Source of the DNA: Lachnospiraceae bacterium
GTDB lineage: Bacteria; Bacillota; Clostridia; Lachnospirales; Lachnospiraceae
Assembly: GCA_017470935.1 (NCBI GenBank)
Contig: JAFUXG010000051.1
Location: forward strand, 1 to 56,489
Direction: 5' to 3'
Length of the DNA stretch: 56,489 nucleotides
Each line of letters opens with the position of its first letter. The first letter of the stretch is position 1. The translations under genes were made by a program, and so were the position numbers. Below are positions 1-56,489 of this stretch, one piece after another. Under the pieces are notes generated by a model. The model saw only the letters and a program-made list of their open reading frames with translations. It searched no databases and was not told where the DNA came from.

Positions 1-1052
1 ACCGCCTTCTGACATACAACGGCGAAAATATAAAGTATGATAAGGACGGCAACATGACCTATGGTCCTCTTGCCGGAGAGATGACAGCCTTTGTATACGA
101 CTGCCGTAACAGACTTATTCAGGCAGGGGATACAAGGTATATATATGATGCAGAGAATAATCGGATAGGAGTTGAAACAGATAAGAAGAAGACCACCTAT
201 GTAATCAACACCCAGCCGGAGCTTTCCCAGGTATTGCAAAGTACGGAAACGAAGATTGATGAAAATGATAATAAAGAGAATACGATAACTACCCATTATT
301 TCTACGGGAACGGGCTTAATGCGCAGGATAACGGGAAGGATTATTTCGTGTACCATTTTAACAATGTGGGAAGTACCATGGTGGTTACGGATTCCAAGGG
401 AGACATTGTTGAAACTTATAATTATACGCCATATGGAGAACTGATTGATGGGGAATACAGAGAGGATATACTATTCCTCTATAACGGACAGTATGGAGTA
501 GTAACTGACAATAACGGTCTCTACTATATGCGGGCACGTTATTACAATGTAGAGATCAAGAGATTCATCAATCAGGATGTATTGCTGGGAGTATTAGAAA
601 GGATTTCCAGCTTGAATCGTTATGCCTATGTGGAGGGAAATCCGGTAAGTTATCTTGATCCGTTTGGGTTGGCGATAGAGACTGTACAGAAAATAGTATC
701 TACGGTATCGGTAGTTATATCTGGATTGAAATTGTTAAGACTTGTTGCTCCCGAAGCATGGGAAACCGCTGAAAAGATATTGGCAGTAGCTGCAATTTTT
801 TTGGATATTATTCAGTTATGTAAGTATGGAGCTGATGAGGATAGGGTGAATGATCTGAAAAGAGATATTTTTTTAGCTGTATTTGATAATATAATTCCAG
901 AGATAAATACAATGGTAAGTTTGTTTGAAAAAAGGTTTGGTGAAAGTATTATTACAATATCGGCACATAATATATTTAATACAGTAATTGATTATATGGA
1001 AGATGCTGTAAAAAATATAGTTAATATAATAGTAACGGCGAGTGGCGCTTGA
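1..1052 (+). CDS. Rhs/YD-repeat protein, 3' end, with hydrophobic C-terminal tip A (partial)
   Basis: The frame is open from base 3 without a start, so this is the 3' end of a longer gene running off the left edge. Visible YD-type repeats (YDKDGNMTYG, FVYDCRNRLIQAGDTRYIYD) lead into the Rhs-associated core (YNYTPYGE, YNGQYGVVTDNNGLYYMRARYYN) and close with P-V-S-Y-L-DPFGL at about 642-671, matching the PxxxxDPxGL junction of Rhs proteins. The last 126 residues (672-1049) are a separate tip with several hydrophobic helices and no recognised nuclease motif. In Rhs/WapA-type systems this tip is the delivered toxin; a membrane-targeting activity here is inference from hydrophobicity. It is followed after 21 bp by a membrane-protein gene, the likely immunity gene. 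This is the only cassette whose core is intact as far as visible, so it is probably the expressed one. Confidence 0.85.
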   Translation, partial: RLLTYNGENIKYDKDGNMTYGPLAGEMTAFVYDCRNRLIQAGDTRYIYDAENNRIGVETDKKKTTYVINTQPELSQVLQSTETKIDENDNKENTITTHYFYGNGLNAQDNGKDYFVYHFNNVGSTMVVTDSKGDIVETYNYTPYGELIDGEYREDILFLYNGQYGVVTDNNGLYYMRARYYNVEIKRFINQDVLLGVLERISSLNRYAYVEGNPVSYLDPFGLAIETVQKIVSTVSVVISGLKLLRLVAPEAWETAEKILAVAAIFLDIIQLCKYGADEDRVNDLKRDIFLAVFDNIIPEINTMVSLFEKRFGESIITISAHNIFNTVIDYMEDAVKNIVNIIVTASGA

Positions 1053-1073
1053 TAGACATATAAGGAGATGGAA

Positions 1074-1514
1074 ATGGATAGAGAATTTATTATAGATTTC
1101 CGAGAGTTTTTTACGCTGTGGATATTTCCAATATTATGTATTGCCTTTACTGTTTGGTCCACACATCTGTGGATAGGAGAATATGTTGAATTTAAAATGC
1201 ATGCTGATAAATATATTATTCAAGAGGCACAGATAGAGCGAGTATATCATGGAGGTAGAGCAAGTAGAAATATAGAGTATTCATATTACTTTGATAATGC
1301 AAGAAAAATAGGTAGACATTCGGCATATTTGGGAGATGTAAAGGGAAAAACAATTAAAATAGCTGTTGACTCAAATGGAAAAAGTATTCGTCCTGATTTC
1401 CCATGGAATATAGTTGATATATTTATAGAATTTTTTTTGTTGTTTTGTTCTTTTTTTTGCTTATATTTTTTAACTATATTTGTAATTAAAGATATAAAAA
1501 TGTATTGGAAATAA
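1074..1514 (+). CDS. Candidate immunity protein for tip A (DUF3592-like membrane protein)
   Basis: The product has 146 residues, with one hydrophobic segment near residues 15-32, a central soluble domain and a second hydrophobic segment near 110-138. The central part (AQIERVYHGG...KGKTIKIAVD) resembles the layout of DUF3592-type domains. ATG 1074 is chosen over ATG 1068 because AAGGAG at 1062-1067 then lies 6 bases upstream. Its position directly behind a Rhs tip, and the similar layout of proteins behind the other tips, point to immunity. No activity can be read from the sequence. Confidence 0.65.
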   Translation: MDREFIIDFREFFTLWIFPILCIAFTVWSTHLWIGEYVEFKMHADKYIIQEAQIERVYHGGRASRNIEYSYYFDNARKIGRHSAYLGDVKGKTIKIAVDSNGKSIRPDFPWNIVDIFIEFFLLFCSFFCLYFLTIFVIKDIKMYWK

Positions 1515-1766
1515 TAATTAAGGGAACAAAGATGGTTATAATAGCGTAAACTTAGCATTAAAATTTTGAGCTAATTATTGATATAATATTAAGAATAATG
1601 TATACTATAAGATGTCATAATATTTTCGATATGCATAACCATGTATATTTGAATATTGATAATTTTGAGTAATTATACTCTTGTTTGTAGTATCATTTAA
1701 TTAAACACTACCAATTACTTCTACGGAAACGGGCTTAATGCGCAGGATAATGGGAAGGATTATTTC

Positions 1767-2528
1767 GTGTACCATTTCAACAATGTAGGAAGCACGATGG
1801 CGGTGACGGATGCCAAGGGAGGCATTGTTGAAACTTATAATTATACGCCATATGGAGAACTGATTGATGGGGAATACAGAGAGGATATACTATTCCTCTA
1901 TAACGGACAGTATGGAGTAGTCACTGACAATAATGGTCTCTACTACATGCGGGCACGCTATTACAACGCCGATATCAAGCGTTTCATCAATCAGGATGTA
2001 CTGCTGGGAGTATTAGAAAGAATATCAAGTCTTAACAGGTATGCCTATGTGGAGGGCAATTCGGTAAGTTATCTTGATCCGTTTGGGTTGGAGAAGATAG
2101 ATACAAGTGGAATTCATGATATTTTAACTGTATTAGGAATTGTTGTAAGTATTGCATCAATCTTTCCAGGAGATAAGATAATGACAACAATAACGGTTGC
2201 TATTAACACAATAGATATTGCATTATACATATATGATTTAAAGTGTGCAATTGCAGACTATAATACATATAATATAGTTAAAGCAACGGTCGGAATAATT
2301 GTTGATGTTGTATCAATTGTTACAGCAATAATAGGATTCAATGTTGAATCATTTTACAATAAGATCGTTGGATTTAAAGGATGGAATGGTGCAAATGCAT
2401 TTGTTAAACAAACAGAAAACATTACAAAAATAAGAAGTGATCTTCTTGATGCTGTTGGTGGATCATTATTTTATTATACGATTGGATCTTTTATATTTGA
2501 GAAATTTGGTGTTGATTCATTGCAATAA
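1767..2528 (+). CDS. Orphan Rhs core end with hydrophobic tip B
   Basis: Sequence nearly identical to the Rhs core end of cassette A resumes at about 1711, in the same frame, but a TAA lies a few codons upstream and there is no ATG or ribosome binding site. GTG 1767 is only a formal start. The core runs to S-V-S-Y-L-DPFGL, with Ser where the other cassettes have Pro in the PxxxxDPxGL motif. Tip B (2091-2525, 145 residues) starts right after it and is hydrophobic; it is homologous to tips C and E (IHDILTV, PGD, GFN(V/I)ES, FKGW). This arrangement is typical of silent orphan tip cassettes that become active by recombining into a full rhs gene. Expression as it stands is unlikely. Confidence 0.7.
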   Translation: MYHFNNVGSTMAVTDAKGGIVETYNYTPYGELIDGEYREDILFLYNGQYGVVTDNNGLYYMRARYYNADIKRFINQDVLLGVLERISSLNRYAYVEGNSVSYLDPFGLEKIDTSGIHDILTVLGIVVSIASIFPGDKIMTTITVAINTIDIALYIYDLKCAIADYNTYNIVKATVGIIVDVVSIVTAIIGFNVESFYNKIVGFKGWNGANAFVKQTENITKIRSDLLDAVGGSLFYYTIGSFIFEKFGVDSLQ

Positions 2529-2640
2529 TTGAAATAATAAGTAAATGTTTTTTATATAATCTGAATATAGTTATATTCGCAATTATTTACATAGATTCGT
2601 TATTTGATTTAGCTGTTTTTTGTTGGTTTATGGAGGAAAT

Positions 2641-3129
2641 ATGTATATAAGCTATAAGTTTGGAAGAAATAAATACTTAGACTCCTTTTTTTTTGTAATG
2701 ATGACATTGTACATTATTACGATGCAATATAGACTGGTGTGGGACGGGTATGGGAAAATGGTATATTCGTATCACAAATATACATCAAATCAAAAAGATT
2801 ATTGTATTAAAAATGCAGAAGTTATAAATACAAAAATACATACACTTGCAGGTTTGAGAGGTTTTATATCATGTGATATGCGTTATTGTACATTGAGATA
2901 TGATTTTAATGGAATATCATATGAAACCTTTACTGAGATTTTTCCTGAATATTCAGAAGGAAAAGTGATAAAAATAGCGGTCGATTACAGTAATCCACAA
3001 ATAATAAATCGAGTAGAACCATATTCTGTTAGTGATTATCGCTGGGGAGCGCAAATTGTTGTTATAATATTTGCTGTACTTATTATAAAGTTTGCATCTG
3101 CGTTAAAATTTGTGTACGATACAAATTAA
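2641..3129 (+). CDS. Candidate immunity protein B1 (small membrane protein family 1)
   Basis: The product has 162 residues: an N-terminal hydrophobic segment, a soluble domain and a C-terminal membrane segment (about residues 135-155). It is clearly homologous to the products at 5644-6231 and 9162-9644; all share the LVWDGYG or LIWHGYA stretch, SYHKY, an LAG(L/I)xG segment and a (W/R)(G/A)AQ motif before the last membrane helix. All three follow homologous toxin tips. ATG 2641 is preferred over the upstream in-frame start at 2620 because GGAGG precedes it by 4-5 bases. The domain between the helices (KVIKIAVDYSNP) resembles DUF3592-type proteins. The immunity role is inferred from position. 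Confidence 0.65.
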   Translation: MYISYKFGRNKYLDSFFFVMMTLYIITMQYRLVWDGYGKMVYSYHKYTSNQKDYCIKNAEVINTKIHTLAGLRGFISCDMRYCTLRYDFNGISYETFTEIFPEYSEGKVIKIAVDYSNPQIINRVEPYSVSDYRWGAQIVVIIFAVLIIKFASALKFVYDTN

Positions 3130-3180
3130 TAAAAATAATAAATGTAAATAAGTATAATAGAAAGTGTCATATTGTATCTA

Positions 3181-3282
3181 CTAAAATATTATCATTGGGC
3201 TGCACATATTATATTTTTTATGATTGAATTTGGATATGTAATGTTTGCGATTTATATGATTGATTATCATAGATATGACTAA
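3181..3282 (+). pseudogene. Fragment of a family-1 immunity gene (C-terminal end only)
   Basis: Reading from 3181 to the TAA at 3280-3282 gives about 33 residues beginning LKYYHWAAHIIF. This lines up with the C-terminus of the protein at 9162-9644 (EFHWAAQMIYLTLDLG) and with the other family-1 immunity proteins. No start codon or N-terminal part is visible upstream. It is a leftover of an additional immunity gene, found between the two intact immunity genes of cassette B, and it is too short to be expected in a gene list. Confidence 0.6.
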
Positions 3283-3297
3283 TATATTGAGGTGGAA

Positions 3298-4014
3298 ATG
3301 ATTATTAGCGAGATGTTGTTGGTTAAAACAAAAGACTATTTTATTATTGAACTAAGTGCAATTGTATTGCTTTTGCTTGTTATTGGCATTGCAAAGATTA
3401 TATCTGCAAAAATTCTGGGAGACGCATATAAGACTGTCTCTGATATTGAAAGCAGAATACTTAAAGAAAAACCTATCAATGATAAAGATGTATTAAAACA
3501 TTATAGAAAAATTACAATATTTTCCGACACTGCGATAATGGGCGCAATAATACTAGTGTATCTGTTTGTATGTGTACCTGTTTATTTAAGTCAAGGTATA
3601 CGCTTAGTGATATTCTTTATTATGCTTACCATTCCACTGCTTCCGATTGCGATTATTATAAGCTTGAAACGTGTCCGAAAATATAATAAATATTTTGCCA
3701 GAAGTATTTTGGTTGAAGGAAAGATTACTGAGGGGGCGAAGGTAAATGCAATAGGCCGCAGTGCAAAGATTGAGGTATGGTATGAATTTATCGATATATA
3801 CGGACGAGAGCATAAATGCAGGCAGATGGTGAACAGATTTTTATTTCAACTACCTTACAGAAAACAAATTGAAAAGTGGGAGAAATTATATTATTCCGGA
3901 AAGAGAGTGAATATCCTCGTTAACGCATATGAAACCAATATGTCATATCTTCCGATGAGAGAGGATTACTGTAAGGAGTATGGAAAACTCTATTCATTGG
4001 ATTTGGAACAATAG
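3298..4014 (+). CDS. Candidate immunity protein B2 (membrane protein family 2)
   Basis: The product has 238 residues with an N-terminal membrane helix (about 15-35), a cytoplasmic-looking charged stretch, a membrane hairpin (about 75-125) and a C-terminal soluble domain. The latter ends in WEKLYYSGKRVNILVNAYE and a YSLDL tail. It is very similar to the product at 9679-10392, and more distantly to 5048-5608. The two closest copies match almost exactly at both ends but differ in the membrane hairpin. ATG 3298 is chosen, with GAGGTGG just upstream; GTG 3292 is an alternative. It lies behind cassette B and the immunity fragment. An immunity role is inferred. Confidence 0.6.
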   Translation: MIISEMLLVKTKDYFIIELSAIVLLLLVIGIAKIISAKILGDAYKTVSDIESRILKEKPINDKDVLKHYRKITIFSDTAIMGAIILVYLFVCVPVYLSQGIRLVIFFIMLTIPLLPIAIIISLKRVRKYNKYFARSILVEGKITEGAKVNAIGRSAKIEVWYEFIDIYGREHKCRQMVNRFLFQLPYRKQIEKWEKLYYSGKRVNILVNAYETNMSYLPMREDYCKEYGKLYSLDLEQ

Positions 4015-4062
4015 ATATAATGCATATATTGTGCATTTTAGAAAAAGTATGATTTGTAAATA

Positions 4063-4121
4063 ATTTTATATAACGAATTGAATATTTGATTGTTTTTTAG
4101 TAATATAAAATTAGTTGTTTT
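4063..4121. repeat. 59-bp direct repeat upstream of cassette C (copy 1)
   Basis: This stretch is nearly the same as 8085-8143: both begin ATTTTATATAA, pass through GAATTGAATAT and TGATTGTTTTTT, and run into the Rhs core sequence CCATTACTTCTACGGG. In the second copy the left end is the last codons of the immunity gene of cassette D. Here the preceding gene is a different immunity gene, so the repeat marks a past duplication or rearrangement of cassettes. Confidence 0.65.
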
Positions 4122-5021
4122 CCATTACTTCTACGGGAACGGGCTTAATGCGCAGGATAATGGGAAGGATTATTTCGTGTACCATCTCGCTTATCAGCTC
4201 GATGTGTTCATTCGCAAAATGGCTTCATTTACATGCAAGCATGAATGAAGCCGCTTTGCTCATTTTTTCATTTCAACAATGTGGGAAGTACGATGGCGGT
4301 GACGGATGCCAAGGGAAGCGTTGTTGAGACTTATAATTATACGCCATATGGGGAACTGATAGACGGAGAGTATAGGTAAGATATACCATTCCTTTACAAC
4401 GGACAATATGGTGTAACCACGGATAGTAACGGACTCTATTACATGCGTGCACGTTATTATAACGTTGAGATAAAGCGGTTCATCAACCAGGATGTATTGC
4501 TGGGAGTATTAGAACGAATATCAAGCCTTAACAGGTATGCTTATGTAGAGGGGAATCCGATAAGTTATCTTGATCCGTTTGGGTTGGAAGCATTTGATAC
4601 GACAGCTATACATGACATATTAACTGTAATTAGTACTGTAGTAAGTATAGCATCATTTGTTTTTCCGGGGGATTTATTAATGACATCATTATCAGTAGCA
4701 TTAAATATTGCTGATATAGTGGTGTATATATATGATATGAAACAGGCAATAGATGAATCGAATTTTGATAAATTAGATGATGCATTAAAAGGGATTGCAG
4801 TTAATATTATTTCTGCCATGACTGTTATAGTGGGATTTAATATAGAATCGTTTTATGAAAAGATAATTGGTTTTAAAGGGTGGAGTAATACAAACGCTTT
4901 TGTTAGAAAAACAGAAAAGACAATTGGGGTTGGAAGAAAGGTAGTGAACAAAACAAGTGAATCTTTGTTGACATATACAATTGTTAATTTTTTGAAAAAA
5001 CACTTTAATATTGATTATTGA
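4122..5021 (+). pseudogene. Decayed orphan Rhs core end with hydrophobic tip C
   Basis: Homology to the Rhs core starts at 4122 but is broken twice. An 86-bp hairpin sequence is inserted at 4186-4271 and shifts the frame, and TAA at 4377-4379 replaces the codon found as GAG in the other copies (EYR-stop-DIPF instead of EYREDIPF). The core then reads through to DPFGL, and tip C occupies 4587-5018 (144 residues). Tip C is homologous to tips B and E (DTTAIHDILTVIS, PGD, GFNIESFYEKI, FKGW) and is hydrophobic. The longest remaining ORF starts at ATG 4443. The tip sequence itself is intact and could still be donated to an active rhs gene by recombination. Confidence 0.7.
4186..4271. repeat. 86-bp hairpin insertion in the Rhs core (copy in cassette C)
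   Basis: It interrupts the core right after GTGTACCAT and is followed by CAT-TTCAAC, as if a CAT target had been duplicated. It holds an imperfect hairpin: GGCTTCATT pairs with AATGAAGCC around an inner CATG/CATG, with weaker outer pairing GCAAA/TTTGC, and ends in a T run. The same sequence, one base shorter, lies at the same position in cassette E (8208-8292). It has no ORF and looks like a miniature, MITE- or REP-like insertion. A terminator-like effect is possible. Confidence 0.7.
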
Positions 5022-5047
5022 TGAGTTGTATTTTGAGGGGATTGATT

Positions 5048-5608
5048 ATGCGAATTACTAATAAACATATATATAATGGGTATAAAACAATTAGTTTGCT
5101 ATCCGATAAAATTTCATTTGTTCCAATCCTTGCTATTCATTTAATTACTATAGCAATTTTAGTTGCAAATTCGTTTGCGAGAGCATATGTAATATCAGGA
5201 ATAATAGTTACATTTATGATTGCACCTTTGTATATTTATTGTGGGATAAGGGTAAAAAGATATAATTCTTTTTTAAGAAATAGTATTTTAGTTAAAGGTA
5301 TAATATTAAATAAAATACAAATGAGTGGTACAGAATATTTAGGAGGAGGTAAAGTAGAAATTATATTTGAGTATATGGATAATGATGGAAGGATGCATAA
5401 AAAATCACAAAAAGTGCAGATGTTTAGATGGGAAATGCCATATAATAAACAATTCTATAGATGGGAGAAGTTATATTGCGAAGATGAATTTATTAATGTT
5501 CTTGTAAATACTAATAATTATAATATTGCATATGTACCCATGAGAGAAAATTATTGTATTAAATACAAAAAAGTATATTCGTTGGATTTAAATTTTTTCA
5601 ATAATTAA
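5048..5608 (+). CDS. Candidate immunity protein C2 (membrane protein family 2)
   Basis: The product has 186 residues with a membrane hairpin near residues 25-75 and a C-terminal soluble domain. That domain (KVEIIFEYMDNDGR, RWEKLYCEDEFINVLVN, YSLDL) matches the C-terminal halves of the products at 3298-4014 and 9679-10392; the N-terminal helix of those two is missing, so it is a shorter family member. ATG 5048 follows GAGGGG at a good distance; an upstream ATG at 5018 overlaps the end of tip C. It is the first gene behind tip C, whereas in cassettes B and E the family-2 gene is second. Confidence 0.6.
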   Translation: MRITNKHIYNGYKTISLLSDKISFVPILAIHLITIAILVANSFARAYVISGIIVTFMIAPLYIYCGIRVKRYNSFLRNSILVKGIILNKIQMSGTEYLGGGKVEIIFEYMDNDGRMHKKSQKVQMFRWEMPYNKQFYRWEKLYCEDEFINVLVNTNNYNIAYVPMRENYCIKYKKVYSLDLNFFNN

Positions 5609-5643
5609 AAATTGCGTTATTTTTAATAATATGGAGGTCTAAA

Positions 5644-6231
5644 ATGTGGAGATGGGGTTCTGATATTTTTTTAGATATATTTCTTTTGATAGTTTTGGGG
5701 TGGTATGTATTTTCAATGCAATATAGACTTGTTTGGGATGGGTATGGGAGAATGCAAAGTTCTTATCACAAATATGAAGCAGCTCCTAATTCATATAATT
5801 TAGTTGAAGCTGAAATAGTTGATTCAAAAACACACATTCTTGCAGGACTGAGGGGTATTGTTGCTTGTGATATAAAATATTACACAATTAATTATGTGAA
5901 TGATGGTATGCAATATAGCACATATTCAAAAGTTTTTCCCGATGCTGTTATTGATGAAAAACTTATAATTGCAGTTAGCAAACGTAATCCCAATATAATT
6001 GAAAGGACAATGGATTATTCTTTTGATAATTTTCATTGGGGAGCACAGATTATTGTTTTTATTCTTGAAATTATTTTTATTTGGTTTATAATAAAGATTA
6101 TACAATTATATAATACCCCGGAGAAGAAAAGGTTTTTAAAAATGTGTATTAAGATGGGGTATATAGAAGCGTGGAATAAAATAGTTGATGAGAAATATGA
6201 CAACATGGAAAAAAGCAATTTAAAGTATTAA
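5644..6231 (+). CDS. Candidate immunity protein C1 (small membrane protein family 1)
   Basis: The product has 195 residues, preceded by GGAGG at 5632-5636. It shares with the products at 2641-3129 and 9162-9644 the QYRLVWDGYGRM stretch, SYHKYE, LAGLRGIVACDI and HWGAQI before the C-terminal membrane helix. It has an extra charged tail of about 35 residues after that helix. It is a membrane protein with one helix at each end and a soluble middle. Immunity to tip C is inferred from its place behind the tip. Confidence 0.6.
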   Translation: MWRWGSDIFLDIFLLIVLGWYVFSMQYRLVWDGYGRMQSSYHKYEAAPNSYNLVEAEIVDSKTHILAGLRGIVACDIKYYTINYVNDGMQYSTYSKVFPDAVIDEKLIIAVSKRNPNIIERTMDYSFDNFHWGAQIIVFILEIIFIWFIIKIIQLYNTPEKKRFLKMCIKMGYIEAWNKIVDEKYDNMEKSNLKY

Positions 6232-6330
6232 ATTATAATGCGTATTTTTATAGTGGTCATTTATATTTATGTATTGAGTGTAACACAATATACAGCCAAG
6301 AAAGCTGAATAAGCATATCATTTGTTTTAG

Positions 6331-7565
6331 TAATGCAATTATGACGGACAAGTTACTATTCAACCCAACAATATGATAACAACAATAATGCGGTATTTAT
6401 CTATGATATGATGCCAACAGCAAAGTGATATCATATACTGACGGCGCGGGAGTAACCACAGACTATGAGGTAGATGTGAGAGGTAATGTTACCAAGGAAA
6501 CGGTACACCTTGGGGGATGACAAAGCAGCATGTATATCCTATACCTACGACTCCTACGGCAACATGACCAATGGTTCTCTTGCTGGAAAGATGACAAAGT
6601 TTGTATACGACTGCCGCAACAGACTTATACAGGCAGGAGATACAAGGTATATATATGATGCAGAGAATAACCGTATAGGTGTTGAAACAAGCAAGAAGAC
6701 CACCTATGTAATCAACACCCAGCCTGAGCTTTCTCAGGTGTTACAAAGCACGGAAACGAAGATTGAGGAAAATGATAATAAAGAGAATACGATAACTACC
6801 CATTATTTCTACGGGAACGGACTTAATGCGCAGGATAATGGGAAGGATTATTTCGTGTACCATTTCAACAATGTGGGAAGTACCATGGCGGTGACGGATG
6901 CCAAGGGAGACATTGTTGAAACATACAACTATACGCCTTATGGGGAACTGATAGATGGGGAGTATAGGGAAGATATACCTTTCCTCTATAACGGACAATA
7001 TGGTGTTACAACAGATGGCAACGGTCTCTACTACATGCGGTCAAGATACTACAATGTAGAGATCAAGAGATTCATCAATCAGGATGTACTGCTTGGAGTA
7101 TTGGAAAGGATTTTCAGCTTAAATCGTTATGCCTATGTGGAGGGAAATCCGGTAAGTTATCTTGATCCGTTTGGGTTGGAGAAGATAGCTTATTATACGC
7201 AGATGAGGAAGGATTTGCAATGGATTTCTGTAGGAATAATAAGTGCTCAATTGATAGTAGCTGGAGCAATGGTAGTTATGCCAGAATTTATTATTGTAGG
7301 AATACAAATTCAAGAAGTATTGCAAAAAATATCATGGGTTGTAACTGTATTGGATTCAATAGCGCTTGCAATGCTGACTAATTATGCAGATAAGGATGAT
7401 AAATTAGAATATTCAGTTCAATTGGTATGGGGTATGGTTTCCCCATTTGCTCAATATTTTGGTGGTGAATATTTAAAAAATATTACTAGTGAAGGTTTTT
7501 CAGAAGTGTATGGTAGTATTGTAGGATGGCTTGAGGCAATTACAAAAAATGGTTTGTTTAACTAG
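6331..7565 (+). pseudogene. Decayed Rhs core with hydrophobic tip D
   Basis: Broken YD-repeat sequence is readable from about 6331: YDGQVTIQ in one frame, QYDNNNNAVFIYD in another, then VISYTDGAGVTTDYEVDVRGN. A run of five G at 6512-6516 shifts the frame once more; removing one G would give ETVHLGDDKAACISYTYD. From ATG 6486 the frame is open to the end (359 residues), through YNYTPYGE to P-V-S-Y-L-DPFGL. Tip D occupies 7179-7562 (128 residues), has several hydrophobic helices and is unrelated at first sight to tips B, C and E. This copy retains more of the core than the other orphans, so it may be a former full-length rhs gene rather than a transferred cassette. Confidence 0.7.
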
Positions 7566-7573
7566 GAGAGGTT

Positions 7574-8095
7574 ATGAATCAAAAAATGAGAGAAGATACT
7601 GTACGAGGTGCTGTATTAGCGTGCATATATGAAATAATGATAGTAGTTGTTATCTTGTGTATTGTTTTATTAATAAAAGAAATGCCTTTTTATTATAAAA
7701 TGATTCCTTTGCTAGTTTTAATATTGTGCTTTATAGGCGAGTTGAAAATAATAATAATTCCAATAATAAATCATTATAATAATGAATCTGTTTATGGAGA
7801 TATTGTGGTTGGAAAGGTTGATATTAGTAATGGTATTTTTGGCGGAGGGAAATTTATAGAAAGTTATGATATAAAAGGGTTTTATAATATTGGGGATAAA
7901 ACTTATTGTTTTAGAGATTATTTTTTTTATGATAGCACTGAATTGTGGTGTGCTTTTCATAGAATTTTAGAAAATGAAAAAGTGCCTTGCGAAATAGAGA
8001 TAGTAGTAAATACTGATAATCCATTAAAATATTGTGTTAGAGGTGTAGAATATCTTGCAAAATTGAAAGAGTTATATCCAGAATATTTTATATAA
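7574..8095 (+). CDS. Candidate immunity protein for tip D (membrane protein)
   Basis: The product has 173 residues. Two hydrophobic helices lie near residues 15-35 and 43-65, followed by a soluble C-terminal domain (DIVVGKVDISNG...CEIEIVVNTDNP) that again resembles the DUF3592-type layout. It starts 8 bp after the end of the tip D frame, with AGGAGAGG just upstream. Its last codons form the left part of the 59-bp repeat shared with the region before cassette C. The immunity function is inferred from position only. Confidence 0.6.
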   Translation: MNQKMREDTVRGAVLACIYEIMIVVVILCIVLLIKEMPFYYKMIPLLVLILCFIGELKIIIIPIINHYNNESVYGDIVVGKVDISNGIFGGGKFIESYDIKGFYNIGDKTYCFRDYFFYDSTELWCAFHRILENEKVPCEIEIVVNTDNPLKYCVRGVEYLAKLKELYPEYFI

Positions 8096-8143
8096 TGAAT
8101 TGAATATGTGATTGTTTTTTGGTAATATAAAATTACTCGTACT
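8085..8143. repeat. 59-bp direct repeat upstream of cassette E (copy 2)
   Basis: It matches 4063-4121 with a few substitutions. It includes the 3' end of the tip D immunity gene and runs into the Rhs core homology of cassette E. Together with the shared hairpin insertion, it shows that the left ends of cassettes C and E descend from one ancestor. Confidence 0.65.
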
Positions 8144-9039
8144 CCATTACTTCTACGGGAACGGGCTTAATGCGCAGGATAATGGGAAGGATTATTTCGT
8201 GTACCATCTCGCTTATCAGCTCGATGTGTCATTCGCAAAATGGCTTCATTTACATGTAAGCATGAATGAAGCCGCTTTGCTCATTTTTTCATTTCAACAA
8301 TGTGGGAAGTACCATGGCGGTGACGGACGAAAAAGGAAGTGTTGTTGAAACATACAACTATACGCCATATGGGGAACTGATAGATGGGGAGTATAGAGAG
8401 GATATACCATTCCTTTACAACGGACAGTATGGAGTAGTAACTGACAATAATGGTCTCTACTATATGCGGGCACGCTATTACAACGCCGATATCAAGCGTT
8501 TCATCAACAAAGATGTACTGCTGGGAGTATTAGAAAGAATTTCCAGCTCGAATCGTTATGCCTATGTGGAGGGAAATCCGGTAAGTTATCTTGATCCGTT
8601 TGGGTTGGAACCGGTTGATACAACTGCGATACACGATATGTTAACTTTAATTAGCACATTTGTAGGATTTATATCATTATTGTGCCCAGGCGATATAATG
8701 TTAACATCAATTTCCGTTGCGTTAGATGCTGCTGATATAGCATTATCATTATATGATTTAAAATGTGCAATTAATTCAAATAATAATTTACAAATATATA
8801 ATTCGATTTATGGTATTGCAAAAGATATTGCTTCTATTATTACAACAATTGTTGGATTTAATATTGAAACGGCATATGAACGAATAATAAATTATAATGG
8901 TTGGGGTGGTGTATATAAGTATTTGCCTGTTGCTAAAGCAGATAAAGAACTGGGTGATTTTTATACAAATCTTGCTGGTGGATCGATATTTGTTGCAACT
9001 ATAGCCAAACGATTAATGCAATATTTTGATTTAGAATAA
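8144..9039 (+). pseudogene. Interrupted orphan Rhs core end with hydrophobic tip E
   Basis: The core homology starts at 8144 (HYFYGNGLNAQDNGKDYFVYH in the frame of the ATG at 8112) and is interrupted at 8208-8292 by the 85-bp hairpin insertion, which shifts the frame. After it the core is intact from FHFNNVGSTMAV to P-V-S-Y-L-DPFGL. Tip E (8608-9036, 143 residues) is hydrophobic and homologous to tips B and C (DTTAIHDMLTLIS, CPGD, GFNIETAYERI, YNGW). The formal ORF starts at 8266 inside the insertion. No promoter or good ribosome binding site was seen, so it is probably a silent cassette. Confidence 0.7.
8208..8292. repeat. 85-bp hairpin insertion in the Rhs core (copy in cassette E)
   Basis: This is the same element as at 4186-4271, with one base fewer (GTGTCATTCGC instead of GTGTTCATTCGC) and a T for C in the loop. 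It sits at the identical core position, between GTGTACCAT and TTCAAC. The hairpin arms are GGCTTCATT and AATGAAGCC, followed by a T-rich end. Confidence 0.7.
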
Positions 9040-9161
9040 AAATTAACTCATAGATAATTAGTTATATTCTAAAAGTATTTTGAAGGAAAATATATGATTG
9101 TCTAACAAAACATATAAATTAAAGGTATCATAAATATTACTAAATATAAGGTAGAGAGATT

Positions 9162-9644
9162 ATGTATAGGTTTGGCAATATAAAATATATGGATTATATA
9201 TATGTTATTTTAGTATGGCTTTTGCTATTGGTTCAACAGCGCAATCTAATATGGCATGGATACGCAAGAATATGGTATTCATATCATAAATATTCTTCAA
9301 ATCAGGGTATATATAAGATTGTCAATGCAGAGGTTATTGACATAGATAGACAACTCCTGGCTGGAATTGATGGTATACTAAGTTGGGATATACATTATTG
9401 CATAGTTCGCTATGAATATAATGGAATTACATATATAAAAAAGTTGAAAAGTTATCCTGAAGTATCGGAAAAAGGAATAATTAAAGTTGCTGTTTATATA
9501 AGTGACCCGCAACAGGTAGAAAGAATAGAACCTTATCCTATAACAGAATTTCATTGGGCAGCACAGATGATTTATCTTACTTTGGATTTAGGATTGTTAT
9601 TTTTTACAAAAAAATTGACGGATCATTATAGGCACAAAACTTAA
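9162..9644 (+). CDS. Candidate immunity protein E1 (small membrane protein family 1)
   Basis: The product has 160 residues with a hydrophobic segment near residues 10-27, a soluble middle and a C-terminal membrane helix after HWAAQ. It is homologous to the products at 2641-3129 and 5644-6231 (NLIWHGYARIWYSYHKYSSN, VNAEVIDIDRQLLAG). It lies about 120 bp behind tip E and 34 bp before the family-2 gene, the same order as in cassette B. The immunity role is inferred. Confidence 0.6.
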   Translation: MYRFGNIKYMDYIYVILVWLLLLVQQRNLIWHGYARIWYSYHKYSSNQGIYKIVNAEVIDIDRQLLAGIDGILSWDIHYCIVRYEYNGITYIKKLKSYPEVSEKGIIKVAVYISDPQQVERIEPYPITEFHWAAQMIYLTLDLGLLFFTKKLTDHYRHKT

Positions 9645-9678
9645 AATGAATATTTATTTTATTGAGGAGTACCTATAG

Positions 9679-10392
9679 ATGCATAATGAGAAAATACAGT
9701 GGTTTATAACAAAAGACTATTTTATTATTGAACTAAGCTTCATTGTATTGATTTTGCTTGCTTTTGGCATTGCAAAGATTATATCTACAAAAATTCTGGG
9801 AGACGCATATAAGACAGTCTCTGATATCGAAAGCAGAATACTCAAAGAAAAACCTATCAATGATAAAGATGTATTAAAACATTATAGAAAAATTACAGTT
9901 TTTTCTGATACGTTAATAATAGATACTATCATTTTTACATATTTGTTGATAGGTGTGCCAACATATTTTATTAAAGGTATAGAATATGTTTGCTTATTTG
10001 TGATTCTAACAATTCCACTTTTGCCAATAGGAATAATAATAAGTTTGGGACGTGTTAAAAAGTATAATAAATATCTTGCCAGAAGTATTTTGGTTGAAGG
10101 TAAGATTATAGAGAAAGCAAAGATGGTTGATACGGGTCGTTATACAAATGTTGAGGTATGGTATGAATTTGTTGATATATATGGGCGAGAACATAAATGC
10201 AGGCAGGCAGTTGAAAGGTTTTTCTTTGAGTTACCATATAAAAAACAGATTGAAAAGTGGGAGAAATTATATTATTCTGGAAAGAGAGTGAATATCCTCG
10301 TTAACGCATATGAAACTAATATGTCATATCTTCCGATGAGAGAGGATTACTGTAAGGAGTATGGAAAACTCTATTCATTGGATTTGGATTAA
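9679..10392 (+). CDS. Candidate immunity protein E2 (membrane protein family 2)
   Basis: The product has 237 residues and is a near twin of the product at 3298-4014: the stretches from TKDYFIIELS to KHYRKIT and from WEKLYYSGKRVNILVNAYE to YSLDL are almost the same. The central membrane hairpin (about residues 75-125) and the start of the C-terminal domain differ clearly. GAGGAG lies upstream of ATG 9679. Conserved ends around a variable centre suggest that the centre carries partner specificity or was exchanged by recombination. Confidence 0.6.
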   Translation: MHNEKIQWFITKDYFIIELSFIVLILLAFGIAKIISTKILGDAYKTVSDIESRILKEKPINDKDVLKHYRKITVFSDTLIIDTIIFTYLLIGVPTYFIKGIEYVCLFVILTIPLLPIGIIISLGRVKKYNKYLARSILVEGKIIEKAKMVDTGRYTNVEVWYEFVDIYGREHKCRQAVERFFFELPYKKQIEKWEKLYYSGKRVNILVNAYETNMSYLPMREDYCKEYGKLYSLDLD

Positions 10393-10457
10393 TAAATATA
10401 TTATTCATTTAGTGTGTTTATTTAAGTGAATACTTGTTCGGAAAGGAGAATTTTATT

Positions 10458-11726
10458 ATGAAACATAATTACACAGCGCAATTTTCTAAGATTATAATAA
10501 CATTTATTTTATCTATGGTATTTTTGGCAATACCTCATATTTCTGCAAAGGCAGATGTAAAGTTAAATGATTCAGTAATTACTCAGAAGGAAGCTACTGG
10601 GAAAAGTATAACATTCACATTTACACCAGTAGACAATGGGAAATATTATAAGATGTTATACAGTACTGATCAAGTGAACTGGAAAGAGGATGATACGCGG
10701 TATATGAGAGCAGCAACTGCCAAGATATATTTACTTGAACCTGCAACAACTTATTATATTAAAGTATGTACATATAATGATATAAATACAGAAGATATTA
10801 CTTCTGAATCAAAGCCATATGCACTGATAACAGGACCTGATTATGTAAAAAATATTGAACAAGTAAGTTCCAGTACAGATAGTGTTACCATCTCATGGAC
10901 ACCGGATGCGTGGGCGGATGGCTACTATGTATATCGAGGAAGTGTCGAACAGGGTAATATAGTATGTGATGTAACTAATAATAGCGCGACACTTACGGGG
11001 CTCAAAGAATCAGATTATGAGTCAAGGTCAAATTATAGCTACTATGTTGTGTCATATAAGAGAATAACAGACAGTTATACTGCCACAAGTATTAGGTCTG
11101 ATGTGTTCTATGCTTATGTTAATCCCAAAAAGGTTACAAATCTTAAAGAGGAAGAGTGGCTGGCAACAACCAATGAGGCTCATATTAAATGGGATGAACA
11201 AGCGTATTCATCCGGATATGAAATACAAATTTTAAACATAAAAGATAAGGTTATTAAAAATGATAATATAGAATTTTCATCTCATACTACATATAAATTT
11301 AAGAATAAATCTGTCAAAGCAACAGGATTTATTTTTCGTATCAGACCATATAGAACAGAGTATAATAAGAATTTATATGGTGAATGGAACGAAATAGTAT
11401 GTGTTCCTAGTCCCAAGATAACAAAGCTCAAGAAGAGTGGAACTAATAGCGCAGTGTTAAAATGGAATGAGGTTAAAGGAGCCAAGAATTATACAATATA
11501 TGCTATGTCTTATGCAGGTAACGGAAAGGTATCAAAAAAGAAAGTTGCAAAGGTTGGGTCAAAGACAACAAAATATACAATAAAAAATCTAAGTGGTTGT
11601 GGAAGCGGATATTACAGAACAATCTATTTCTATGTTCAGGCTAACAAGGTTAAGGTTAAAGGGAAAAAATATAATTCTTACTTTGAATATATGTGGTACT
11701 ATAATTATAAAAAAATTGATTATTAA
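10458..11726 (+). CDS. Secreted protein with fibronectin type III-like domains
   Basis: The product has 422 residues from ATG 10458, which follows GGAAAGGAG at a good distance; an in-frame start at 10434 lacks a site. A Sec signal peptide is clear (hydrophobic core FILSMVFLAIP, cleavage likely after SAKA). The rest consists of about four FN3-like units with the usual signs: SITFTFTPVDNGKYYKMLYS, VTISWTPDAWADGYYVYRG, AHIKWDEQAYSSGYEIQI and AVLKWNEVKGAKNYTIYA. No sortase motif or membrane anchor is visible at the C-terminus. It is probably a surface or secreted binding protein; its ligand is unknown. It sits between the Rhs array and another secreted protein, so a link to the Rhs system is possible but unproven. 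Confidence 0.75.
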   Translation: MKHNYTAQFSKIIITFILSMVFLAIPHISAKADVKLNDSVITQKEATGKSITFTFTPVDNGKYYKMLYSTDQVNWKEDDTRYMRAATAKIYLLEPATTYYIKVCTYNDINTEDITSESKPYALITGPDYVKNIEQVSSSTDSVTISWTPDAWADGYYVYRGSVEQGNIVCDVTNNSATLTGLKESDYESRSNYSYYVVSYKRITDSYTATSIRSDVFYAYVNPKKVTNLKEEEWLATTNEAHIKWDEQAYSSGYEIQILNIKDKVIKNDNIEFSSHTTYKFKNKSVKATGFIFRIRPYRTEYNKNLYGEWNEIVCVPSPKITKLKKSGTNSAVLKWNEVKGAKNYTIYAMSYAGNGKVSKKKVAKVGSKTTKYTIKNLSGCGSGYYRTIYFYVQANKVKVKGKKYNSYFEYMWYYNYKKIDY

Positions 11727-11854
11727 ATAGAAATTAATAGAAATTAATCTATGAAAAATTAATTTAATAGTAGACAAAACCATAAAAATACAGTATTATA
11801 TTATGCAACTAAAAATATTTATTTGCGAAGATTACTGTGTGGTGGTTAATTGTT

Positions 11855-12796
11855 ATGAATAAGAATGGTAAACTGGTTTGCAGTTCTTTATGTAATTTAA
11901 TTGTTGCTATTATATTGGTTTTTATGAGCTTTAATAGAGTAGTTGCATCTGGTATCGACTCTTCTTCAAAGGTAAATTACCAGTATGATGAATTGGGCAG
12001 GATTAGAAGTGCTACATATATTGATGGTTCTGTATTCGAATATAATTATGATGACAATGGTAATATTATTTCTATAATAATTAAAAGAAATGATGATAAA
12101 ACAGATGGTGATAAAGAAAAGCTTGATAAAGATACAACATCAACAGAAGAAAAAAACCAAGATAAAACAACAGAAAAGGTGACAGAGAAGACAACTGAAG
12201 AGACGCCTGTAACGACAACAGAAAATGTTATGGAAACGGCGACGGAAGAGACGTCTAGAACAACAACTGAAAGGATAACAGAAAAGTCATCTGAAGGAAC
12301 AGCGGATAATAGGTCAGAACAAGCTTCAGGACAGATTATAAATGGTGCAGAAGAAAAAGTAATAGAAGTTGATGATAAGCATACTATATCTGATGGTGTT
12401 GAACATAGTGTAGAGCTTAAACTTGAAAAAGAAGCAGGCGTGGATATAGATAATATTTCCCAGTTGAATTTCAAGAAAAAACGTCCGGTAATCAAATCCT
12501 TTAAATTAATAAAAAAGAAAGGAAAAAGATACTTACGAATACAATTGAGAAAATTGGTAACAAAGGGTGAATATCAGGAAATTGGCTATCAAATCAGATA
12601 TTCAGATAATTCAAAATTCAAAAAATCTAAAACATTATTCGTGAAAAGAAATAGTAAAAAAAATATAACAACTAAAAAATGGAAGACTAAGAAAAGTAAA
12701 TCATATTATGTTAAAGTAAGAGCATATATAATCACAAAATCACGAAAGAAAATATACAGTCGTTATAGCAGGGTGAGGAAAATAATATTGCAATAA
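11855..12796 (+). CDS. Secreted protein with a YD-repeat pair, Thr-rich linker and FN3-like end
   Basis: The product has 313 residues from ATG 11855; an upstream in-frame start at 11837 is less likely. A signal peptide (VAIILVFMSF, cleavage near VVA-SG) is followed by two YD/Rhs-type repeats, YQYDELGRIRSATYIDGS and YNYDDNGNIIS, at about residues 42-75. A Thr/Glu-rich linker of roughly 90 residues comes next (about residues 80-165), then a Lys-rich C-terminal region ending in a fibronectin-like strand pattern (SYYVKVRAYI). It ends in front of a strong terminator. YD repeats normally occur in large shells, so a minimal pair in a small secreted protein beside a Rhs array is unusual. Function unknown. 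Confidence 0.7.
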   Translation: MNKNGKLVCSSLCNLIVAIILVFMSFNRVVASGIDSSSKVNYQYDELGRIRSATYIDGSVFEYNYDDNGNIISIIIKRNDDKTDGDKEKLDKDTTSTEEKNQDKTTEKVTEKTTEETPVTTTENVMETATEETSRTTTERITEKSSEGTADNRSEQASGQIINGAEEKVIEVDDKHTISDGVEHSVELKLEKEAGVDIDNISQLNFKKKRPVIKSFKLIKKKGKRYLRIQLRKLVTKGEYQEIGYQIRYSDNSKFKKSKTLFVKRNSKKNITTKKWKTKKSKSYYVKVRAYIITKSRKKIYSRYSRVRKIILQ

Positions 12797-12815
12797 CTGA
12801 ATATTGCCAAATATT

Positions 12816-12841
12816 AAGCCGGTTTTGACCGGCTTTTTTAT
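12816..12841 (+). terminator. Rho-independent terminator
   Basis: AAGCCGGT and ACCGGCTT form an 8-bp perfect stem with a TTTG loop, followed by a T run. It lies 20 bp behind the YD-repeat secreted protein gene and separates the accessory region from the pilus locus. Confidence 0.9.
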
Positions 12842-12869
12842 TTACATAATATGGAGTAAATGTTATAAT
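12841..12869 (+). promoter_or_regulatory. Sigma-A-type promoter of the type IV pilus locus
   Basis: TTTACA (12841-12846), a 17-base spacer and a perfect TATAAT (12864-12869) lie 65 bp before the first pilin gene and directly behind the preceding terminator. Confidence 0.7.
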
Positions 12870-12933
12870 GTTAATAGCTTAAAACACCGATATACAATAT
12901 AGATACGTAGGTTTTATGGGCAGGTGAGTGTAT

Positions 12934-13353
12934 ATGAGAAGGAATAAGGGATTTACATTAGTTGAACTCGTTGTGGTTCTTATTATAATTGCCATACTTG
13001 CGGCTGCAGTAGGACCTGCGCTTTTGGGATATATTGATAAAGCAAAGGAGAATGAGACTCTTAATAATGCAAAGAAGATGTATCTTGCTGCACAGTCTAT
13101 AATCGATCAGGCTCATTCAGATTTGGTGGATCCAAAGACCAGGGTAACGGCTGATAGGATGTCGGAGATTACCCTGATGGATATAACAGATGGCAGTGAG
13201 CCATATAAGATCACTTATAAGACTAACTCCTTTGACAGTACTAATCCAAGTAAATCAATGTATATTATTGAGAGGTTTACTTATGACGAGGGCGCTTACA
13301 GGGCTAAGTATGAAAGAAGCACAGGAAAGTGGGAGGTCATTTCACTTGAATAG
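12934..13353 (+). CDS. Type IV prepilin (small, first gene of the pilus locus)
   Basis: The product has 139 residues. The N-terminus MRRNKG/FTLVELVVVLIIIAI is a textbook class III signal: short basic leader, Gly before the cut, Phe at +1 and Glu at +5, then the membrane helix. A short soluble domain follows (IIDQAHSDLVDPKTRV, YERSTGKWEV) without a cysteine pair. ATG 12934 is chosen over GTG 12928; AGGTGAG precedes it. The prepilin peptidase encoded at 26213-27064 should cut after the Gly. It is probably a minor or initiating pilin, with the giant pilin gene 103 bp downstream. Confidence 0.85.
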   Translation: MRRNKGFTLVELVVVLIIIAILAAAVGPALLGYIDKAKENETLNNAKKMYLAAQSIIDQAHSDLVDPKTRVTADRMSEITLMDITDGSEPYKITYKTNSFDSTNPSKSMYIIERFTYDEGAYRAKYERSTGKWEVISLE

Positions 13354-13456
13354 CTGAATGATATTTTCTATAGATTATTGATGAAGGATATTATATACGA
13401 ACCTTAATGGTGCATAAGGTATAAGATGGTGGTAGATGAATAAAGGCGGTGACTGT

Positions 13457-16400
13457 ATGATGAAATCAGCAAACATTGTTAAGGATAATATTAATAGAGG
13501 CAGAAGGAATTCCGGATTTACTCTGGTGGAAATGATCATAGTGCTCACTATTATAGCTATTATGATGAGTGCTGCTGTGTGGGGAGTTACAGGCTGGATA
13601 GCCCATTATGAATACATAAGCAGTGAAGAGAAGGCAAGAACTGTATATATGGCAGCCCAGTCTGCGTTATCTGCTGCAGAGAGCCGTGGGACTCTTGATG
13701 ACTGCATTGAAGATATCAGAAAGGAAATGAAGAATAATAATACACTGTTTGAAGGAACAGATGTGACAGGTCTTTCAAAGGATACATACGGAATACCGGA
13801 TGTTAAGGACAACGAGGGCAATGAACACTATTACGGATACCTTTCTGTGTCAAAGGGCGATTATGAAGCCTTGGCAGAAGGGGCTCATAATGCTTTGTTT
13901 GATCTGCTTGAAACATATGTGACTGATACAGAGCAGTTAAATGGCTCTATTGTTATTGAATTTGACCTTACAGCAGGTAAGGTCTATTCTGCATTTTACA
14001 GCGGATGGGCTTCGTCGATCTCCTATGATGACAGCCTGGCAAGTGTTGAGCGTGGTAATTTCTACATAACAAAGGATCACAGGACACCTGAATACCGTGA
14101 GGACTATGAAGTGGGCTATTTTGGTGCTGACCAGGTCAATGTGGTAGAGCTTGACAGCTCCTTCGAGCTTAAGGTTGATGAGTGTATGCTTCATAATGAA
14201 GAGACGCTTTACCTTACCATGAATTCGACTTCGTTAAGTGCTGATACGGATACGGTATTTAATGTAGAGCTTCGGGATGCTCCAACAGAGGATAATGCCG
14301 GCAATAAGCTATGCTCCTTCCCTGTTGACTGGACTATGGTCCAGGATGTGAATCCCGGTGAGAAAAAGCGTGTGGAGATTGACGTGAAGGATGCTTCCGA
14401 CGCTGATATGGGCAAGTATGCATTTATATTATCATATGATGTGGAAGTTAATGCTGAAGGAGAGACCAAAAGAACATTTAATGTAACTCTTGATGCTTTA
14501 AATACTAGTGAGACCATGGCAGGTCTTAATGTTATTGATGAAAATGGAAGAACAGATCTAAGAGGCTATAGTATTACCCGTCTTCTGGGAGTAATTCCTA
14601 AGGATATTATAGCAAGAGTTTCTGTGGAGCCGGCTGATTCTGCTGTTATTCAGTATGCTGCCGGAAGCTATCTTGATTCAAATCCACATAATGATCTTTT
14701 TAAAACAAAAGAGGATGGCGGTAAATATGCCGCTGATACTTCTGCATTTGAGATTGATAAATGCAGACATTTATCCAACATCCGTTATGTTGAGGAATAT
14801 GAGATCAATGGTGTGTCCCATACCTATGCTCTTGCCGGGGACATTGATTGGAAGGATGGTAAGATATACAGCCTGATTCCGGGTGAGGATGAAGCTATTG
14901 ATAAGGTGGCTGATGCACCTTCGGGTACAGGATATTCATCAGAGGATGAAGGCTACAAATCCCTTGATACAACAAAGATAGGATTTCCTATGATAACAAA
15001 GCTTAATACAGGAAGTGTTTTTGATGGAGAAGGATATCAGATATCTGGTCTTTTGCTCAATAACAGCAGCAGTGTTGTTTACGAGAGGAATGCTGACGGC
15101 ACCCTGAAGAATTCTGTCCTTGTCAATTCATCAAAGACCCTGGGGCTTTTCGGAACCAATAGAGGAATGATCAGGAGACTTATTATAAGGTCGGCAAAGG
15201 AAACTGCTCTTTCTGCTGAGGAATTTGCTGATAAAGCCGGTGGTGAGAGGAACAGTGCAGTATATTCTGACACATTAGAAGCAGCCGGTATTATATGCGG
15301 CAGAAGTGAAGGCTATATGAGGGAGCTTTACTTTGATAAGGATTGTTCTGTTTCTGCAAATGTTTATGCCAATCTGGATGACGAGGAAGAGGCAAGAGCA
15401 AAGGCTTTGTCCTTTGATACTGATACCACATCATATGTTAAAGATGTCCATGAGAACCAGATATATGGATGTGGCGTTGGTATGGTATCGGGTACTGTTT
15501 TACTTAATGATAATGTGTCCTTTGACCGTATCCGTACATCAGGTAAGGTTACGGGACGGATTGCAAGTAAGGATAGCAGCATTTCTCTTGAAACTCCTGC
15601 GGTCTCTGATTCAGAGGGCAGAACAAAGATATATAATGAAGATGATAAGGCACAGGGGAAGTATACCAATGCACAGTGCTATGCCTATGGTATCGGCGGT
15701 GTGTTTGGATATGTGTATGGCGGTGAATTCAAGGAGGATTCTGTTAAGTCGGGTATAGGAATCGGTGGGAATGAGGTTGCTGCTAATTCAACTCTTCCTT
15801 CTGATGATGCAAGCGGTGCAGGCTATCTTCCTATGTATGAACGCGTGGAGATAAGTGATACTGAGACAGATAAGGACGGTAATACAGTTACAGTAACTAA
15901 GCTTGTTCCAAGCACTGATGAGAATGACAACCTGTTCAGGGATTGGACTTCTGAATCCATTGTCAATAAGGCGGATGTTGAAGGTGAAGCATTTACAGGC
16001 GGTATTGTGGGCAATATATGTATTTCGGGTCTTTCAGACAATAAGTCTTTAGAAACAGATGGAGACGGAGATATTACGATTCCTAACAAGAAGAAAAAGG
16101 CGATCGCCCAGATAGTGAACTGTTATAATTATGGCGATACAAAGGGATTAGACTTTGTGGGCGGTATTGTTGGTGTCAACGGTGAGGGTGGATATATAAG
16201 AGAGTGTGTGTCCTATGGAAGCCCTACAGCTGATAATGGAGTGTCTGCAGGTATAACCTCAGAGAATTTCGGATATATTGCCGACTGCAGGATAGACAGG
16301 GCGCCTGCGGATGAGGATAATGATAACAAACCATATGTTCCAGAGATATCAGGCAATATGCTTGTGGCAGGAGCAATCACATCTGTTAACCATACGGATT

Positions 16401-19400
16401 GTGTTGTGTATAACTGCAAGTGCGCGGTTACGGATGTTGGAGGCGTTGATGATAAGATCTGTATTACCGGTGACAGCATGGACACCTTTGGATATATTGT
16501 GGGACGCAATGATGGTGTTGTTAACGGCGGCATATCAGGACAATATCTTGGATATAAGTCAGATAAGACCAAGATAATCATTGGCGGTGCGGTGGGTACT
16601 AATGATCATATTGTGAAAAATGTTACCGTTACCTTTGATCTTGTGGATAGAAAGCAGGCCGAGACGATAGGCGGTATTGTGGGTCTTAATCAGGGCGATA
16701 TCAAGAGCTGTATATTTGGCGGCAATATTGTAAAGACAGTTCACAGTGCTGCGGGAATGACTATAGGGGGAATTGCGGCTAAGAATGGCAATGTTAATTC
16801 AAGTGGTGCAGTTGAATATACAGGCAATATAGTGGATTGTTATCTTATAGGTTCTGTGCTGGATGTTAAGGGAACAGGTAACTTTGTTGATACATCAACG
16901 GATGCCGGCAAGATATCAGGAAGCTCTGCTGTTGGAGGGGTATGTGGTATCAATTATGAAGGTTCTGCGATAGATAACTGTCATGCCGCAAGCCTTAGGG
17001 ATGCAGGTGGCAGTATCGTCAAAAGTAATGGGCTTAATGTTGTCAACGGTATGGCAGGCGGTATATGTGCTGTCAATTTTGGAATGATCAGGGAATGCGG
17101 ATATTCAACAAAGGTATTTGTTAACGAACAGGGTGCTATTGAAGCTGATTCTAAGTCTTCAGGATCTGATAAGGATATGGATTTTGCAGCTAAGGCATTT
17201 ACTAAGCTTGAAGCTATCAGTGACAAAGATCTTGCAGCGACAAGGGCAGCTGTGAAAGCTCTTAATGAAATGTTTGTTGATGACAGTAAGGGTGAATTGA
17301 CTTCTAAAGCCAAGGAGTTATTGGGAGACATACCTGCACCGGGCTTTGAAGAGGATGATGAGACTTATATATATGCCCTCCCTAAGGGAGAATATGATGT
17401 TTCTTCCAATGATTACATTATATCCATGGGCAATAAGGAAATTGGAAGGACTGGTGGAATAGGATACATTGGCGGTATCGTGGGTTATAATTGTTCTTCG
17501 GGCAGTGTGAAGAAATGTGCTTCAGGCAAGTGGGTCGTAGAAAACTATCTGCCAAAGGTACAGTATAATGCCACCGGTGGAGTTATAGGGTGGAATGCAG
17601 CCGACTCGGATAATGTGGGATATAATATCAATTTTGCCTATGTCAGAAATGAGCTTCCAAAGGTGCCTGATTCAGCAATCAATGGAAGTGGCCAGGCGAC
17701 TGACAAGAACTATAATAATAACTTCTATTACGTGGGCGGCGTCATAGGCACACAGGCTAATGCCGACAGTCCTAAGTGGACGGTAGAGAAATGTATCAAT
17801 GTGGGAACAGTGCTCAATTATTACGGTAACAATTCAGGCGGAGTGCTGTGCCAGGTAAGAGGAACAGGCGGAACCATACAGTATTGCTACAATTATGGTT
17901 TTATAATGGCTGGTTATACAAAATCATATGGAAGCGGCTATAGTGGTACCGGCGGCGGCATTGTTGCACACTACACAGAGCTTATGCCGGACCAAACAAA
18001 CAATGTGCTTCATTGCCAGAATCATGGTGTTATAACATTTCCTATGCAGGGACTTGATTATGACACATGTATCATTCATGACAAGCTGGGTAACATGACT
18101 GCTAATGATACGGGAGGAATAGTAGGAGAAATCTCTGCTCCTCAGAAGAGCTCTCTGTATGTTGTCAGAATCGAGGATTGTGTTAATGGTGCCAGTGCCA
18201 GAGTGTATGCTAATTCTAAGGCGGCGGGAATCCTTGGTACCATAGGATGTTTTGCAAAGGATGGAGTGGAGGACACACTTACTGTTAACAGTATTACAGT
18301 AGTTATTGACACATGCCGTAATTATTCTTCACAATTATGGAGTTCCCAGGGAGCTGCTGTTAATTCTGCATACAAGAGAAATGCAGGTGGTATTTTATCC
18401 GGCAGAAGACCATATGCAGCAGGTGAGAAGCCGGGTTATACAAGTGTACAGAATTGTTTCAGCGTGAGAATGTATGGTTTTAATTCCGGAGGAGCGGTTG
18501 ATACATCCAATGTGGGTGGAAGAATTGGTTATTATAAGTCAGGCAGTGGTAATGATGCCCAGAATAAAGAGCCTTACCGTTATTATGGTAATAACTACTA
18601 CATAGATGACTATACATTTCAGTATTCGTCAACAAGAGGAAGAATACAGAAGTCAGGATTTTTGTTTGCCACAAGTAATATACGTTCTGATATTAATAAC
18701 AATTATGATACATCAGTTAATGCATTTATTTCTGAATCAGAGCCCTCTGATAAGGTTGCCCTTGCAACGGGTTCAAGTGTTAATAGTATTGATGTCATAA
18801 GTAAGCATATTATTTCATACAGAATATATTCCGTTGCCTATGGTGAGGGATATAAGAATTATGCATTTATAAGGGAACCGGATAATTATAATATTGCTTC
18901 ATTAAATGAAAAAAATGCATGGATAGACGGTGATTATGTATGTATATATACCAAGGATGAAGGTGTTATAAAATATCCTGTTCTCTTCAAATATACAGAA
19001 TCGGGAGAAAGTGCACCTTATAGTGTTAATCTGTTAAGCCATCCTTATTTTGACAGATTACAAAAGGGCAAATTATCAGATGATGATATGAAGGAATATG
19101 CTTCTAAGGTGGGAGTATCCAGATTGCCGTACTCTGATGAGTATGATATGGATTATTTTGATCTTGATTGTGATTTCGTGGATTATATAGATGCATATAA
19201 GAAGGAGCTTCTCAATAATCCGGATATTATTAAGAATGTGAATATTGCCAAGCATAATGATACCGGCAACTATTACATCAGCTGGGATGTTGAGGGACAG
19301 AATGGACGCAGTGCAACAGCTACAAGGTTTGATGTCGAACTTCGTTACTATGCAATCCCGGACGCAGAGATACAGGCATCAGGATTTGATATTAATAAAA

Positions 19401-22400
19401 TAGATGACGACAATGATGCAGATGAATATAGGGATAAAGGATATCTTGTAAAGACAGAGTATAAGTCTGCTGATTCTACCACTACAACATTGGTTCCACC
19501 TTCTGATTTCGATTTTGATTCAGGCAATAGATTTTATGTTGTTGCAAGAGTGAAGGATGCCCGTGCAGGAGATACAGGGTATAGTGAGCTGGAGGATAAG
19601 ACGGTTGTGGACGCAGAAAGCGGTGAAGAGACAACTATACAGAGCTATGCTGAATTAGAGCCAAAGCTTCCTGCGCCGAAGTTCGAGATTGTTTCTTATA
19701 AGGGCAAGTGGATGCTCCATCTCAAAAACCCTGAACGCTTTACCAAGTATATCGGAAGGGAAGGCTTTGAGGTTGGCGTATATAAGCTTAGCGGTAACAA
19801 CGTTAAGAACAATTATATCAAGCTTACAGCTGACAATATTATCAACACTGCAGGCGGTAATGCTGAGGATCAGCTGCTTAACAATGCCATCGCTGTCAGT
19901 TCGGCTTATTCTAACGGTAATGCAAATCAGGAGTTCTACTGCTATGCCACTGCATCAGGATGTCTTGATTCAGATAACGAGAGATATACTGTATATATTC
20001 CGAAGGACAGCAACCCGGCGAATATTGATTATACCCTTACGGCGGCTGATGGCGGGGATCATTTAAATGATGGAGATAAGAAGCCTGCATATAGCGGTGT
20101 GTTGTCATACAATATGTATAACAAGTCAGGCAATACCGTCATAGTTCCGCCTATAGCCCAGATATTCAAGGTGGAGCTTTACGGAGTCAAGAAAGAAATC
20201 CGCGAAGATGGTAATGAGGTCATATGGCATGAGACACTTGCTTCACATGAATATTCAATGTCAGTGGAAGATACTGAGAATGTGAATATAGGATATTATG
20301 ATGTTCCAAGCAGTATTAATCTTAATGATTATGACAGCTTTGGTGTTGATTACTGGTATGCTGCTACAGGACAGGGTGAGGTATATAACTACTTTGAGAC
20401 CACCAAGGAGAGAGCTGACAGATCTGTGCGCCCGTCCGGATTCATTACAGATGTTTCGGAAGCTCCATCAAAGCCTGTATATTATTTCCATTCCATCAAG
20501 CTTAAGGCTCCTCAGGTGGAGATAGTATGTATGGAAAGAGATCCTGTTAAATGGTATGCAAGACTGCTTAATCCTGAGGATTACTTCGGAAGCGGGGCTA
20601 AGATATATGTTAACAACAATAACAGTGTCTATATTGACACATCAGATACCAGCCTTATAGGGGATGTTCTGCCATATGCAGTTAACATCGGCTCGGGCAA
20701 CAGCAGCCGGTATTTCACTGCCAAATCTGACGGATGCTATGATTCGGTTCAGGTTTACTATGGAAATATCAACAAAACTGTATATGCCCAGGGTAATCTT
20801 CAGAACTATATAAATGTAAGCTATGATCTTAGCTGTGATACATTTGCCGATGAGAATGGCGAGGTGTCGGAGGGTTCATTTACCCTTGATAAGGATAACA
20901 ATCTGTCATTTAGGGGAACGTTGCAATACAATTCCCACAATAATATCGGACAGTATTACAGAATTGAATTATATGCAAGGGATAAGGATGAGCAGGAGGT
21001 TACCCTTTATCTCAGCGATGATACTCCTATGGAAATGGGAAGTGTTAACAATAGCTTCAAGACCAGTGTTCCAATTGCCATTGATATTAAGGGAGATGAT
21101 GAGAAGGTCGATGTTTCAAAATATCACGATTTCCATGTAGCTGTATGGTATTCCAATGCAGACCTGAATTCCTCTGATAAAGCAGAGAAGGATCATGGAT
21201 TTGCCCAGTATTTTAAAATACCTGAAAAGACGGCTAAGCTTTCAGCTTCTTATGATGAAGACAAGAATCTGTTTTTTGACGCAAGAGCCCACGGTATATT
21301 AATAGATATAAGTGAAGGTGAGGATAAGCCGGTCTATTATTATGTGGCACCTCTTGCTGATACAAAATATGGTGACACAGTCAAATATCCTAAGTACGTA
21401 CTATATAGAGAGGCATCAGAAACTGTTTCAATGATCAGGAAGGACGCAGAGGGGAATGACATTATCAGTAATTCCGGAACCAAGGTGCTTTGGGAGATGT
21501 ATCCTAATTATTATGGTGGCGACATTGAATGTGATGTTAATATTAAGGTATATGAGAGGGCTAATACATTAGAAGCGCCGACTATGGCAGAGCTCATGGA
21601 AAGTACTCCTTTCTATGAGGTTACCAAGACAGGAAAGAGTCCTTACTTTGTTAAAGAGGAAGAGGATAAGGAATTTGACTGGAGCGGTAATAATTATTAT
21701 GCGTTAGTTCGTGTTAAGGACAGCGGTGTTGCAGGTGATGAGGCGTATAGTGATTATACAATGGTGACAATGGTCAAGGGGCTTGCTAAGCCGAAGATTA
21801 CAGTTCTTGCTTTAGGCGGCAATCAGATGTTTGTTCATCTTGATAACTATAAGGATTATGAGGGTTATGACAATGTAACGGTATATGTTGAATTAGAGGG
21901 CAGAAATGGTAATTCCACAAAGCCATATGAGATTTCACTTGACAGTGAATCATGGCCGGCTGTTAACGGCATTCCGATTGAATACAGTGTGAAGAGGGAT
22001 TCGCATAATATTAAGGGTGGAAAGACCACATCACTTGTAGCATATGCAAAGCAGAAGGAGCCTGAGACAGGTGAGGTAATACTGGAAAGTATTTCTGACT
22101 ATAAGAAGACAATATACATGCCGTACTGGAATGAGCCTGTTCCGAACAATATGAATATCGGAATTGCCAATCCTGCCTTTGAAGTAAGTGCGGATAATAC
22201 ATCCGTTCATTATAGTGCAGATATTTCCTTCAACTGTACAAATGCTGATTATCTGCCGGAGGTTCCCCAGGGCTTTACGGTTGCGCTTGTTGGCACACCG
22301 AATCCAAGTGTGGATGGGTATCAGAGACCTACAATACTGACAAGAACAGAGGATGATTATCTGATATTTGAACCAAATGAGACAAAGAATGTAGATATCA

Positions 22401-22654
22401 CTCTTTCACTTGACAGCTCGGTAAAACTTAATGCTTATAAGGATATATATGTATATATCTGGTATTCTTATGATGGAATCAGCGGATGTACAAAGCAGGA
22501 ATATGAGATTTCGCAGGATGTGTTTGATACTTATAAGAAGAGCAAGGCTGGTATCACTGTGGATTACACTAATGGAACGTCAGGGCCAAGGTATTTCTAT
22601 GAAAGAGCATTTAATGACGGATCAAGAGGATATGGCAGGACAAAGATTAAGTGA
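13457..22654 (+). CDS. Giant modular prepilin (about 3065 residues) with GLUG-type repeats, putative pilus-tip adhesin
   Basis: The N-terminus has a normal prepilin signal: basic leader with RRNSG/FTLVEMIIVLTIIAIM, Glu at +5. ATG 13457 follows AAAGGCGGTGA; ATG 13436 in frame is an alternative. After a pilin-like helix, a very large ectodomain follows. From about residue 500 to 1700 it carries many GLUG-type motifs (AFTGGIVGN, DFVGGIVGVN, IGGIVGLNQGD, YIGGIVGYN, NDTGGIVGEI), as in bacterial surface adhesins. The last third (from about residue 2075) has at least three related modules, each opening with a P-x-hydrophobic strand followed by a KWMLHLKNPERF-like segment. There is no sortase signal or second membrane helix, so the prepilin helix is the only visible anchor. 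Ordinary pilins have 150-200 residues. It is probably assembled as a tip or minor pilin; ligand unknown. Confidence 0.85.
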   Translation: MMKSANIVKDNINRGRRNSGFTLVEMIIVLTIIAIMMSAAVWGVTGWIAHYEYISSEEKARTVYMAAQSALSAAESRGTLDDCIEDIRKEMKNNNTLFEGTDVTGLSKDTYGIPDVKDNEGNEHYYGYLSVSKGDYEALAEGAHNALFDLLETYVTDTEQLNGSIVIEFDLTAGKVYSAFYSGWASSISYDDSLASVERGNFYITKDHRTPEYREDYEVGYFGADQVNVVELDSSFELKVDECMLHNEETLYLTMNSTSLSADTDTVFNVELRDAPTEDNAGNKLCSFPVDWTMVQDVNPGEKKRVEIDVKDASDADMGKYAFILSYDVEVNAEGETKRTFNVTLDALNTSETMAGLNVIDENGRTDLRGYSITRLLGVIPKDIIARVSVEPADSAVIQYAAGSYLDSNPHNDLFKTKEDGGKYAADTSAFEIDKCRHLSNIRYVEEYEINGVSHTYALAGDIDWKDGKIYSLIPGEDEAIDKVADAPSGTGYSSEDEGYKSLDTTKIGFPMITKLNTGSVFDGEGYQISGLLLNNSSSVVYERNADGTLKNSVLVNSSKTLGLFGTNRGMIRRLIIRSAKETALSAEEFADKAGGERNSAVYSDTLEAAGIICGRSEGYMRELYFDKDCSVSANVYANLDDEEEARAKALSFDTDTTSYVKDVHENQIYGCGVGMVSGTVLLNDNVSFDRIRTSGKVTGRIASKDSSISLETPAVSDSEGRTKIYNEDDKAQGKYTNAQCYAYGIGGVFGYVYGGEFKEDSVKSGIGIGGNEVAANSTLPSDDASGAGYLPMYERVEISDTETDKDGNTVTVTKLVPSTDENDNLFRDWTSESIVNKADVEGEAFTGGIVGNICISGLSDNKSLETDGDGDITIPNKKKKAIAQIVNCYNYGDTKGLDFVGGIVGVNGEGGYIRECVSYGSPTADNGVSAGITSENFGYIADCRIDRAPADEDNDNKPYVPEISGNMLVAGAITSVNHTDCVVYNCKCAVTDVGGVDDKICITGDSMDTFGYIVGRNDGVVNGGISGQYLGYKSDKTKIIIGGAVGTNDHIVKNVTVTFDLVDRKQAETIGGIVGLNQGDIKSCIFGGNIVKTVHSAAGMTIGGIAAKNGNVNSSGAVEYTGNIVDCYLIGSVLDVKGTGNFVDTSTDAGKISGSSAVGGVCGINYEGSAIDNCHAASLRDAGGSIVKSNGLNVVNGMAGGICAVNFGMIRECGYSTKVFVNEQGAIEADSKSSGSDKDMDFAAKAFTKLEAISDKDLAATRAAVKALNEMFVDDSKGELTSKAKELLGDIPAPGFEEDDETYIYALPKGEYDVSSNDYIISMGNKEIGRTGGIGYIGGIVGYNCSSGSVKKCASGKWVVENYLPKVQYNATGGVIGWNAADSDNVGYNINFAYVRNELPKVPDSAINGSGQATDKNYNNNFYYVGGVIGTQANADSPKWTVEKCINVGTVLNYYGNNSGGVLCQVRGTGGTIQYCYNYGFIMAGYTKSYGSGYSGTGGGIVAHYTELMPDQTNNVLHCQNHGVITFPMQGLDYDTCIIHDKLGNMTANDTGGIVGEISAPQKSSLYVVRIEDCVNGASARVYANSKAAGILGTIGCFAKDGVEDTLTVNSITVVIDTCRNYSSQLWSSQGAAVNSAYKRNAGGILSGRRPYAAGEKPGYTSVQNCFSVRMYGFNSGGAVDTSNVGGRIGYYKSGSGNDAQNKEPYRYYGNNYYIDDYTFQYSSTRGRIQKSGFLFATSNIRSDINNNYDTSVNAFISESEPSDKVALATGSSVNSIDVISKHIISYRIYSVAYGEGYKNYAFIREPDNYNIASLNEKNAWIDGDYVCIYTKDEGVIKYPVLFKYTESGESAPYSVNLLSHPYFDRLQKGKLSDDDMKEYASKVGVSRLPYSDEYDMDYFDLDCDFVDYIDAYKKELLNNPDIIKNVNIAKHNDTGNYYISWDVEGQNGRSATATRFDVELRYYAIPDAEIQASGFDINKIDDDNDADEYRDKGYLVKTEYKSADSTTTTLVPPSDFDFDSGNRFYVVARVKDARAGDTGYSELEDKTVVDAESGEETTIQSYAELEPKLPAPKFEIVSYKGKWMLHLKNPERFTKYIGREGFEVGVYKLSGNNVKNNYIKLTADNIINTAGGNAEDQLLNNAIAVSSAYSNGNANQEFYCYATASGCLDSDNERYTVYIPKDSNPANIDYTLTAADGGDHLNDGDKKPAYSGVLSYNMYNKSGNTVIVPPIAQIFKVELYGVKKEIREDGNEVIWHETLASHEYSMSVEDTENVNIGYYDVPSSINLNDYDSFGVDYWYAATGQGEVYNYFETTKERADRSVRPSGFITDVSEAPSKPVYYFHSIKLKAPQVEIVCMERDPVKWYARLLNPEDYFGSGAKIYVNNNNSVYIDTSDTSLIGDVLPYAVNIGSGNSSRYFTAKSDGCYDSVQVYYGNINKTVYAQGNLQNYINVSYDLSCDTFADENGEVSEGSFTLDKDNNLSFRGTLQYNSHNNIGQYYRIELYARDKDEQEVTLYLSDDTPMEMGSVNNSFKTSVPIAIDIKGDDEKVDVSKYHDFHVAVWYSNADLNSSDKAEKDHGFAQYFKIPEKTAKLSASYDEDKNLFFDARAHGILIDISEGEDKPVYYYVAPLADTKYGDTVKYPKYVLYREASETVSMIRKDAEGNDIISNSGTKVLWEMYPNYYGGDIECDVNIKVYERANTLEAPTMAELMESTPFYEVTKTGKSPYFVKEEEDKEFDWSGNNYYALVRVKDSGVAGDEAYSDYTMVTMVKGLAKPKITVLALGGNQMFVHLDNYKDYEGYDNVTVYVELEGRNGNSTKPYEISLDSESWPAVNGIPIEYSVKRDSHNIKGGKTTSLVAYAKQKEPETGEVILESISDYKKTIYMPYWNEPVPNNMNIGIANPAFEVSADNTSVHYSADISFNCTNADYLPEVPQGFTVALVGTPNPSVDGYQRPTILTRTEDDYLIFEPNETKNVDITLSLDSSVKLNAYKDIYVYIWYSYDGISGCTKQEYEISQDVFDTYKKSKAGITVDYTNGTSGPRYFYERAFNDGSRGYGRTKIK

Positions 22655-22704
22655 TTAATACCAGGATATATTGTGACCATTATGGTCAGAATCGAGGGTG
22701 ATAT

Positions 22705-23220
22705 ATGGGAAGTGCAGATTTAAAAAAATCACAACTTCATAAAAGACGTAACCGCGGTGCCGCCATGATCGTGGTGGTCTGCGTTATGGCAGTGGTGATG
22801 ATCCTATCCCTTACTCTTATTATGGCGGCGTACCAGATGTTAGCCACAGTAAGTGACGAGGGCAGGGATGAGGTATATTATCAGCAGGTAATGTCATTCT
22901 CAAAGGTCTTAAGGCAGAGGCTTGAGGATAATGGTGCTGCAGGTGCGGGCTCAGATTCTCTTATAGACCATATTAATAAATTTATGACAGATGAGGCCTA
23001 TAAGGATGCTGACACAGAAGCTTTAGAAGCGGCAGCACCAACAAGCGATGGAGTGTATGGAAGTATAACCCTTGTTCTTGATAAGAAGTCTTCCCATGGA
23101 AATCTTGTTGTTACCATATCCGTTGCTGATGGAAATACAACAATGTCCTCCTGCACATGCAAGTATGAGGTGCATGAGGAGGCAGGAGCTGTTAAATACA
23201 CATTTAAGGGTTATTATTAA
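22705..23220 (+). CDS. PilX-like minor pilin lacking Glu5
   Basis: The product has 171 residues. The leader ends KRRNRG/AAMIVVVCVMAVVMI: a basic class III-like signal with Gly before the likely cut, but no Glu at +5, as in PilX/GspK-type minor pilins that sit at the pilus tip. A small soluble domain follows, with an acidic stretch and a C-terminal beta part (VTISVADGNTTMSSCTCKYEV). GAGGGTG precedes ATG 22705. It lies 50 bp behind the giant pilin gene and before two further minor pilins, a common order for a tip complex. Confidence 0.7.
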   Translation: MGSADLKKSQLHKRRNRGAAMIVVVCVMAVVMILSLTLIMAAYQMLATVSDEGRDEVYYQQVMSFSKVLRQRLEDNGAAGAGSDSLIDHINKFMTDEAYKDADTEALEAAAPTSDGVYGSITLVLDKKSSHGNLVVTISVADGNTTMSSCTCKYEVHEEAGAVKYTFKGYY

Positions 23221-23313
23221 TATTGATTTGGAATCTATACAATAATAAAAAATATATGGTTTTGAAGAATATCACGATTGTCTGATGTGGAACTGTAATG
23301 GGAGGTGGCGTGT

Positions 23314-23706
23314 GTGAAAAAGAAGCGTAACAGAGGAATGACAATGGTTGAGATAATAGTGGCATTTGTTATGCTGACCCTTGTTATGGGTATCTCATAC
23401 AGCAGTATCCGGTTTGCATCTAACCTTACTAAGGAGGCTGCAGATGTAGACAGGAGAAATGAAAGGTTTCAAAGTGCGGTAGCTGAATATTATAGGAATG
23501 AAGATAATTATAAAAAGGCTTCCACATCCAATACCACATATTCATTTGTGGGTAAAAATGAAGATGGCTCAACTAACGGACCATACACCTTCAGTATAAA
23601 GACGACAAGCCAATCATTTAAGTATGATGGGGTGATATATGTTCCAACAGCAGATACAACAGGGGATAATGTCCGCAATATATTTCTTTTTTCCACGGAT
23701 GATTGA
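23314..23706 (+). CDS. Type IV minor prepilin
   Basis: The product has 130 residues. VKKKRNRG/MTMVEIIVAFVMLTLVMG is a class III signal with Glu at +5, of the PilV/GspI-like type. GTG 23314 is chosen because GGGAGGTGG lies 5 bases upstream; GTG 23305 is a weaker alternative that overlaps that site. The soluble part is short and ends in a beta-rich stretch. It is likely one of the minor pilins that prime assembly. Confidence 0.75.
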   Translation: MKKKRNRGMTMVEIIVAFVMLTLVMGISYSSIRFASNLTKEAADVDRRNERFQSAVAEYYRNEDNYKKASTSNTTYSFVGKNEDGSTNGPYTFSIKTTSQSFKYDGVIYVPTADTTGDNVRNIFLFSTDD

Positions 23707-23847
23707 TAATTTTGCATAGATATTTCATAGAGATTTTATGCAGCAGAATGTGATGGGCTCGTGCCTGTATGAAGGATCGGCATATTCACGAATTAATACA
23801 TGAAAATGATACCTGGCATGGAAAACAGCCGAAAGGCAGGGATGTAT

Positions 23848-24708
23848 ATGAGTAATTATAGTAATGAAAAAAAGCATATAAAGAAATCGCATAATGAGAA
23901 AAGGAAAAACCGTGGTGTGACCATGGTTGAGCTCATTGTGTCCTTTGCACTGCTGTCCATATTTCTGGTGACTGCAACCATGTGCATTTCCCATGCGGTC
24001 ATTTTCCATTACAGTGAAAGACAGACCATGAGCGCCTATTCGGTGGCAGATATTGTTTTTTCTGAGATCAAGGATGAGCTGAGAACCATGCAGAGCTCTG
24101 ACTACTATGGATATGTAAAGATCAGGGAAAAGAGTGCCTCAGATGGCAGGCTGGTTGCTGTTGCAGAAAATGGAGGCGTATACGAAGGAACGACCATTGA
24201 GTTTGTTGCCTCAAATATTAACAATGGCGCCAATGCTGTCTTACTTGATACGGAGGGGTGCACCTGTGCATTGATCAATAAGGATGGGGTGGTTAAGGAT
24301 AATATTGATAATATTAAGGATGGTTATCTTACACTAAGGTATTATTCCCGCTACAGGGAAACGAAGATGGCTGGCTATGAAAAGCTATATATGGATCAGA
24401 TCATGATGGGAAGCTCTGCAGAGGCATCTAATAACTATAACGAAATAATAGGCAATAAGGTCGTATGGCATGCGGAGGAGAAGCTTCCGGTACAGCTGTA
24501 TCAGGATTATACGGTTTCACTTAAATTTTCAGTCCATCCCACTATAGATAGTGAGGGCAATAAGGTTGTTAACTTTGTTGATGTAAGTGTATCAGTGAAT
24601 GATGCCGATGGTGAAGTGTATCAGAAAAGCAGAAGGGTGGAGCTGCAAAATACTGTATATTATGAGACGGGTAATACGCTATACAGTGACGGACCCGCCT
24701 CGCCGTGA
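23848..24708 (+). CDS. Type IV minor prepilin, PilW-like size
   Basis: The product has 286 residues. The leader is unusually long (about 24 residues, Lys-rich) and ends KRKNRG/VTMVELIVSFALLSIFLV with Glu at +5. The soluble domain of about 240 residues fits the larger PilW/GspJ-like minor pilins. ATG 23848 follows AGGCAGGGA; upstream in-frame ATGs at 23842 and 23800 are possible. It is the last gene before the 377-bp gap ahead of the major pilin. Confidence 0.75.
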   Translation: MSNYSNEKKHIKKSHNEKRKNRGVTMVELIVSFALLSIFLVTATMCISHAVIFHYSERQTMSAYSVADIVFSEIKDELRTMQSSDYYGYVKIREKSASDGRLVAVAENGGVYEGTTIEFVASNINNGANAVLLDTEGCTCALINKDGVVKDNIDNIKDGYLTLRYYSRYRETKMAGYEKLYMDQIMMGSSAEASNNYNEIIGNKVVWHAEEKLPVQLYQDYTVSLKFSVHPTIDSEGNKVVNFVDVSVSVNDADGEVYQKSRRVELQNTVYYETGNTLYSDGPASP

Positions 24709-24721
24709 TGAACAGAAAATG

Positions 24722-24750
24722 TTGACATTGTTATACGGAATATATATATA
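24722..24750 (+). promoter_or_regulatory. Promoter before the small ORF at 24780
   Basis: A perfect TTGACA (24722-24727), a 17-base spacer and TATATA (24745-24750) inside an AT-alternating stretch. It lies 14 bp behind the preceding pilin gene and 30 bp before the start codon of a 43-codon ORF. Confidence 0.5.
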
Positions 24751-24779
24751 TATTAGTTTACATAATTAAAGAGGTCGAT

Positions 24780-24911
24780 ATGGCAACAAGAAATAATGAA
24801 CAAATTATCCTGTTTGCACACTTGTGTGTGAAATCGGATATTTTGCGAATGAACACACGGAGAGGTCAGTCGACGTGTTATAAAGATTTTGTGAAAAACA
24901 ACCGATTATAA
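24780..24911 (+). CDS. Possible 43-residue peptide (unrecognised)
   Basis: ATG 24780 follows AAAGAGG at a good distance and opens a frame of 43 codons ending at TAA 24909-24911 (MATRNNEQIILFAHLC at the start, then a basic second half). It has a sigma-A-like promoter upstream and lies in the gap between the minor pilins and the major pilin. It has no signal or membrane helix. I do not recognise it; it may be a leader peptide, or the region may act as RNA. The case rests on the promoter and ribosome binding site only. Confidence 0.35.
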   Translation: MATRNNEQIILFAHLCVKSDILRMNTRRGQSTCYKDFVKNNRL

Positions 24912-24994
24912 TAATAAGAAATAATAATTTGTGTCAGTTTGCGGACTGATTGTAAATTATCTACAAAAAATAATATGCAATACTAACAAAAATC

Positions 24995-25023
24995 TTTACA
25001 TTTACAATAGAATATGTTACAAT
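24995..25023 (+). promoter_or_regulatory. Promoter of the major pilin gene
   Basis: TTTACA (24995-25000), a 17-base spacer and TACAAT (25018-25023), about 60 bp before the start codon. With the strong AGAAGGAGG site at 25071-25079, it suggests separate, high expression of this pilin. Confidence 0.6.
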
Positions 25024-25085
25024 TTTACAAAAGCTATGTGCGGAGATAATGAATTTAATTATTATAAGTAGAAGGAGGAATTATT

Positions 25086-25595
25086 ATGAAGAAGAGATTA
25101 GAGGAATTAAGGAAGGATCAGAAGGGTTTTACTCTTGTTGAGTTGATTGTTGTATTGGTAATTCTTGCGATTCTTGCTGCGCTACTTGTTCCTGCACTTC
25201 TTGGTTACATAGACAGGGCAAGAAGTTCAAAGTATCTAGAGGAGGCAAGATCTATCTATACGGCTATTCAGGCTGTTAATGATGAGAAGTATGCAAAAGC
25301 AGAGGCACCACTTGGTCAGCTTGAAACATTTGCAACTGATCATTCGGTTAACAAGTTAGTTACTCCTACTGTATGTAAAAAGGCTTATATTACTAGTAAA
25401 TCTAATGCATATACTAGCGGCGATAAAAATAATTATGTAGTTCAATCTCTTGATTTATACTTTCAATCACAAGACAATAAATTTATTGTGATTAAAATGA
25501 CTAATGGTGATTGGAATACAGATGATGTTGGAGTTTTTGATGCTGAATCTGCTGTTGAGTTACCAAGTACATTAAGTGCTAGTAGCGGTTCTTGA
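25086..25595 (+). CDS. pilA: Major type IV prepilin (PilA/PilE-like)
   Basis: The product has 169 residues. MKKRLEELRKDQKG/FTLVELIVVLVILAILAALL is a perfect class III signal with Glu at +5, followed by the long helix (ALLGYIDRARSSKYLEEARSIYTAIQAV) and a Ser/Thr-rich soluble domain. A strong AGAAGGAGG site, its own promoter and a terminator right behind it set it apart from the other pilin genes. This is the pattern expected for the abundant shaft subunit. The name pilA is by role; orthology was not tested. Confidence 0.8.
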   Translation: MKKRLEELRKDQKGFTLVELIVVLVILAILAALLVPALLGYIDRARSSKYLEEARSIYTAIQAVNDEKYAKAEAPLGQLETFATDHSVNKLVTPTVCKKAYITSKSNAYTSGDKNNYVVQSLDLYFQSQDNKFIVIKMTNGDWNTDDVGVFDAESAVELPSTLSASSGS

Positions 25596-25625
25596 ACATG
25601 ATTATTGATTGGGTGTTATTTTATT

Positions 25626-25661
25626 ACCCTCCTCCAATGTGTTGGAGGAGGGTATGTTTTT
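25626..25661 (+). terminator. Strong terminator behind the major pilin
   Basis: A perfect 12-bp stem (ACCCTCCTCCAA with TTGGAGGAGGGT, loop TGTG) is followed by ATGTTTTT. Partial termination here would give more pilin than assembly-machine transcript. Confidence 0.85.
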
Positions 25662-25690
25662 AGATAGTATATATTCATTGGAGGCAATAT

Positions 25691-26152
25691 ATGGCAGAGG
25701 ATAACAAGAGCAGTACACCTGTTATTGGATCTACAAATGCATATCGCAGAGGTGTTATGACATCTGTTGTTATTGCTGCAATTGTAGTAGCTGCTATTCT
25801 TAGTGTCGTATATTTCTGGTTCCGCATTAATTCAGGAACACGGGATGCCATGAGGGAAGCGAGAGACATCAGGATCGCCATGAAGATGAAGGCTATTGAA
25901 CAGTACGGACTTGGCGGCAAATTATATCAGCCAACAGCCAGAAACGGAATGGATGATGGAATGGAAGAGGACATCCTTAAAATGGCTGATGCTGAGGGGG
26001 ACATTGTTCTTCAGGCATGGGACTCAGACAATAATGAGCCTGCTGCATTTACATTTCAAAAGGACAGATATATTATCATTTTTAAAGAGAAGGAAGACGG
26101 ATCGGCAATATGGGATGGTTATTACACGCTCAAATTGCTGGAGTATGAATGA
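25691..26152 (+). CDS. Single-pass membrane protein, possible non-canonical pilin
   Basis: The product has 153 residues: a leader ending in AYRRG, a membrane helix (VMTSVVIAAIVVAAILSVVY), an amphipathic stretch (DAMREARDIRIAMKMKAIEQYG) like the alpha-1 helix of pilins, and a beta-rich end (YIIIFKEKEDGSAIWDGYY). It lacks Phe at +1 and Glu at +5, so cutting by the peptidase is uncertain. Position between the major pilin and the peptidase gene supports a role in the pilus. Confidence 0.5.
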   Translation: MAEDNKSSTPVIGSTNAYRRGVMTSVVIAAIVVAAILSVVYFWFRINSGTRDAMREARDIRIAMKMKAIEQYGLGGKLYQPTARNGMDDGMEEDILKMADAEGDIVLQAWDSDNNEPAAFTFQKDRYIIIFKEKEDGSAIWDGYYTLKLLEYE

Positions 26153-26212
26153 GAACAGGTCGCCTCTGGCGACATGAATAAATGAGCAAAGTATGGATTA
26201 GGAAGATAAGCT

Positions 26213-27064
26213 ATGACAGTTTTTTTATATATATTGGCAATAATACTTGCATGGATGATAGGCTCTGTGGGCTTTTCATTTGTTAATACAATGGCCTATA
26301 GATTTCCCAGACAGAAAAAGATATTAAAGGAGCATTTCTGCTGTGATTTATGCGAGACACAGATTAAAGCATATGAGGCAGTGCCTGTATTCTCCTATCT
26401 TTTTCTAAAGGGCAGGTGCAGATATTGCGGAGAGCCTTTGGTGAAGAGGGATTTTGTTAATGAGATCATAGGTGGTTTTGCCGGTCTGCTGATCTTTTTC
26501 AGATTCGGTGACATCAGTGATATTTCATCATCATTTATATTATCTTCACCAATTGATATTGTTGTTCACTTTAATTTATGGAAGCTTATAACCCTGCTAA
26601 TATTATTACTGATGTATTGTGTTCTGGATTTGGTTATTCTTGTGGATCATGATACAATGGAAATACCCAACAGATTTGTTATTGTTATGTTATATATTGC
26701 AGTGGCAGCCATGGTCTTTGTTCCGGGCGTGAGTCTTGTGTCACATATCATCGGTGCAGTATGCATAAGTGTACCAATGTTTTTGATCACTCTTGCCATA
26801 CCTGGTGCCTTTGGGGGCGGGGATATTAAGCTTGTGGCAGCAGTAGGATTAATGCTTGGCTGGAAGCTGACGCTTATAGGTTTTTTGATAGGATTGTTAT
26901 TAGGCGGAATATACGGAATCATACAGCTTATAACAAAGAAAAAGGGAAAGAAGGAGCATTTTCCATTTGGCCCATTTCTCTGTATTGGTTTTATGACTGC
27001 AGTAATATGTGGTATGGATATAATAAATGCATATATTAAATTAGCTGCATTTATACATGGTTGA
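26213..27064 (+). CDS. pilD: Type IV prepilin peptidase (A24 family)
   Basis: The product has 283 residues of a multi-pass membrane aspartic protease that cuts and usually N-methylates prepilins. The N-terminal domain has the two zinc-type CxxC pairs (CDLC near residue 43 and CRYC near 66). The catalytic aspartates lie in VILVDHDTMEIPNRF (first Asp region) and GGGDIKL (near residue 203). Length and layout match PilD/GspO/ComC. All prepilins of this locus would be its substrates. Confidence 0.9.
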   Translation: MTVFLYILAIILAWMIGSVGFSFVNTMAYRFPRQKKILKEHFCCDLCETQIKAYEAVPVFSYLFLKGRCRYCGEPLVKRDFVNEIIGGFAGLLIFFRFGDISDISSSFILSSPIDIVVHFNLWKLITLLILLLMYCVLDLVILVDHDTMEIPNRFVIVMLYIAVAAMVFVPGVSLVSHIIGAVCISVPMFLITLAIPGAFGGGDIKLVAAVGLMLGWKLTLIGFLIGLLLGGIYGIIQLITKKKGKKEHFPFGPFLCIGFMTAVICGMDIINAYIKLAAFIHG

Positions 27065-27173
27065 ATTTGCATGGACTTTTGCGAAACTTCATTAAAAATA
27101 TATATTGGTTGTGTATATTTAATATGAGTTTCGTAAATGTATGGCTTAGAATATACCTTGGGAGGTTGATAGT

Positions 27174-28370
27174 ATGCCCAATTTCAAATACAAGGCTCAG
27201 AATGCAGAGGGGGCAATTGTAACAGGGGTATTGGCTGCTGCTGACGAACAGGATCTGCATGAGCGGTTAAAACAGAGAAAATTGATGATGCTTGATGCCA
27301 GGAATCTTACGAAAACAGCTAATTACAAGCCTCTTAAGGCAAAGGCGCTGGCTGAGTATGCAAGGCAGATAGGAACCCTGATGCGTGCAGGAATCCCATT
27401 GGTGCGCTGCCTTCAGATGCTATCTGAGGATGAGGCAGTAACTCCTTATGAGCGCAAGATCTATAAGGACGTTACAAGAGAGGTCATGCAGGGTGTTCCC
27501 CTTTCTAATGCCATGGAGTCAATGAAGGGTGTATTTCCCCAGCTCATTATTAATATGTTCAGGGCTTCTGAATCCAGTGGCGGGCTTGATGATACTGCAC
27601 TACGTGTTGCCAATCAGTACACAAAGGAAGACAGGCTGAATGCCAAGGTCAAGGGTGCCATGACATATCCTAAGATATTGGGTGGATTGATAGTTTTGGT
27701 TGTGGCTGTGATCTTTGGCTTTGTAATGCCACAGTTTGATTCTTTGTTTGAATCAATGCCTGTATTACCATTGCCCACCCGTGTAATGCTTGCCATTAGT
27801 GATTTTGTGGTGAAATATTGGGCAGCACTTATGATAGGAGCCATAGTAATATTTTTACTTGTGTATTTTCTTAAAAAGCTTCCTTCTGTGTGCTATGTTC
27901 TTGATAGGATACAGATTCACATTCCTAAGTTTGGAAAGCTTTTTAAGGTTATATATACTGCCAGATTTGCAAGAACACTGAGTTCATTATATTCAGCTGG
28001 TATTCCTATTATTTCCTGTCTTGATATTGCCAGTAAGACCATTGGAAATCTATACATTGAGAGACAGTTCAAGCAGGTTATAGCAGATACCACATCCGGC
28101 GAATCCTTGAGTAATGCAATAGGCAAGGTTGATGGCTTTGTGAAGAAGATAGAATCATCAATTCGCGTGGGAGAGGAAGCAGGATCATTGGATACAATGC
28201 TTGATTCCATTGCGGATGATATGGAATTTGAATCTGAACGGGCAATCGGACAGATGGTTGCATACCTCGAGCCTGTGATGATTGTTGTAATGGCTGCTAT
28301 TGTGGGCTTCATTATGATTTCGGTTATTGTACCTATCTATCAGTCATATCAGCAGATTGGAGCTAGCTGA
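27174..28370 (+). CDS. pilC: Type IV pilus inner-membrane platform protein PilC (GspF family)
   Basis: The product has 398 residues, the usual length. Two GspF domains are visible: ALAEYARQIGTLMRAGIPLVRCLQ (about residues 56-80) and FARTLSSLYSAGIPIISCLDIA (about 263-285). Each is followed by membrane segments (ILGGLIVLVVAVIFGFVMP; VMIVVMAAIVGFIMISVIVP). It forms the membrane platform on which the PilB ATPase acts. GGGAGG precedes ATG 27174. Confidence 0.92.
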   Translation: MPNFKYKAQNAEGAIVTGVLAAADEQDLHERLKQRKLMMLDARNLTKTANYKPLKAKALAEYARQIGTLMRAGIPLVRCLQMLSEDEAVTPYERKIYKDVTREVMQGVPLSNAMESMKGVFPQLIINMFRASESSGGLDDTALRVANQYTKEDRLNAKVKGAMTYPKILGGLIVLVVAVIFGFVMPQFDSLFESMPVLPLPTRVMLAISDFVVKYWAALMIGAIVIFLLVYFLKKLPSVCYVLDRIQIHIPKFGKLFKVIYTARFARTLSSLYSAGIPIISCLDIASKTIGNLYIERQFKQVIADTTSGESLSNAIGKVDGFVKKIESSIRVGEEAGSLDTMLDSIADDMEFESERAIGQMVAYLEPVMIVVMAAIVGFIMISVIVPIYQSYQQIGAS

Positions 28371-28442
28371 TCATGATAGAGATAGTTTACGGTTTCAATA
28401 TAGATCACAATTTTCATAACCAGATACCAAGGGGGAATAAAC

Positions 28443-29912
28443 ATGGCATATACTGTTTATTTGTCAAATACGGATATTGAAGTAATAAAGGGACGCAGCG
28501 ATGGCAAGGGTGTTTCTGTCAGTCATGTATATTCTGAACAGATGCCTGAGGGGAGCTTTTTAAATGGTGTTATCACTGATGCTGAGGGCGTGGAATATGC
28601 GCTGTCCAGTATGTGGAAAAAGTATAAGCTTCCCAAGAAGGGAGTCAGGCTTGTAATCAATACGCCACAGATTTCTGTCAGAGTGCTTGATATGCCAATT
28701 ATGTCACAGAGCAAGGCGGATATATATCTGCAGCGTGAATTTGAGGAGCGCAGTGGAGAGCGAAGGCGGCTGCTAGGTTTTTATGTTCTTAATAAGAATA
28801 ATAAGACAAAGACCATGAAGGTATGTACAGAGCTTGCGGATGTGGATTTTATTGCGAATTATGTTAATGTTTTCGCACACGCAGGGATAGAATTGACAGA
28901 GATCAACAGTGGTATCGGTGTTTCAGTTAATTTCCTCAAGAGATTAAGCTTTGCTGTGGATACCAACTGTGTTGTTATGCTTCGTGATGGAATGACTGTC
29001 ACTGCTATCTATCTTGTTAAGGGTGAGTATTTCTATTCCACCACTGCAAGAACCTTTAATAATCCCGGAACACTTGAATTTGCAAGTGAGATTTCCAACA
29101 CGGTAAGCCAGATTGAACAGTTTTCAAAATCCCAGAACGTGGAGGATCCTATATCAAGAATATATCTTGGTGGTATGACAATAGAGGATTCCACTAACGT
29201 GGAGAGAGCTGTGTCAATGAATCTATCAGAGGATATAGTTGTATTTAATATAAGTGTTATGCGTGGTGTGAGCTTCAGCTATTCTACGGATTCCCTGGAT
29301 GCTTTGTTCTATCCTACTGCAGGTATCATGACTCTTTCAGACCATTGGAATCTTCTTAAGATGTATGGAAAGGGAGAGGTTGTTGATAATGAGAAGCGTT
29401 CAAGGATGATCAAGCTGGCGATACCGTATGCTGCTGTATTTTTGTTAATGCTGATAATTACGGTGGCGAGGGCGGTTTCTTACTCTAATAAAAAGCATAA
29501 ATTTGATGAGCTTAATGATTACAACACTAATATATCAAATATTATGGGTGCTGCAGAGTATGATGAGGCTGCGGCTAAGGTTTCACTGTACAGTGACCAT
29601 GTTAATGGCTTGAGACTTCTTGAGACCAACATTGACAGCTATCCATTGCCGAAGGATGAGATCAATAGGGTGATCGAGCGTGCGGCGGTTGGACTTGGAG
29701 ATGTTACGATAGACAGCTATGATGCTTATAAGGGAGTAGTTGGCGTAACTGCCAAATTTGCAGAGGTTGATACAGTTAATACATTTATAGACCGTCTTGA
29801 TGCTGAGGACTGCTTCTATGAGATCAATTATACAGGATATTCTGAAATAAATGCTTCAGGACAGTGGGTAGCCAATCTGGAATGCATTCTTTCAGAAAAT
29901 GCAGGGAGGTGA
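28443..29912 (+). CDS. PilM-PilN-like fusion protein
   Basis: The product has 489 residues. The first 310 residues have the character of a PilM-type actin-like ATPase (LVINTPQISVRVLDMP; NSGIGVSVNFLKRL; a late ISRIYLGGMTIE strand-Gly motif). They are followed by one membrane helix (about 325-345, AIPYAAVFLLMLIITVARAV). A PilN-like domain of about 145 residues comes after it, with a coiled start and a ferredoxin-like C-terminal part (VGVTAKFAEVDTVNTFIDRL). PilM and PilN are usually separate; here both parts are in one frame without a break. The nucleotide-binding residues are not obvious, so ATP binding is uncertain. It lies between pilC and the pilO-like gene, where pilM and pilN are expected. 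Confidence 0.7.
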   Translation: MAYTVYLSNTDIEVIKGRSDGKGVSVSHVYSEQMPEGSFLNGVITDAEGVEYALSSMWKKYKLPKKGVRLVINTPQISVRVLDMPIMSQSKADIYLQREFEERSGERRRLLGFYVLNKNNKTKTMKVCTELADVDFIANYVNVFAHAGIELTEINSGIGVSVNFLKRLSFAVDTNCVVMLRDGMTVTAIYLVKGEYFYSTTARTFNNPGTLEFASEISNTVSQIEQFSKSQNVEDPISRIYLGGMTIEDSTNVERAVSMNLSEDIVVFNISVMRGVSFSYSTDSLDALFYPTAGIMTLSDHWNLLKMYGKGEVVDNEKRSRMIKLAIPYAAVFLLMLIITVARAVSYSNKKHKFDELNDYNTNISNIMGAAEYDEAAAKVSLYSDHVNGLRLLETNIDSYPLPKDEINRVIERAAVGLGDVTIDSYDAYKGVVGVTAKFAEVDTVNTFIDRLDAEDCFYEINYTGYSEINASGQWVANLECILSENAGR

Positions 29913-29916
29913 GCAT

Positions 29917-30747
29917 ATGGCAACGGGAATTACAGCTAGAGATAAGAAATTATTATATATGCTTGGTATTATTGTCATTGTATCCTTGTTTTATATTATA
30001 GGGATAAGACCTCTTAACAGAAGGATCACTAAGCTTGAGGATAAGATCGATGATGCACAGGTTGAGCACGATACGATCAAGATGAAGCTGTATCAGCTGG
30101 ATATGATCACTGATTTTAAGGAAAGTGCAGAGGCTATGGCTGATAAGCTTTCTTCAAGATATTATGACAGTATGGTTCCGGCTGATGTGGATAAGCTGAT
30201 AACCAATAAGGCATTGGGCTACGGATTAAAGATTAATAACCTGGGCATACAGACAGGTAAAGAACCGGCTAATGTGCTGGCATATGTGAATTCAGAGGCA
30301 TTTGCGGCACAGCAGAGGGCTATCGAGGCTGCGGAGAGCAGTGCTGACAGCGTGGCTGATTCAGAAGCATCAGAGGATGCTGCTTCTTCAGTAAGTGATG
30401 ATATGGTGGATATTGATGTTCTTGCTTCCATTAATCAGGAGTCTGGAATTTATGAGGTGGCAGACACAACATCTGCAGAGGTGTATATTACCTCAATGGT
30501 ATTAGATGTATACGGACCCCATGATAAAGCCCAGTCACTTCTTGATGACATTATTAACGACAAGGCTTTGCGTGTCACATCCTATCAGTGGACGGATATG
30601 ACAACCCTTCCGTATCAGTATGTAAATGGAGAGCTGGTACAGGTTGAACAGGAAAGCGGTAACAGATTGGTTATTAATTTTGACCTGTATATGTATGATG
30701 GATCAGATTTCAAAGCAATGGCAAAGCAGGACCAGGAAGGAAAGTGA
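29917..30747 (+). CDS. pilO: PilO-like type IV pilus alignment protein
   Basis: The product has 276 residues: one membrane helix near the N-terminus (LLYMLGIIVIVSLFYIIGIR), a coiled coil (about 35-70), an Ala/Ser/Asp/Glu-rich linker (about 128-160) and a C-terminal ferredoxin-like part (AEVYITSMVLDVYGPHDKAQ). ATG 29917 follows GGGAGGTGAG and lies 4 bp behind the end of the preceding gene. In known systems PilO pairs with PilN to connect the cytoplasmic ATPase ring to the pilus platform. Confidence 0.7.
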   Translation: MATGITARDKKLLYMLGIIVIVSLFYIIGIRPLNRRITKLEDKIDDAQVEHDTIKMKLYQLDMITDFKESAEAMADKLSSRYYDSMVPADVDKLITNKALGYGLKINNLGIQTGKEPANVLAYVNSEAFAAQQRAIEAAESSADSVADSEASEDAASSVSDDMVDIDVLASINQESGIYEVADTTSAEVYITSMVLDVYGPHDKAQSLLDDIINDKALRVTSYQWTDMTTLPYQYVNGELVQVEQESGNRLVINFDLYMYDGSDFKAMAKQDQEGK

Positions 30748-30751
30748 TGCT

Positions 30752-32602
30752 ATGAAATTAAGAATAGGTGATACTGATAACAAATCAAATATTGTTGCAA
30801 CAGCAGCGCCTGCGGCAACTGTTACGCCGAATGTTCCCTTAGCACCCACACCTTCTGCGGCTGATCAGGGAAAGGACGCTTCACAGCCGGGGGCACAGAC
30901 GACAGCAGGGACAATAGATCACAACGCAATAAGAAAGCTAAGGCTTGGTGATACGCTAATTGACATGGGATACATTACTGACGGACAGCTCGGTGAGGCT
31001 CTTGCCTATCAAAAGGAGCATAAGGGAGAGCGTATCGGATCCATACTTATCACCCTTGGTTTTGTAACAGAAAGACAGATGATAGGTGCCCTTGCGGAGA
31101 AGCTTAACATTGAAGTGATCGATATATCAAACCGAAAGGTTGATATTGAGGCTGTTGATCTGATTCCGGAGCAGTTAGCGGTTAATTATGTTATGCTTCC
31201 TATTGGCTTGGAGAATGACCATTTACAGCTTGTTGTAAATGATCCCCTTGATCTATATGGCATTGAGGATATCAGGCAGACCACAGGTAAGGCTATTGAG
31301 CTTTTCATTTCTGAGAAGGAGCCGCTTATTAATGCCATTAATTATTACTATGCAGAAATATCTGCAAAAGAGGCGGTTAATGCTGCTAATAAGAATATGG
31401 ATGATAGTGTTGTGGATGAGATGCTTATTGATACATCTGATGCCACTGACGATACACCGATCATCAATCTTGTTAATAGTCTTCTTGAGAAAGCATACAC
31501 AGATAATGTTTCAGATATCCATATTGAACCCTTTGAAAAGCACACAATGGTCCGTATGCGTATTGATGGTGCAATGGTGGAATATGTTACGTTGCAGAAG
31601 AATATTCATGCTTCACTGATTGCCCGTATTAAGATCATGGGTGAGCTGGATATTGCTGAACGCCGTGTTCCACAGGATGGACATTTTCGTGCGAGAGTTA
31701 TGAATCAGATTGTGAATGTCCGTGTATCGATTATTCCGACTACATTCGGGGAAAAGGCAGTTCTTCGTATGCTTGCAAATAATTCAGCTATAGACCATCC
31801 GGGAACCTTTGGCATGAATGAAGAGAATTATCGCAAGGTACAGAAAATGCTTGGTTCTCTTAATGGTATCATTTATCTTACAGGTCCAACAGGGTCAGGA
31901 AAGTCTACAACCCTCTATATGATGCTTGCGGAGCTTTCTGACAGGCCTGTTAATATATCTACGATCGAAGACCCTGTGGAGAAGAATCTTCCAAAGCTTA
32001 ATCAGATGCAGGTTCACCCTGTGGCGGGACTTACATTTGAGGTAGGACTTAGGGCTTTGCTTCGTCAGGATCCTGATATTATAATGGTTGGAGAGACCCG
32101 TGATGCAGAGACAGCTAATATTTCCGTAAGGGCGGCTATCACCGGACATCTTGTTCTTTCAACACTTCATACCAATGATGCGGCTTCATCTGTTATCCGT
32201 CTTGTGGATATGGGTATAGAGCCTTATATGGTGTCGAGTGCTTTAGATGGGATCATTGCCCAGAGACTTGTGAGAAAGGTGTGCACATACTGCAGTACCG
32301 AGGCGGCATTATCGGAGGAGGACAAACAATTCATAGGCAAGGATATACCTTATGTTAAGGTTGCCCACGGCTGTACCCACTGCAATAATTCAGGATACAA
32401 CGGACGTATTTCAATTCATGAGATACTTGTTGTGGATAAGGAATTAAGAAAGATGATCGCTGCCGGAGCCAATACTGAGGAAGTAAAGGAATATGCTATA
32501 GAGAAGCAGGGCATGAAGACCCTCAGGGAAAGCTGTATTGAGCTTATGGAGCAGGGTATTACAACAGTGGAGGAATTCAGGCGTGTGGCATCCTTTGACT
32601 GA
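30752..32602 (+). CDS. pilB: Type IV pilus assembly ATPase PilB
   Basis: The product has 616 residues. An N-terminal Ala/Pro-rich stretch is followed by an MshEN/T2SE N-domain (LGDTLIDMGYITDGQLGEAL ... LGFVTERQMIGALAEKL, about 64-125). The GspE ATPase follows, with Walker A GPTGSGKST (about 378), Asp box (QDPDIIMVGETRDAETA), HLVLSTLHTNDA and a zinc-type CxxC pair (CTYC ... CTHC). It powers pilus extension. ATG 30752 is chosen: AAGGAAAGTG precedes it and it starts 4 bp behind pilO; the longer in-frame start at 30626 lies within pilO. It is the last pilus gene, and no retraction ATPase PilT follows. Confidence 0.93.
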   Translation: MKLRIGDTDNKSNIVATAAPAATVTPNVPLAPTPSAADQGKDASQPGAQTTAGTIDHNAIRKLRLGDTLIDMGYITDGQLGEALAYQKEHKGERIGSILITLGFVTERQMIGALAEKLNIEVIDISNRKVDIEAVDLIPEQLAVNYVMLPIGLENDHLQLVVNDPLDLYGIEDIRQTTGKAIELFISEKEPLINAINYYYAEISAKEAVNAANKNMDDSVVDEMLIDTSDATDDTPIINLVNSLLEKAYTDNVSDIHIEPFEKHTMVRMRIDGAMVEYVTLQKNIHASLIARIKIMGELDIAERRVPQDGHFRARVMNQIVNVRVSIIPTTFGEKAVLRMLANNSAIDHPGTFGMNEENYRKVQKMLGSLNGIIYLTGPTGSGKSTTLYMMLAELSDRPVNISTIEDPVEKNLPKLNQMQVHPVAGLTFEVGLRALLRQDPDIIMVGETRDAETANISVRAAITGHLVLSTLHTNDAASSVIRLVDMGIEPYMVSSALDGIIAQRLVRKVCTYCSTEAALSEEDKQFIGKDIPYVKVAHGCTHCNNSGYNGRISIHEILVVDKELRKMIAAGANTEEVKEYAIEKQGMKTLRESCIELMEQGITTVEEFRRVASFD

Positions 32603-32690
32603 TAAATCATATTAGATTATATCTGCTTAACCTGCATATACAAGTCAAGAACAATATGCTATGAATATTAACTTGAATTGCAAAAAATAC

Positions 32691-32719
32691 TTGCATGTTG
32701 TCATATAGTGTGTTAGAAT
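32691..32719 (+). promoter_or_regulatory. Promoter of rpmE
   Basis: TTGCAT (32691-32696), a 17-base spacer and TAGAAT (32714-32719), about 90 bp before the rpmE start, leaving an 80- to 85-base leader. Confidence 0.65.
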
Positions 32720-32725
32720 ACAGAA

Positions 32726-32809
32726 GTTGTTCAGGCAAAATTTTGTCTAGTAACATAGAAAGCTTAGGCGGGTTGGAATCTGCCAATATTATTAGAGAGG
32801 TGTTATACA
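32726..32809 (+). promoter_or_regulatory. rpmE leader, possible L31 autoregulatory RNA
   Basis: The leader can form a small stem around 32768-32785 (GGCGG with CTGCC, one G-U pair), just before the ribosome binding site GAGAGG. L31 leader RNAs that bind the protein are known in Firmicutes. Membership here is a guess from position and one stem; no consensus could be aligned. Confidence 0.3.
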
Positions 32810-33019
32810 ATGAAGGAAGGAATTCATCCAAATTATTACCAGGCTAAGGTAGTATGTAACTGCGGTAATGAGTTTGTGACAGGATCTACAAAGGAAGAGA
32901 TTCACGTTGAGATTTGTTCAAAGTGTCATTCTTTCTACACAGGTCAGCAGAAGTCAGCTCAGGCACGTGGTCGTATTGATAAGTTCAATCGTAAGTACGG
33001 CGTTAATCAGGCAAACTAG
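32810..33019 (+). CDS. rpmE: Ribosomal protein bL31
   Basis: The product has 69 residues, beginning [20 protein letters not shown] and carrying two zinc cysteine pairs (CNC and CSKC), so it is the zinc-containing form. It belongs to the large ribosomal subunit. It has its own promoter and terminator and lies next to yqhQ-prmC-prfA, the usual clostridial neighbourhood. Confidence 0.96.
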
Positions 33020-33029
33020 TAACGATTGT

Positions 33030-33066
33030 GGGTTGGGATTGAATATAATCTCAACCCTTTTTTTGT
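33030..33066 (+). terminator. Terminator behind rpmE
   Basis: GGGTTGGGATT pairs with AATCTCAACCC (one G-U pair), followed by seven T. Confidence 0.85.
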
Positions 33067-33160
33067 AAGGAATTTTTGATTGTAAAGAATACAGTACTCG
33101 GAAGGTGCAGTTATAATTCTTTATTATGATCGCGCTGAAATATTTTGGAGGTTGATTATT

Positions 33161-34153
33161 ATGGAACAACGCTTGCCAAAGGGTTCTCTTGGAGGACAGG
33201 CTGTTCTTGAGGGTATAATGATGAAGGGACCGGGAGGCTATTCTACAGCAGTAAGGCTTCCGGATTCAAAGATATGTGTTAAATTTCATAAATATAAGTC
33301 ATATGGCGAGAAATATCCGGTATTCAAGATTCCATTTATACGTGGAATTGCTAATTTCGTGGAAGCCCTGGCGCTTGGCATGAAGACACTTACTTATTCA
33401 TCCTCATTTTTTGAGGAGGATGAGGAGGAGACTAAGGCAGACAGACTTTTTAAGGATATATTCAAGGATAAGGCCGAGGATGTTCTTCTTGGAATTACTG
33501 TAATTATTTCTGTTGTACTTGCACTTGGTCTTTTTATGTTCATTCCTGCGGGAATTGCGGAATTGCTTGGCAAATGGATATCCAATCATTTCGTATTATC
33601 ACTTATTGAAGGTATTATACGACTTGGTATTTTTCTTGCTTATGTGGCTCTTATCGCACAGATGGAGGATATACACAGACTGTTTATGTATCATGGTGCG
33701 GAGCATAAGACCATTAACTGTTATGAAGCAGGTGACGAATTAAAGCCTGAGAATGTTAAGAGGCATACCAGGTATCATAAGCGCTGTGGAACAAGCTTTA
33801 TATTCTTTGTAATGATAGTAAGTATTATTGTGTTTATGTTTATTACAGCAGAGCAGATGTGGCTGAGATTTTTGTTAAGGCTTCTGCTGGTTCCTGTTGT
33901 AGCAGGAATATCCTATGAGCTTATCAGAATGGCAGGAAGAAGTGACAGCGGATTCTGGAGAATTATAAGTGTTCCCGGAATGTGGGTGCAGAAGCTTACA
34001 ACAAGAGAGCCGGACGAGGATATGATACAGGTTGCCATTGTTGCGGTTGAGGCAGTCCTCTATGGCAAGGCGTATGCTGATGCGGTTAATGATGCGCAGG
34101 GAATCGTACTTCCTAACGCAGAGCTTGAGGTAGATGATCTTGAGGGCTTCTAG
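33161..34153 (+). CDS. yqhQ: DUF1385 membrane protein (YqhQ-like)
   Basis: The product has 330 residues. The N-terminus LPKGSLGGQAVLEGIMMKGP is the hallmark of DUF1385, followed by several membrane helices (about 110-135, 150-170, 205-250). A conserved YHGAEHKTINCYEAG segment lies near residue 178, with His and Glu residues that could bind a metal. ATG 33161 follows TGGAGG; the in-frame TTG at 33152 is less likely. Its molecular role is not known. The gene is regularly found between rpmE and prmC in Clostridia, as here. Confidence 0.85.
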   Translation: MEQRLPKGSLGGQAVLEGIMMKGPGGYSTAVRLPDSKICVKFHKYKSYGEKYPVFKIPFIRGIANFVEALALGMKTLTYSSSFFEEDEEETKADRLFKDIFKDKAEDVLLGITVIISVVLALGLFMFIPAGIAELLGKWISNHFVLSLIEGIIRLGIFLAYVALIAQMEDIHRLFMYHGAEHKTINCYEAGDELKPENVKRHTRYHKRCGTSFIFFVMIVSIIVFMFITAEQMWLRFLLRLLLVPVVAGISYELIRMAGRSDSGFWRIISVPGMWVQKLTTREPDEDMIQVAIVAVEAVLYGKAYADAVNDAQGIVLPNAELEVDDLEGF

Positions 34154-34239
34154 CTTCTGATAAGACAACGTTTTTATGAAAGAAGATTAGTGTTTGGAAG
34201 TTTAACTGCGGCATTGTAGATTGATAGAAGGGTTGTAAT

Positions 34240-35100
34240 ATGGCAACGATTAAGGAATTGCTTGATTATGGAATGGAGCAGCTTGTAAGCAGTGGTAATG
34301 AGTATGCAAAGTATGAGCGCAAGGTGCTTTTACAGGACGTACTTTCTGTTAATTATATGTATATGTTAATGAATGGTGATGAACAGGTATCAGCTGATAA
34401 GGAGAAGCAGTACAAGGACCTGATAGAAAGACGTACTGCCCATTACCCGCTTCAGTATCTTTTGGGATATGCCCATTTTATGGATTATACATTTAATGTA
34501 AATGAGAATGTGCTTATTCCAAGAAGTGATACTGAAATATTGGTTGAGATCATTAATGATTCTTATGATGATATATGTAAGCTGCATGGAACAGATAATA
34601 ATATAAAGCTGTTAGATATTTGCTGTGGCTCAGGATGTATAGGAATATCATTAAAGCTGTATCACAGGGATATTAAGCTTACATTAAGCGATGTTTCTGA
34701 GGCTGCTCTTGATGTTGCTGCGTCAAATCTTGAAAAATATAAGATAGAGAATGCTTTGCTCAACAAGGGAAGCTTATATCAGGGAATAGAAGACCGGTAC
34801 AATATAATCGTATGTAATCCACCCTATATCGAAAGTGATATAGTGGAAACCCTTATGCCGGAGGTCAGGGAGTATGAGCCAAGGCTTGCGTTGGATGGCG
34901 GTGCTGATGGGCTTGACTTTTACAGAAGTATAATTAAGGATGCAGAGAAGCATTTAGCAGATAAGGGTTATATATTTTTTGAAATAGGATATAATCAGGG
35001 AAGGGCTGTTTCTGCTCTTTTAGAGGAGGCAGGCTTTGTGGATGTAGAGATCAAAAAGGATTATGCAGGTATGGACAGAGTTGTGTTTGGACATTTATAG
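34240..35100 (+). CDS. prmC: Release-factor glutamine N5-methyltransferase
   Basis: The product has 286 residues. The N-terminal helical domain contains YPLQYLLGYAHFMDYTFNVN, followed by LIPRSDTEILVE and the SAM-binding motif LLDICCGSGCIGISL (about residues 125-139). The substrate-loop motif NPPY (about 193) marks methylation of the glutamine in the GGQ loop of release factors. The target gene prfA follows 130 bp downstream, the usual pairing. Confidence 0.95.
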   Translation: MATIKELLDYGMEQLVSSGNEYAKYERKVLLQDVLSVNYMYMLMNGDEQVSADKEKQYKDLIERRTAHYPLQYLLGYAHFMDYTFNVNENVLIPRSDTEILVEIINDSYDDICKLHGTDNNIKLLDICCGSGCIGISLKLYHRDIKLTLSDVSEAALDVAASNLEKYKIENALLNKGSLYQGIEDRYNIIVCNPPYIESDIVETLMPEVREYEPRLALDGGADGLDFYRSIIKDAEKHLADKGYIFFEIGYNQGRAVSALLEEAGFVDVEIKKDYAGMDRVVFGHL

Positions 35101-35230
35101 CTGTTTTTAAATAATATTAATGAAAGGATAGTGCTATATAATTGCTTAATATTAGAATAGGGATATATAGTTATTAATTAGATAATATAGTATTTTGATT
35201 ATAAGATATAGATAGAGAAAGGGAATAATT

Positions 35231-36307
35231 ATGTTTGATAAATTAGAGGATATATTGGCTCGTTATGAATCGGTGTTGGAGCAGCTGTCTGATCAGGATG
35301 TGTTGAATGATCAGGCAAAATACACAGCACTTATGAAGGAGCAGAGTGACTTGGCTCCCCTTGCAGATAAGTATAAGGAGTACCTTGCCGCAAAGCAGGC
35401 TATTGAGGACAGTCTTTCGATGCTTGAGGAGGAGAAGGACGAGGAAATGCGGGAGCTTGCCAAGGAGGAATTAAATGATTCCAAGGAAAGGGTTGAGGTG
35501 ATAGAGCAGGAGCTTAAGATTTTGCTTCTTCCTAAGGATCCTAATGATGATAAGAATGTTATAGTTGAGCTTCGCGCAGGTGCAGGCGGGGATGAGTCAG
35601 CGCTTTTTGCAGCAGAGGTATTTCGTATGTACCAGAAATATGCTGATAAGATGCATTGGAAGACAGAGCTTATCAGCCTTAATGAGAATGGAATAGGCGG
35701 ATTTAAAGAGTGCTCGTTTATGATCAACGGCAAGGGAGCATTTTCAAGATTGAAATATGAGAGCGGAGTTCATCGTGTTCAGCGTGTGCCGGAGACTGAA
35801 TCAGGGGGAAGAATCCACACCTCAACTATGACTGTGGCAATTATGCCGGAGGCAGAGGAGGTGGATTTTGAGCTTGATCTTAATGACTGTAAATTCGATG
35901 TGTTCCGTGCGTCAGGTAACGGCGGACAGTGTGTCAATACAACGGATTCGGCAGTAAGACTTACGCATATTCCAACAGGTATTGTTATATCCTGTCAGGA
36001 TGAGAAGAGCCAGTTAAAGAATAAGGATAAGGCGTTGAAGGTGCTTCGTGCAAAGCTTTATGATATGGAGCTTCAAAAGGCTCATGACGCTGAGGCAGAG
36101 CTTAGAAAGAGCCAGGTGGGAACAGGTGACAGATCCGAGAAGATCCGTACCTATAATTTCCCACAGGGACGTGTGACAGATCACAGAATCAAGCTTACTC
36201 TCCATAGATTAGACCAGGTCATGGATGGGGATCTGGATGAGATCATTGACAGCCTGACTGCGGCAGACCAGGCAGCGAAGCTTGCCAAGATGAACGAGGC
36301 TGAGTGA
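35231..36307 (+). CDS. prfA: Peptide chain release factor 1
   Basis: The product has 358 residues, the normal length. It has the P-x-T codon-reading motif in [19 protein letters not shown] and the GGQ loop in [13 protein letters not shown] (about residues 230-233). It reads UAA and UAG. The GGQ glutamine is the target of the upstream prmC product. Confidence 0.96.
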
Positions 36308-36354
36308 AGGGAAGGCTTAAATGGCTTAGGTGAATTAAGAAAGAGGTATGATAT

Positions 36355-37410
36355 ATGTATGAATGGATGAAGAATGTAAGACAGGTTGAGCCCTATGTTC
36401 CGGGCGAGCAGCCAAAGGATAGCAGCGTAATCAAATTAAATACTAACGAAAACCCATACCCGCCTTCGCCTAAGGTTATTAACAGGAAGCTTGAGCTTGA
36501 AAAGCTTCGTGTATATTCCGATCCCGAGGCATCTAAGCTTGTCAGTGCCCTTGCAGATTACCATGGCCTTGACAAGAGCCAGGTTTTTGTTGGCGTGGGC
36601 TCTGATGATGTGCTTGCCATGTCTTTTATGACTTTTTTCAATTCGGATAGGCCTATACTTTTTCCTGATATAACATACAGCTTTTATGATGTGTGGGCAG
36701 AGCTTCTTAGGATTCCTTATGAGAAGAAAGCTTTGGATGAGAGCTTTTCCATTGTTCCTGAGGATTATTTTGGAGAAAATGGTGGTATTGTATTTCCTAA
36801 TCCCAATGCCCCTACATGCATATATATGCCCCTTGATGGTGTTAGAAAAATTCTTGATAATAACAGGGATGTAGTTGTAATTGTTGATGAGGCCTATATA
36901 GATTATGCGGGAGAAAGTGCATTATCCCTTATTGATGAATATGATAATCTTCTGGTGGTAAGGACATTTTCAAAATCACGTTCAATGGCAGGGCTTCGTA
37001 TTGGTTATGCCATGGGTGATTCAGAGCTTATAAGTGCTCTTAATAATGTTAAGTTCTCATTTAATTCCTATACAATGAATTATCTCCAGATTGAGCTTGG
37101 AGTGTGCAGTGTGGAGGATGACGGGTATTTTAGAGAAATGATCGATAAGGTCAAGAATACAAGAGAGTGGTTTTGCAAGGAGCTTGTAAGGCTTGGATTT
37201 TCATTTCCTGAAAGCGCTACTAACTTTGTGTTTGCAGCTCATGACAGAGTTCCTGCTAAGGACTTGTTTGAGGCTGCTAAGAATGAGAAGATTTATCTTA
37301 GATACTTTAACAAGCCCCGTATTGACAATTATCTGAGAATTACAATTGGTACTGATGAAGAAATGAAGAAGCTGGTTGAATTTTTTGAAAAGTATATCTT
37401 GACTTATTAG
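36355..37410 (+). CDS. hisC: Histidinol-phosphate aminotransferase (class I/II)
   Basis: The product has 351 residues, a PLP enzyme of the histidine pathway. IKLNTNENPYPPSPKV is the typical HisC opening, VIVDEAYIDYA holds the cofactor-binding Asp and Tyr, and TFSKSRSMAGLRIGYA carries the Schiff-base lysine. No other his gene is nearby, so another substrate in the same subfamily (for example a related amino acid) cannot be excluded. Confidence 0.85.
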   Translation: MYEWMKNVRQVEPYVPGEQPKDSSVIKLNTNENPYPPSPKVINRKLELEKLRVYSDPEASKLVSALADYHGLDKSQVFVGVGSDDVLAMSFMTFFNSDRPILFPDITYSFYDVWAELLRIPYEKKALDESFSIVPEDYFGENGGIVFPNPNAPTCIYMPLDGVRKILDNNRDVVVIVDEAYIDYAGESALSLIDEYDNLLVVRTFSKSRSMAGLRIGYAMGDSELISALNNVKFSFNSYTMNYLQIELGVCSVEDDGYFREMIDKVKNTREWFCKELVRLGFSFPESATNFVFAAHDRVPAKDLFEAAKNEKIYLRYFNKPRIDNYLRITIGTDEEMKKLVEFFEKYILTY

Positions 37411-37477
37411 GAAAAATACTTTATAGTTATTCGTGCTAGCAAAGAATTTCTATTGTTATTTATTCTATATTTTCATT

Positions 37478-37508
37478 ATCCTGCGTAATTAACGCGGGAT
37501 TCGGTTTG
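37478..37508 (+). terminator. Possible terminator behind hisC
   Basis: ATCCTGCG and CGCGGGAT form an 8-bp stem (one G-U pair) with loop TAATTAA; a T-rich but broken tail follows. Confidence 0.45.
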
Positions 37509-37591
37509 TGTGTTTATAATTCTCCAATTAATTAATTTCATTACTTATTTCCTTTCCCTTTTATAATTATACAAAAAGGAGATTAAGGTAT

Positions 37592-38587
37592 ATGAATTAT
37601 GATGATTTTATTGAATATGTGAAGGAAAATCTGGGGGACTGCTACAGGGATGTTATGCTTGCTGAAGCCTCTAATAGTGATGACGGGGCTTTAGACAATA
37701 TCAGATCAAGATCACTTGAGGTTACTGTTCAAAGGGTGATGAAGAATAACGGCATAATGTTAGATGCAGTTTCTATATATGAAGAGGGGGAGAGAATCAG
37801 TCCCAATATCTATCTAAAGCCCTTTTATGACAGTTATCTTATGGGAAAGCCTCTGGATTTCGTGTTAACGGAAATTGTTTTCAGATATAGAAATGAGAAG
37901 GCTGAATCAGATTTTGATTACATTAATTTTGAGGATTACGACAGGATAAAGGATAAGCTTGTATTCCGGCTTATTAATTTTGAGAGGAATAAGGAGCTGC
38001 TTTCAGGATGTCCCTATATAGAATATCTTGATCTGGCAATTACCTTCAGATATGTTATTGATGAAAGTGTTCTGGGATTGGCCAGCATTTTAATTACTGA
38101 TAGGGAATTTGAAAAATGGGATGTCAATGTTGATGAATTATACAGGCAGGCATTATTTAATTCAATGCAGCGTAATCCCTGGTGTATGGAGCCACTTTCA
38201 AAAATTGTATTTGACAGCTTTGATGAAAGATTAAGAGATAAGCTTACACCGGAGCTTCTTGATGAGCTTGATAGTATCAAAAGGTTTGGACTTGGGGTTA
38301 ATCTTTATATTATGACTAACCAGTCAAAGGCATTCGGTGCAGGCTGCATATTATATGATAACGTTATCCGCAATTTTGCAAGGGTGCAGGAGGCCAATGT
38401 TTACATACTGCCGTCAAGTGTACATGAGGTCATGCTGGTTCCGGAGGATGATGATATATCACCGGAGTTTTTGTTAGATCTTTTGCTGGAGGCAAACAGA
38501 TCATCAGTTGGTCTGATCGATCTTTTATCCGATAATCTGTATTATTTTGACAGGCAAAGGGATGAGATCACAATATTTAATGTATAA
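37592..38587 (+). CDS. DUF5688-type protein of unknown function
   Basis: The product has 331 residues, soluble and acidic, with no signal or membrane helix. The opening MNYDDFIEYVKENLG and the segments YLKPFYDSYLMGK and VLVPEDDD-like VYILPSSVHEVMLVPEDD recall the DUF5688 family, common in Lachnospiraceae. No catalytic motif can be named. An AAAAAGGAG site lies upstream; a TATAAT-like box at 37562-37567 lacks a good -35. Confidence 0.55.
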   Translation: MNYDDFIEYVKENLGDCYRDVMLAEASNSDDGALDNIRSRSLEVTVQRVMKNNGIMLDAVSIYEEGERISPNIYLKPFYDSYLMGKPLDFVLTEIVFRYRNEKAESDFDYINFEDYDRIKDKLVFRLINFERNKELLSGCPYIEYLDLAITFRYVIDESVLGLASILITDREFEKWDVNVDELYRQALFNSMQRNPWCMEPLSKIVFDSFDERLRDKLTPELLDELDSIKRFGLGVNLYIMTNQSKAFGAGCILYDNVIRNFARVQEANVYILPSSVHEVMLVPEDDDISPEFLLDLLLEANRSSVGLIDLLSDNLYYFDRQRDEITIFNV

Positions 38588-38641
38588 AAATTGGATAAAA
38601 CTTAATTTTATTAGAAAATTAATTTATAAAATTGGTTATTG

Positions 38642-38670
38642 TTGACAAAAAATTGAAATTCCCATACAAT
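38642..38670 (+). promoter_or_regulatory. Promoter of the TetR-type gene
   Basis: A perfect TTGACA (38642-38647), a 17-base spacer and TACAAT (38665-38670), with about 75 bases to the start codon. Confidence 0.75.
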
Positions 38671-38745
38671 TATAGGAAATAGAAATATCAGGTTCTTTGA
38701 ACATGCCATGGCGCTAATACGTTTCACTATTAATGGGGGTTACTT

Positions 38746-39339
38746 ATGAATAATAATTTTATTAACAGAAAAGACAGAATAATCGCTTCTGCTATTGAAA
38801 TCATTAGTGAGGCCGGCTTAGCATCCTTGACTACGAGAACACTTGCTATGAAGGAGAATATGTCCGAGTCTTTACTGTATCGTTATTTTGGTGGTATTGA
38901 AGAGGTATTGGTTGAGGTAGTTGAAACATTTACCAAATTTGACAAGGGAATCATTGCAACTATTGAGGCTAAGAATATTTCACATTACGATAAGGTAATC
39001 GAGTTTGTTAAGATGCTTGCAACAAATTACACAGGATACGAGGAGATTGCTGCAGTTGCCCTTAATTATGAAGGCTTTCTTCATAATGTGAATACAAGAG
39101 AGATGATGGCTGACTGCCTTATGAGAAGAAAAGGATTTATTATACAGGAGATTGAGAAGGCTATTGCTGCAGAAGAGATTATCGATATTTTCACACCTGA
39201 GGAATTATCTAATATGATTCTGGGTACGCTTAACAGAGATCTTTTGAACAGGCGTCTTGCCATTGACAGCAAATCACACGAACAGATGTCATCTGACTGG
39301 CTTGTGAAATTAGCAAAGATACTTAAAAAACAGATGTGA
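38746..39339 (+). CDS. TetR/AcrR-family transcriptional regulator
   Basis: The product has 197 residues. The N-terminal helix-turn-helix is clear (RIIASAIEIISEAGLASLTT ... ESLLYRYFGGIEEVLVEVV, about 10-55), followed by an all-helical ligand domain without recognisable specificity. It has its own strong promoter. No divergent or adjacent transporter is present, so the target is unknown. Confidence 0.85.
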   Translation: MNNNFINRKDRIIASAIEIISEAGLASLTTRTLAMKENMSESLLYRYFGGIEEVLVEVVETFTKFDKGIIATIEAKNISHYDKVIEFVKMLATNYTGYEEIAAVALNYEGFLHNVNTREMMADCLMRRKGFIIQEIEKAIAAEEIIDIFTPEELSNMILGTLNRDLLNRRLAIDSKSHEQMSSDWLVKLAKILKKQM

Positions 39340-39487
39340 TTATTATACTTGGATAAAAGTAACTAAATCAATTAAAAAATATAGTAATTAATTCTATTGC
39401 CAAAACCTATGTAAATGTGATATAAGTCTATGATATAGGGAAATGAATTTGAGACTTCTGAAATTTTGACAGAGGATGGAGGATTCT

Positions 39488-39886
39488 ATGAGAATATTGG
39501 TTGCAGATGATGATTTTGTTAACAGAAGATTTATGGAAAAGATTTTCGGAGAATATGGCGAGGTTACAGCGGTGGATAATGGTATGTCTGCTGTGGATGA
39601 AGCTGTACGCGCCATGGACGAGAAAAATCTTTTTGATCTGATATGCCTTGATATTATGATGACAAGATTGGATGGATATAAGACATTAGAGGCGATCCGT
39701 GAGGCAGAGAACAAATATGCTGTTAACAAAGGAAGCAGAGCCAAGGTGATAATGATAAGCGCTTTAGATGAGGTTGCTGTTGATAATTTTCAGGTATGCA
39801 ACGATTATGATGCATATATCTGCAAGCCTATAGTTGTTGAAAAGTTTCACAAGCTTTTGTCAAAGATGGGATTTGAGAAGGCATAA
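39488..39886 (+). CDS. Single-domain response regulator (CheY-like)
   Basis: The product has 132 residues, just a receiver domain. It has the acidic patch Asp7-Asp9 (VADDDFVN), the likely phosphorylated Asp55 (LICLDIMM), the switch Ser in MISALDE and the Lys in CKPIV. ATG 39488 follows GGATGGAGG; an in-frame ATG at 39476 overlaps that site. No output domain and no kinase gene is nearby, so it acts by protein contact or phosphotransfer. Confidence 0.85.
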   Translation: MRILVADDDFVNRRFMEKIFGEYGEVTAVDNGMSAVDEAVRAMDEKNLFDLICLDIMMTRLDGYKTLEAIREAENKYAVNKGSRAKVIMISALDEVAVDNFQVCNDYDAYICKPIVVEKFHKLLSKMGFEKA

Positions 39887-39982
39887 TTCTCAGACGGATA
39901 TTACACAGAACGTTATTTTGAGGAATGTACTTATGGGCATATAGACTTCATGAGTATAAGACTTTGGTAAAGAGGTATTGTC

Positions 39983-41302
39983 ATGGATTTGTTTGACTAC
40001 ATGAGAGAGACTAATATGAAGAACGAATCCCCATTAGCGAAAAGATTACGGCCAACAGCCTTAAGCGAGGTTGTTGGTCAAAAACATATTATGGGGAAGG
40101 ATAAGCTGTTATATCGTATGATCGAGGCGGACAAGCTAAGTTCGCTTATTTTTTATGGACCTCCGGGAACGGGAAAGACCACTCTTGCCATGGTTATTGC
40201 GGCGACCACAAGCTCTGTTTTTAAGACATTAAATGCAACCACATCCGGCAAGAAGGATATGGAGGAGGTCGTAAAACAGGCCAAAGAGGATATGGGAATG
40301 TATCAGAAAAGAACAATTCTTTTCATTGACGAGATACACCGCTTTAATAAGGCACAGCAGGATTATCTTCTTCCCTTTGTGGAGGATGGGACAGTTATTC
40401 TGATAGGCGCAACCACAGAGAATCCATATTTTGAGGTTAACAAGGCGCTGCTTTCAAGATCTCATATATTTAAATTAGAGCCTTTGTCTACTGAGGATAT
40501 CAAAGAGCTGATTAAGAGGGCTGTCTATGACAAGGAAAAGGGTATGGGTTCTTATCATGCAGAGATTGAAGAGGATGCCCTTACATTTCTTGCTGATATG
40601 AGTGATGGAGATGCCAGAAGTGCACTTAATGCAATAGAGCTGGGAGTTCTTACAACTAATCCTTCAGATGATGGTATTATTCATATTACACTTTCAGTTG
40701 CAGAGGAGTGTATTCAAAGGCGGGCATACCAGTATGACAGAGACGGTGACAATCATTATGACACCATTTCTGCATTTATTAAAAGCATGAGAGGCTCGGA
40801 TCCACAGGCTGTATCTTATTATCTTGCAAAGATGCTAGAGGCTGGGGAGAGCGTGACATTTATTGCCAGAAGGATCATGATATGCGCCTGTGAGGATGTG
40901 GGAATTGCTGATCCCCAGGCAATTGTTGTGGCATCCGCATGCGCCCAGGCTGTGGAAAGGGTGGGTATGCCGGAGTCTCAGCTGATACTTGCCCATGCAG
41001 CTATATATGTTGCCACAGCACCTAAGTCTAACGCTGTGACCAATGCCATATACGCTGCCATGAATACTGTAAGGGAGAAAAAGATCGGACTTGTGCCACC
41101 GTATCTTAGGGATGCACATTATGAGGGCTCTAAGGAGCTTGGACATGTGGGGTATCTCTATCCCCACGATTTCCCGGGACATTTTGTAAAGCAGCAGTAT
41201 CTCCCGGATGAGATCAAGGATGAGAGGTTTTACGAGCCCTCTGATGAAGGGTATGAGGCGAAGGTGAAGGAACGGCTTCGTGGACTTTATGAGGGCGAAT
41301 AA
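39983..41302 (+). CDS. rarA: Replication-associated recombination ATPase RarA/MgsA
   Basis: The product has 439 residues of a AAA+ ATPase related to clamp loaders that acts at stalled forks. The opening SPLAKRLRPTALSEVVGQKH is typical, with Walker A GPPGTGKTT (about 59-67), Walker B FIDEIHRFNKAQQD, sensor GATTENPYFEVN, and the tetramerisation region with RRIMICACEDVGIADPQA. The C-terminus YLPDEIKDERFYEPSDEGYE is the standard MgsA end. Confidence 0.95.
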   Translation: MDLFDYMRETNMKNESPLAKRLRPTALSEVVGQKHIMGKDKLLYRMIEADKLSSLIFYGPPGTGKTTLAMVIAATTSSVFKTLNATTSGKKDMEEVVKQAKEDMGMYQKRTILFIDEIHRFNKAQQDYLLPFVEDGTVILIGATTENPYFEVNKALLSRSHIFKLEPLSTEDIKELIKRAVYDKEKGMGSYHAEIEEDALTFLADMSDGDARSALNAIELGVLTTNPSDDGIIHITLSVAEECIQRRAYQYDRDGDNHYDTISAFIKSMRGSDPQAVSYYLAKMLEAGESVTFIARRIMICACEDVGIADPQAIVVASACAQAVERVGMPESQLILAHAAIYVATAPKSNAVTNAIYAAMNTVREKKIGLVPPYLRDAHYEGSKELGHVGYLYPHDFPGHFVKQQYLPDEIKDERFYEPSDEGYEAKVKERLRGLYEGE

Positions 41303-41448
41303 GAAAAAGGATTGATTTTGAAGTATTATAAAGCAAAGATTTAATAGATTTGAATGGTAATGTTTAGGTTTGTTAAAACGAGAACAAAGACTTGAGGATT
41401 ATTATAAAATAATAAATGTAAAAAGGGACAAGAAAGGCATAGAAAGCT

Positions 41449-41715
41449 ATGGAGAAGATAAGAAGGATCACCGCACTGGCAACGGTTGCTGTTATAATAG
41501 GGCTTATAATAGGCACTGTCATATGTGCAGTAACTGGGAGCAGGTATTTCTTTGGTATGCTGTTCCTTATGATTGTGGTTCCTGTTGTTCTGTGGGTGTT
41601 CATGTGGTTTACAAGACTTGTGGCAGGGACAGATGATAGCTCAGAAGATTATACGGTAACTGATGCGGATGGTGAGTCTGGTGATACCACGATAACTGAT
41701 ATAGATGAAAAATAA
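41449..41715 (+). CDS. Small membrane protein of unknown function
   Basis: The product has 88 residues with two membrane helices (about 9-30 and 35-58) and an acidic, Asp/Thr-rich tail. AAAGG lies about 9 bases before ATG 41449. I do not recognise it. Confidence 0.55.
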   Translation: MEKIRRITALATVAVIIGLIIGTVICAVTGSRYFFGMLFLMIVVPVVLWVFMWFTRLVAGTDDSSEDYTVTDADGESGDTTITDIDEK

Positions 41716-42150
41716 TTGATCGATAAAAGATATTACATCAGAAAAACCGGAATAAAAGGGGAACGGAGCCGGCAAGCGGCTCCGCAATAGGGGAGGATAA
41801 AGTATTTTATCTGATTTCTCTGTATAGAAATCGGATAATATAATTATATCCCAATTATTGATTTATTATACATTTAAACAAATATTTGATAATACTAAAT
41901 GTTACTGTGAAAGATTATTTTAAAGCTAAATCGAAAATGAATGCGTGGCTTGAAAAATAGCAGGGGTTTTGATATAATCATAGCTGTTGTCTGTCATGTA
42001 CAGTATAATGAATTATAATACGGGCAATACAGGCAGACATCTATTCAAATAATGCAATATAAATAGTCATTTAATAATTGCAGGAGATAATCAGGAATAT
42101 TGATAAATGCCTGATTAAATAAAAGAATTACAAAAAGGATGGTATTACAA
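41716..42150. other. 435-bp gap with two inverted repeats and a promoter
   Basis: No convincing ORF is present. CGGAGCCG and CGGCTCCG (41764-41784, 5-base loop) form a GC-rich stem without a T tail. TTATCTGATTTCT and AGAAATCGGATAA (41807-41838, 6-base loop) form a 13-bp stem with one G-U pair. The promoter at 41950-41978 lies downstream. The two stems could belong to a small RNA, or to an operator; this is open. Confidence 0.5.
41950..41978 (+). promoter_or_regulatory. Promoter upstream of the SEC-C gene
   Basis: TTGAAA (41950-41955), a 17-base spacer and a perfect TATAAT (41973-41978). It leaves a leader of about 165 bases before the SEC-C protein gene and may also serve gltX. Confidence 0.7.
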
Positions 42151-42654
42151 ATGGGATTACTTAAAGCTTGGCGTGATCACGCATATTCGTTTGATGACAG
42201 AACACCTGAGGGAAAGCAGTTCTGGCTTAACTATTTTGGAGTGGAGCAGGGAATCTATAAGCAGCTTCTTTCAAACCCTGATGAGGTGGTTGAGGGAACA
42301 GTCAAGGAGCTTGCTGAAAAATATGATACAACAATAGAGCTTATGACAGGCTTCCTGGATGGTATTGATGACAGTCTTAAGACATCTAATAACCTTGATG
42401 ATCTTGAAGAGGATACTAAGGTGTCCCTTGACTTTGATCTTGAGAAGCTTTACATGAACATGGTGGATTGTAATGCTGAGTGGCTGTACACATTAGAGGA
42501 GTGGCAGCCGCTGCTTACTGAGGAGAGAAGGAAGGAGCTTTACAAGATACAGAAGGCGTCTAAGACTGTTGTAAAGCCCAAGAAGATCGGACGTAACGAT
42601 CCCTGTCCCTGTGGAAGCGGAAAGAAGTATAAGCAGTGCTGCGGACGTAATTAA
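42151..42654 (+). CDS. SEC-C motif protein
   Basis: The product has 167 residues. The C-terminus [20 protein letters not shown] is a complete SEC-C zinc motif, as at the end of SecA. The N-terminal part is acidic and helical without a known domain. ATG 42151 is chosen because the AAAAAGG site would leave no spacing for ATG 42139. It lies 26 bp before gltX, likely in one transcript. Function unknown; SEC-C motifs bind zinc and often contact proteins or ribosomes. Confidence 0.75.
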
Positions 42655-42680
42655 TCAGTAATTCTTTAAGGAGAATAACA

Positions 42681-44135
42681 ATGGCTAAGATAAGAACGAG
42701 GTTTGCACCAAGCCCTACGGGAAGGATGCATGTGGGTAATCTTCGTACTGCTTTGTATGCCTATCTGGTGGCAAAGCATGAGGATGGAGATTTTATATTG
42801 AGAATAGAGGATACAGACCAGGAGAGATTGGTAGAGGGTGCGGTTGATATCATTTACCGTACCATGAAGGGGACTGGTCTTATCCATGATGAGGGCCCGG
42901 ACAAGGATGGCGGTGTTGGTCCTTATGTTCAGAGTGACCGTGTTAAGCAGGGAATATATATGGACTATGCCAAGCAGCTTATTGAAAAGGGTGAGGCATA
43001 TTACTGCTTCTGCGATAAGGAAAGGCTTGATAACCTTAAGGAGGAGGTTGTGGACGGCAAGAGTATCAGAAGATATGACAAGCACTGTCTGCATTTATCC
43101 AAGGAGGAGATAGAGGCAAAGCTTGCAAGCGGTATTCCTTACGTTATAAGGCAGAATGTGCCGCTTGAGGGTGAGACAAGCTTTGAGGATGAGCTTTACG
43201 GAACCATCACTGTTCCCAATAATGAGCTTGATGATATGATCCTTATTAAGTCCGATGGCTATCCTACCTATAATTTTGCCAATGTGGTGGATGACCATCT
43301 TATGGGAATTACCCATGTTGTAAGAGGACAGGAATATCTTTCGTCATCGCCTAAGTATAATAGATTATACCAGGCCTTTGGCTGGGAGGTTCCGACATAT
43401 ATACATTGTCCTACCATAACTAATGAGAATCATGAGAAGCTTTCAAAGAGAAGCGGACATTCATCCTATGAGGATCTGTTAGAGCAGGGCTTTGTTACAG
43501 AGGCTATTGTGAATTTTGTGGCACTCCTAGGCTGGAGCCCTGACGATAATCAGGAGATATTCTCTCTTGATGAATTGGTCAAGGCATTTGATTACAAGCA
43601 TATTTCCAAGTCTCCCGCGGTGTTTGATATGGTGAAGCTTCGCTGGATGAACGGTGAGTATATCAAGAACATGGATTTTGACAGGTTTAAGGAGATGGCG
43701 CTTCCTTATGTGAAGGAGGTTATCACCAGGGATGTGAAGATAGACGAGATTCTTGAGCTTGTAAAGACACGTATAGAGGTGTTCCCGGATATTAAGGAGC
43801 ATATTGATTTCTTTGAGGAGCTGCCTGATTACGACATAGAGCTCTATACTCATAAGAAGATGAAGACTAATTCTGAGAATTCCTTAGAGATCCTTAAGGA
43901 GGAGTACGAGATACTTAAGGGTGTGGAGGATTGGTCACTTGATAACCTCCACGATACATTGATGGAGTACATTGCAGGCAAGGGAATCAAGAACGGTACA
44001 GGACTCTGGCCTGTCCGCATTGCAGTTTCCGGCAAGCAGATGACACCAGGCGGTGCGTTCGAGATCATGGATATACTCGGCAAGGAGGAATCCTTGAAGC
44101 GTATCGAGATCGGAATTTCTAAACTAGAGAAGTAA
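42681..44135 (+). CDS. gltX: Glutamyl-tRNA synthetase
   Basis: The product has 484 residues of a class I synthetase. The HIGH-type motif is in [19 protein letters not shown], the KMSKS-type motif is KLSKRSG (about 254-260), and [10 protein letters not shown] is typical of the catalytic domain. The C-terminal helical anticodon domain is complete. It charges tRNA-Glu, and possibly tRNA-Gln if the organism uses the amidotransferase route. TAAGGAG precedes the start. Confidence 0.96.
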
Positions 44136-44248
44136 TGTTTTTATGCGTTTACAAAACTAATAAAAAATATATTATGTTCACAACAAAAAAAGTACATATT
44201 TGAGTTTTGCAGACTCATAGAAAAAAGAGCATGTGAAGGGAGCACTCA

Positions 44249-46090
44249 ATGCCTGATTTTAACAAAGGACAACTGGAAGCAATTCATCATATAAATGGTC
44301 CTATGCTGGCATTGGCAGGTCCCGGTTCAGGAAAGACAACAGCAATTGTACATCGAATTAAATATCTTATAGACGAGATTCATGTTAATCCCTCCAATAT
44401 TCTTGTGATTACATTTACAAGGGCAAGCGCAAGGGAGATGCAGGAACGGTTCTTTGGTTTAATGAAGGGTTCTAAATGTCCGGTTACATTTGGAACCTTT
44501 CATTCTGTATTTTTCTATATTCTTAAGGTTGCCTATGGGTATGATTCAGGCAGCATCTTCTCTGAGGATGACAAATATAAGCTTATACGTGAGCTTATCA
44601 AGAAAAAGGAGCTGGAATATGATGACGAGGAGGAGGCAGTAGCTGATCTCGTTAAGGAAATAAGCCTTATGAAGGGTGATATGATCCCTGTGGAGCATTT
44701 CTATTCCTCAGTTATTGGGGAAGAGGTATTCAGGGAAATATACAGGGATTACCAGAATACAGTTGTGAAGAGGGGAAAGCTGGATTTTGATGATATGATG
44801 GTATATTGCTATGAGCTTTTGTCAGAACGGCCGGATATACTTTCAAGTCTTCAAAAGCGGTATCAGTACATATTGGTGGATGAGTTTCAGGACATCAACA
44901 AGCTGCAGTATGAGATAACTAAAATGCTGGCGGCACCTGATAATAATCTTTTCATTGTAGGTGATGATGACCAGAGTATATATGGCTTCCGTGGGGCAAA
45001 GCCGGAGATAATGCTGAATTTCAGGAAGGATTATCCTGATGTAAAGATCACGCTTCTTGATACTAATTACCGCTGTAACAGAAACATTGTAGAGGGCGCA
45101 GAGAAGCTTATAAGCCATAACATGGCAAGGTATGAGAAAAAGCTTATTAGCAGTATGGATTATGAAGAGCCCATTTATATACACCATATGAAGAACAGAA
45201 ATGACGAGAACACTCATATAATTGAGACTGTCAGGAGGTATTTTGAGGAGGGTGTTCCTTATTCTGAAATGAGTGTGATATACCGCATTAATGCCCAGGC
45301 GGGGAGTCTTGTCCACAGGCTTATGGAGTATAACATCCCATTTTATACAAGGGACAGGGTGCCGTGTATATATGACCATTTTGCTGTAAAAAATATTTTT
45401 GACTATATAAGGGCGGCTTCAGGGAACAGGGAACGAGGCCTGTTTTTGCGGATCATCAACAGACCTAACCGCTATATATCAAGGGAAATGCTGATGGAGA
45501 GTGAGTTTTCCTTTGATGCACTGATAAAAAGATATGAAGCTGATAAAAAAGACTGGGCGGTGGATAAGCTGATGCAGCTTAAGTATGACCTTGAAACCTT
45601 ATCAAGGCTTAAGCCCTACGCTGCCGTTAATTTTATCAGGAAGGCGATAGGCTATGACCAGTATATCAAGGAATACTGTGAATACCGGCATCTGAATGAA
45701 GAGGATATATATGAGGTGCTTGATGAGGTTGCAGAGCTTTCAAGGCAGTATAGTTCATATGACGAATGGTTTAATGGGATTGATGAATACCGCAGCGAGT
45801 TAGAGGAGCACAGCCGGTTAGAGAAGAAGGAGAACAGAGAGGGAGTAGCGGTTACTACTATGCACAGTGCTAAGGGGTTAGAGTATGATGTGGTACTTAT
45901 CCCTGAGGCAAATGAAGGTCTTGCTCCTTATAAAAAGGCGGTACTGCCTGAAGAGATTGAGGAGGAGCGGCGTATGTTTTACGTGGCAATGACCAGGGCA
46001 AGACATCATCTGCACATTTATGAGGTTAAGGAATATTATAATAAGGAGCTTGAGGCATCAAGGTTTCTTGGTGAGATTCTTGATGAGTGA
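44249..46090 (+). CDS. UvrD/Rep-family ATP-dependent DNA helicase
   Basis: The product has 613 residues of a superfamily 1A helicase. Walker A AGPGSGKTTAIVHRI lies near residue 24; motif II VDEFQDINKLQYE; motif III GDDDQSIYGFRGA; motif V TTMHSAKGLEYDVV; motif VI FYVAMTRARHHLHIY. It is about 100 residues shorter than PcrA/UvrD and lacks their C-terminal extension, so it is a paralogue rather than certain PcrA. A role in repair or recombination is expected. Confidence 0.88.
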   Translation: MPDFNKGQLEAIHHINGPMLALAGPGSGKTTAIVHRIKYLIDEIHVNPSNILVITFTRASAREMQERFFGLMKGSKCPVTFGTFHSVFFYILKVAYGYDSGSIFSEDDKYKLIRELIKKKELEYDDEEEAVADLVKEISLMKGDMIPVEHFYSSVIGEEVFREIYRDYQNTVVKRGKLDFDDMMVYCYELLSERPDILSSLQKRYQYILVDEFQDINKLQYEITKMLAAPDNNLFIVGDDDQSIYGFRGAKPEIMLNFRKDYPDVKITLLDTNYRCNRNIVEGAEKLISHNMARYEKKLISSMDYEEPIYIHHMKNRNDENTHIIETVRRYFEEGVPYSEMSVIYRINAQAGSLVHRLMEYNIPFYTRDRVPCIYDHFAVKNIFDYIRAASGNRERGLFLRIINRPNRYISREMLMESEFSFDALIKRYEADKKDWAVDKLMQLKYDLETLSRLKPYAAVNFIRKAIGYDQYIKEYCEYRHLNEEDIYEVLDEVAELSRQYSSYDEWFNGIDEYRSELEEHSRLEKKENREGVAVTTMHSAKGLEYDVVLIPEANEGLAPYKKAVLPEEIEEERRMFYVAMTRARHHLHIYEVKEYYNKELEASRFLGEILDE

Positions 46091-46143
46091 TATTTTTTGG
46101 TGTGACAGAGCCTTATGTTATAAGGTTATATATGTAATGAAGC

Positions 46144-47001
46144 TTAAGGGAAGGAAAGCAGTCGTTTCAAATTAACGATTCCGGCACCCTGCATATTGTA
46201 GGGAAGATAAGGTACATTATAGGCGGAATCCATCAGATGCTGCTTTACCTGATAGTTGGAGAAATTGGGTCTTGTCTGCAGCAGCAGGGCGCAATAGCCG
46301 CTTATAAAGGGTACAGACATGGAGGTGCCGCTTTTGATGGTATAGCTGTTCCCAGGCTTTAAGCTTAATATGTGATAGCCCGGTGCCACAAGCTCAGGCT
46401 TGGTTATATAAGGTCGCAAGGGTCCGGCAGAGGAGAAATGCCCTCCGTCATAGGAGCCTACAGTTATTACCTCCGGACAGTTTCCGGGGGCTGATATGGA
46501 GCCTTCATGGGGACCGTTATTGCCGGCGGAGCAGCATACGATAATGCCATGCTCCCATAGCCTTCTGATCCATGCATTTAGACGGTTATTTTTATTTCTA
46601 AGCTCCTCACTGTTGCCGCCTATGGAAATGTTGACAATACGGATATTATATACCAGATGGTGCTTAAGTATCCATTTGACAGCGTCTATCAAGAGATCAG
46701 TTTCACTGTTGCCACGGTTGTCAAGCACCTTTAATATTACAAGGTTGCTTTCGGGAGCTATGCCGATCTTTTCTGCCGCAGCAATACCTGTCACATGGGT
46801 GCCATGTGAGTAATCATCATAGGGGATTCTTCTGTTATATACAAAATCCTCAAAGGTCAGTATTCTTCCTGTATTTATTTCTTTATGGGGAGCGAGCCCG
46901 GAATCCATAATAGCAATAGTAACCTCCTTGCCGGTTATGCCCTGCTCATGAAAGGCAGCAGCACCGGAAACTAAGGCGGGAATTTTAGAAGAAGCAGACA
47001 T
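46144..47001 (-). CDS. Subtilisin-like S8 serine protease without signal peptide
   Basis: The product has 285 residues. The catalytic triad is complete: Asp33 in IAIMDSGLAP, His66 in HGTHVTG and Ser near 225 in SGTSMSVPF, with the oxyanion region SAGNNGP. There is no signal peptide, no clear long propeptide and no anchor, as in intracellular subtilisins. It is the only clear minus-strand gene of the window, converging with the helicase gene and divergent from the HD-GYP gene. Its start follows a GAGGTG site on the minus strand. The substrate is unknown. Confidence 0.88.
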   Translation of the reverse strand: MSASSKIPALVSGAAAFHEQGITGKEVTIAIMDSGLAPHKEINTGRILTFEDFVYNRRIPYDDYSHGTHVTGIAAAEKIGIAPESNLVILKVLDNRGNSETDLLIDAVKWILKHHLVYNIRIVNISIGGNSEELRNKNNRLNAWIRRLWEHGIIVCCSAGNNGPHEGSISAPGNCPEVITVGSYDGGHFSSAGPLRPYITKPELVAPGYHILSLKPGNSYTIKSGTSMSVPFISGYCALLLQTRPNFSNYQVKQHLMDSAYNVPYLPYNMQGAGIVNLKRLLSFP

Positions 47002-47097
47002 AGTGGCACCTCAGTAAACAGCAATTTAAAAAAATGATTATATTTATATAATATGTTGAATATAATATTAGGTTACTTTAATTAAAGCATGAATTCA

Positions 47098-47126
47098 TTG
47101 ATTATTATTTGTATTGGTAGTATAAT
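47098..47126 (+). promoter_or_regulatory. Promoter of the HD-GYP operon
   Basis: TTGATT (47098-47103), a 17-base spacer and a perfect TATAAT (47121-47126), about 30 bases before the start codon. Confidence 0.65.
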
Positions 47127-47158
47127 AACATGGAATTTTTATGGATGGAGATTGAATT

Positions 47159-50100
47159 ATGAGTACCCGTAAAGGCTATAAAATAGTATTATTTACTATT
47201 TTCATGATTGCTATTAATTATTGCGGCAAGGCTATAGCACTGCGTTATGGGCTTCCTATATGGATGGATTCCTTTGGAACAGTTCTTGCAGCTTATGTCT
47301 GTGATCCTTTTTGCGGCGCAGTTGTGGGTTTTACGTCTAATATTATATATGGCTTTAGAGCACCAATGACTATGGTGTATGGAATCACAAGCATTGCCAT
47401 TGGTGCTTCTGTGGGAATTGCTGCCAGGAAGGGCTTGTTCGAAACCCTTTTTGGTACACTGACAGCCAGTGTAATTGTTACCTTGTTTTCTGTTCTCATT
47501 TCAACCCCTATCAACCTGCTGACAAATAATGGTATGGTGGGCAATATGTGGGGAAATGGAGTAGTGTCCTATCTTCTTGAAAATGAAGTCAACTCTGTCA
47601 TGGCTACTGCAATTGGAGAATTCTATGTGGATTTTCTTGATAAGGTGATAACCATGCTTATGCTCTTTATTACCATCAAGCTTGTTCGCATCAGAAGAAA
47701 AAGAAAGGCAGCAGAAGCTGCCGCTATGCTTGTAATTATTTTGTCTGCTGTTTTATTAAGCGGTGCCAGAGCTTTTGCATTTTCAGTGGATATTAATAAT
47801 AATAACATCCAGACTGTGTATAACAGTGACAACGGTCTTCCCTGTGGCGAGGCCAATGATGTTGTGCAGACTAATGACGGCATTATATGGGTGGGCACCT
47901 ATGCGGGGTTATACCGATATAACGGCAGCGAATTTAAATGGATGAGCGGCTATGATTCAGTAAGAAATGTTAACTGCCTTTATCTTGATGAAGAGGGCAG
48001 GCTTTGGATAGGTACCAATGATAATGGACTTGCAATTGCGATCAATGAGAATGTAACAAACATAATTGACGAGGAGAATGGACTTCCGGCCAATTCTGTG
48101 CGATGTATTACCCAGTCGGCGGACGGCAGCTACTACATAGGCACTACTACAAGTATGCAGATAATGACGCTTTCTGGAGGTCTTGATCTTGTTAAGGAGC
48201 TTCCGGAGATCGTATATGCGCATAGTATTACGGCTGATGATACTGGTAATGTTGTCACTGTTACTAATGATGGTGATCTTTTTCTTGTGAATGGAGAGGA
48301 GATTCTTGATTCCATAAAACTTGAGGCTGAGCAGGAGATATTTTCATGTGCTGCCTTTGATGATGATGGAATACTATATGTGGGAACTTCCTCTGACAAT
48401 ATATATTATTACAATATTTCATCAGGGAAATTTGTTAAGAAGGGAGCCGGTAAGTGTACAGGGCTTAATAATATTAACAGGATTTATTTTGTGGAGAACG
48501 GTACCATGTATGTCTGTTCAGATAATGGTGTGGGATATATGGATTCCTTTAAAAAATTTAACCGTATCAATACAGGAAGCTTCAACAATTCTATTGACAA
48601 TATGACGGTGGATTATCAGAACAATCTCTGGTTTTCATCCTCAAGGCTGGGTCTTCTCAAATTATCAGGATCACCCTTTGCCGACATTTATCTTTCAGCA
48701 GGAATGGAGAATGCGGTGGTGAATTCAGTCACGGAGTGGCAGGGAAAGCTTTATGTTGGTACAGATAATGGGCTTGATGCTGTTGATATCAATGGGAATA
48801 CTGAGATAGAAAACGAGCTTACTGAGGAGCTTTCTGATGTGAGAATAAGATGTCTTACGGTGGATTCATCAGATGACCTGTGGATAAGTACTTACGGCAG
48901 AGGGCTGTTGCAGGTATCAGAGTCTTTCGATATCATTGCCCATGACAGTACAGATGAACAGTTCGGAGACTGGGCGAGAGTTGCCATCGAATTATCTGAC
49001 GGAACAATTGCGGCAGCCTGTGATACAGGAATTGGCTTTTTTGCTAATGATAAGCTTAAGAATATTATACATTATGAGGATGGATTAAGTAAGGCTATGA
49101 TCCTCTGTCTTGTGGAAATGTCGGATGGCAGGCTTTTGTGCGGTACTGACGGAGACGGAATAGCTGTTGTCAGGGACGGTGAGGTGACAGCTAAATATAC
49201 AAGAGCAGAGGGCTTGAGCTCGGATGTAATACTTAGAATTGTTGAAGATCCGGTGGAAAAGGGGACATATATAGTTACCAGTAACGGTCTGTGTTATATG
49301 GATAAGGATGATAATATAAGACTTCTTGATACATTTCCTTACTTTAATAATTATGATGTATGGCCGGGGACTGACAGCAATTTGTTTGTTCTCAGCAGTG
49401 CAGGTATATATGTAATCAACAGGAATGAGCTTTTGGGCGGTGATAAAGAGCCTGAGTATGAGCTTCTTGATTCAAAGAGAGGTCTTAAGGCAGCCCTTAC
49501 CGCCAATTCATGGGATTATATTGATGAGGAGGGAAATCTGTACCTTTCATGCGACAATGGAGTATACAGGGTCAATGTTAATGATTACGGAATGACAAGA
49601 CGGTCATACCGTATGATGATCTCATCCATCAATCTTGATAACGAGCCCCATGAATTAGAACGGGGAGAGACCTTTAAGATCAAAAGAGGTGTATCCAGGG
49701 TTGAGATATACCCTGAGGTTATCAACTATACGGCTGATGACCCGGCTGTTTTGTATTATCTTGAGGGCTTTGATGCAGAGCCTGATATTGTTATGCAAAG
49801 TGAGCTTTCAAGCATAGTATATACCAATATACCTCCTGGAACATATAAGTTTCATTTGAGTGTCTTAGATAACGACAACGTGAATACCCTTGAGGAAAGT
49901 GTATATATATTTGAGAAGGAAAGTGAGATATACGATACAAGGGGGTTTCGTATATATATGCTTGTGGTCGCCATGTTAGCGGTTGCCTGGCTTACATGGT
50001 TCATTGCAAGGACCCAGATTCAGACAACTATCAATTTTCAGAAAAAGGAGCTGGAATTCGCAAGAAAACAGCTCAGGATGGGGAATGAGACAATTCTTGC

Positions 50101-50728
50101 AATTGCCAAGACTGTGGATGCAAAGGATGAGAATACAAGCCAGCACTCCCAGCGTGTATCTGAATACAGTGTTATGATAGCAAGAGAGTTAGGCTTTACC
50201 GAGGATGAATGTGAGAATCTCAGAAAGGCAGCTCTTTTACATGATATTGGAAAGATCGGAATTCCTGACAGGGTGCTTAACAAACCCGGAAGACTGGACG
50301 AGAAGGAATATGCCATAATGAAATCCCATGTTACAAGAGGTGCGGAGATACTTAAGGATTTCACCCTGGTGGATCACGCCATAGATGGAACCTTGTATCA
50401 TCATGAAAGATATGATGGAACGGGATATCCTCAGGGGCTTTCAGGAGAGGACATACCATTGTACGGCAGGATAATCGGTGTTGCCGACGCCTTTGATGCC
50501 ATGACAGCAAACCGTGTATACCGTAAGCAGCTTGATTTTGATTATGTAATAAATGAGCTTAAGAAGGGTAAGGGTACCCAGTTTGATCCGCAGATGGTAG
50601 ATATAATGCTTAAGCTTATAGAGGATGGCAGCATAGATGTGGACGCTCTTTATAACAAGAAGGATATTGTTAAGAATATACTTAAGGGTGATGTATCAGA
50701 AAAGGGCAAGGAGGATAATGGCAAATGA
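47159..50728 (+). CDS. ECF S-component-like / beta-propeller / HD-GYP signalling fusion
   Basis: The product has 1189 residues. Residues about 8-180 form five or six membrane helices with ECF S-component character (GLPIWMDSFGTVLAAYVCDP, GAVVGFTSNIIYGF). After another hydrophobic segment (about 190-208) comes a two-component-regulator-type propeller (about 215-800; repeats such as DGIIWVGTYAGLYRYNG and GRLWIGTNDNGLA). A Y_Y_Y-like beta domain (about 830-910) and a membrane helix (about 930-950) follow. The HD-GYP domain covers about 980-1165: LLHDIGKIGIPD and HHERYDGTGYPQG, both motifs complete, predicting c-di-GMP hydrolysis in the cytoplasm. No kinase or receiver is present. It overlaps the next gene by 4 bp. 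The S-component assignment is from pattern and needs a profile search. Confidence 0.8.
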   Translation: MSTRKGYKIVLFTIFMIAINYCGKAIALRYGLPIWMDSFGTVLAAYVCDPFCGAVVGFTSNIIYGFRAPMTMVYGITSIAIGASVGIAARKGLFETLFGTLTASVIVTLFSVLISTPINLLTNNGMVGNMWGNGVVSYLLENEVNSVMATAIGEFYVDFLDKVITMLMLFITIKLVRIRRKRKAAEAAAMLVIILSAVLLSGARAFAFSVDINNNNIQTVYNSDNGLPCGEANDVVQTNDGIIWVGTYAGLYRYNGSEFKWMSGYDSVRNVNCLYLDEEGRLWIGTNDNGLAIAINENVTNIIDEENGLPANSVRCITQSADGSYYIGTTTSMQIMTLSGGLDLVKELPEIVYAHSITADDTGNVVTVTNDGDLFLVNGEEILDSIKLEAEQEIFSCAAFDDDGILYVGTSSDNIYYYNISSGKFVKKGAGKCTGLNNINRIYFVENGTMYVCSDNGVGYMDSFKKFNRINTGSFNNSIDNMTVDYQNNLWFSSSRLGLLKLSGSPFADIYLSAGMENAVVNSVTEWQGKLYVGTDNGLDAVDINGNTEIENELTEELSDVRIRCLTVDSSDDLWISTYGRGLLQVSESFDIIAHDSTDEQFGDWARVAIELSDGTIAAACDTGIGFFANDKLKNIIHYEDGLSKAMILCLVEMSDGRLLCGTDGDGIAVVRDGEVTAKYTRAEGLSSDVILRIVEDPVEKGTYIVTSNGLCYMDKDDNIRLLDTFPYFNNYDVWPGTDSNLFVLSSAGIYVINRNELLGGDKEPEYELLDSKRGLKAALTANSWDYIDEEGNLYLSCDNGVYRVNVNDYGMTRRSYRMMISSINLDNEPHELERGETFKIKRGVSRVEIYPEVINYTADDPAVLYYLEGFDAEPDIVMQSELSSIVYTNIPPGTYKFHLSVLDNDNVNTLEESVYIFEKESEIYDTRGFRIYMLVVAMLAVAWLTWFIARTQIQTTINFQKKELEFARKQLRMGNETILAIAKTVDAKDENTSQHSQRVSEYSVMIARELGFTEDECENLRKAALLHDIGKIGIPDRVLNKPGRLDEKEYAIMKSHVTRGAEILKDFTLVDHAIDGTLYHHERYDGTGYPQGLSGEDIPLYGRIIGVADAFDAMTANRVYRKQLDFDYVINELKKGKGTQFDPQMVDIMLKLIEDGSIDVDALYNKKDIVKNILKGDVSEKGKEDNGK

Positions 50729-51927
50729 AGAGAGTGAGATTATTGACCGTTGTTACCGCCCTTGCAGTAATAGGTATTTTCGCAGTTGTAAGTCTGTTTG
50801 GTGTGGAGGATGATGAAAAAAGCAGGACGATCAAGGTGGGCTTTGTGTATGATGGTGATGAGAGCGCGCCATATACTTATAATTTCATAAAGGCCCAGAA
50901 GGCCATTGATGATCATGATTTTGGCGGAATGGTCACTGCTATTGCCAAATCCAATATACCTGAAGAGAAGGTTGAGGAGGCAATTAAGGAGCTTATTGAT
51001 GAGGGCTGTGATCTCATATTTACTACAAGCTATGGATATCAGGTTTCTGCAAAGGATATAGCTAAGGAATATCCTGACATTCAGTTCTGTCAGGCCACAG
51101 GCGATAATGCATTAGATGATCCCCTTCCAAATTATCATACATTTATGGGAGAGATATATCAGGGGCGTTATATTACCGGGATAGTTGCAGGAATGAAGCT
51201 TAGGGAAATGATAGATAACGGCGTTATAACAAGCAGCCAGGCTAAGCTTGGATATGTTGGGGCATTTCCATATGCAGAGGTAATATCGGGCTATACTGCA
51301 TTTATACTGGGAGTGAGAAGCATAGTTCCTGAAGCGGTCATGGAGGTCAGATATACTGATACATGGACCAGCTACACACTGGAGAAGAAATGTGCCCAAG
51401 AGCTGATCGATGACGGGTGTGTCATAATATCACAGCACTCTGATACCATTGGACCTGCTGCCGCATGTGAGGCTGCTGCAGACCAGGGAAAAACAGTGTA
51501 CCATGTGGGCTATAATCAGAGCATGATAGATGTGGCACCTACCACCACATTAGTGAGCTCCAGGATCGACTGGTCACAGTATATATTTGAGGCGGTAGGT
51601 GCGGTTCTTTTAGAAGATAAGATCGAGGATCATGTATCGGGGAATATTCACGGGAATGACGTTGGAGCCGGCTTTGAGCAGGACTGGGTGCAGGTGCTGG
51701 AGATCAACAATCTTATAGCTGCAGATGGCACGGAGGATGCGGTGAACAAAGCTATAGAAAAATTTAAGAAGAACCAGCTTAAGGTTTTTGTGGGGGATTA
51801 TGTTGGTGTTGATCCGAAAAATCCAAATGATACTATTGACCTGAATAATGGCTATGATGAAAATAAGGAGCTTTCCGCACCTTCATTTCATTATATTTTG
51901 AAGGATGTTATTGAGGTAGTGGAATAA
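50725..51927 (+). CDS. BMP/PnrA-like substrate-binding protein
   Basis: The product has 400 residues. One hydrophobic N-terminal helix (LLTVVTALAVIGIFAVVSLF) has no lipobox cysteine, so it is probably membrane-tethered rather than a lipoprotein. The rest matches BMP-family binding proteins: IKVGFVYDGDESAPYTYNF, LIDEGCDLIFTTSYGYQ, KLGYVGAFPYAEVISGYTAF and VYHVGYNQSM. Known relatives bind nucleosides for ABC uptake, but no ABC genes are here. The ATGA overlap with the HD-GYP gene suggests coupled translation and a shared job, perhaps as the ligand sensor. Confidence 0.8.
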   Translation: MKRVRLLTVVTALAVIGIFAVVSLFGVEDDEKSRTIKVGFVYDGDESAPYTYNFIKAQKAIDDHDFGGMVTAIAKSNIPEEKVEEAIKELIDEGCDLIFTTSYGYQVSAKDIAKEYPDIQFCQATGDNALDDPLPNYHTFMGEIYQGRYITGIVAGMKLREMIDNGVITSSQAKLGYVGAFPYAEVISGYTAFILGVRSIVPEAVMEVRYTDTWTSYTLEKKCAQELIDDGCVIISQHSDTIGPAAACEAAADQGKTVYHVGYNQSMIDVAPTTTLVSSRIDWSQYIFEAVGAVLLEDKIEDHVSGNIHGNDVGAGFEQDWVQVLEINNLIAADGTEDAVNKAIEKFKKNQLKVFVGDYVGVDPKNPNDTIDLNNGYDENKELSAPSFHYILKDVIEVVE

Positions 51928-51941
51928 AAGGAGCGTATACT

Positions 51942-52163
51942 ATGATTAAAAGAAGTGTGAAATTAGAGATAGAAGGTCTTATGAATGAAATGAAGATGAA
52001 TCTTGAGAACAATTACAAGGATCTGGCACATGATGCCCTTAAGAAGCTTCATGCCACACTGGATGAGTACCTGAAAAATGGTACCTTAAAGGAGAAGGAT
52101 TACAGGAAATATAAGAGTGTGGCGGATGAATATACCACAAGGCTTGCGAATTATCATCATTAA
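51942..52163 (+). CDS. Small helical protein of unknown function
   Basis: The product has 73 residues, rich in Lys, Glu and Leu and all-helical by pattern, without a signal or membrane helix. It lies 14 bp behind the BMP gene with AAAGGAG before its start, so it is probably in the same operon. Not recognised. Confidence 0.6.
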   Translation: MIKRSVKLEIEGLMNEMKMNLENNYKDLAHDALKKLHATLDEYLKNGTLKEKDYRKYKSVADEYTTRLANYHH

Positions 52164-52178
52164 AAAGTATGGAGGAGT

Positions 52179-52946
52179 ATGAGAAATATGGAAATGCCTG
52201 CAATGGTCTGTAATATTGTAATAAGCTTTATAATTCCGTTTATTATATGGCTTATTCTTGTAGTTAGGAATAAGGATGAACGAAAGGGAATGGTAATGCT
52301 ATTCATACTTGGAGCCTTGTTCTATGCCGGTATGCAGTGGGGAATAAAGCAGCATGGGCTGGCGTATCTGTTCAATCATACGGATTTTCAAAGCTTTATG
52401 GAGGATCATTATATACCATATCTGTTAGTCGTGGCGTTAGCCGGAGCAATTCTTGCAGTAATACCGGAATGGATAACGATCCAGCTTGTTTTCAGGCGTA
52501 AGGTTACATTTAAACAGGCAATTGCCCTTGGACTAGGTTATACTATTTCGGAGACAGGCTTTCTTATTGTGTATCCGGGCGTAATGACATTCATTATGTA
52601 TTTCAAGGAGAAAGAGACAGAGTTTACTACCTCTGCAGGAGAACTGTTTTTGTCAGGATATGAGAGGATTCTGCTCACAGTGATCGGAACAGGTCTTATT
52701 GTTGTTCTGGCATATTTTATCGAGCAGAAAATGGTTATCCGTGGAGTTATAATTAAGGTAATAAGCCAGATGCTGATAGCATTTTTACCCGGATTCTTTA
52801 TTGCATTTTCCACAAAGAATTATCTTGAGGTCTTTGACCGTTCCATAACGCTTGGTATGGTGTATGTTGTGCTGACAGCAGCATGTCTTTGTGCCATTGC
52901 GGTAATGAACAGTCTTAAATGGAAGATGTATGAGAACTCCAAATAA
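52179..52946 (+). CDS. Multi-pass membrane protein, possibly YhfC-type
   Basis: The product has 255 residues and about seven membrane helices. The GLGYTISETGFLIVYPG segment with a Glu inside a helix, the length and the topology resemble YhfC-family putative intramembrane proteases. The match is from pattern and is weak. GGAGGAG lies directly before ATG 52179; ATG 52188 is an alternative start. It is likely the last gene of the HD-GYP operon. Confidence 0.5.
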   Translation: MRNMEMPAMVCNIVISFIIPFIIWLILVVRNKDERKGMVMLFILGALFYAGMQWGIKQHGLAYLFNHTDFQSFMEDHYIPYLLVVALAGAILAVIPEWITIQLVFRRKVTFKQAIALGLGYTISETGFLIVYPGVMTFIMYFKEKETEFTTSAGELFLSGYERILLTVIGTGLIVVLAYFIEQKMVIRGVIIKVISQMLIAFLPGFFIAFSTKNYLEVFDRSITLGMVYVVLTAACLCAIAVMNSLKWKMYENSK

Positions 52947-52999
52947 TATTCAATAAAATCAGATTATGGAAGAGAAAGTAATGAAATGGGGTATAATAT

Positions 53000-53776
53000 A
53001 TGACTGATCAGGAAGCAAGAAAAGAGCTTGAAAGAATTGTGAAAGAAGAATACCCGCTTATTGCATCAGAATATATCGATCAGGAAGTAATGCTATTGGC
53101 AGCAAAAAAGATCAATTATGAGGTTACGGAATGGCGGGGAGTTAATTTTCCTTACAGACGTTTAAATGAAGATTTCATGGAATTCATTAAGCTGCAGTTT
53201 CTGACTACTAGTAATTACGATATATTTGATAAGATTGGAGAAGAGAAAGTAATTGATTTTTTGAATAAATACTATTATTGGGAATTATTTGAAAGGGATA
53301 AGCTTTATAAGGAACTGTCTAAAAATAAATTTGACCTGACAGAAGCTGATGAAAAAGATTTTGAACAGTTCAAAGAACAAAAGCCGGTTCCGTGCAAGGA
53401 GACTTTGGATATTGAGGGATATCTTCATATGTTAAGGATTGCCTATGATGCTGCCCCTAAGCTTGTATATCCTGATTTTGCATCAGATTTATATGTTGTA
53501 GCTCATGCAAAATTTGATTCTTGCAGGTTATATGAAAAGAATATACATGAGAAAATGGAAGTTGGAGATAATTGTCCAATGTTTATGCACTATCACCCGG
53601 AGGAGATGGGCTTTGGAGGCCCATTAGTTAGATTTGAATGGGAAGATGATGGCTGGATAATGTATTTTACCGGAAAAAACAATAGAAATGGCAGTAAGGA
53701 AGTGAATAAGGACATTCATCGTTTCCTTGCTATGAGAAGAGCAGGTTATCCGGTTATATATAGACAAAAGAGTTAA
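53000..53776 (+). CDS. Unrecognised soluble protein
   Basis: The product has 258 residues: an acidic helical N-terminal half and a C-terminal half with a conserved-looking FMHYHPEEMGFGGPLVRFEW segment and IHRFLAMRRAGYP near the end. There is no signal, membrane helix or motif I can name. The upstream ribosome binding site is weak (AATGGGG). Confidence 0.6.
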   Translation: MTDQEARKELERIVKEEYPLIASEYIDQEVMLLAAKKINYEVTEWRGVNFPYRRLNEDFMEFIKLQFLTTSNYDIFDKIGEEKVIDFLNKYYYWELFERDKLYKELSKNKFDLTEADEKDFEQFKEQKPVPCKETLDIEGYLHMLRIAYDAAPKLVYPDFASDLYVVAHAKFDSCRLYEKNIHEKMEVGDNCPMFMHYHPEEMGFGGPLVRFEWEDDGWIMYFTGKNNRNGSKEVNKDIHRFLAMRRAGYPVIYRQKS

Positions 53777-53837
53777 CAACAAATAGATCTATTTTCCAAG
53801 CTGGTGATTTAATATGATGATATGAGGAGTATGTTTT

Positions 53838-54077
53838 ATGGCGAGTGAATATAGAAGAATGACTTATAGTGAAATGAAACGTGAGTATCCGGATTCATGG
53901 ATTGCCTTGACGAACTTTGAAGATCATGATTATGAAATTTGTGGTGATGTAGTTTATGTATGTAAAACAATTAAGGAGCGTAGTAACTATTCTGAAAAGC
54001 TGATAAATGATAATATCAGATTTAATTGGATATATACTAATGCTGATGAAGGGATAGGTTTGCTATGGGGAGTGTAA
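53838..54077 (+). CDS. Small unrecognised protein (first of an overlapping pair)
   Basis: The product has 79 residues (REYPDSWIALTNFEDHDYE-like opening, then GDVVYVCKTIKERSNY). It recalls small DUF5678-like proteins with a W-hydrophobic start and a G-x-V strand. TGAGGAG precedes the start. It overlaps the next ORF by 13 bp in another frame, which suggests translational coupling. Confidence 0.5.
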   Translation: MASEYRRMTYSEMKREYPDSWIALTNFEDHDYEICGDVVYVCKTIKERSNYSEKLINDNIRFNWIYTNADEGIGLLWGV

Positions 54078-54340
54078 CAGGTCTTACTAAACAGCAGGAA
54101 GCAGATTTTACTTGGTTTCTGGAAAACAGAAAATTTCTGTTTGAAAAGTATGGATACTCATTTATTGTAATTGAAAATAAAATTGTGATTAAAGTATATG
54201 AAGGCTTTGATGATGCTGTTGAACTCAAAGCCTTAGATGAGATGTATAAGATAAAAGAAGCGGGTACTTATATTGTACAGGGGCTTACGGAGGATGAAAA
54301 CTATTATGGTGCAGTAAGGTGTGCAAACTATTTTATTTAG
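54065..54340 (+). CDS. Small unrecognised protein (second of an overlapping pair)
   Basis: The product has 91 residues. A segment FEKYGYSFIVIENKIVIKVY followed by DDAVELKAL resembles the same small-protein type as its neighbour (strand, Gly/Asn turn, strand, helix). The start codon lies within the end of the preceding gene. Such pairs occur in some two-part small systems, but I cannot assign a function. Confidence 0.5.
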   Translation: MGSVTGLTKQQEADFTWFLENRKFLFEKYGYSFIVIENKIVIKVYEGFDDAVELKALDEMYKIKEAGTYIVQGLTEDENYYGAVRCANYFI

Positions 54341-54421
54341 TCATGTTCACAGATTGTTCGTAAAAAAGAACTTGCTTATCTTGTAAATAAATGGTACATT
54401 ACAGTCGAGCGGTATTCATAT

Positions 54422-54580
54422 TGCAGTGAGCACTATGTTTCAACTTCGGTCATAGACCTGGTTTCAATAAGTGCTCGTTGCATGCGTGAGACCAACAGCT
54501 CAGCTTCGTACTTGCTTCGCTGGGTTTCACTGGAGAAACTGCATCGATGATAAGTGTTGTCACTTACCTTTAACACTACG
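54422..54580. repeat. Cluster of inverted repeats before the pantothenate genes
   Basis: In the 291-bp gap 54341-54631 there is no ORF of note, but three inverted repeats follow one another. These are TGCAGTGAGCACT with AGTGCTCGTTGCA (54422-54482, 11 of 13 pair), GTGAGACC..CAGC with GCTGGGTTTCAC (54486-54530), and TAAGTG with CACTTA near 54551-54566. GTTTCAA also occurs twice inside the first loop. It could be a REP-like intergenic repeat or a structured leader. Confidence 0.5.
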
Positions 54581-54631
54581 AATTTCTATGATGCGCATTA
54601 GTGCAATCGTTCTGTAAAGTGAGGTGATGGC

Positions 54632-55519
54632 ATGGAGAAATCTATATTTAGCAGAGTAGGTTTTATAGGTGCCGGTAAGGCGGGCTGCAGCTTGGGAAAA
54701 TATTTTTCAAAGAAAAGCAGCCAGGGCATTGGAAATGATAATGTCACTGTTACCGGATATTACAGTTTAATTGAGGAAGAAGCCAGATGGGCGGCGGCAT
54801 TTACGGAAACGGAGATGTATAACACTCCGAATGAAGTGGTTTATGCAAATGATTCCATCATAATATCGACTCCTGACGGAGCGGTAAATGATGTATGGAA
54901 CAGCCTTGACAAAGAATTAATTAAGGACAGGATCATCTGTCATTTGAGTGGCTCCTTATCATCTGATGTATTTTCAGGAATCGAGAATTACGGGGGTTAT
55001 CCCATATCGATCCATCCATTGTTCGCGTTCAGCGACAAAGAATCCGCATACAGAGAACTTAATAATGTTTGCTTTACCTTAGAGGGACACACTTACGCTG
55101 TTTCCAAATGGAAAAAATGGCTTGAAGCCATGGGAAATGAAACGGTGGAAATATCTAAGGAGCTAAAGCCCAAGTATCATGCAGCCGCGAGTGTGCTTTC
55201 AAATCATGTGATCGCAGTTCTTGATACAGGTTACAAGCTGCTTACGGAATGCGGCTTTACGGATGAGCAGACAAGAAGATTTACGGCAACGCTTGTTCGT
55301 GACAATGTGGAGCATGTGACCTCTTACGGTACAGTCAATGCTCTTACGGGTCCTATTGAGAGAAATGATACGGGTACGGTATTGAAGCATTTGGATGTTC
55401 TTGATGATGAAGAAAGGCAGCTATATAAAATGTGTGGAAGGCGTCTTCTTGAAATAGCAAATAAGAAGAATCCTGATAGAGATTATAACGAGTTATCGGA
55501 TATTTTGAAAGGAGGCTGA
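54632..55519 (+). CDS. Rossmann-fold DUF2520 protein, likely ketopantoate reductase-type
   Basis: The product has 295 residues. An NAD(P)-binding fold opens the protein ([20 protein letters not shown]), followed by [11 protein letters not shown] and a middle stretch [20 protein letters not shown]. The C-terminal helical half ([20 protein letters not shown]) is that of DUF2520. Such proteins sit beside panB in many Clostridia, and a role as the ketopantoate reductase step has been proposed from context. It starts behind GTGAGGTG and ends 4 bp before panB. Confidence 0.75.
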
Positions 55520-55523
55520 TCTT

Positions 55524-56351
55524 ATGAAGAATACAGTTTTAACATTTAAGCAGGCAAAGGAAAAGGGTGAGAAGTTATCAATGCTTACAGCATACGATTA
55601 CTCTACAGCCAAATTGATAGATGAAGCAGGAGTTAATTCAATCCTTATCGGTGATTCTTTGGGAAATGTTATTCTTGGCTATGAGGATACCATTTCAGTT
55701 ACCATGGAGGATATGATACATCACAGTGCAGCTGTTGCCCGTGGTGCCAAGAATGCACTTGTAGTATGTGATATGCCATTCATGAGCTACCAGACATCGG
55801 TGTATGATGCAGTAGTAAATGCAGGACGTCTCATGAAGGAAGGACGTGCCGGTGCAGTTAAGCTTGAGGGCGGTGAAGAGGTTATAGAGCAGGTGCGTGC
55901 AATCGTTAACTGCGGTATTCCGGTCTGCGGACATCTTGGTCTTACACCACAGTCCATCAATGCATTTGGAGGCTTCAAGGTACAGGCTAAGACAGAGGCA
56001 GCGGCAAAGAAGCTTATCAATGATGCAAAGCTTCTTGAGGAAGCAGGAGCATTTGCCATAGTTCTTGAATGTGTGCCTGCTAAGATTGCAGAGATCGTGA
56101 CTAAGGAGGTATCTGTTCCTACCATCGGAATCGGTGCAGGAAATGTATGTGACGGACAGGTTCTTGTATATCAGGATATGCTTGGAATGTTCTCAGATTT
56201 TACACCGAAGTTTGTTAAGCGTTTTGCAGATATCGGTGAGATCATGAAGGAAGCCTTTGCAAATTATGACAAGGAAGTGAAGGCGGGTACCTTCCCGGAG
56301 GCAAAGCATGAGTACACCATAAGTGATGATGTGCTGGAGAAATTGTACTAA
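55524..56351 (+). CDS. panB: 3-methyl-2-oxobutanoate hydroxymethyltransferase
   Basis: The product has 275 residues. It makes ketopantoate from ketoisovalerate and methylene-tetrahydrofolate in pantothenate synthesis. The motifs are complete: [65 protein letters not shown] and [20 protein letters not shown]. An AAAGGAGG site precedes it. panC is expected beyond the right edge. Confidence 0.95.
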
Positions 56352-56381
56352 ATTACTGTTTAGTTAAATTTTGAAACCGTA

Positions 56382-56489
56382 CGCCGTCTGCCTTGCACAG
56401 ATACCCTCAGGTCAGATGGCGGATTGGACGGGATAAGAACTTCTAGATGTCCCGGATAGACTTTGGTACCGTCCGTGGCAAGGTGCTTA
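56382..56489 (+). promoter_or_regulatory. Structured intergenic RNA candidate behind panB
   Basis: Several pairings are possible: GCCGTCTG (56383-56390) with CAGATGGC (56413-56420), GGACGG (56426-56431) with CCGTCC (56469-56474), and CGGGA (56429-56433) with TCCCG (56450-56454). CCTTGC (56391-56396) can also pair with GCAAGG (56478-56483). The second and third share bases and exclude each other, as in an attenuator. The region is cut by the window edge, and no known riboswitch was recognised. Confidence 0.35.

Follow-up and report, generated by a model that had tools for sequence, protein, structure and literature searches.

A giant prepilin with GLUG-type repeats in a Lachnospiraceae pilus operon, a candidate tip arm in the H position of the minor-pilin complex

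To our knowledge, little is known about the tips of monoderm type IV pili and about how these filaments reach past a thick cell wall. The locus described here, from a Lachnospiraceae bacterium, raises the question in a pointed form: what role could a prepilin about twenty times the usual length play in a pilus operon? The window, that is, the whole stretch of 56,489 nucleotides that was analysed, belongs to an assembly of 75 contigs that is 77.75% complete. Our answer, to which we assign a probability of roughly 0.6, is that the giant is a minor pilin of the tip complex in the H position, that of GspH, PilH and ComGD, and bears a huge ectodomain, which would serve as a tip arm, adhesin or grapple.

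An earlier note, made from the sequence alone, had described a prepilin of about 3065 residues, and the frame bears this out: positions 13436-22654 are open for 3072 codons, which gives 3065 amino acids if translation begins at 13457. This start is probable because AAAGGCGGTGA, near the ribosome-binding consensus, sits directly 5' of it. After the predicted cut behind G20, the mature protein would have 3045 residues, with a computed mass of 333.5 kDa and a computed pI of 4.6; the note's estimate of some twenty times pilin size therefore stands for the predicted mature form. That such a frame is an artefact of assembly or frame calling is very unlikely, almost to the point of being negligible, because six other genomes carry complete giants that are 42-47% identical and isolate records hold similarly long ones; the same records rule out a chance frame. 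Two further genomes have giants truncated at contig ends. The isolate records concern distant giants in Eubacterium sp. MSJ-21 (2215 aa), Cuneatibacter sp. NSJ-177 (1464 aa) and Robinsoniella peoriensis WT (at least 3565 aa).

The distribution of the giants is broad across the order and uneven within the genus. A protein search of 79 genomes, the source included, gave matches in 19, some of them through ordinary pilins only. Of the 25 further genomes in the genus, 8 have giants, a patchy distribution; near-complete genomes that have pilins and gave no giant match, such as G009, are among the others. Eight giants that were read are 42-47% identical to that of the window over long alignments, seven from the genus and one (G027) from the family, and the most divergent giant within the genus (G010) has parts with about 24% identity. 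The note had proposed a search for homologues with the same signal. When 294 genomes of the order, the source included, were searched with a pilin-module profile, at least 29 proved to have a matching frame no shorter than 1000 aa; these giant prepilin frames measure 1177-4121 aa and are spread over five family codes, and an N_methyl match was found in 160 of the 294 genomes. We read the giants of 26 of these genomes, leaving out G195, G250 and G339. Most of the named relatives are uncultured Lachnospiraceae, and the titles of several point to rumen samples. The size that the note called extreme is so against published modular pilins, but it is not unusual among the giant's own relatives.

The N-terminal part of the protein comprises three features:

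13457..13516, + strand: class III leader peptide, residues 1-20, ending RRNSG (translation; N_methyl and GFxxxE matches)
13517..14125, + strand: pilin module, residues 21-223 (modelled long helix 23-76 and globular head; profile alignment with small pilins)
14126..14164, + strand: joint between pilin head and ectodomain, residues 224-236 (stretch 226-234 poor in pLDDT; small pilins end here)

The leader is hydrophilic and ends in glycine, and it is followed by a hydrophobic tract with Glu5. The class III motif RRNSG/FTLVE, as read in the note, scores 31.6 bits with Pfam (cut-off 21.2) and 26.4 bits with NCBIfam (cut-off 16.3). A model of residues 1-1180, built on an alignment of 21 sequences (mean pLDDT 76.6, pTM 0.72), places a long alpha-1 helix on a beta-sheet head at residues 23-223, that is, a type IV pilin fold predicted with moderate confidence. 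Comparison of the pilin module with solved structures gave no match past the module's first part. The glutamate E5 and other residues of the module are invariant across 16 diverse giants.

The giant lies within a set of genes that would encode a pilus machine:

12928..13353, + strand: small prepilin of major-pilin type, directly upstream of the giant (N_methyl 38.5 bits)
22705..23220, + strand: K-type minor prepilin without Glu at +5 (GAAMIVVV; sequence, scripted scan)
23305..23706, + strand: I-type minor prepilin (GMTMVE; N_methyl 25.4 bits)
23800..24708, + strand: J-type minor prepilin (GVTMVE; N_methyl 26.3 bits)
25086..25595, + strand: probable major pilin (N_methyl 40.7 bits; best NCBIfam match GspG, under cut-off)
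26213..27064, + strand: prepilin peptidase PilD (A24_N_bact and Peptidase_A24 over cut-off)
27174..28370, + strand: platform protein PilC/GspF (GspF 305.7 bits, under the equivalog cut-off of 424)
28443..29912, + strand: PilM-like membrane subcomplex protein (TIGR01175 27.6 bits, under cut-off)
29899..30747, + strand: GspM/PilO-like membrane subcomplex protein (T2SSM 33.1 bits, cut-off 27.8)
30752..32602, + strand: extension ATPase PilB (PF00437 412.7 bits)

The note's statement that the giant is encoded with minor pilins is borne out, and the remainder of a pilus machine follows them. The names K, I and J were assigned by gene order and signal rather than by profiles over cut-off, and the K-type prepilin has no family match over cut-off. 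The start of PilB at 30752 was set by comparison with relatives (MKLR), its frame opening at 30626. PilB also has a cyclic-di-GMP-binding domain of the MshE type (61.1 bits, cut-off 38), and c-di-GMP may therefore regulate the extension of the pilus. A single-helix membrane protein of 153 residues with no family match is encoded at positions 25691-26152, after the major pilin and before PilD; genes of similar size occupy the same place in several relatives. PilT scored over cut-off in 12 of the 13 giant-bearing genomes searched, the source genome, in which it was not found and which is 77.75% complete, being one of the 13; in five genomes (G010, G037, G040, G069 and G073) it lies on the giant's own contig. 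At the start of the window, positions 1-12796 form a low-GC stretch (0.27-0.38) with repeated ORFs resembling YD/RHS C-terminal ends, each preceding small putative membrane proteins. It looks like an array of Rhs-type cassettes, PF05593 having been run on 11837-12796 only.

Which pilin position does the giant occupy? The available profiles leave the matter to other evidence: GspH gives 21.9 bits (cut-off 80) and ComGD 16.4 bits (cut-off 70), both profiles are of other lineages, and other pilin profiles fit as well or better. An H assignment by this route fails. The gene neighbourhood is more informative. In a scripted scan of 54 giants, from which 7 without a visible downstream flank were left out, a prepilin gene lacking E5, and thus K-type-like, was found within 4 kb of 46 of the 47 giants with visible downstream flanks, and both E5-lacking and E5-bearing prepilin genes within 4 kb of 45 of these 47; four 8-kb stretches of the window, taken as a control, gave 0, 1, 1 and 1 matches. 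The two exceptions are L093, which has no prepilin neighbours, and G073, which has the K type only in 594 visible bases. Two non-prepilin ORFs over 1000 aa (in L097 and L105), a 517-residue fragment (L071) and further short fragments (L056, L057 and L078) had been dropped before counting. L051-L056 were left out as presumed duplicates of genomes already counted, the only overlap removed between the two genome collections. In L107, the scan counted an I-type prepilin with Ser5 as E5-lacking and missed the real K-type gene, which is present. The minor pilins lie upstream of the giant in G029, L069, L070, L072, L073, L076, L098, L100 and L105. Ser or Thr replaces Glu at +5 in the I-position prepilin of the distant relatives L048, L067 and L107, and also of L075, L080, L082 and L083. 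Since the I-position gene is without Glu5 in L075, L080 and three other relatives, E5 alone cannot separate K from I.

Variations on this arrangement were also noted. In G005 (L035 and L036), the giant-K-I-J run is separated from the major pilin by a number of unrelated genes, which include a long set of two-component type. In G027 (L039:14664-18301), the I- and J-type pilins are enlarged too, to 579 and 629 aa; other tip subunits can therefore gain modules as well. The 2633-residue prepilin of G336 (L093) fits neither the GLUG nor the K-I-J pattern; it was counted as an exception and is perhaps a different kind of giant pilin.

A second line of evidence comes from a plain pilin of 210-215 aa found in four loci (L075, L080, L082 and L083, the first two nearly identical), which ends in GYYGLD or GYYGLE and then a stop, at the point where the giant's ectodomain begins. 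These four pilins directly precede the K-type gene and further minor pilins (E5-lacking, then E5-lacking or E5-bearing); PilB lies just upstream, in a gene order unlike that of the window. A profile of the giant's pilin module (32 sequences) matches the four plain pilins over the whole length (E 1.2e-43), and still does so with the first 30 residues removed (E 1.3e-33). Against K, I, J and major pilins the match is confined to the first 20-65 residues, and removal of the first 30 leaves nothing convincing, which rules out a major, I, J or K identity of the module. We conclude that assignment to the H position is the probable one, on the grounds of gene order and of the plain small pilin. The plain pilins form one group (100/100) that lies among the giants in a tree that is unrooted and has several long branches; from such a tree no direction of change between plain and giant pilins is drawn.

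The same evidence bears on whether the protein belongs to a pilus at all. It could be a surface protein that PilD processes and that never joins pili, remaining in the membrane or wall or being released by proteolytic cleavage. Incorporation of the giant is a prediction, and its 333 kDa far exceed the S. sanguinis modular pilin of solved structure (454 residues; PMC8179133). We nevertheless consider this account unlikely, given the invariance of E5 and other pilin-module residues in diverse giants, the conservation of the K-I-J neighbourhood and the small pilin that relatives have in its place. The last two of these observations lend indirect support to the tip position that the note had proposed.

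Beyond the joint, the ectodomain is built from the following parts:

14168..14524, + strand: first ectodomain, a predicted beta-sandwich, residues about 238-356 (model)
14744..18556, + strand: putative GLUG beta-solenoid, residues about 430-1700 (model to 1180, motifs 848-1553, invariant columns)
16919..16987, + strand: GLUG unit over the Pfam cut-off (22.8 bits against 20.5)
19235..19636, + strand: C-terminal module A1, residues about 1927-2060
19673..20491, + strand: C-terminal module B1, residues about 2073-2345
20507..21346, + strand: C-terminal module B2, residues about 2351-2630
21374..21766, + strand: C-terminal module A2, residues about 2640-2770
21788..22621, + strand: C-terminal module B3, residues about 2778-3055

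The borders of the five C-terminal modules are approximate and come from profile self-comparison. We read the run of short strands that the model places beyond the beta-sandwich as a beta-solenoid, which probably ends near residue 1700. Twelve GGIVG-type motifs span residues 848 to 1553, where 200 shuffles gave 0.6 on average and never more than 3. One unit exceeds the gathering score of PF07581 in the six-frame scan and a second remains under it (18.6 bits, cut-off 20.5), although the whole-protein hmmscan found no Glug at E<=1. The repeats reported in the note are thus real, and with a non-pilus module following the pilin module the protein has the make-up of a modular pilin. Upstream of the motifs, R437, H438, L439, N441 and R443 of an RHLxNxR element (437-443) are invariant in 20 diverse giants, and R, H and N of what is presumably the same element in 19 further ones. 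GLUG motifs are enriched in all giants read from the 26 order genomes except G336; their counts beat every shuffle in 9 of 9 giants of one set and in 19 of 20 of another, where L093 is the exception. Pfam Glug at E<=0.01 was matched in 4 of 20 and 8 of 19 giants of two sets, so most giants escape the Pfam model. Another GLUG-like protein occurs in the source genome (G000:C39:55853-56212; frame of 1875 aa), with two units under cut-off.

The C-terminal third runs roughly in the order A1-B1-B2-A2-B3, which confirms by self-comparison the three or more modules that the note had counted. Structure prediction by segments, which the note had recommended, gave the model of residues 1-1180 described above and, for the C-terminal part, a poor one built on 6 sequences (pLDDT 61, pTM 0.36). 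A Foldseek search with the former returned nothing at E 0.001, its weak matches including immunoglobulin folds and IgA1 proteases.

Could the ectodomain be an enzyme? GLUG repeats are shared with M26 IgA1 proteases, the N-terminal model fits such proteases weakly (E 0.08-0.38), and Peptidase_M26_N (E<=0.01) turned up once in a set of 20 giants and twice in a set of 19, that of the window not among them. The zinc-binding HExxH motif of the M26 enzymes was found neither in the window's giant nor anywhere in a scan of 60 giant sequences, a number that includes near-duplicates and fragments, and Pfam and NCBIfam recognise no catalytic domain in the window's giant. The protease reading was rejected on this account, and we give little credence to a surface peptidase or other enzyme.

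The same Pfam and NCBIfam searches recognise no binding domain in the window's giant either, and PF05567 (PilC/PilY1) gave no match at E<=1; PilY1 was not matched in 13 genomes, control genomes being equally silent. A CBM2 domain is present in the giant of one other genus genome (G010, L044; 39.7 bits, cut-off 24), presumably the one giant with CBM_2 at E<=0.01 among the 39 scanned in two sets, the window's included. CBM_5_12 in G069, F5/8C in L067 and CBM_2 in L061 stay under cut-off. Of the note's proposal of a pilus-tip adhesin, the tip position has indirect support; no binding domain was recognised in the window's protein. The targets it suggested, mucin, plant fibre or other cells, receive no support from this protein, the single CBM2 belonging to another species. 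Adhesion is still the likeliest use of the giant in our judgement.

The ectodomain could alternatively be structural and non-adhesive, as a rigid spacer that takes the tip complex through a thick wall or S-layer or as the head of a short secretion pseudopilus. A solenoid makes a good spacer, and the PilB, PilC and GspM-like genes resemble parts of type II secretion as well. We regard this as quite improbable: the ectodomain is absent from four close systems with the same pilins and from most genus genomes, giant lengths of 1343-4121 aa are odd for a wall of fixed thickness, and one giant contains the CBM2 domain.

Precedents for an adhesive minor pilin exist in monoderm bacteria. S. sanguinis PilB is an adhesive modular minor pilin with a vWA module, and PilC of the same species carries a lectin-type module (PMC8179133). 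These proteins share with the giant the class III signal, the pilin module in first place and an extra C-terminal module, as well as the standing of a minor pilin of a monoderm pilus and likely adhesin, which for the giant is predicted; the giant differs in being more than six times as long as S. sanguinis PilB, in having a GLUG solenoid and repeated unknown modules instead of vWA or lectin modules, and in sitting with K-, I- and J-type pilins. The survey in that paper gives as its most extreme multi-domain case a protein of 860 residues, with 12 copies of one motif (PMC8179133).

The novelty of the giant must be judged with some care. We take IPR011493 to be the GLUG entry, and the architecture IPR012902-IPR011493 to be a pilin with GLUG. 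This architecture is mentioned in the S. sanguinis PilB survey (PMC8179133), and GLUG pilins may therefore already be in its dataset. In the literature searched, which lay mainly outside subscription journals, no paper on giant GLUG pilins stood among the matches listed, and the titles and abstracts on GLUG and pilins describe no such protein. We therefore regard the giant as a conserved variation on the modular pilins already known, extreme in size and tied to one minor-pilin position.

Tip complexes offer a further frame of comparison. Published ones are a PilHIJK complex, which lies at the tip and is capped by a subunit without Glu5 (PMC10191384), and a ComGD-F-E-G complex (PMC12153270). 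The giant shares with GspH, PilH/FimU and ComGD the operon position beside K-, I- and J-type pilins and, in relatives, a plain form of 210-215 aa; it differs in its huge ectodomain, and neither the GspH nor the ComGD profile matches it over cut-off. Its proposed role, that of a large modular adhesin at the pilus tip, is the one filled in diderms by PilC/PilY1, which is a separate non-pilin protein with a beta-propeller, whereas the arm of the giant is fused to the pilin. GLUG surface proteins and M26 IgA1 proteases have GLUG repeats and a beta-solenoid in common with the giant, but not its prepilin signal, nor does the giant have their HExxH. Ruminococcal pili have been linked to cellulose (PMC6916266, PMC3672088).

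As a minor pilin in the H position, the giant would be inserted by Sec and cut by PilD after G20, with the helix holding the mature protein in the membrane. Together with the K-, I- and J-type minor pilins it would form the complex from which the filament begins and which remains at the filament's tip, and the ectodomain of about 2,800 residues (beta-sandwich, GLUG beta-solenoid and repeated modules) would travel outward as a long tip arm. The arm could serve as an adhesin or grapple; in those relatives that have PilT, this protein could pull on it. We speculate further, at somewhat short of even odds, that this gut-bacterial order holds a class of monoderm pili in which a giant GLUG-solenoid H-pilin provides a built-in tip arm in the role of PilY1, and that the arm is acquired or discarded in one piece, at a fixed joint behind the GYYG motif of the pilin head; such pili would therefore alternate between armed and plain tips in evolution.

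If this reading is true, the filament-starting complex of many gut and rumen bacteria includes a pilin with an inbuilt arm of one to four thousand residues. The plain pilin that ends at the joint is a natural control for the arm, and removal of the arm at this joint should leave the pilus intact and reveal the arm's ligand. Altogether, the occurrence of giants across the order beside the same three small pilin genes suggests a very long arm at the pilus tip, which is probably sticky.
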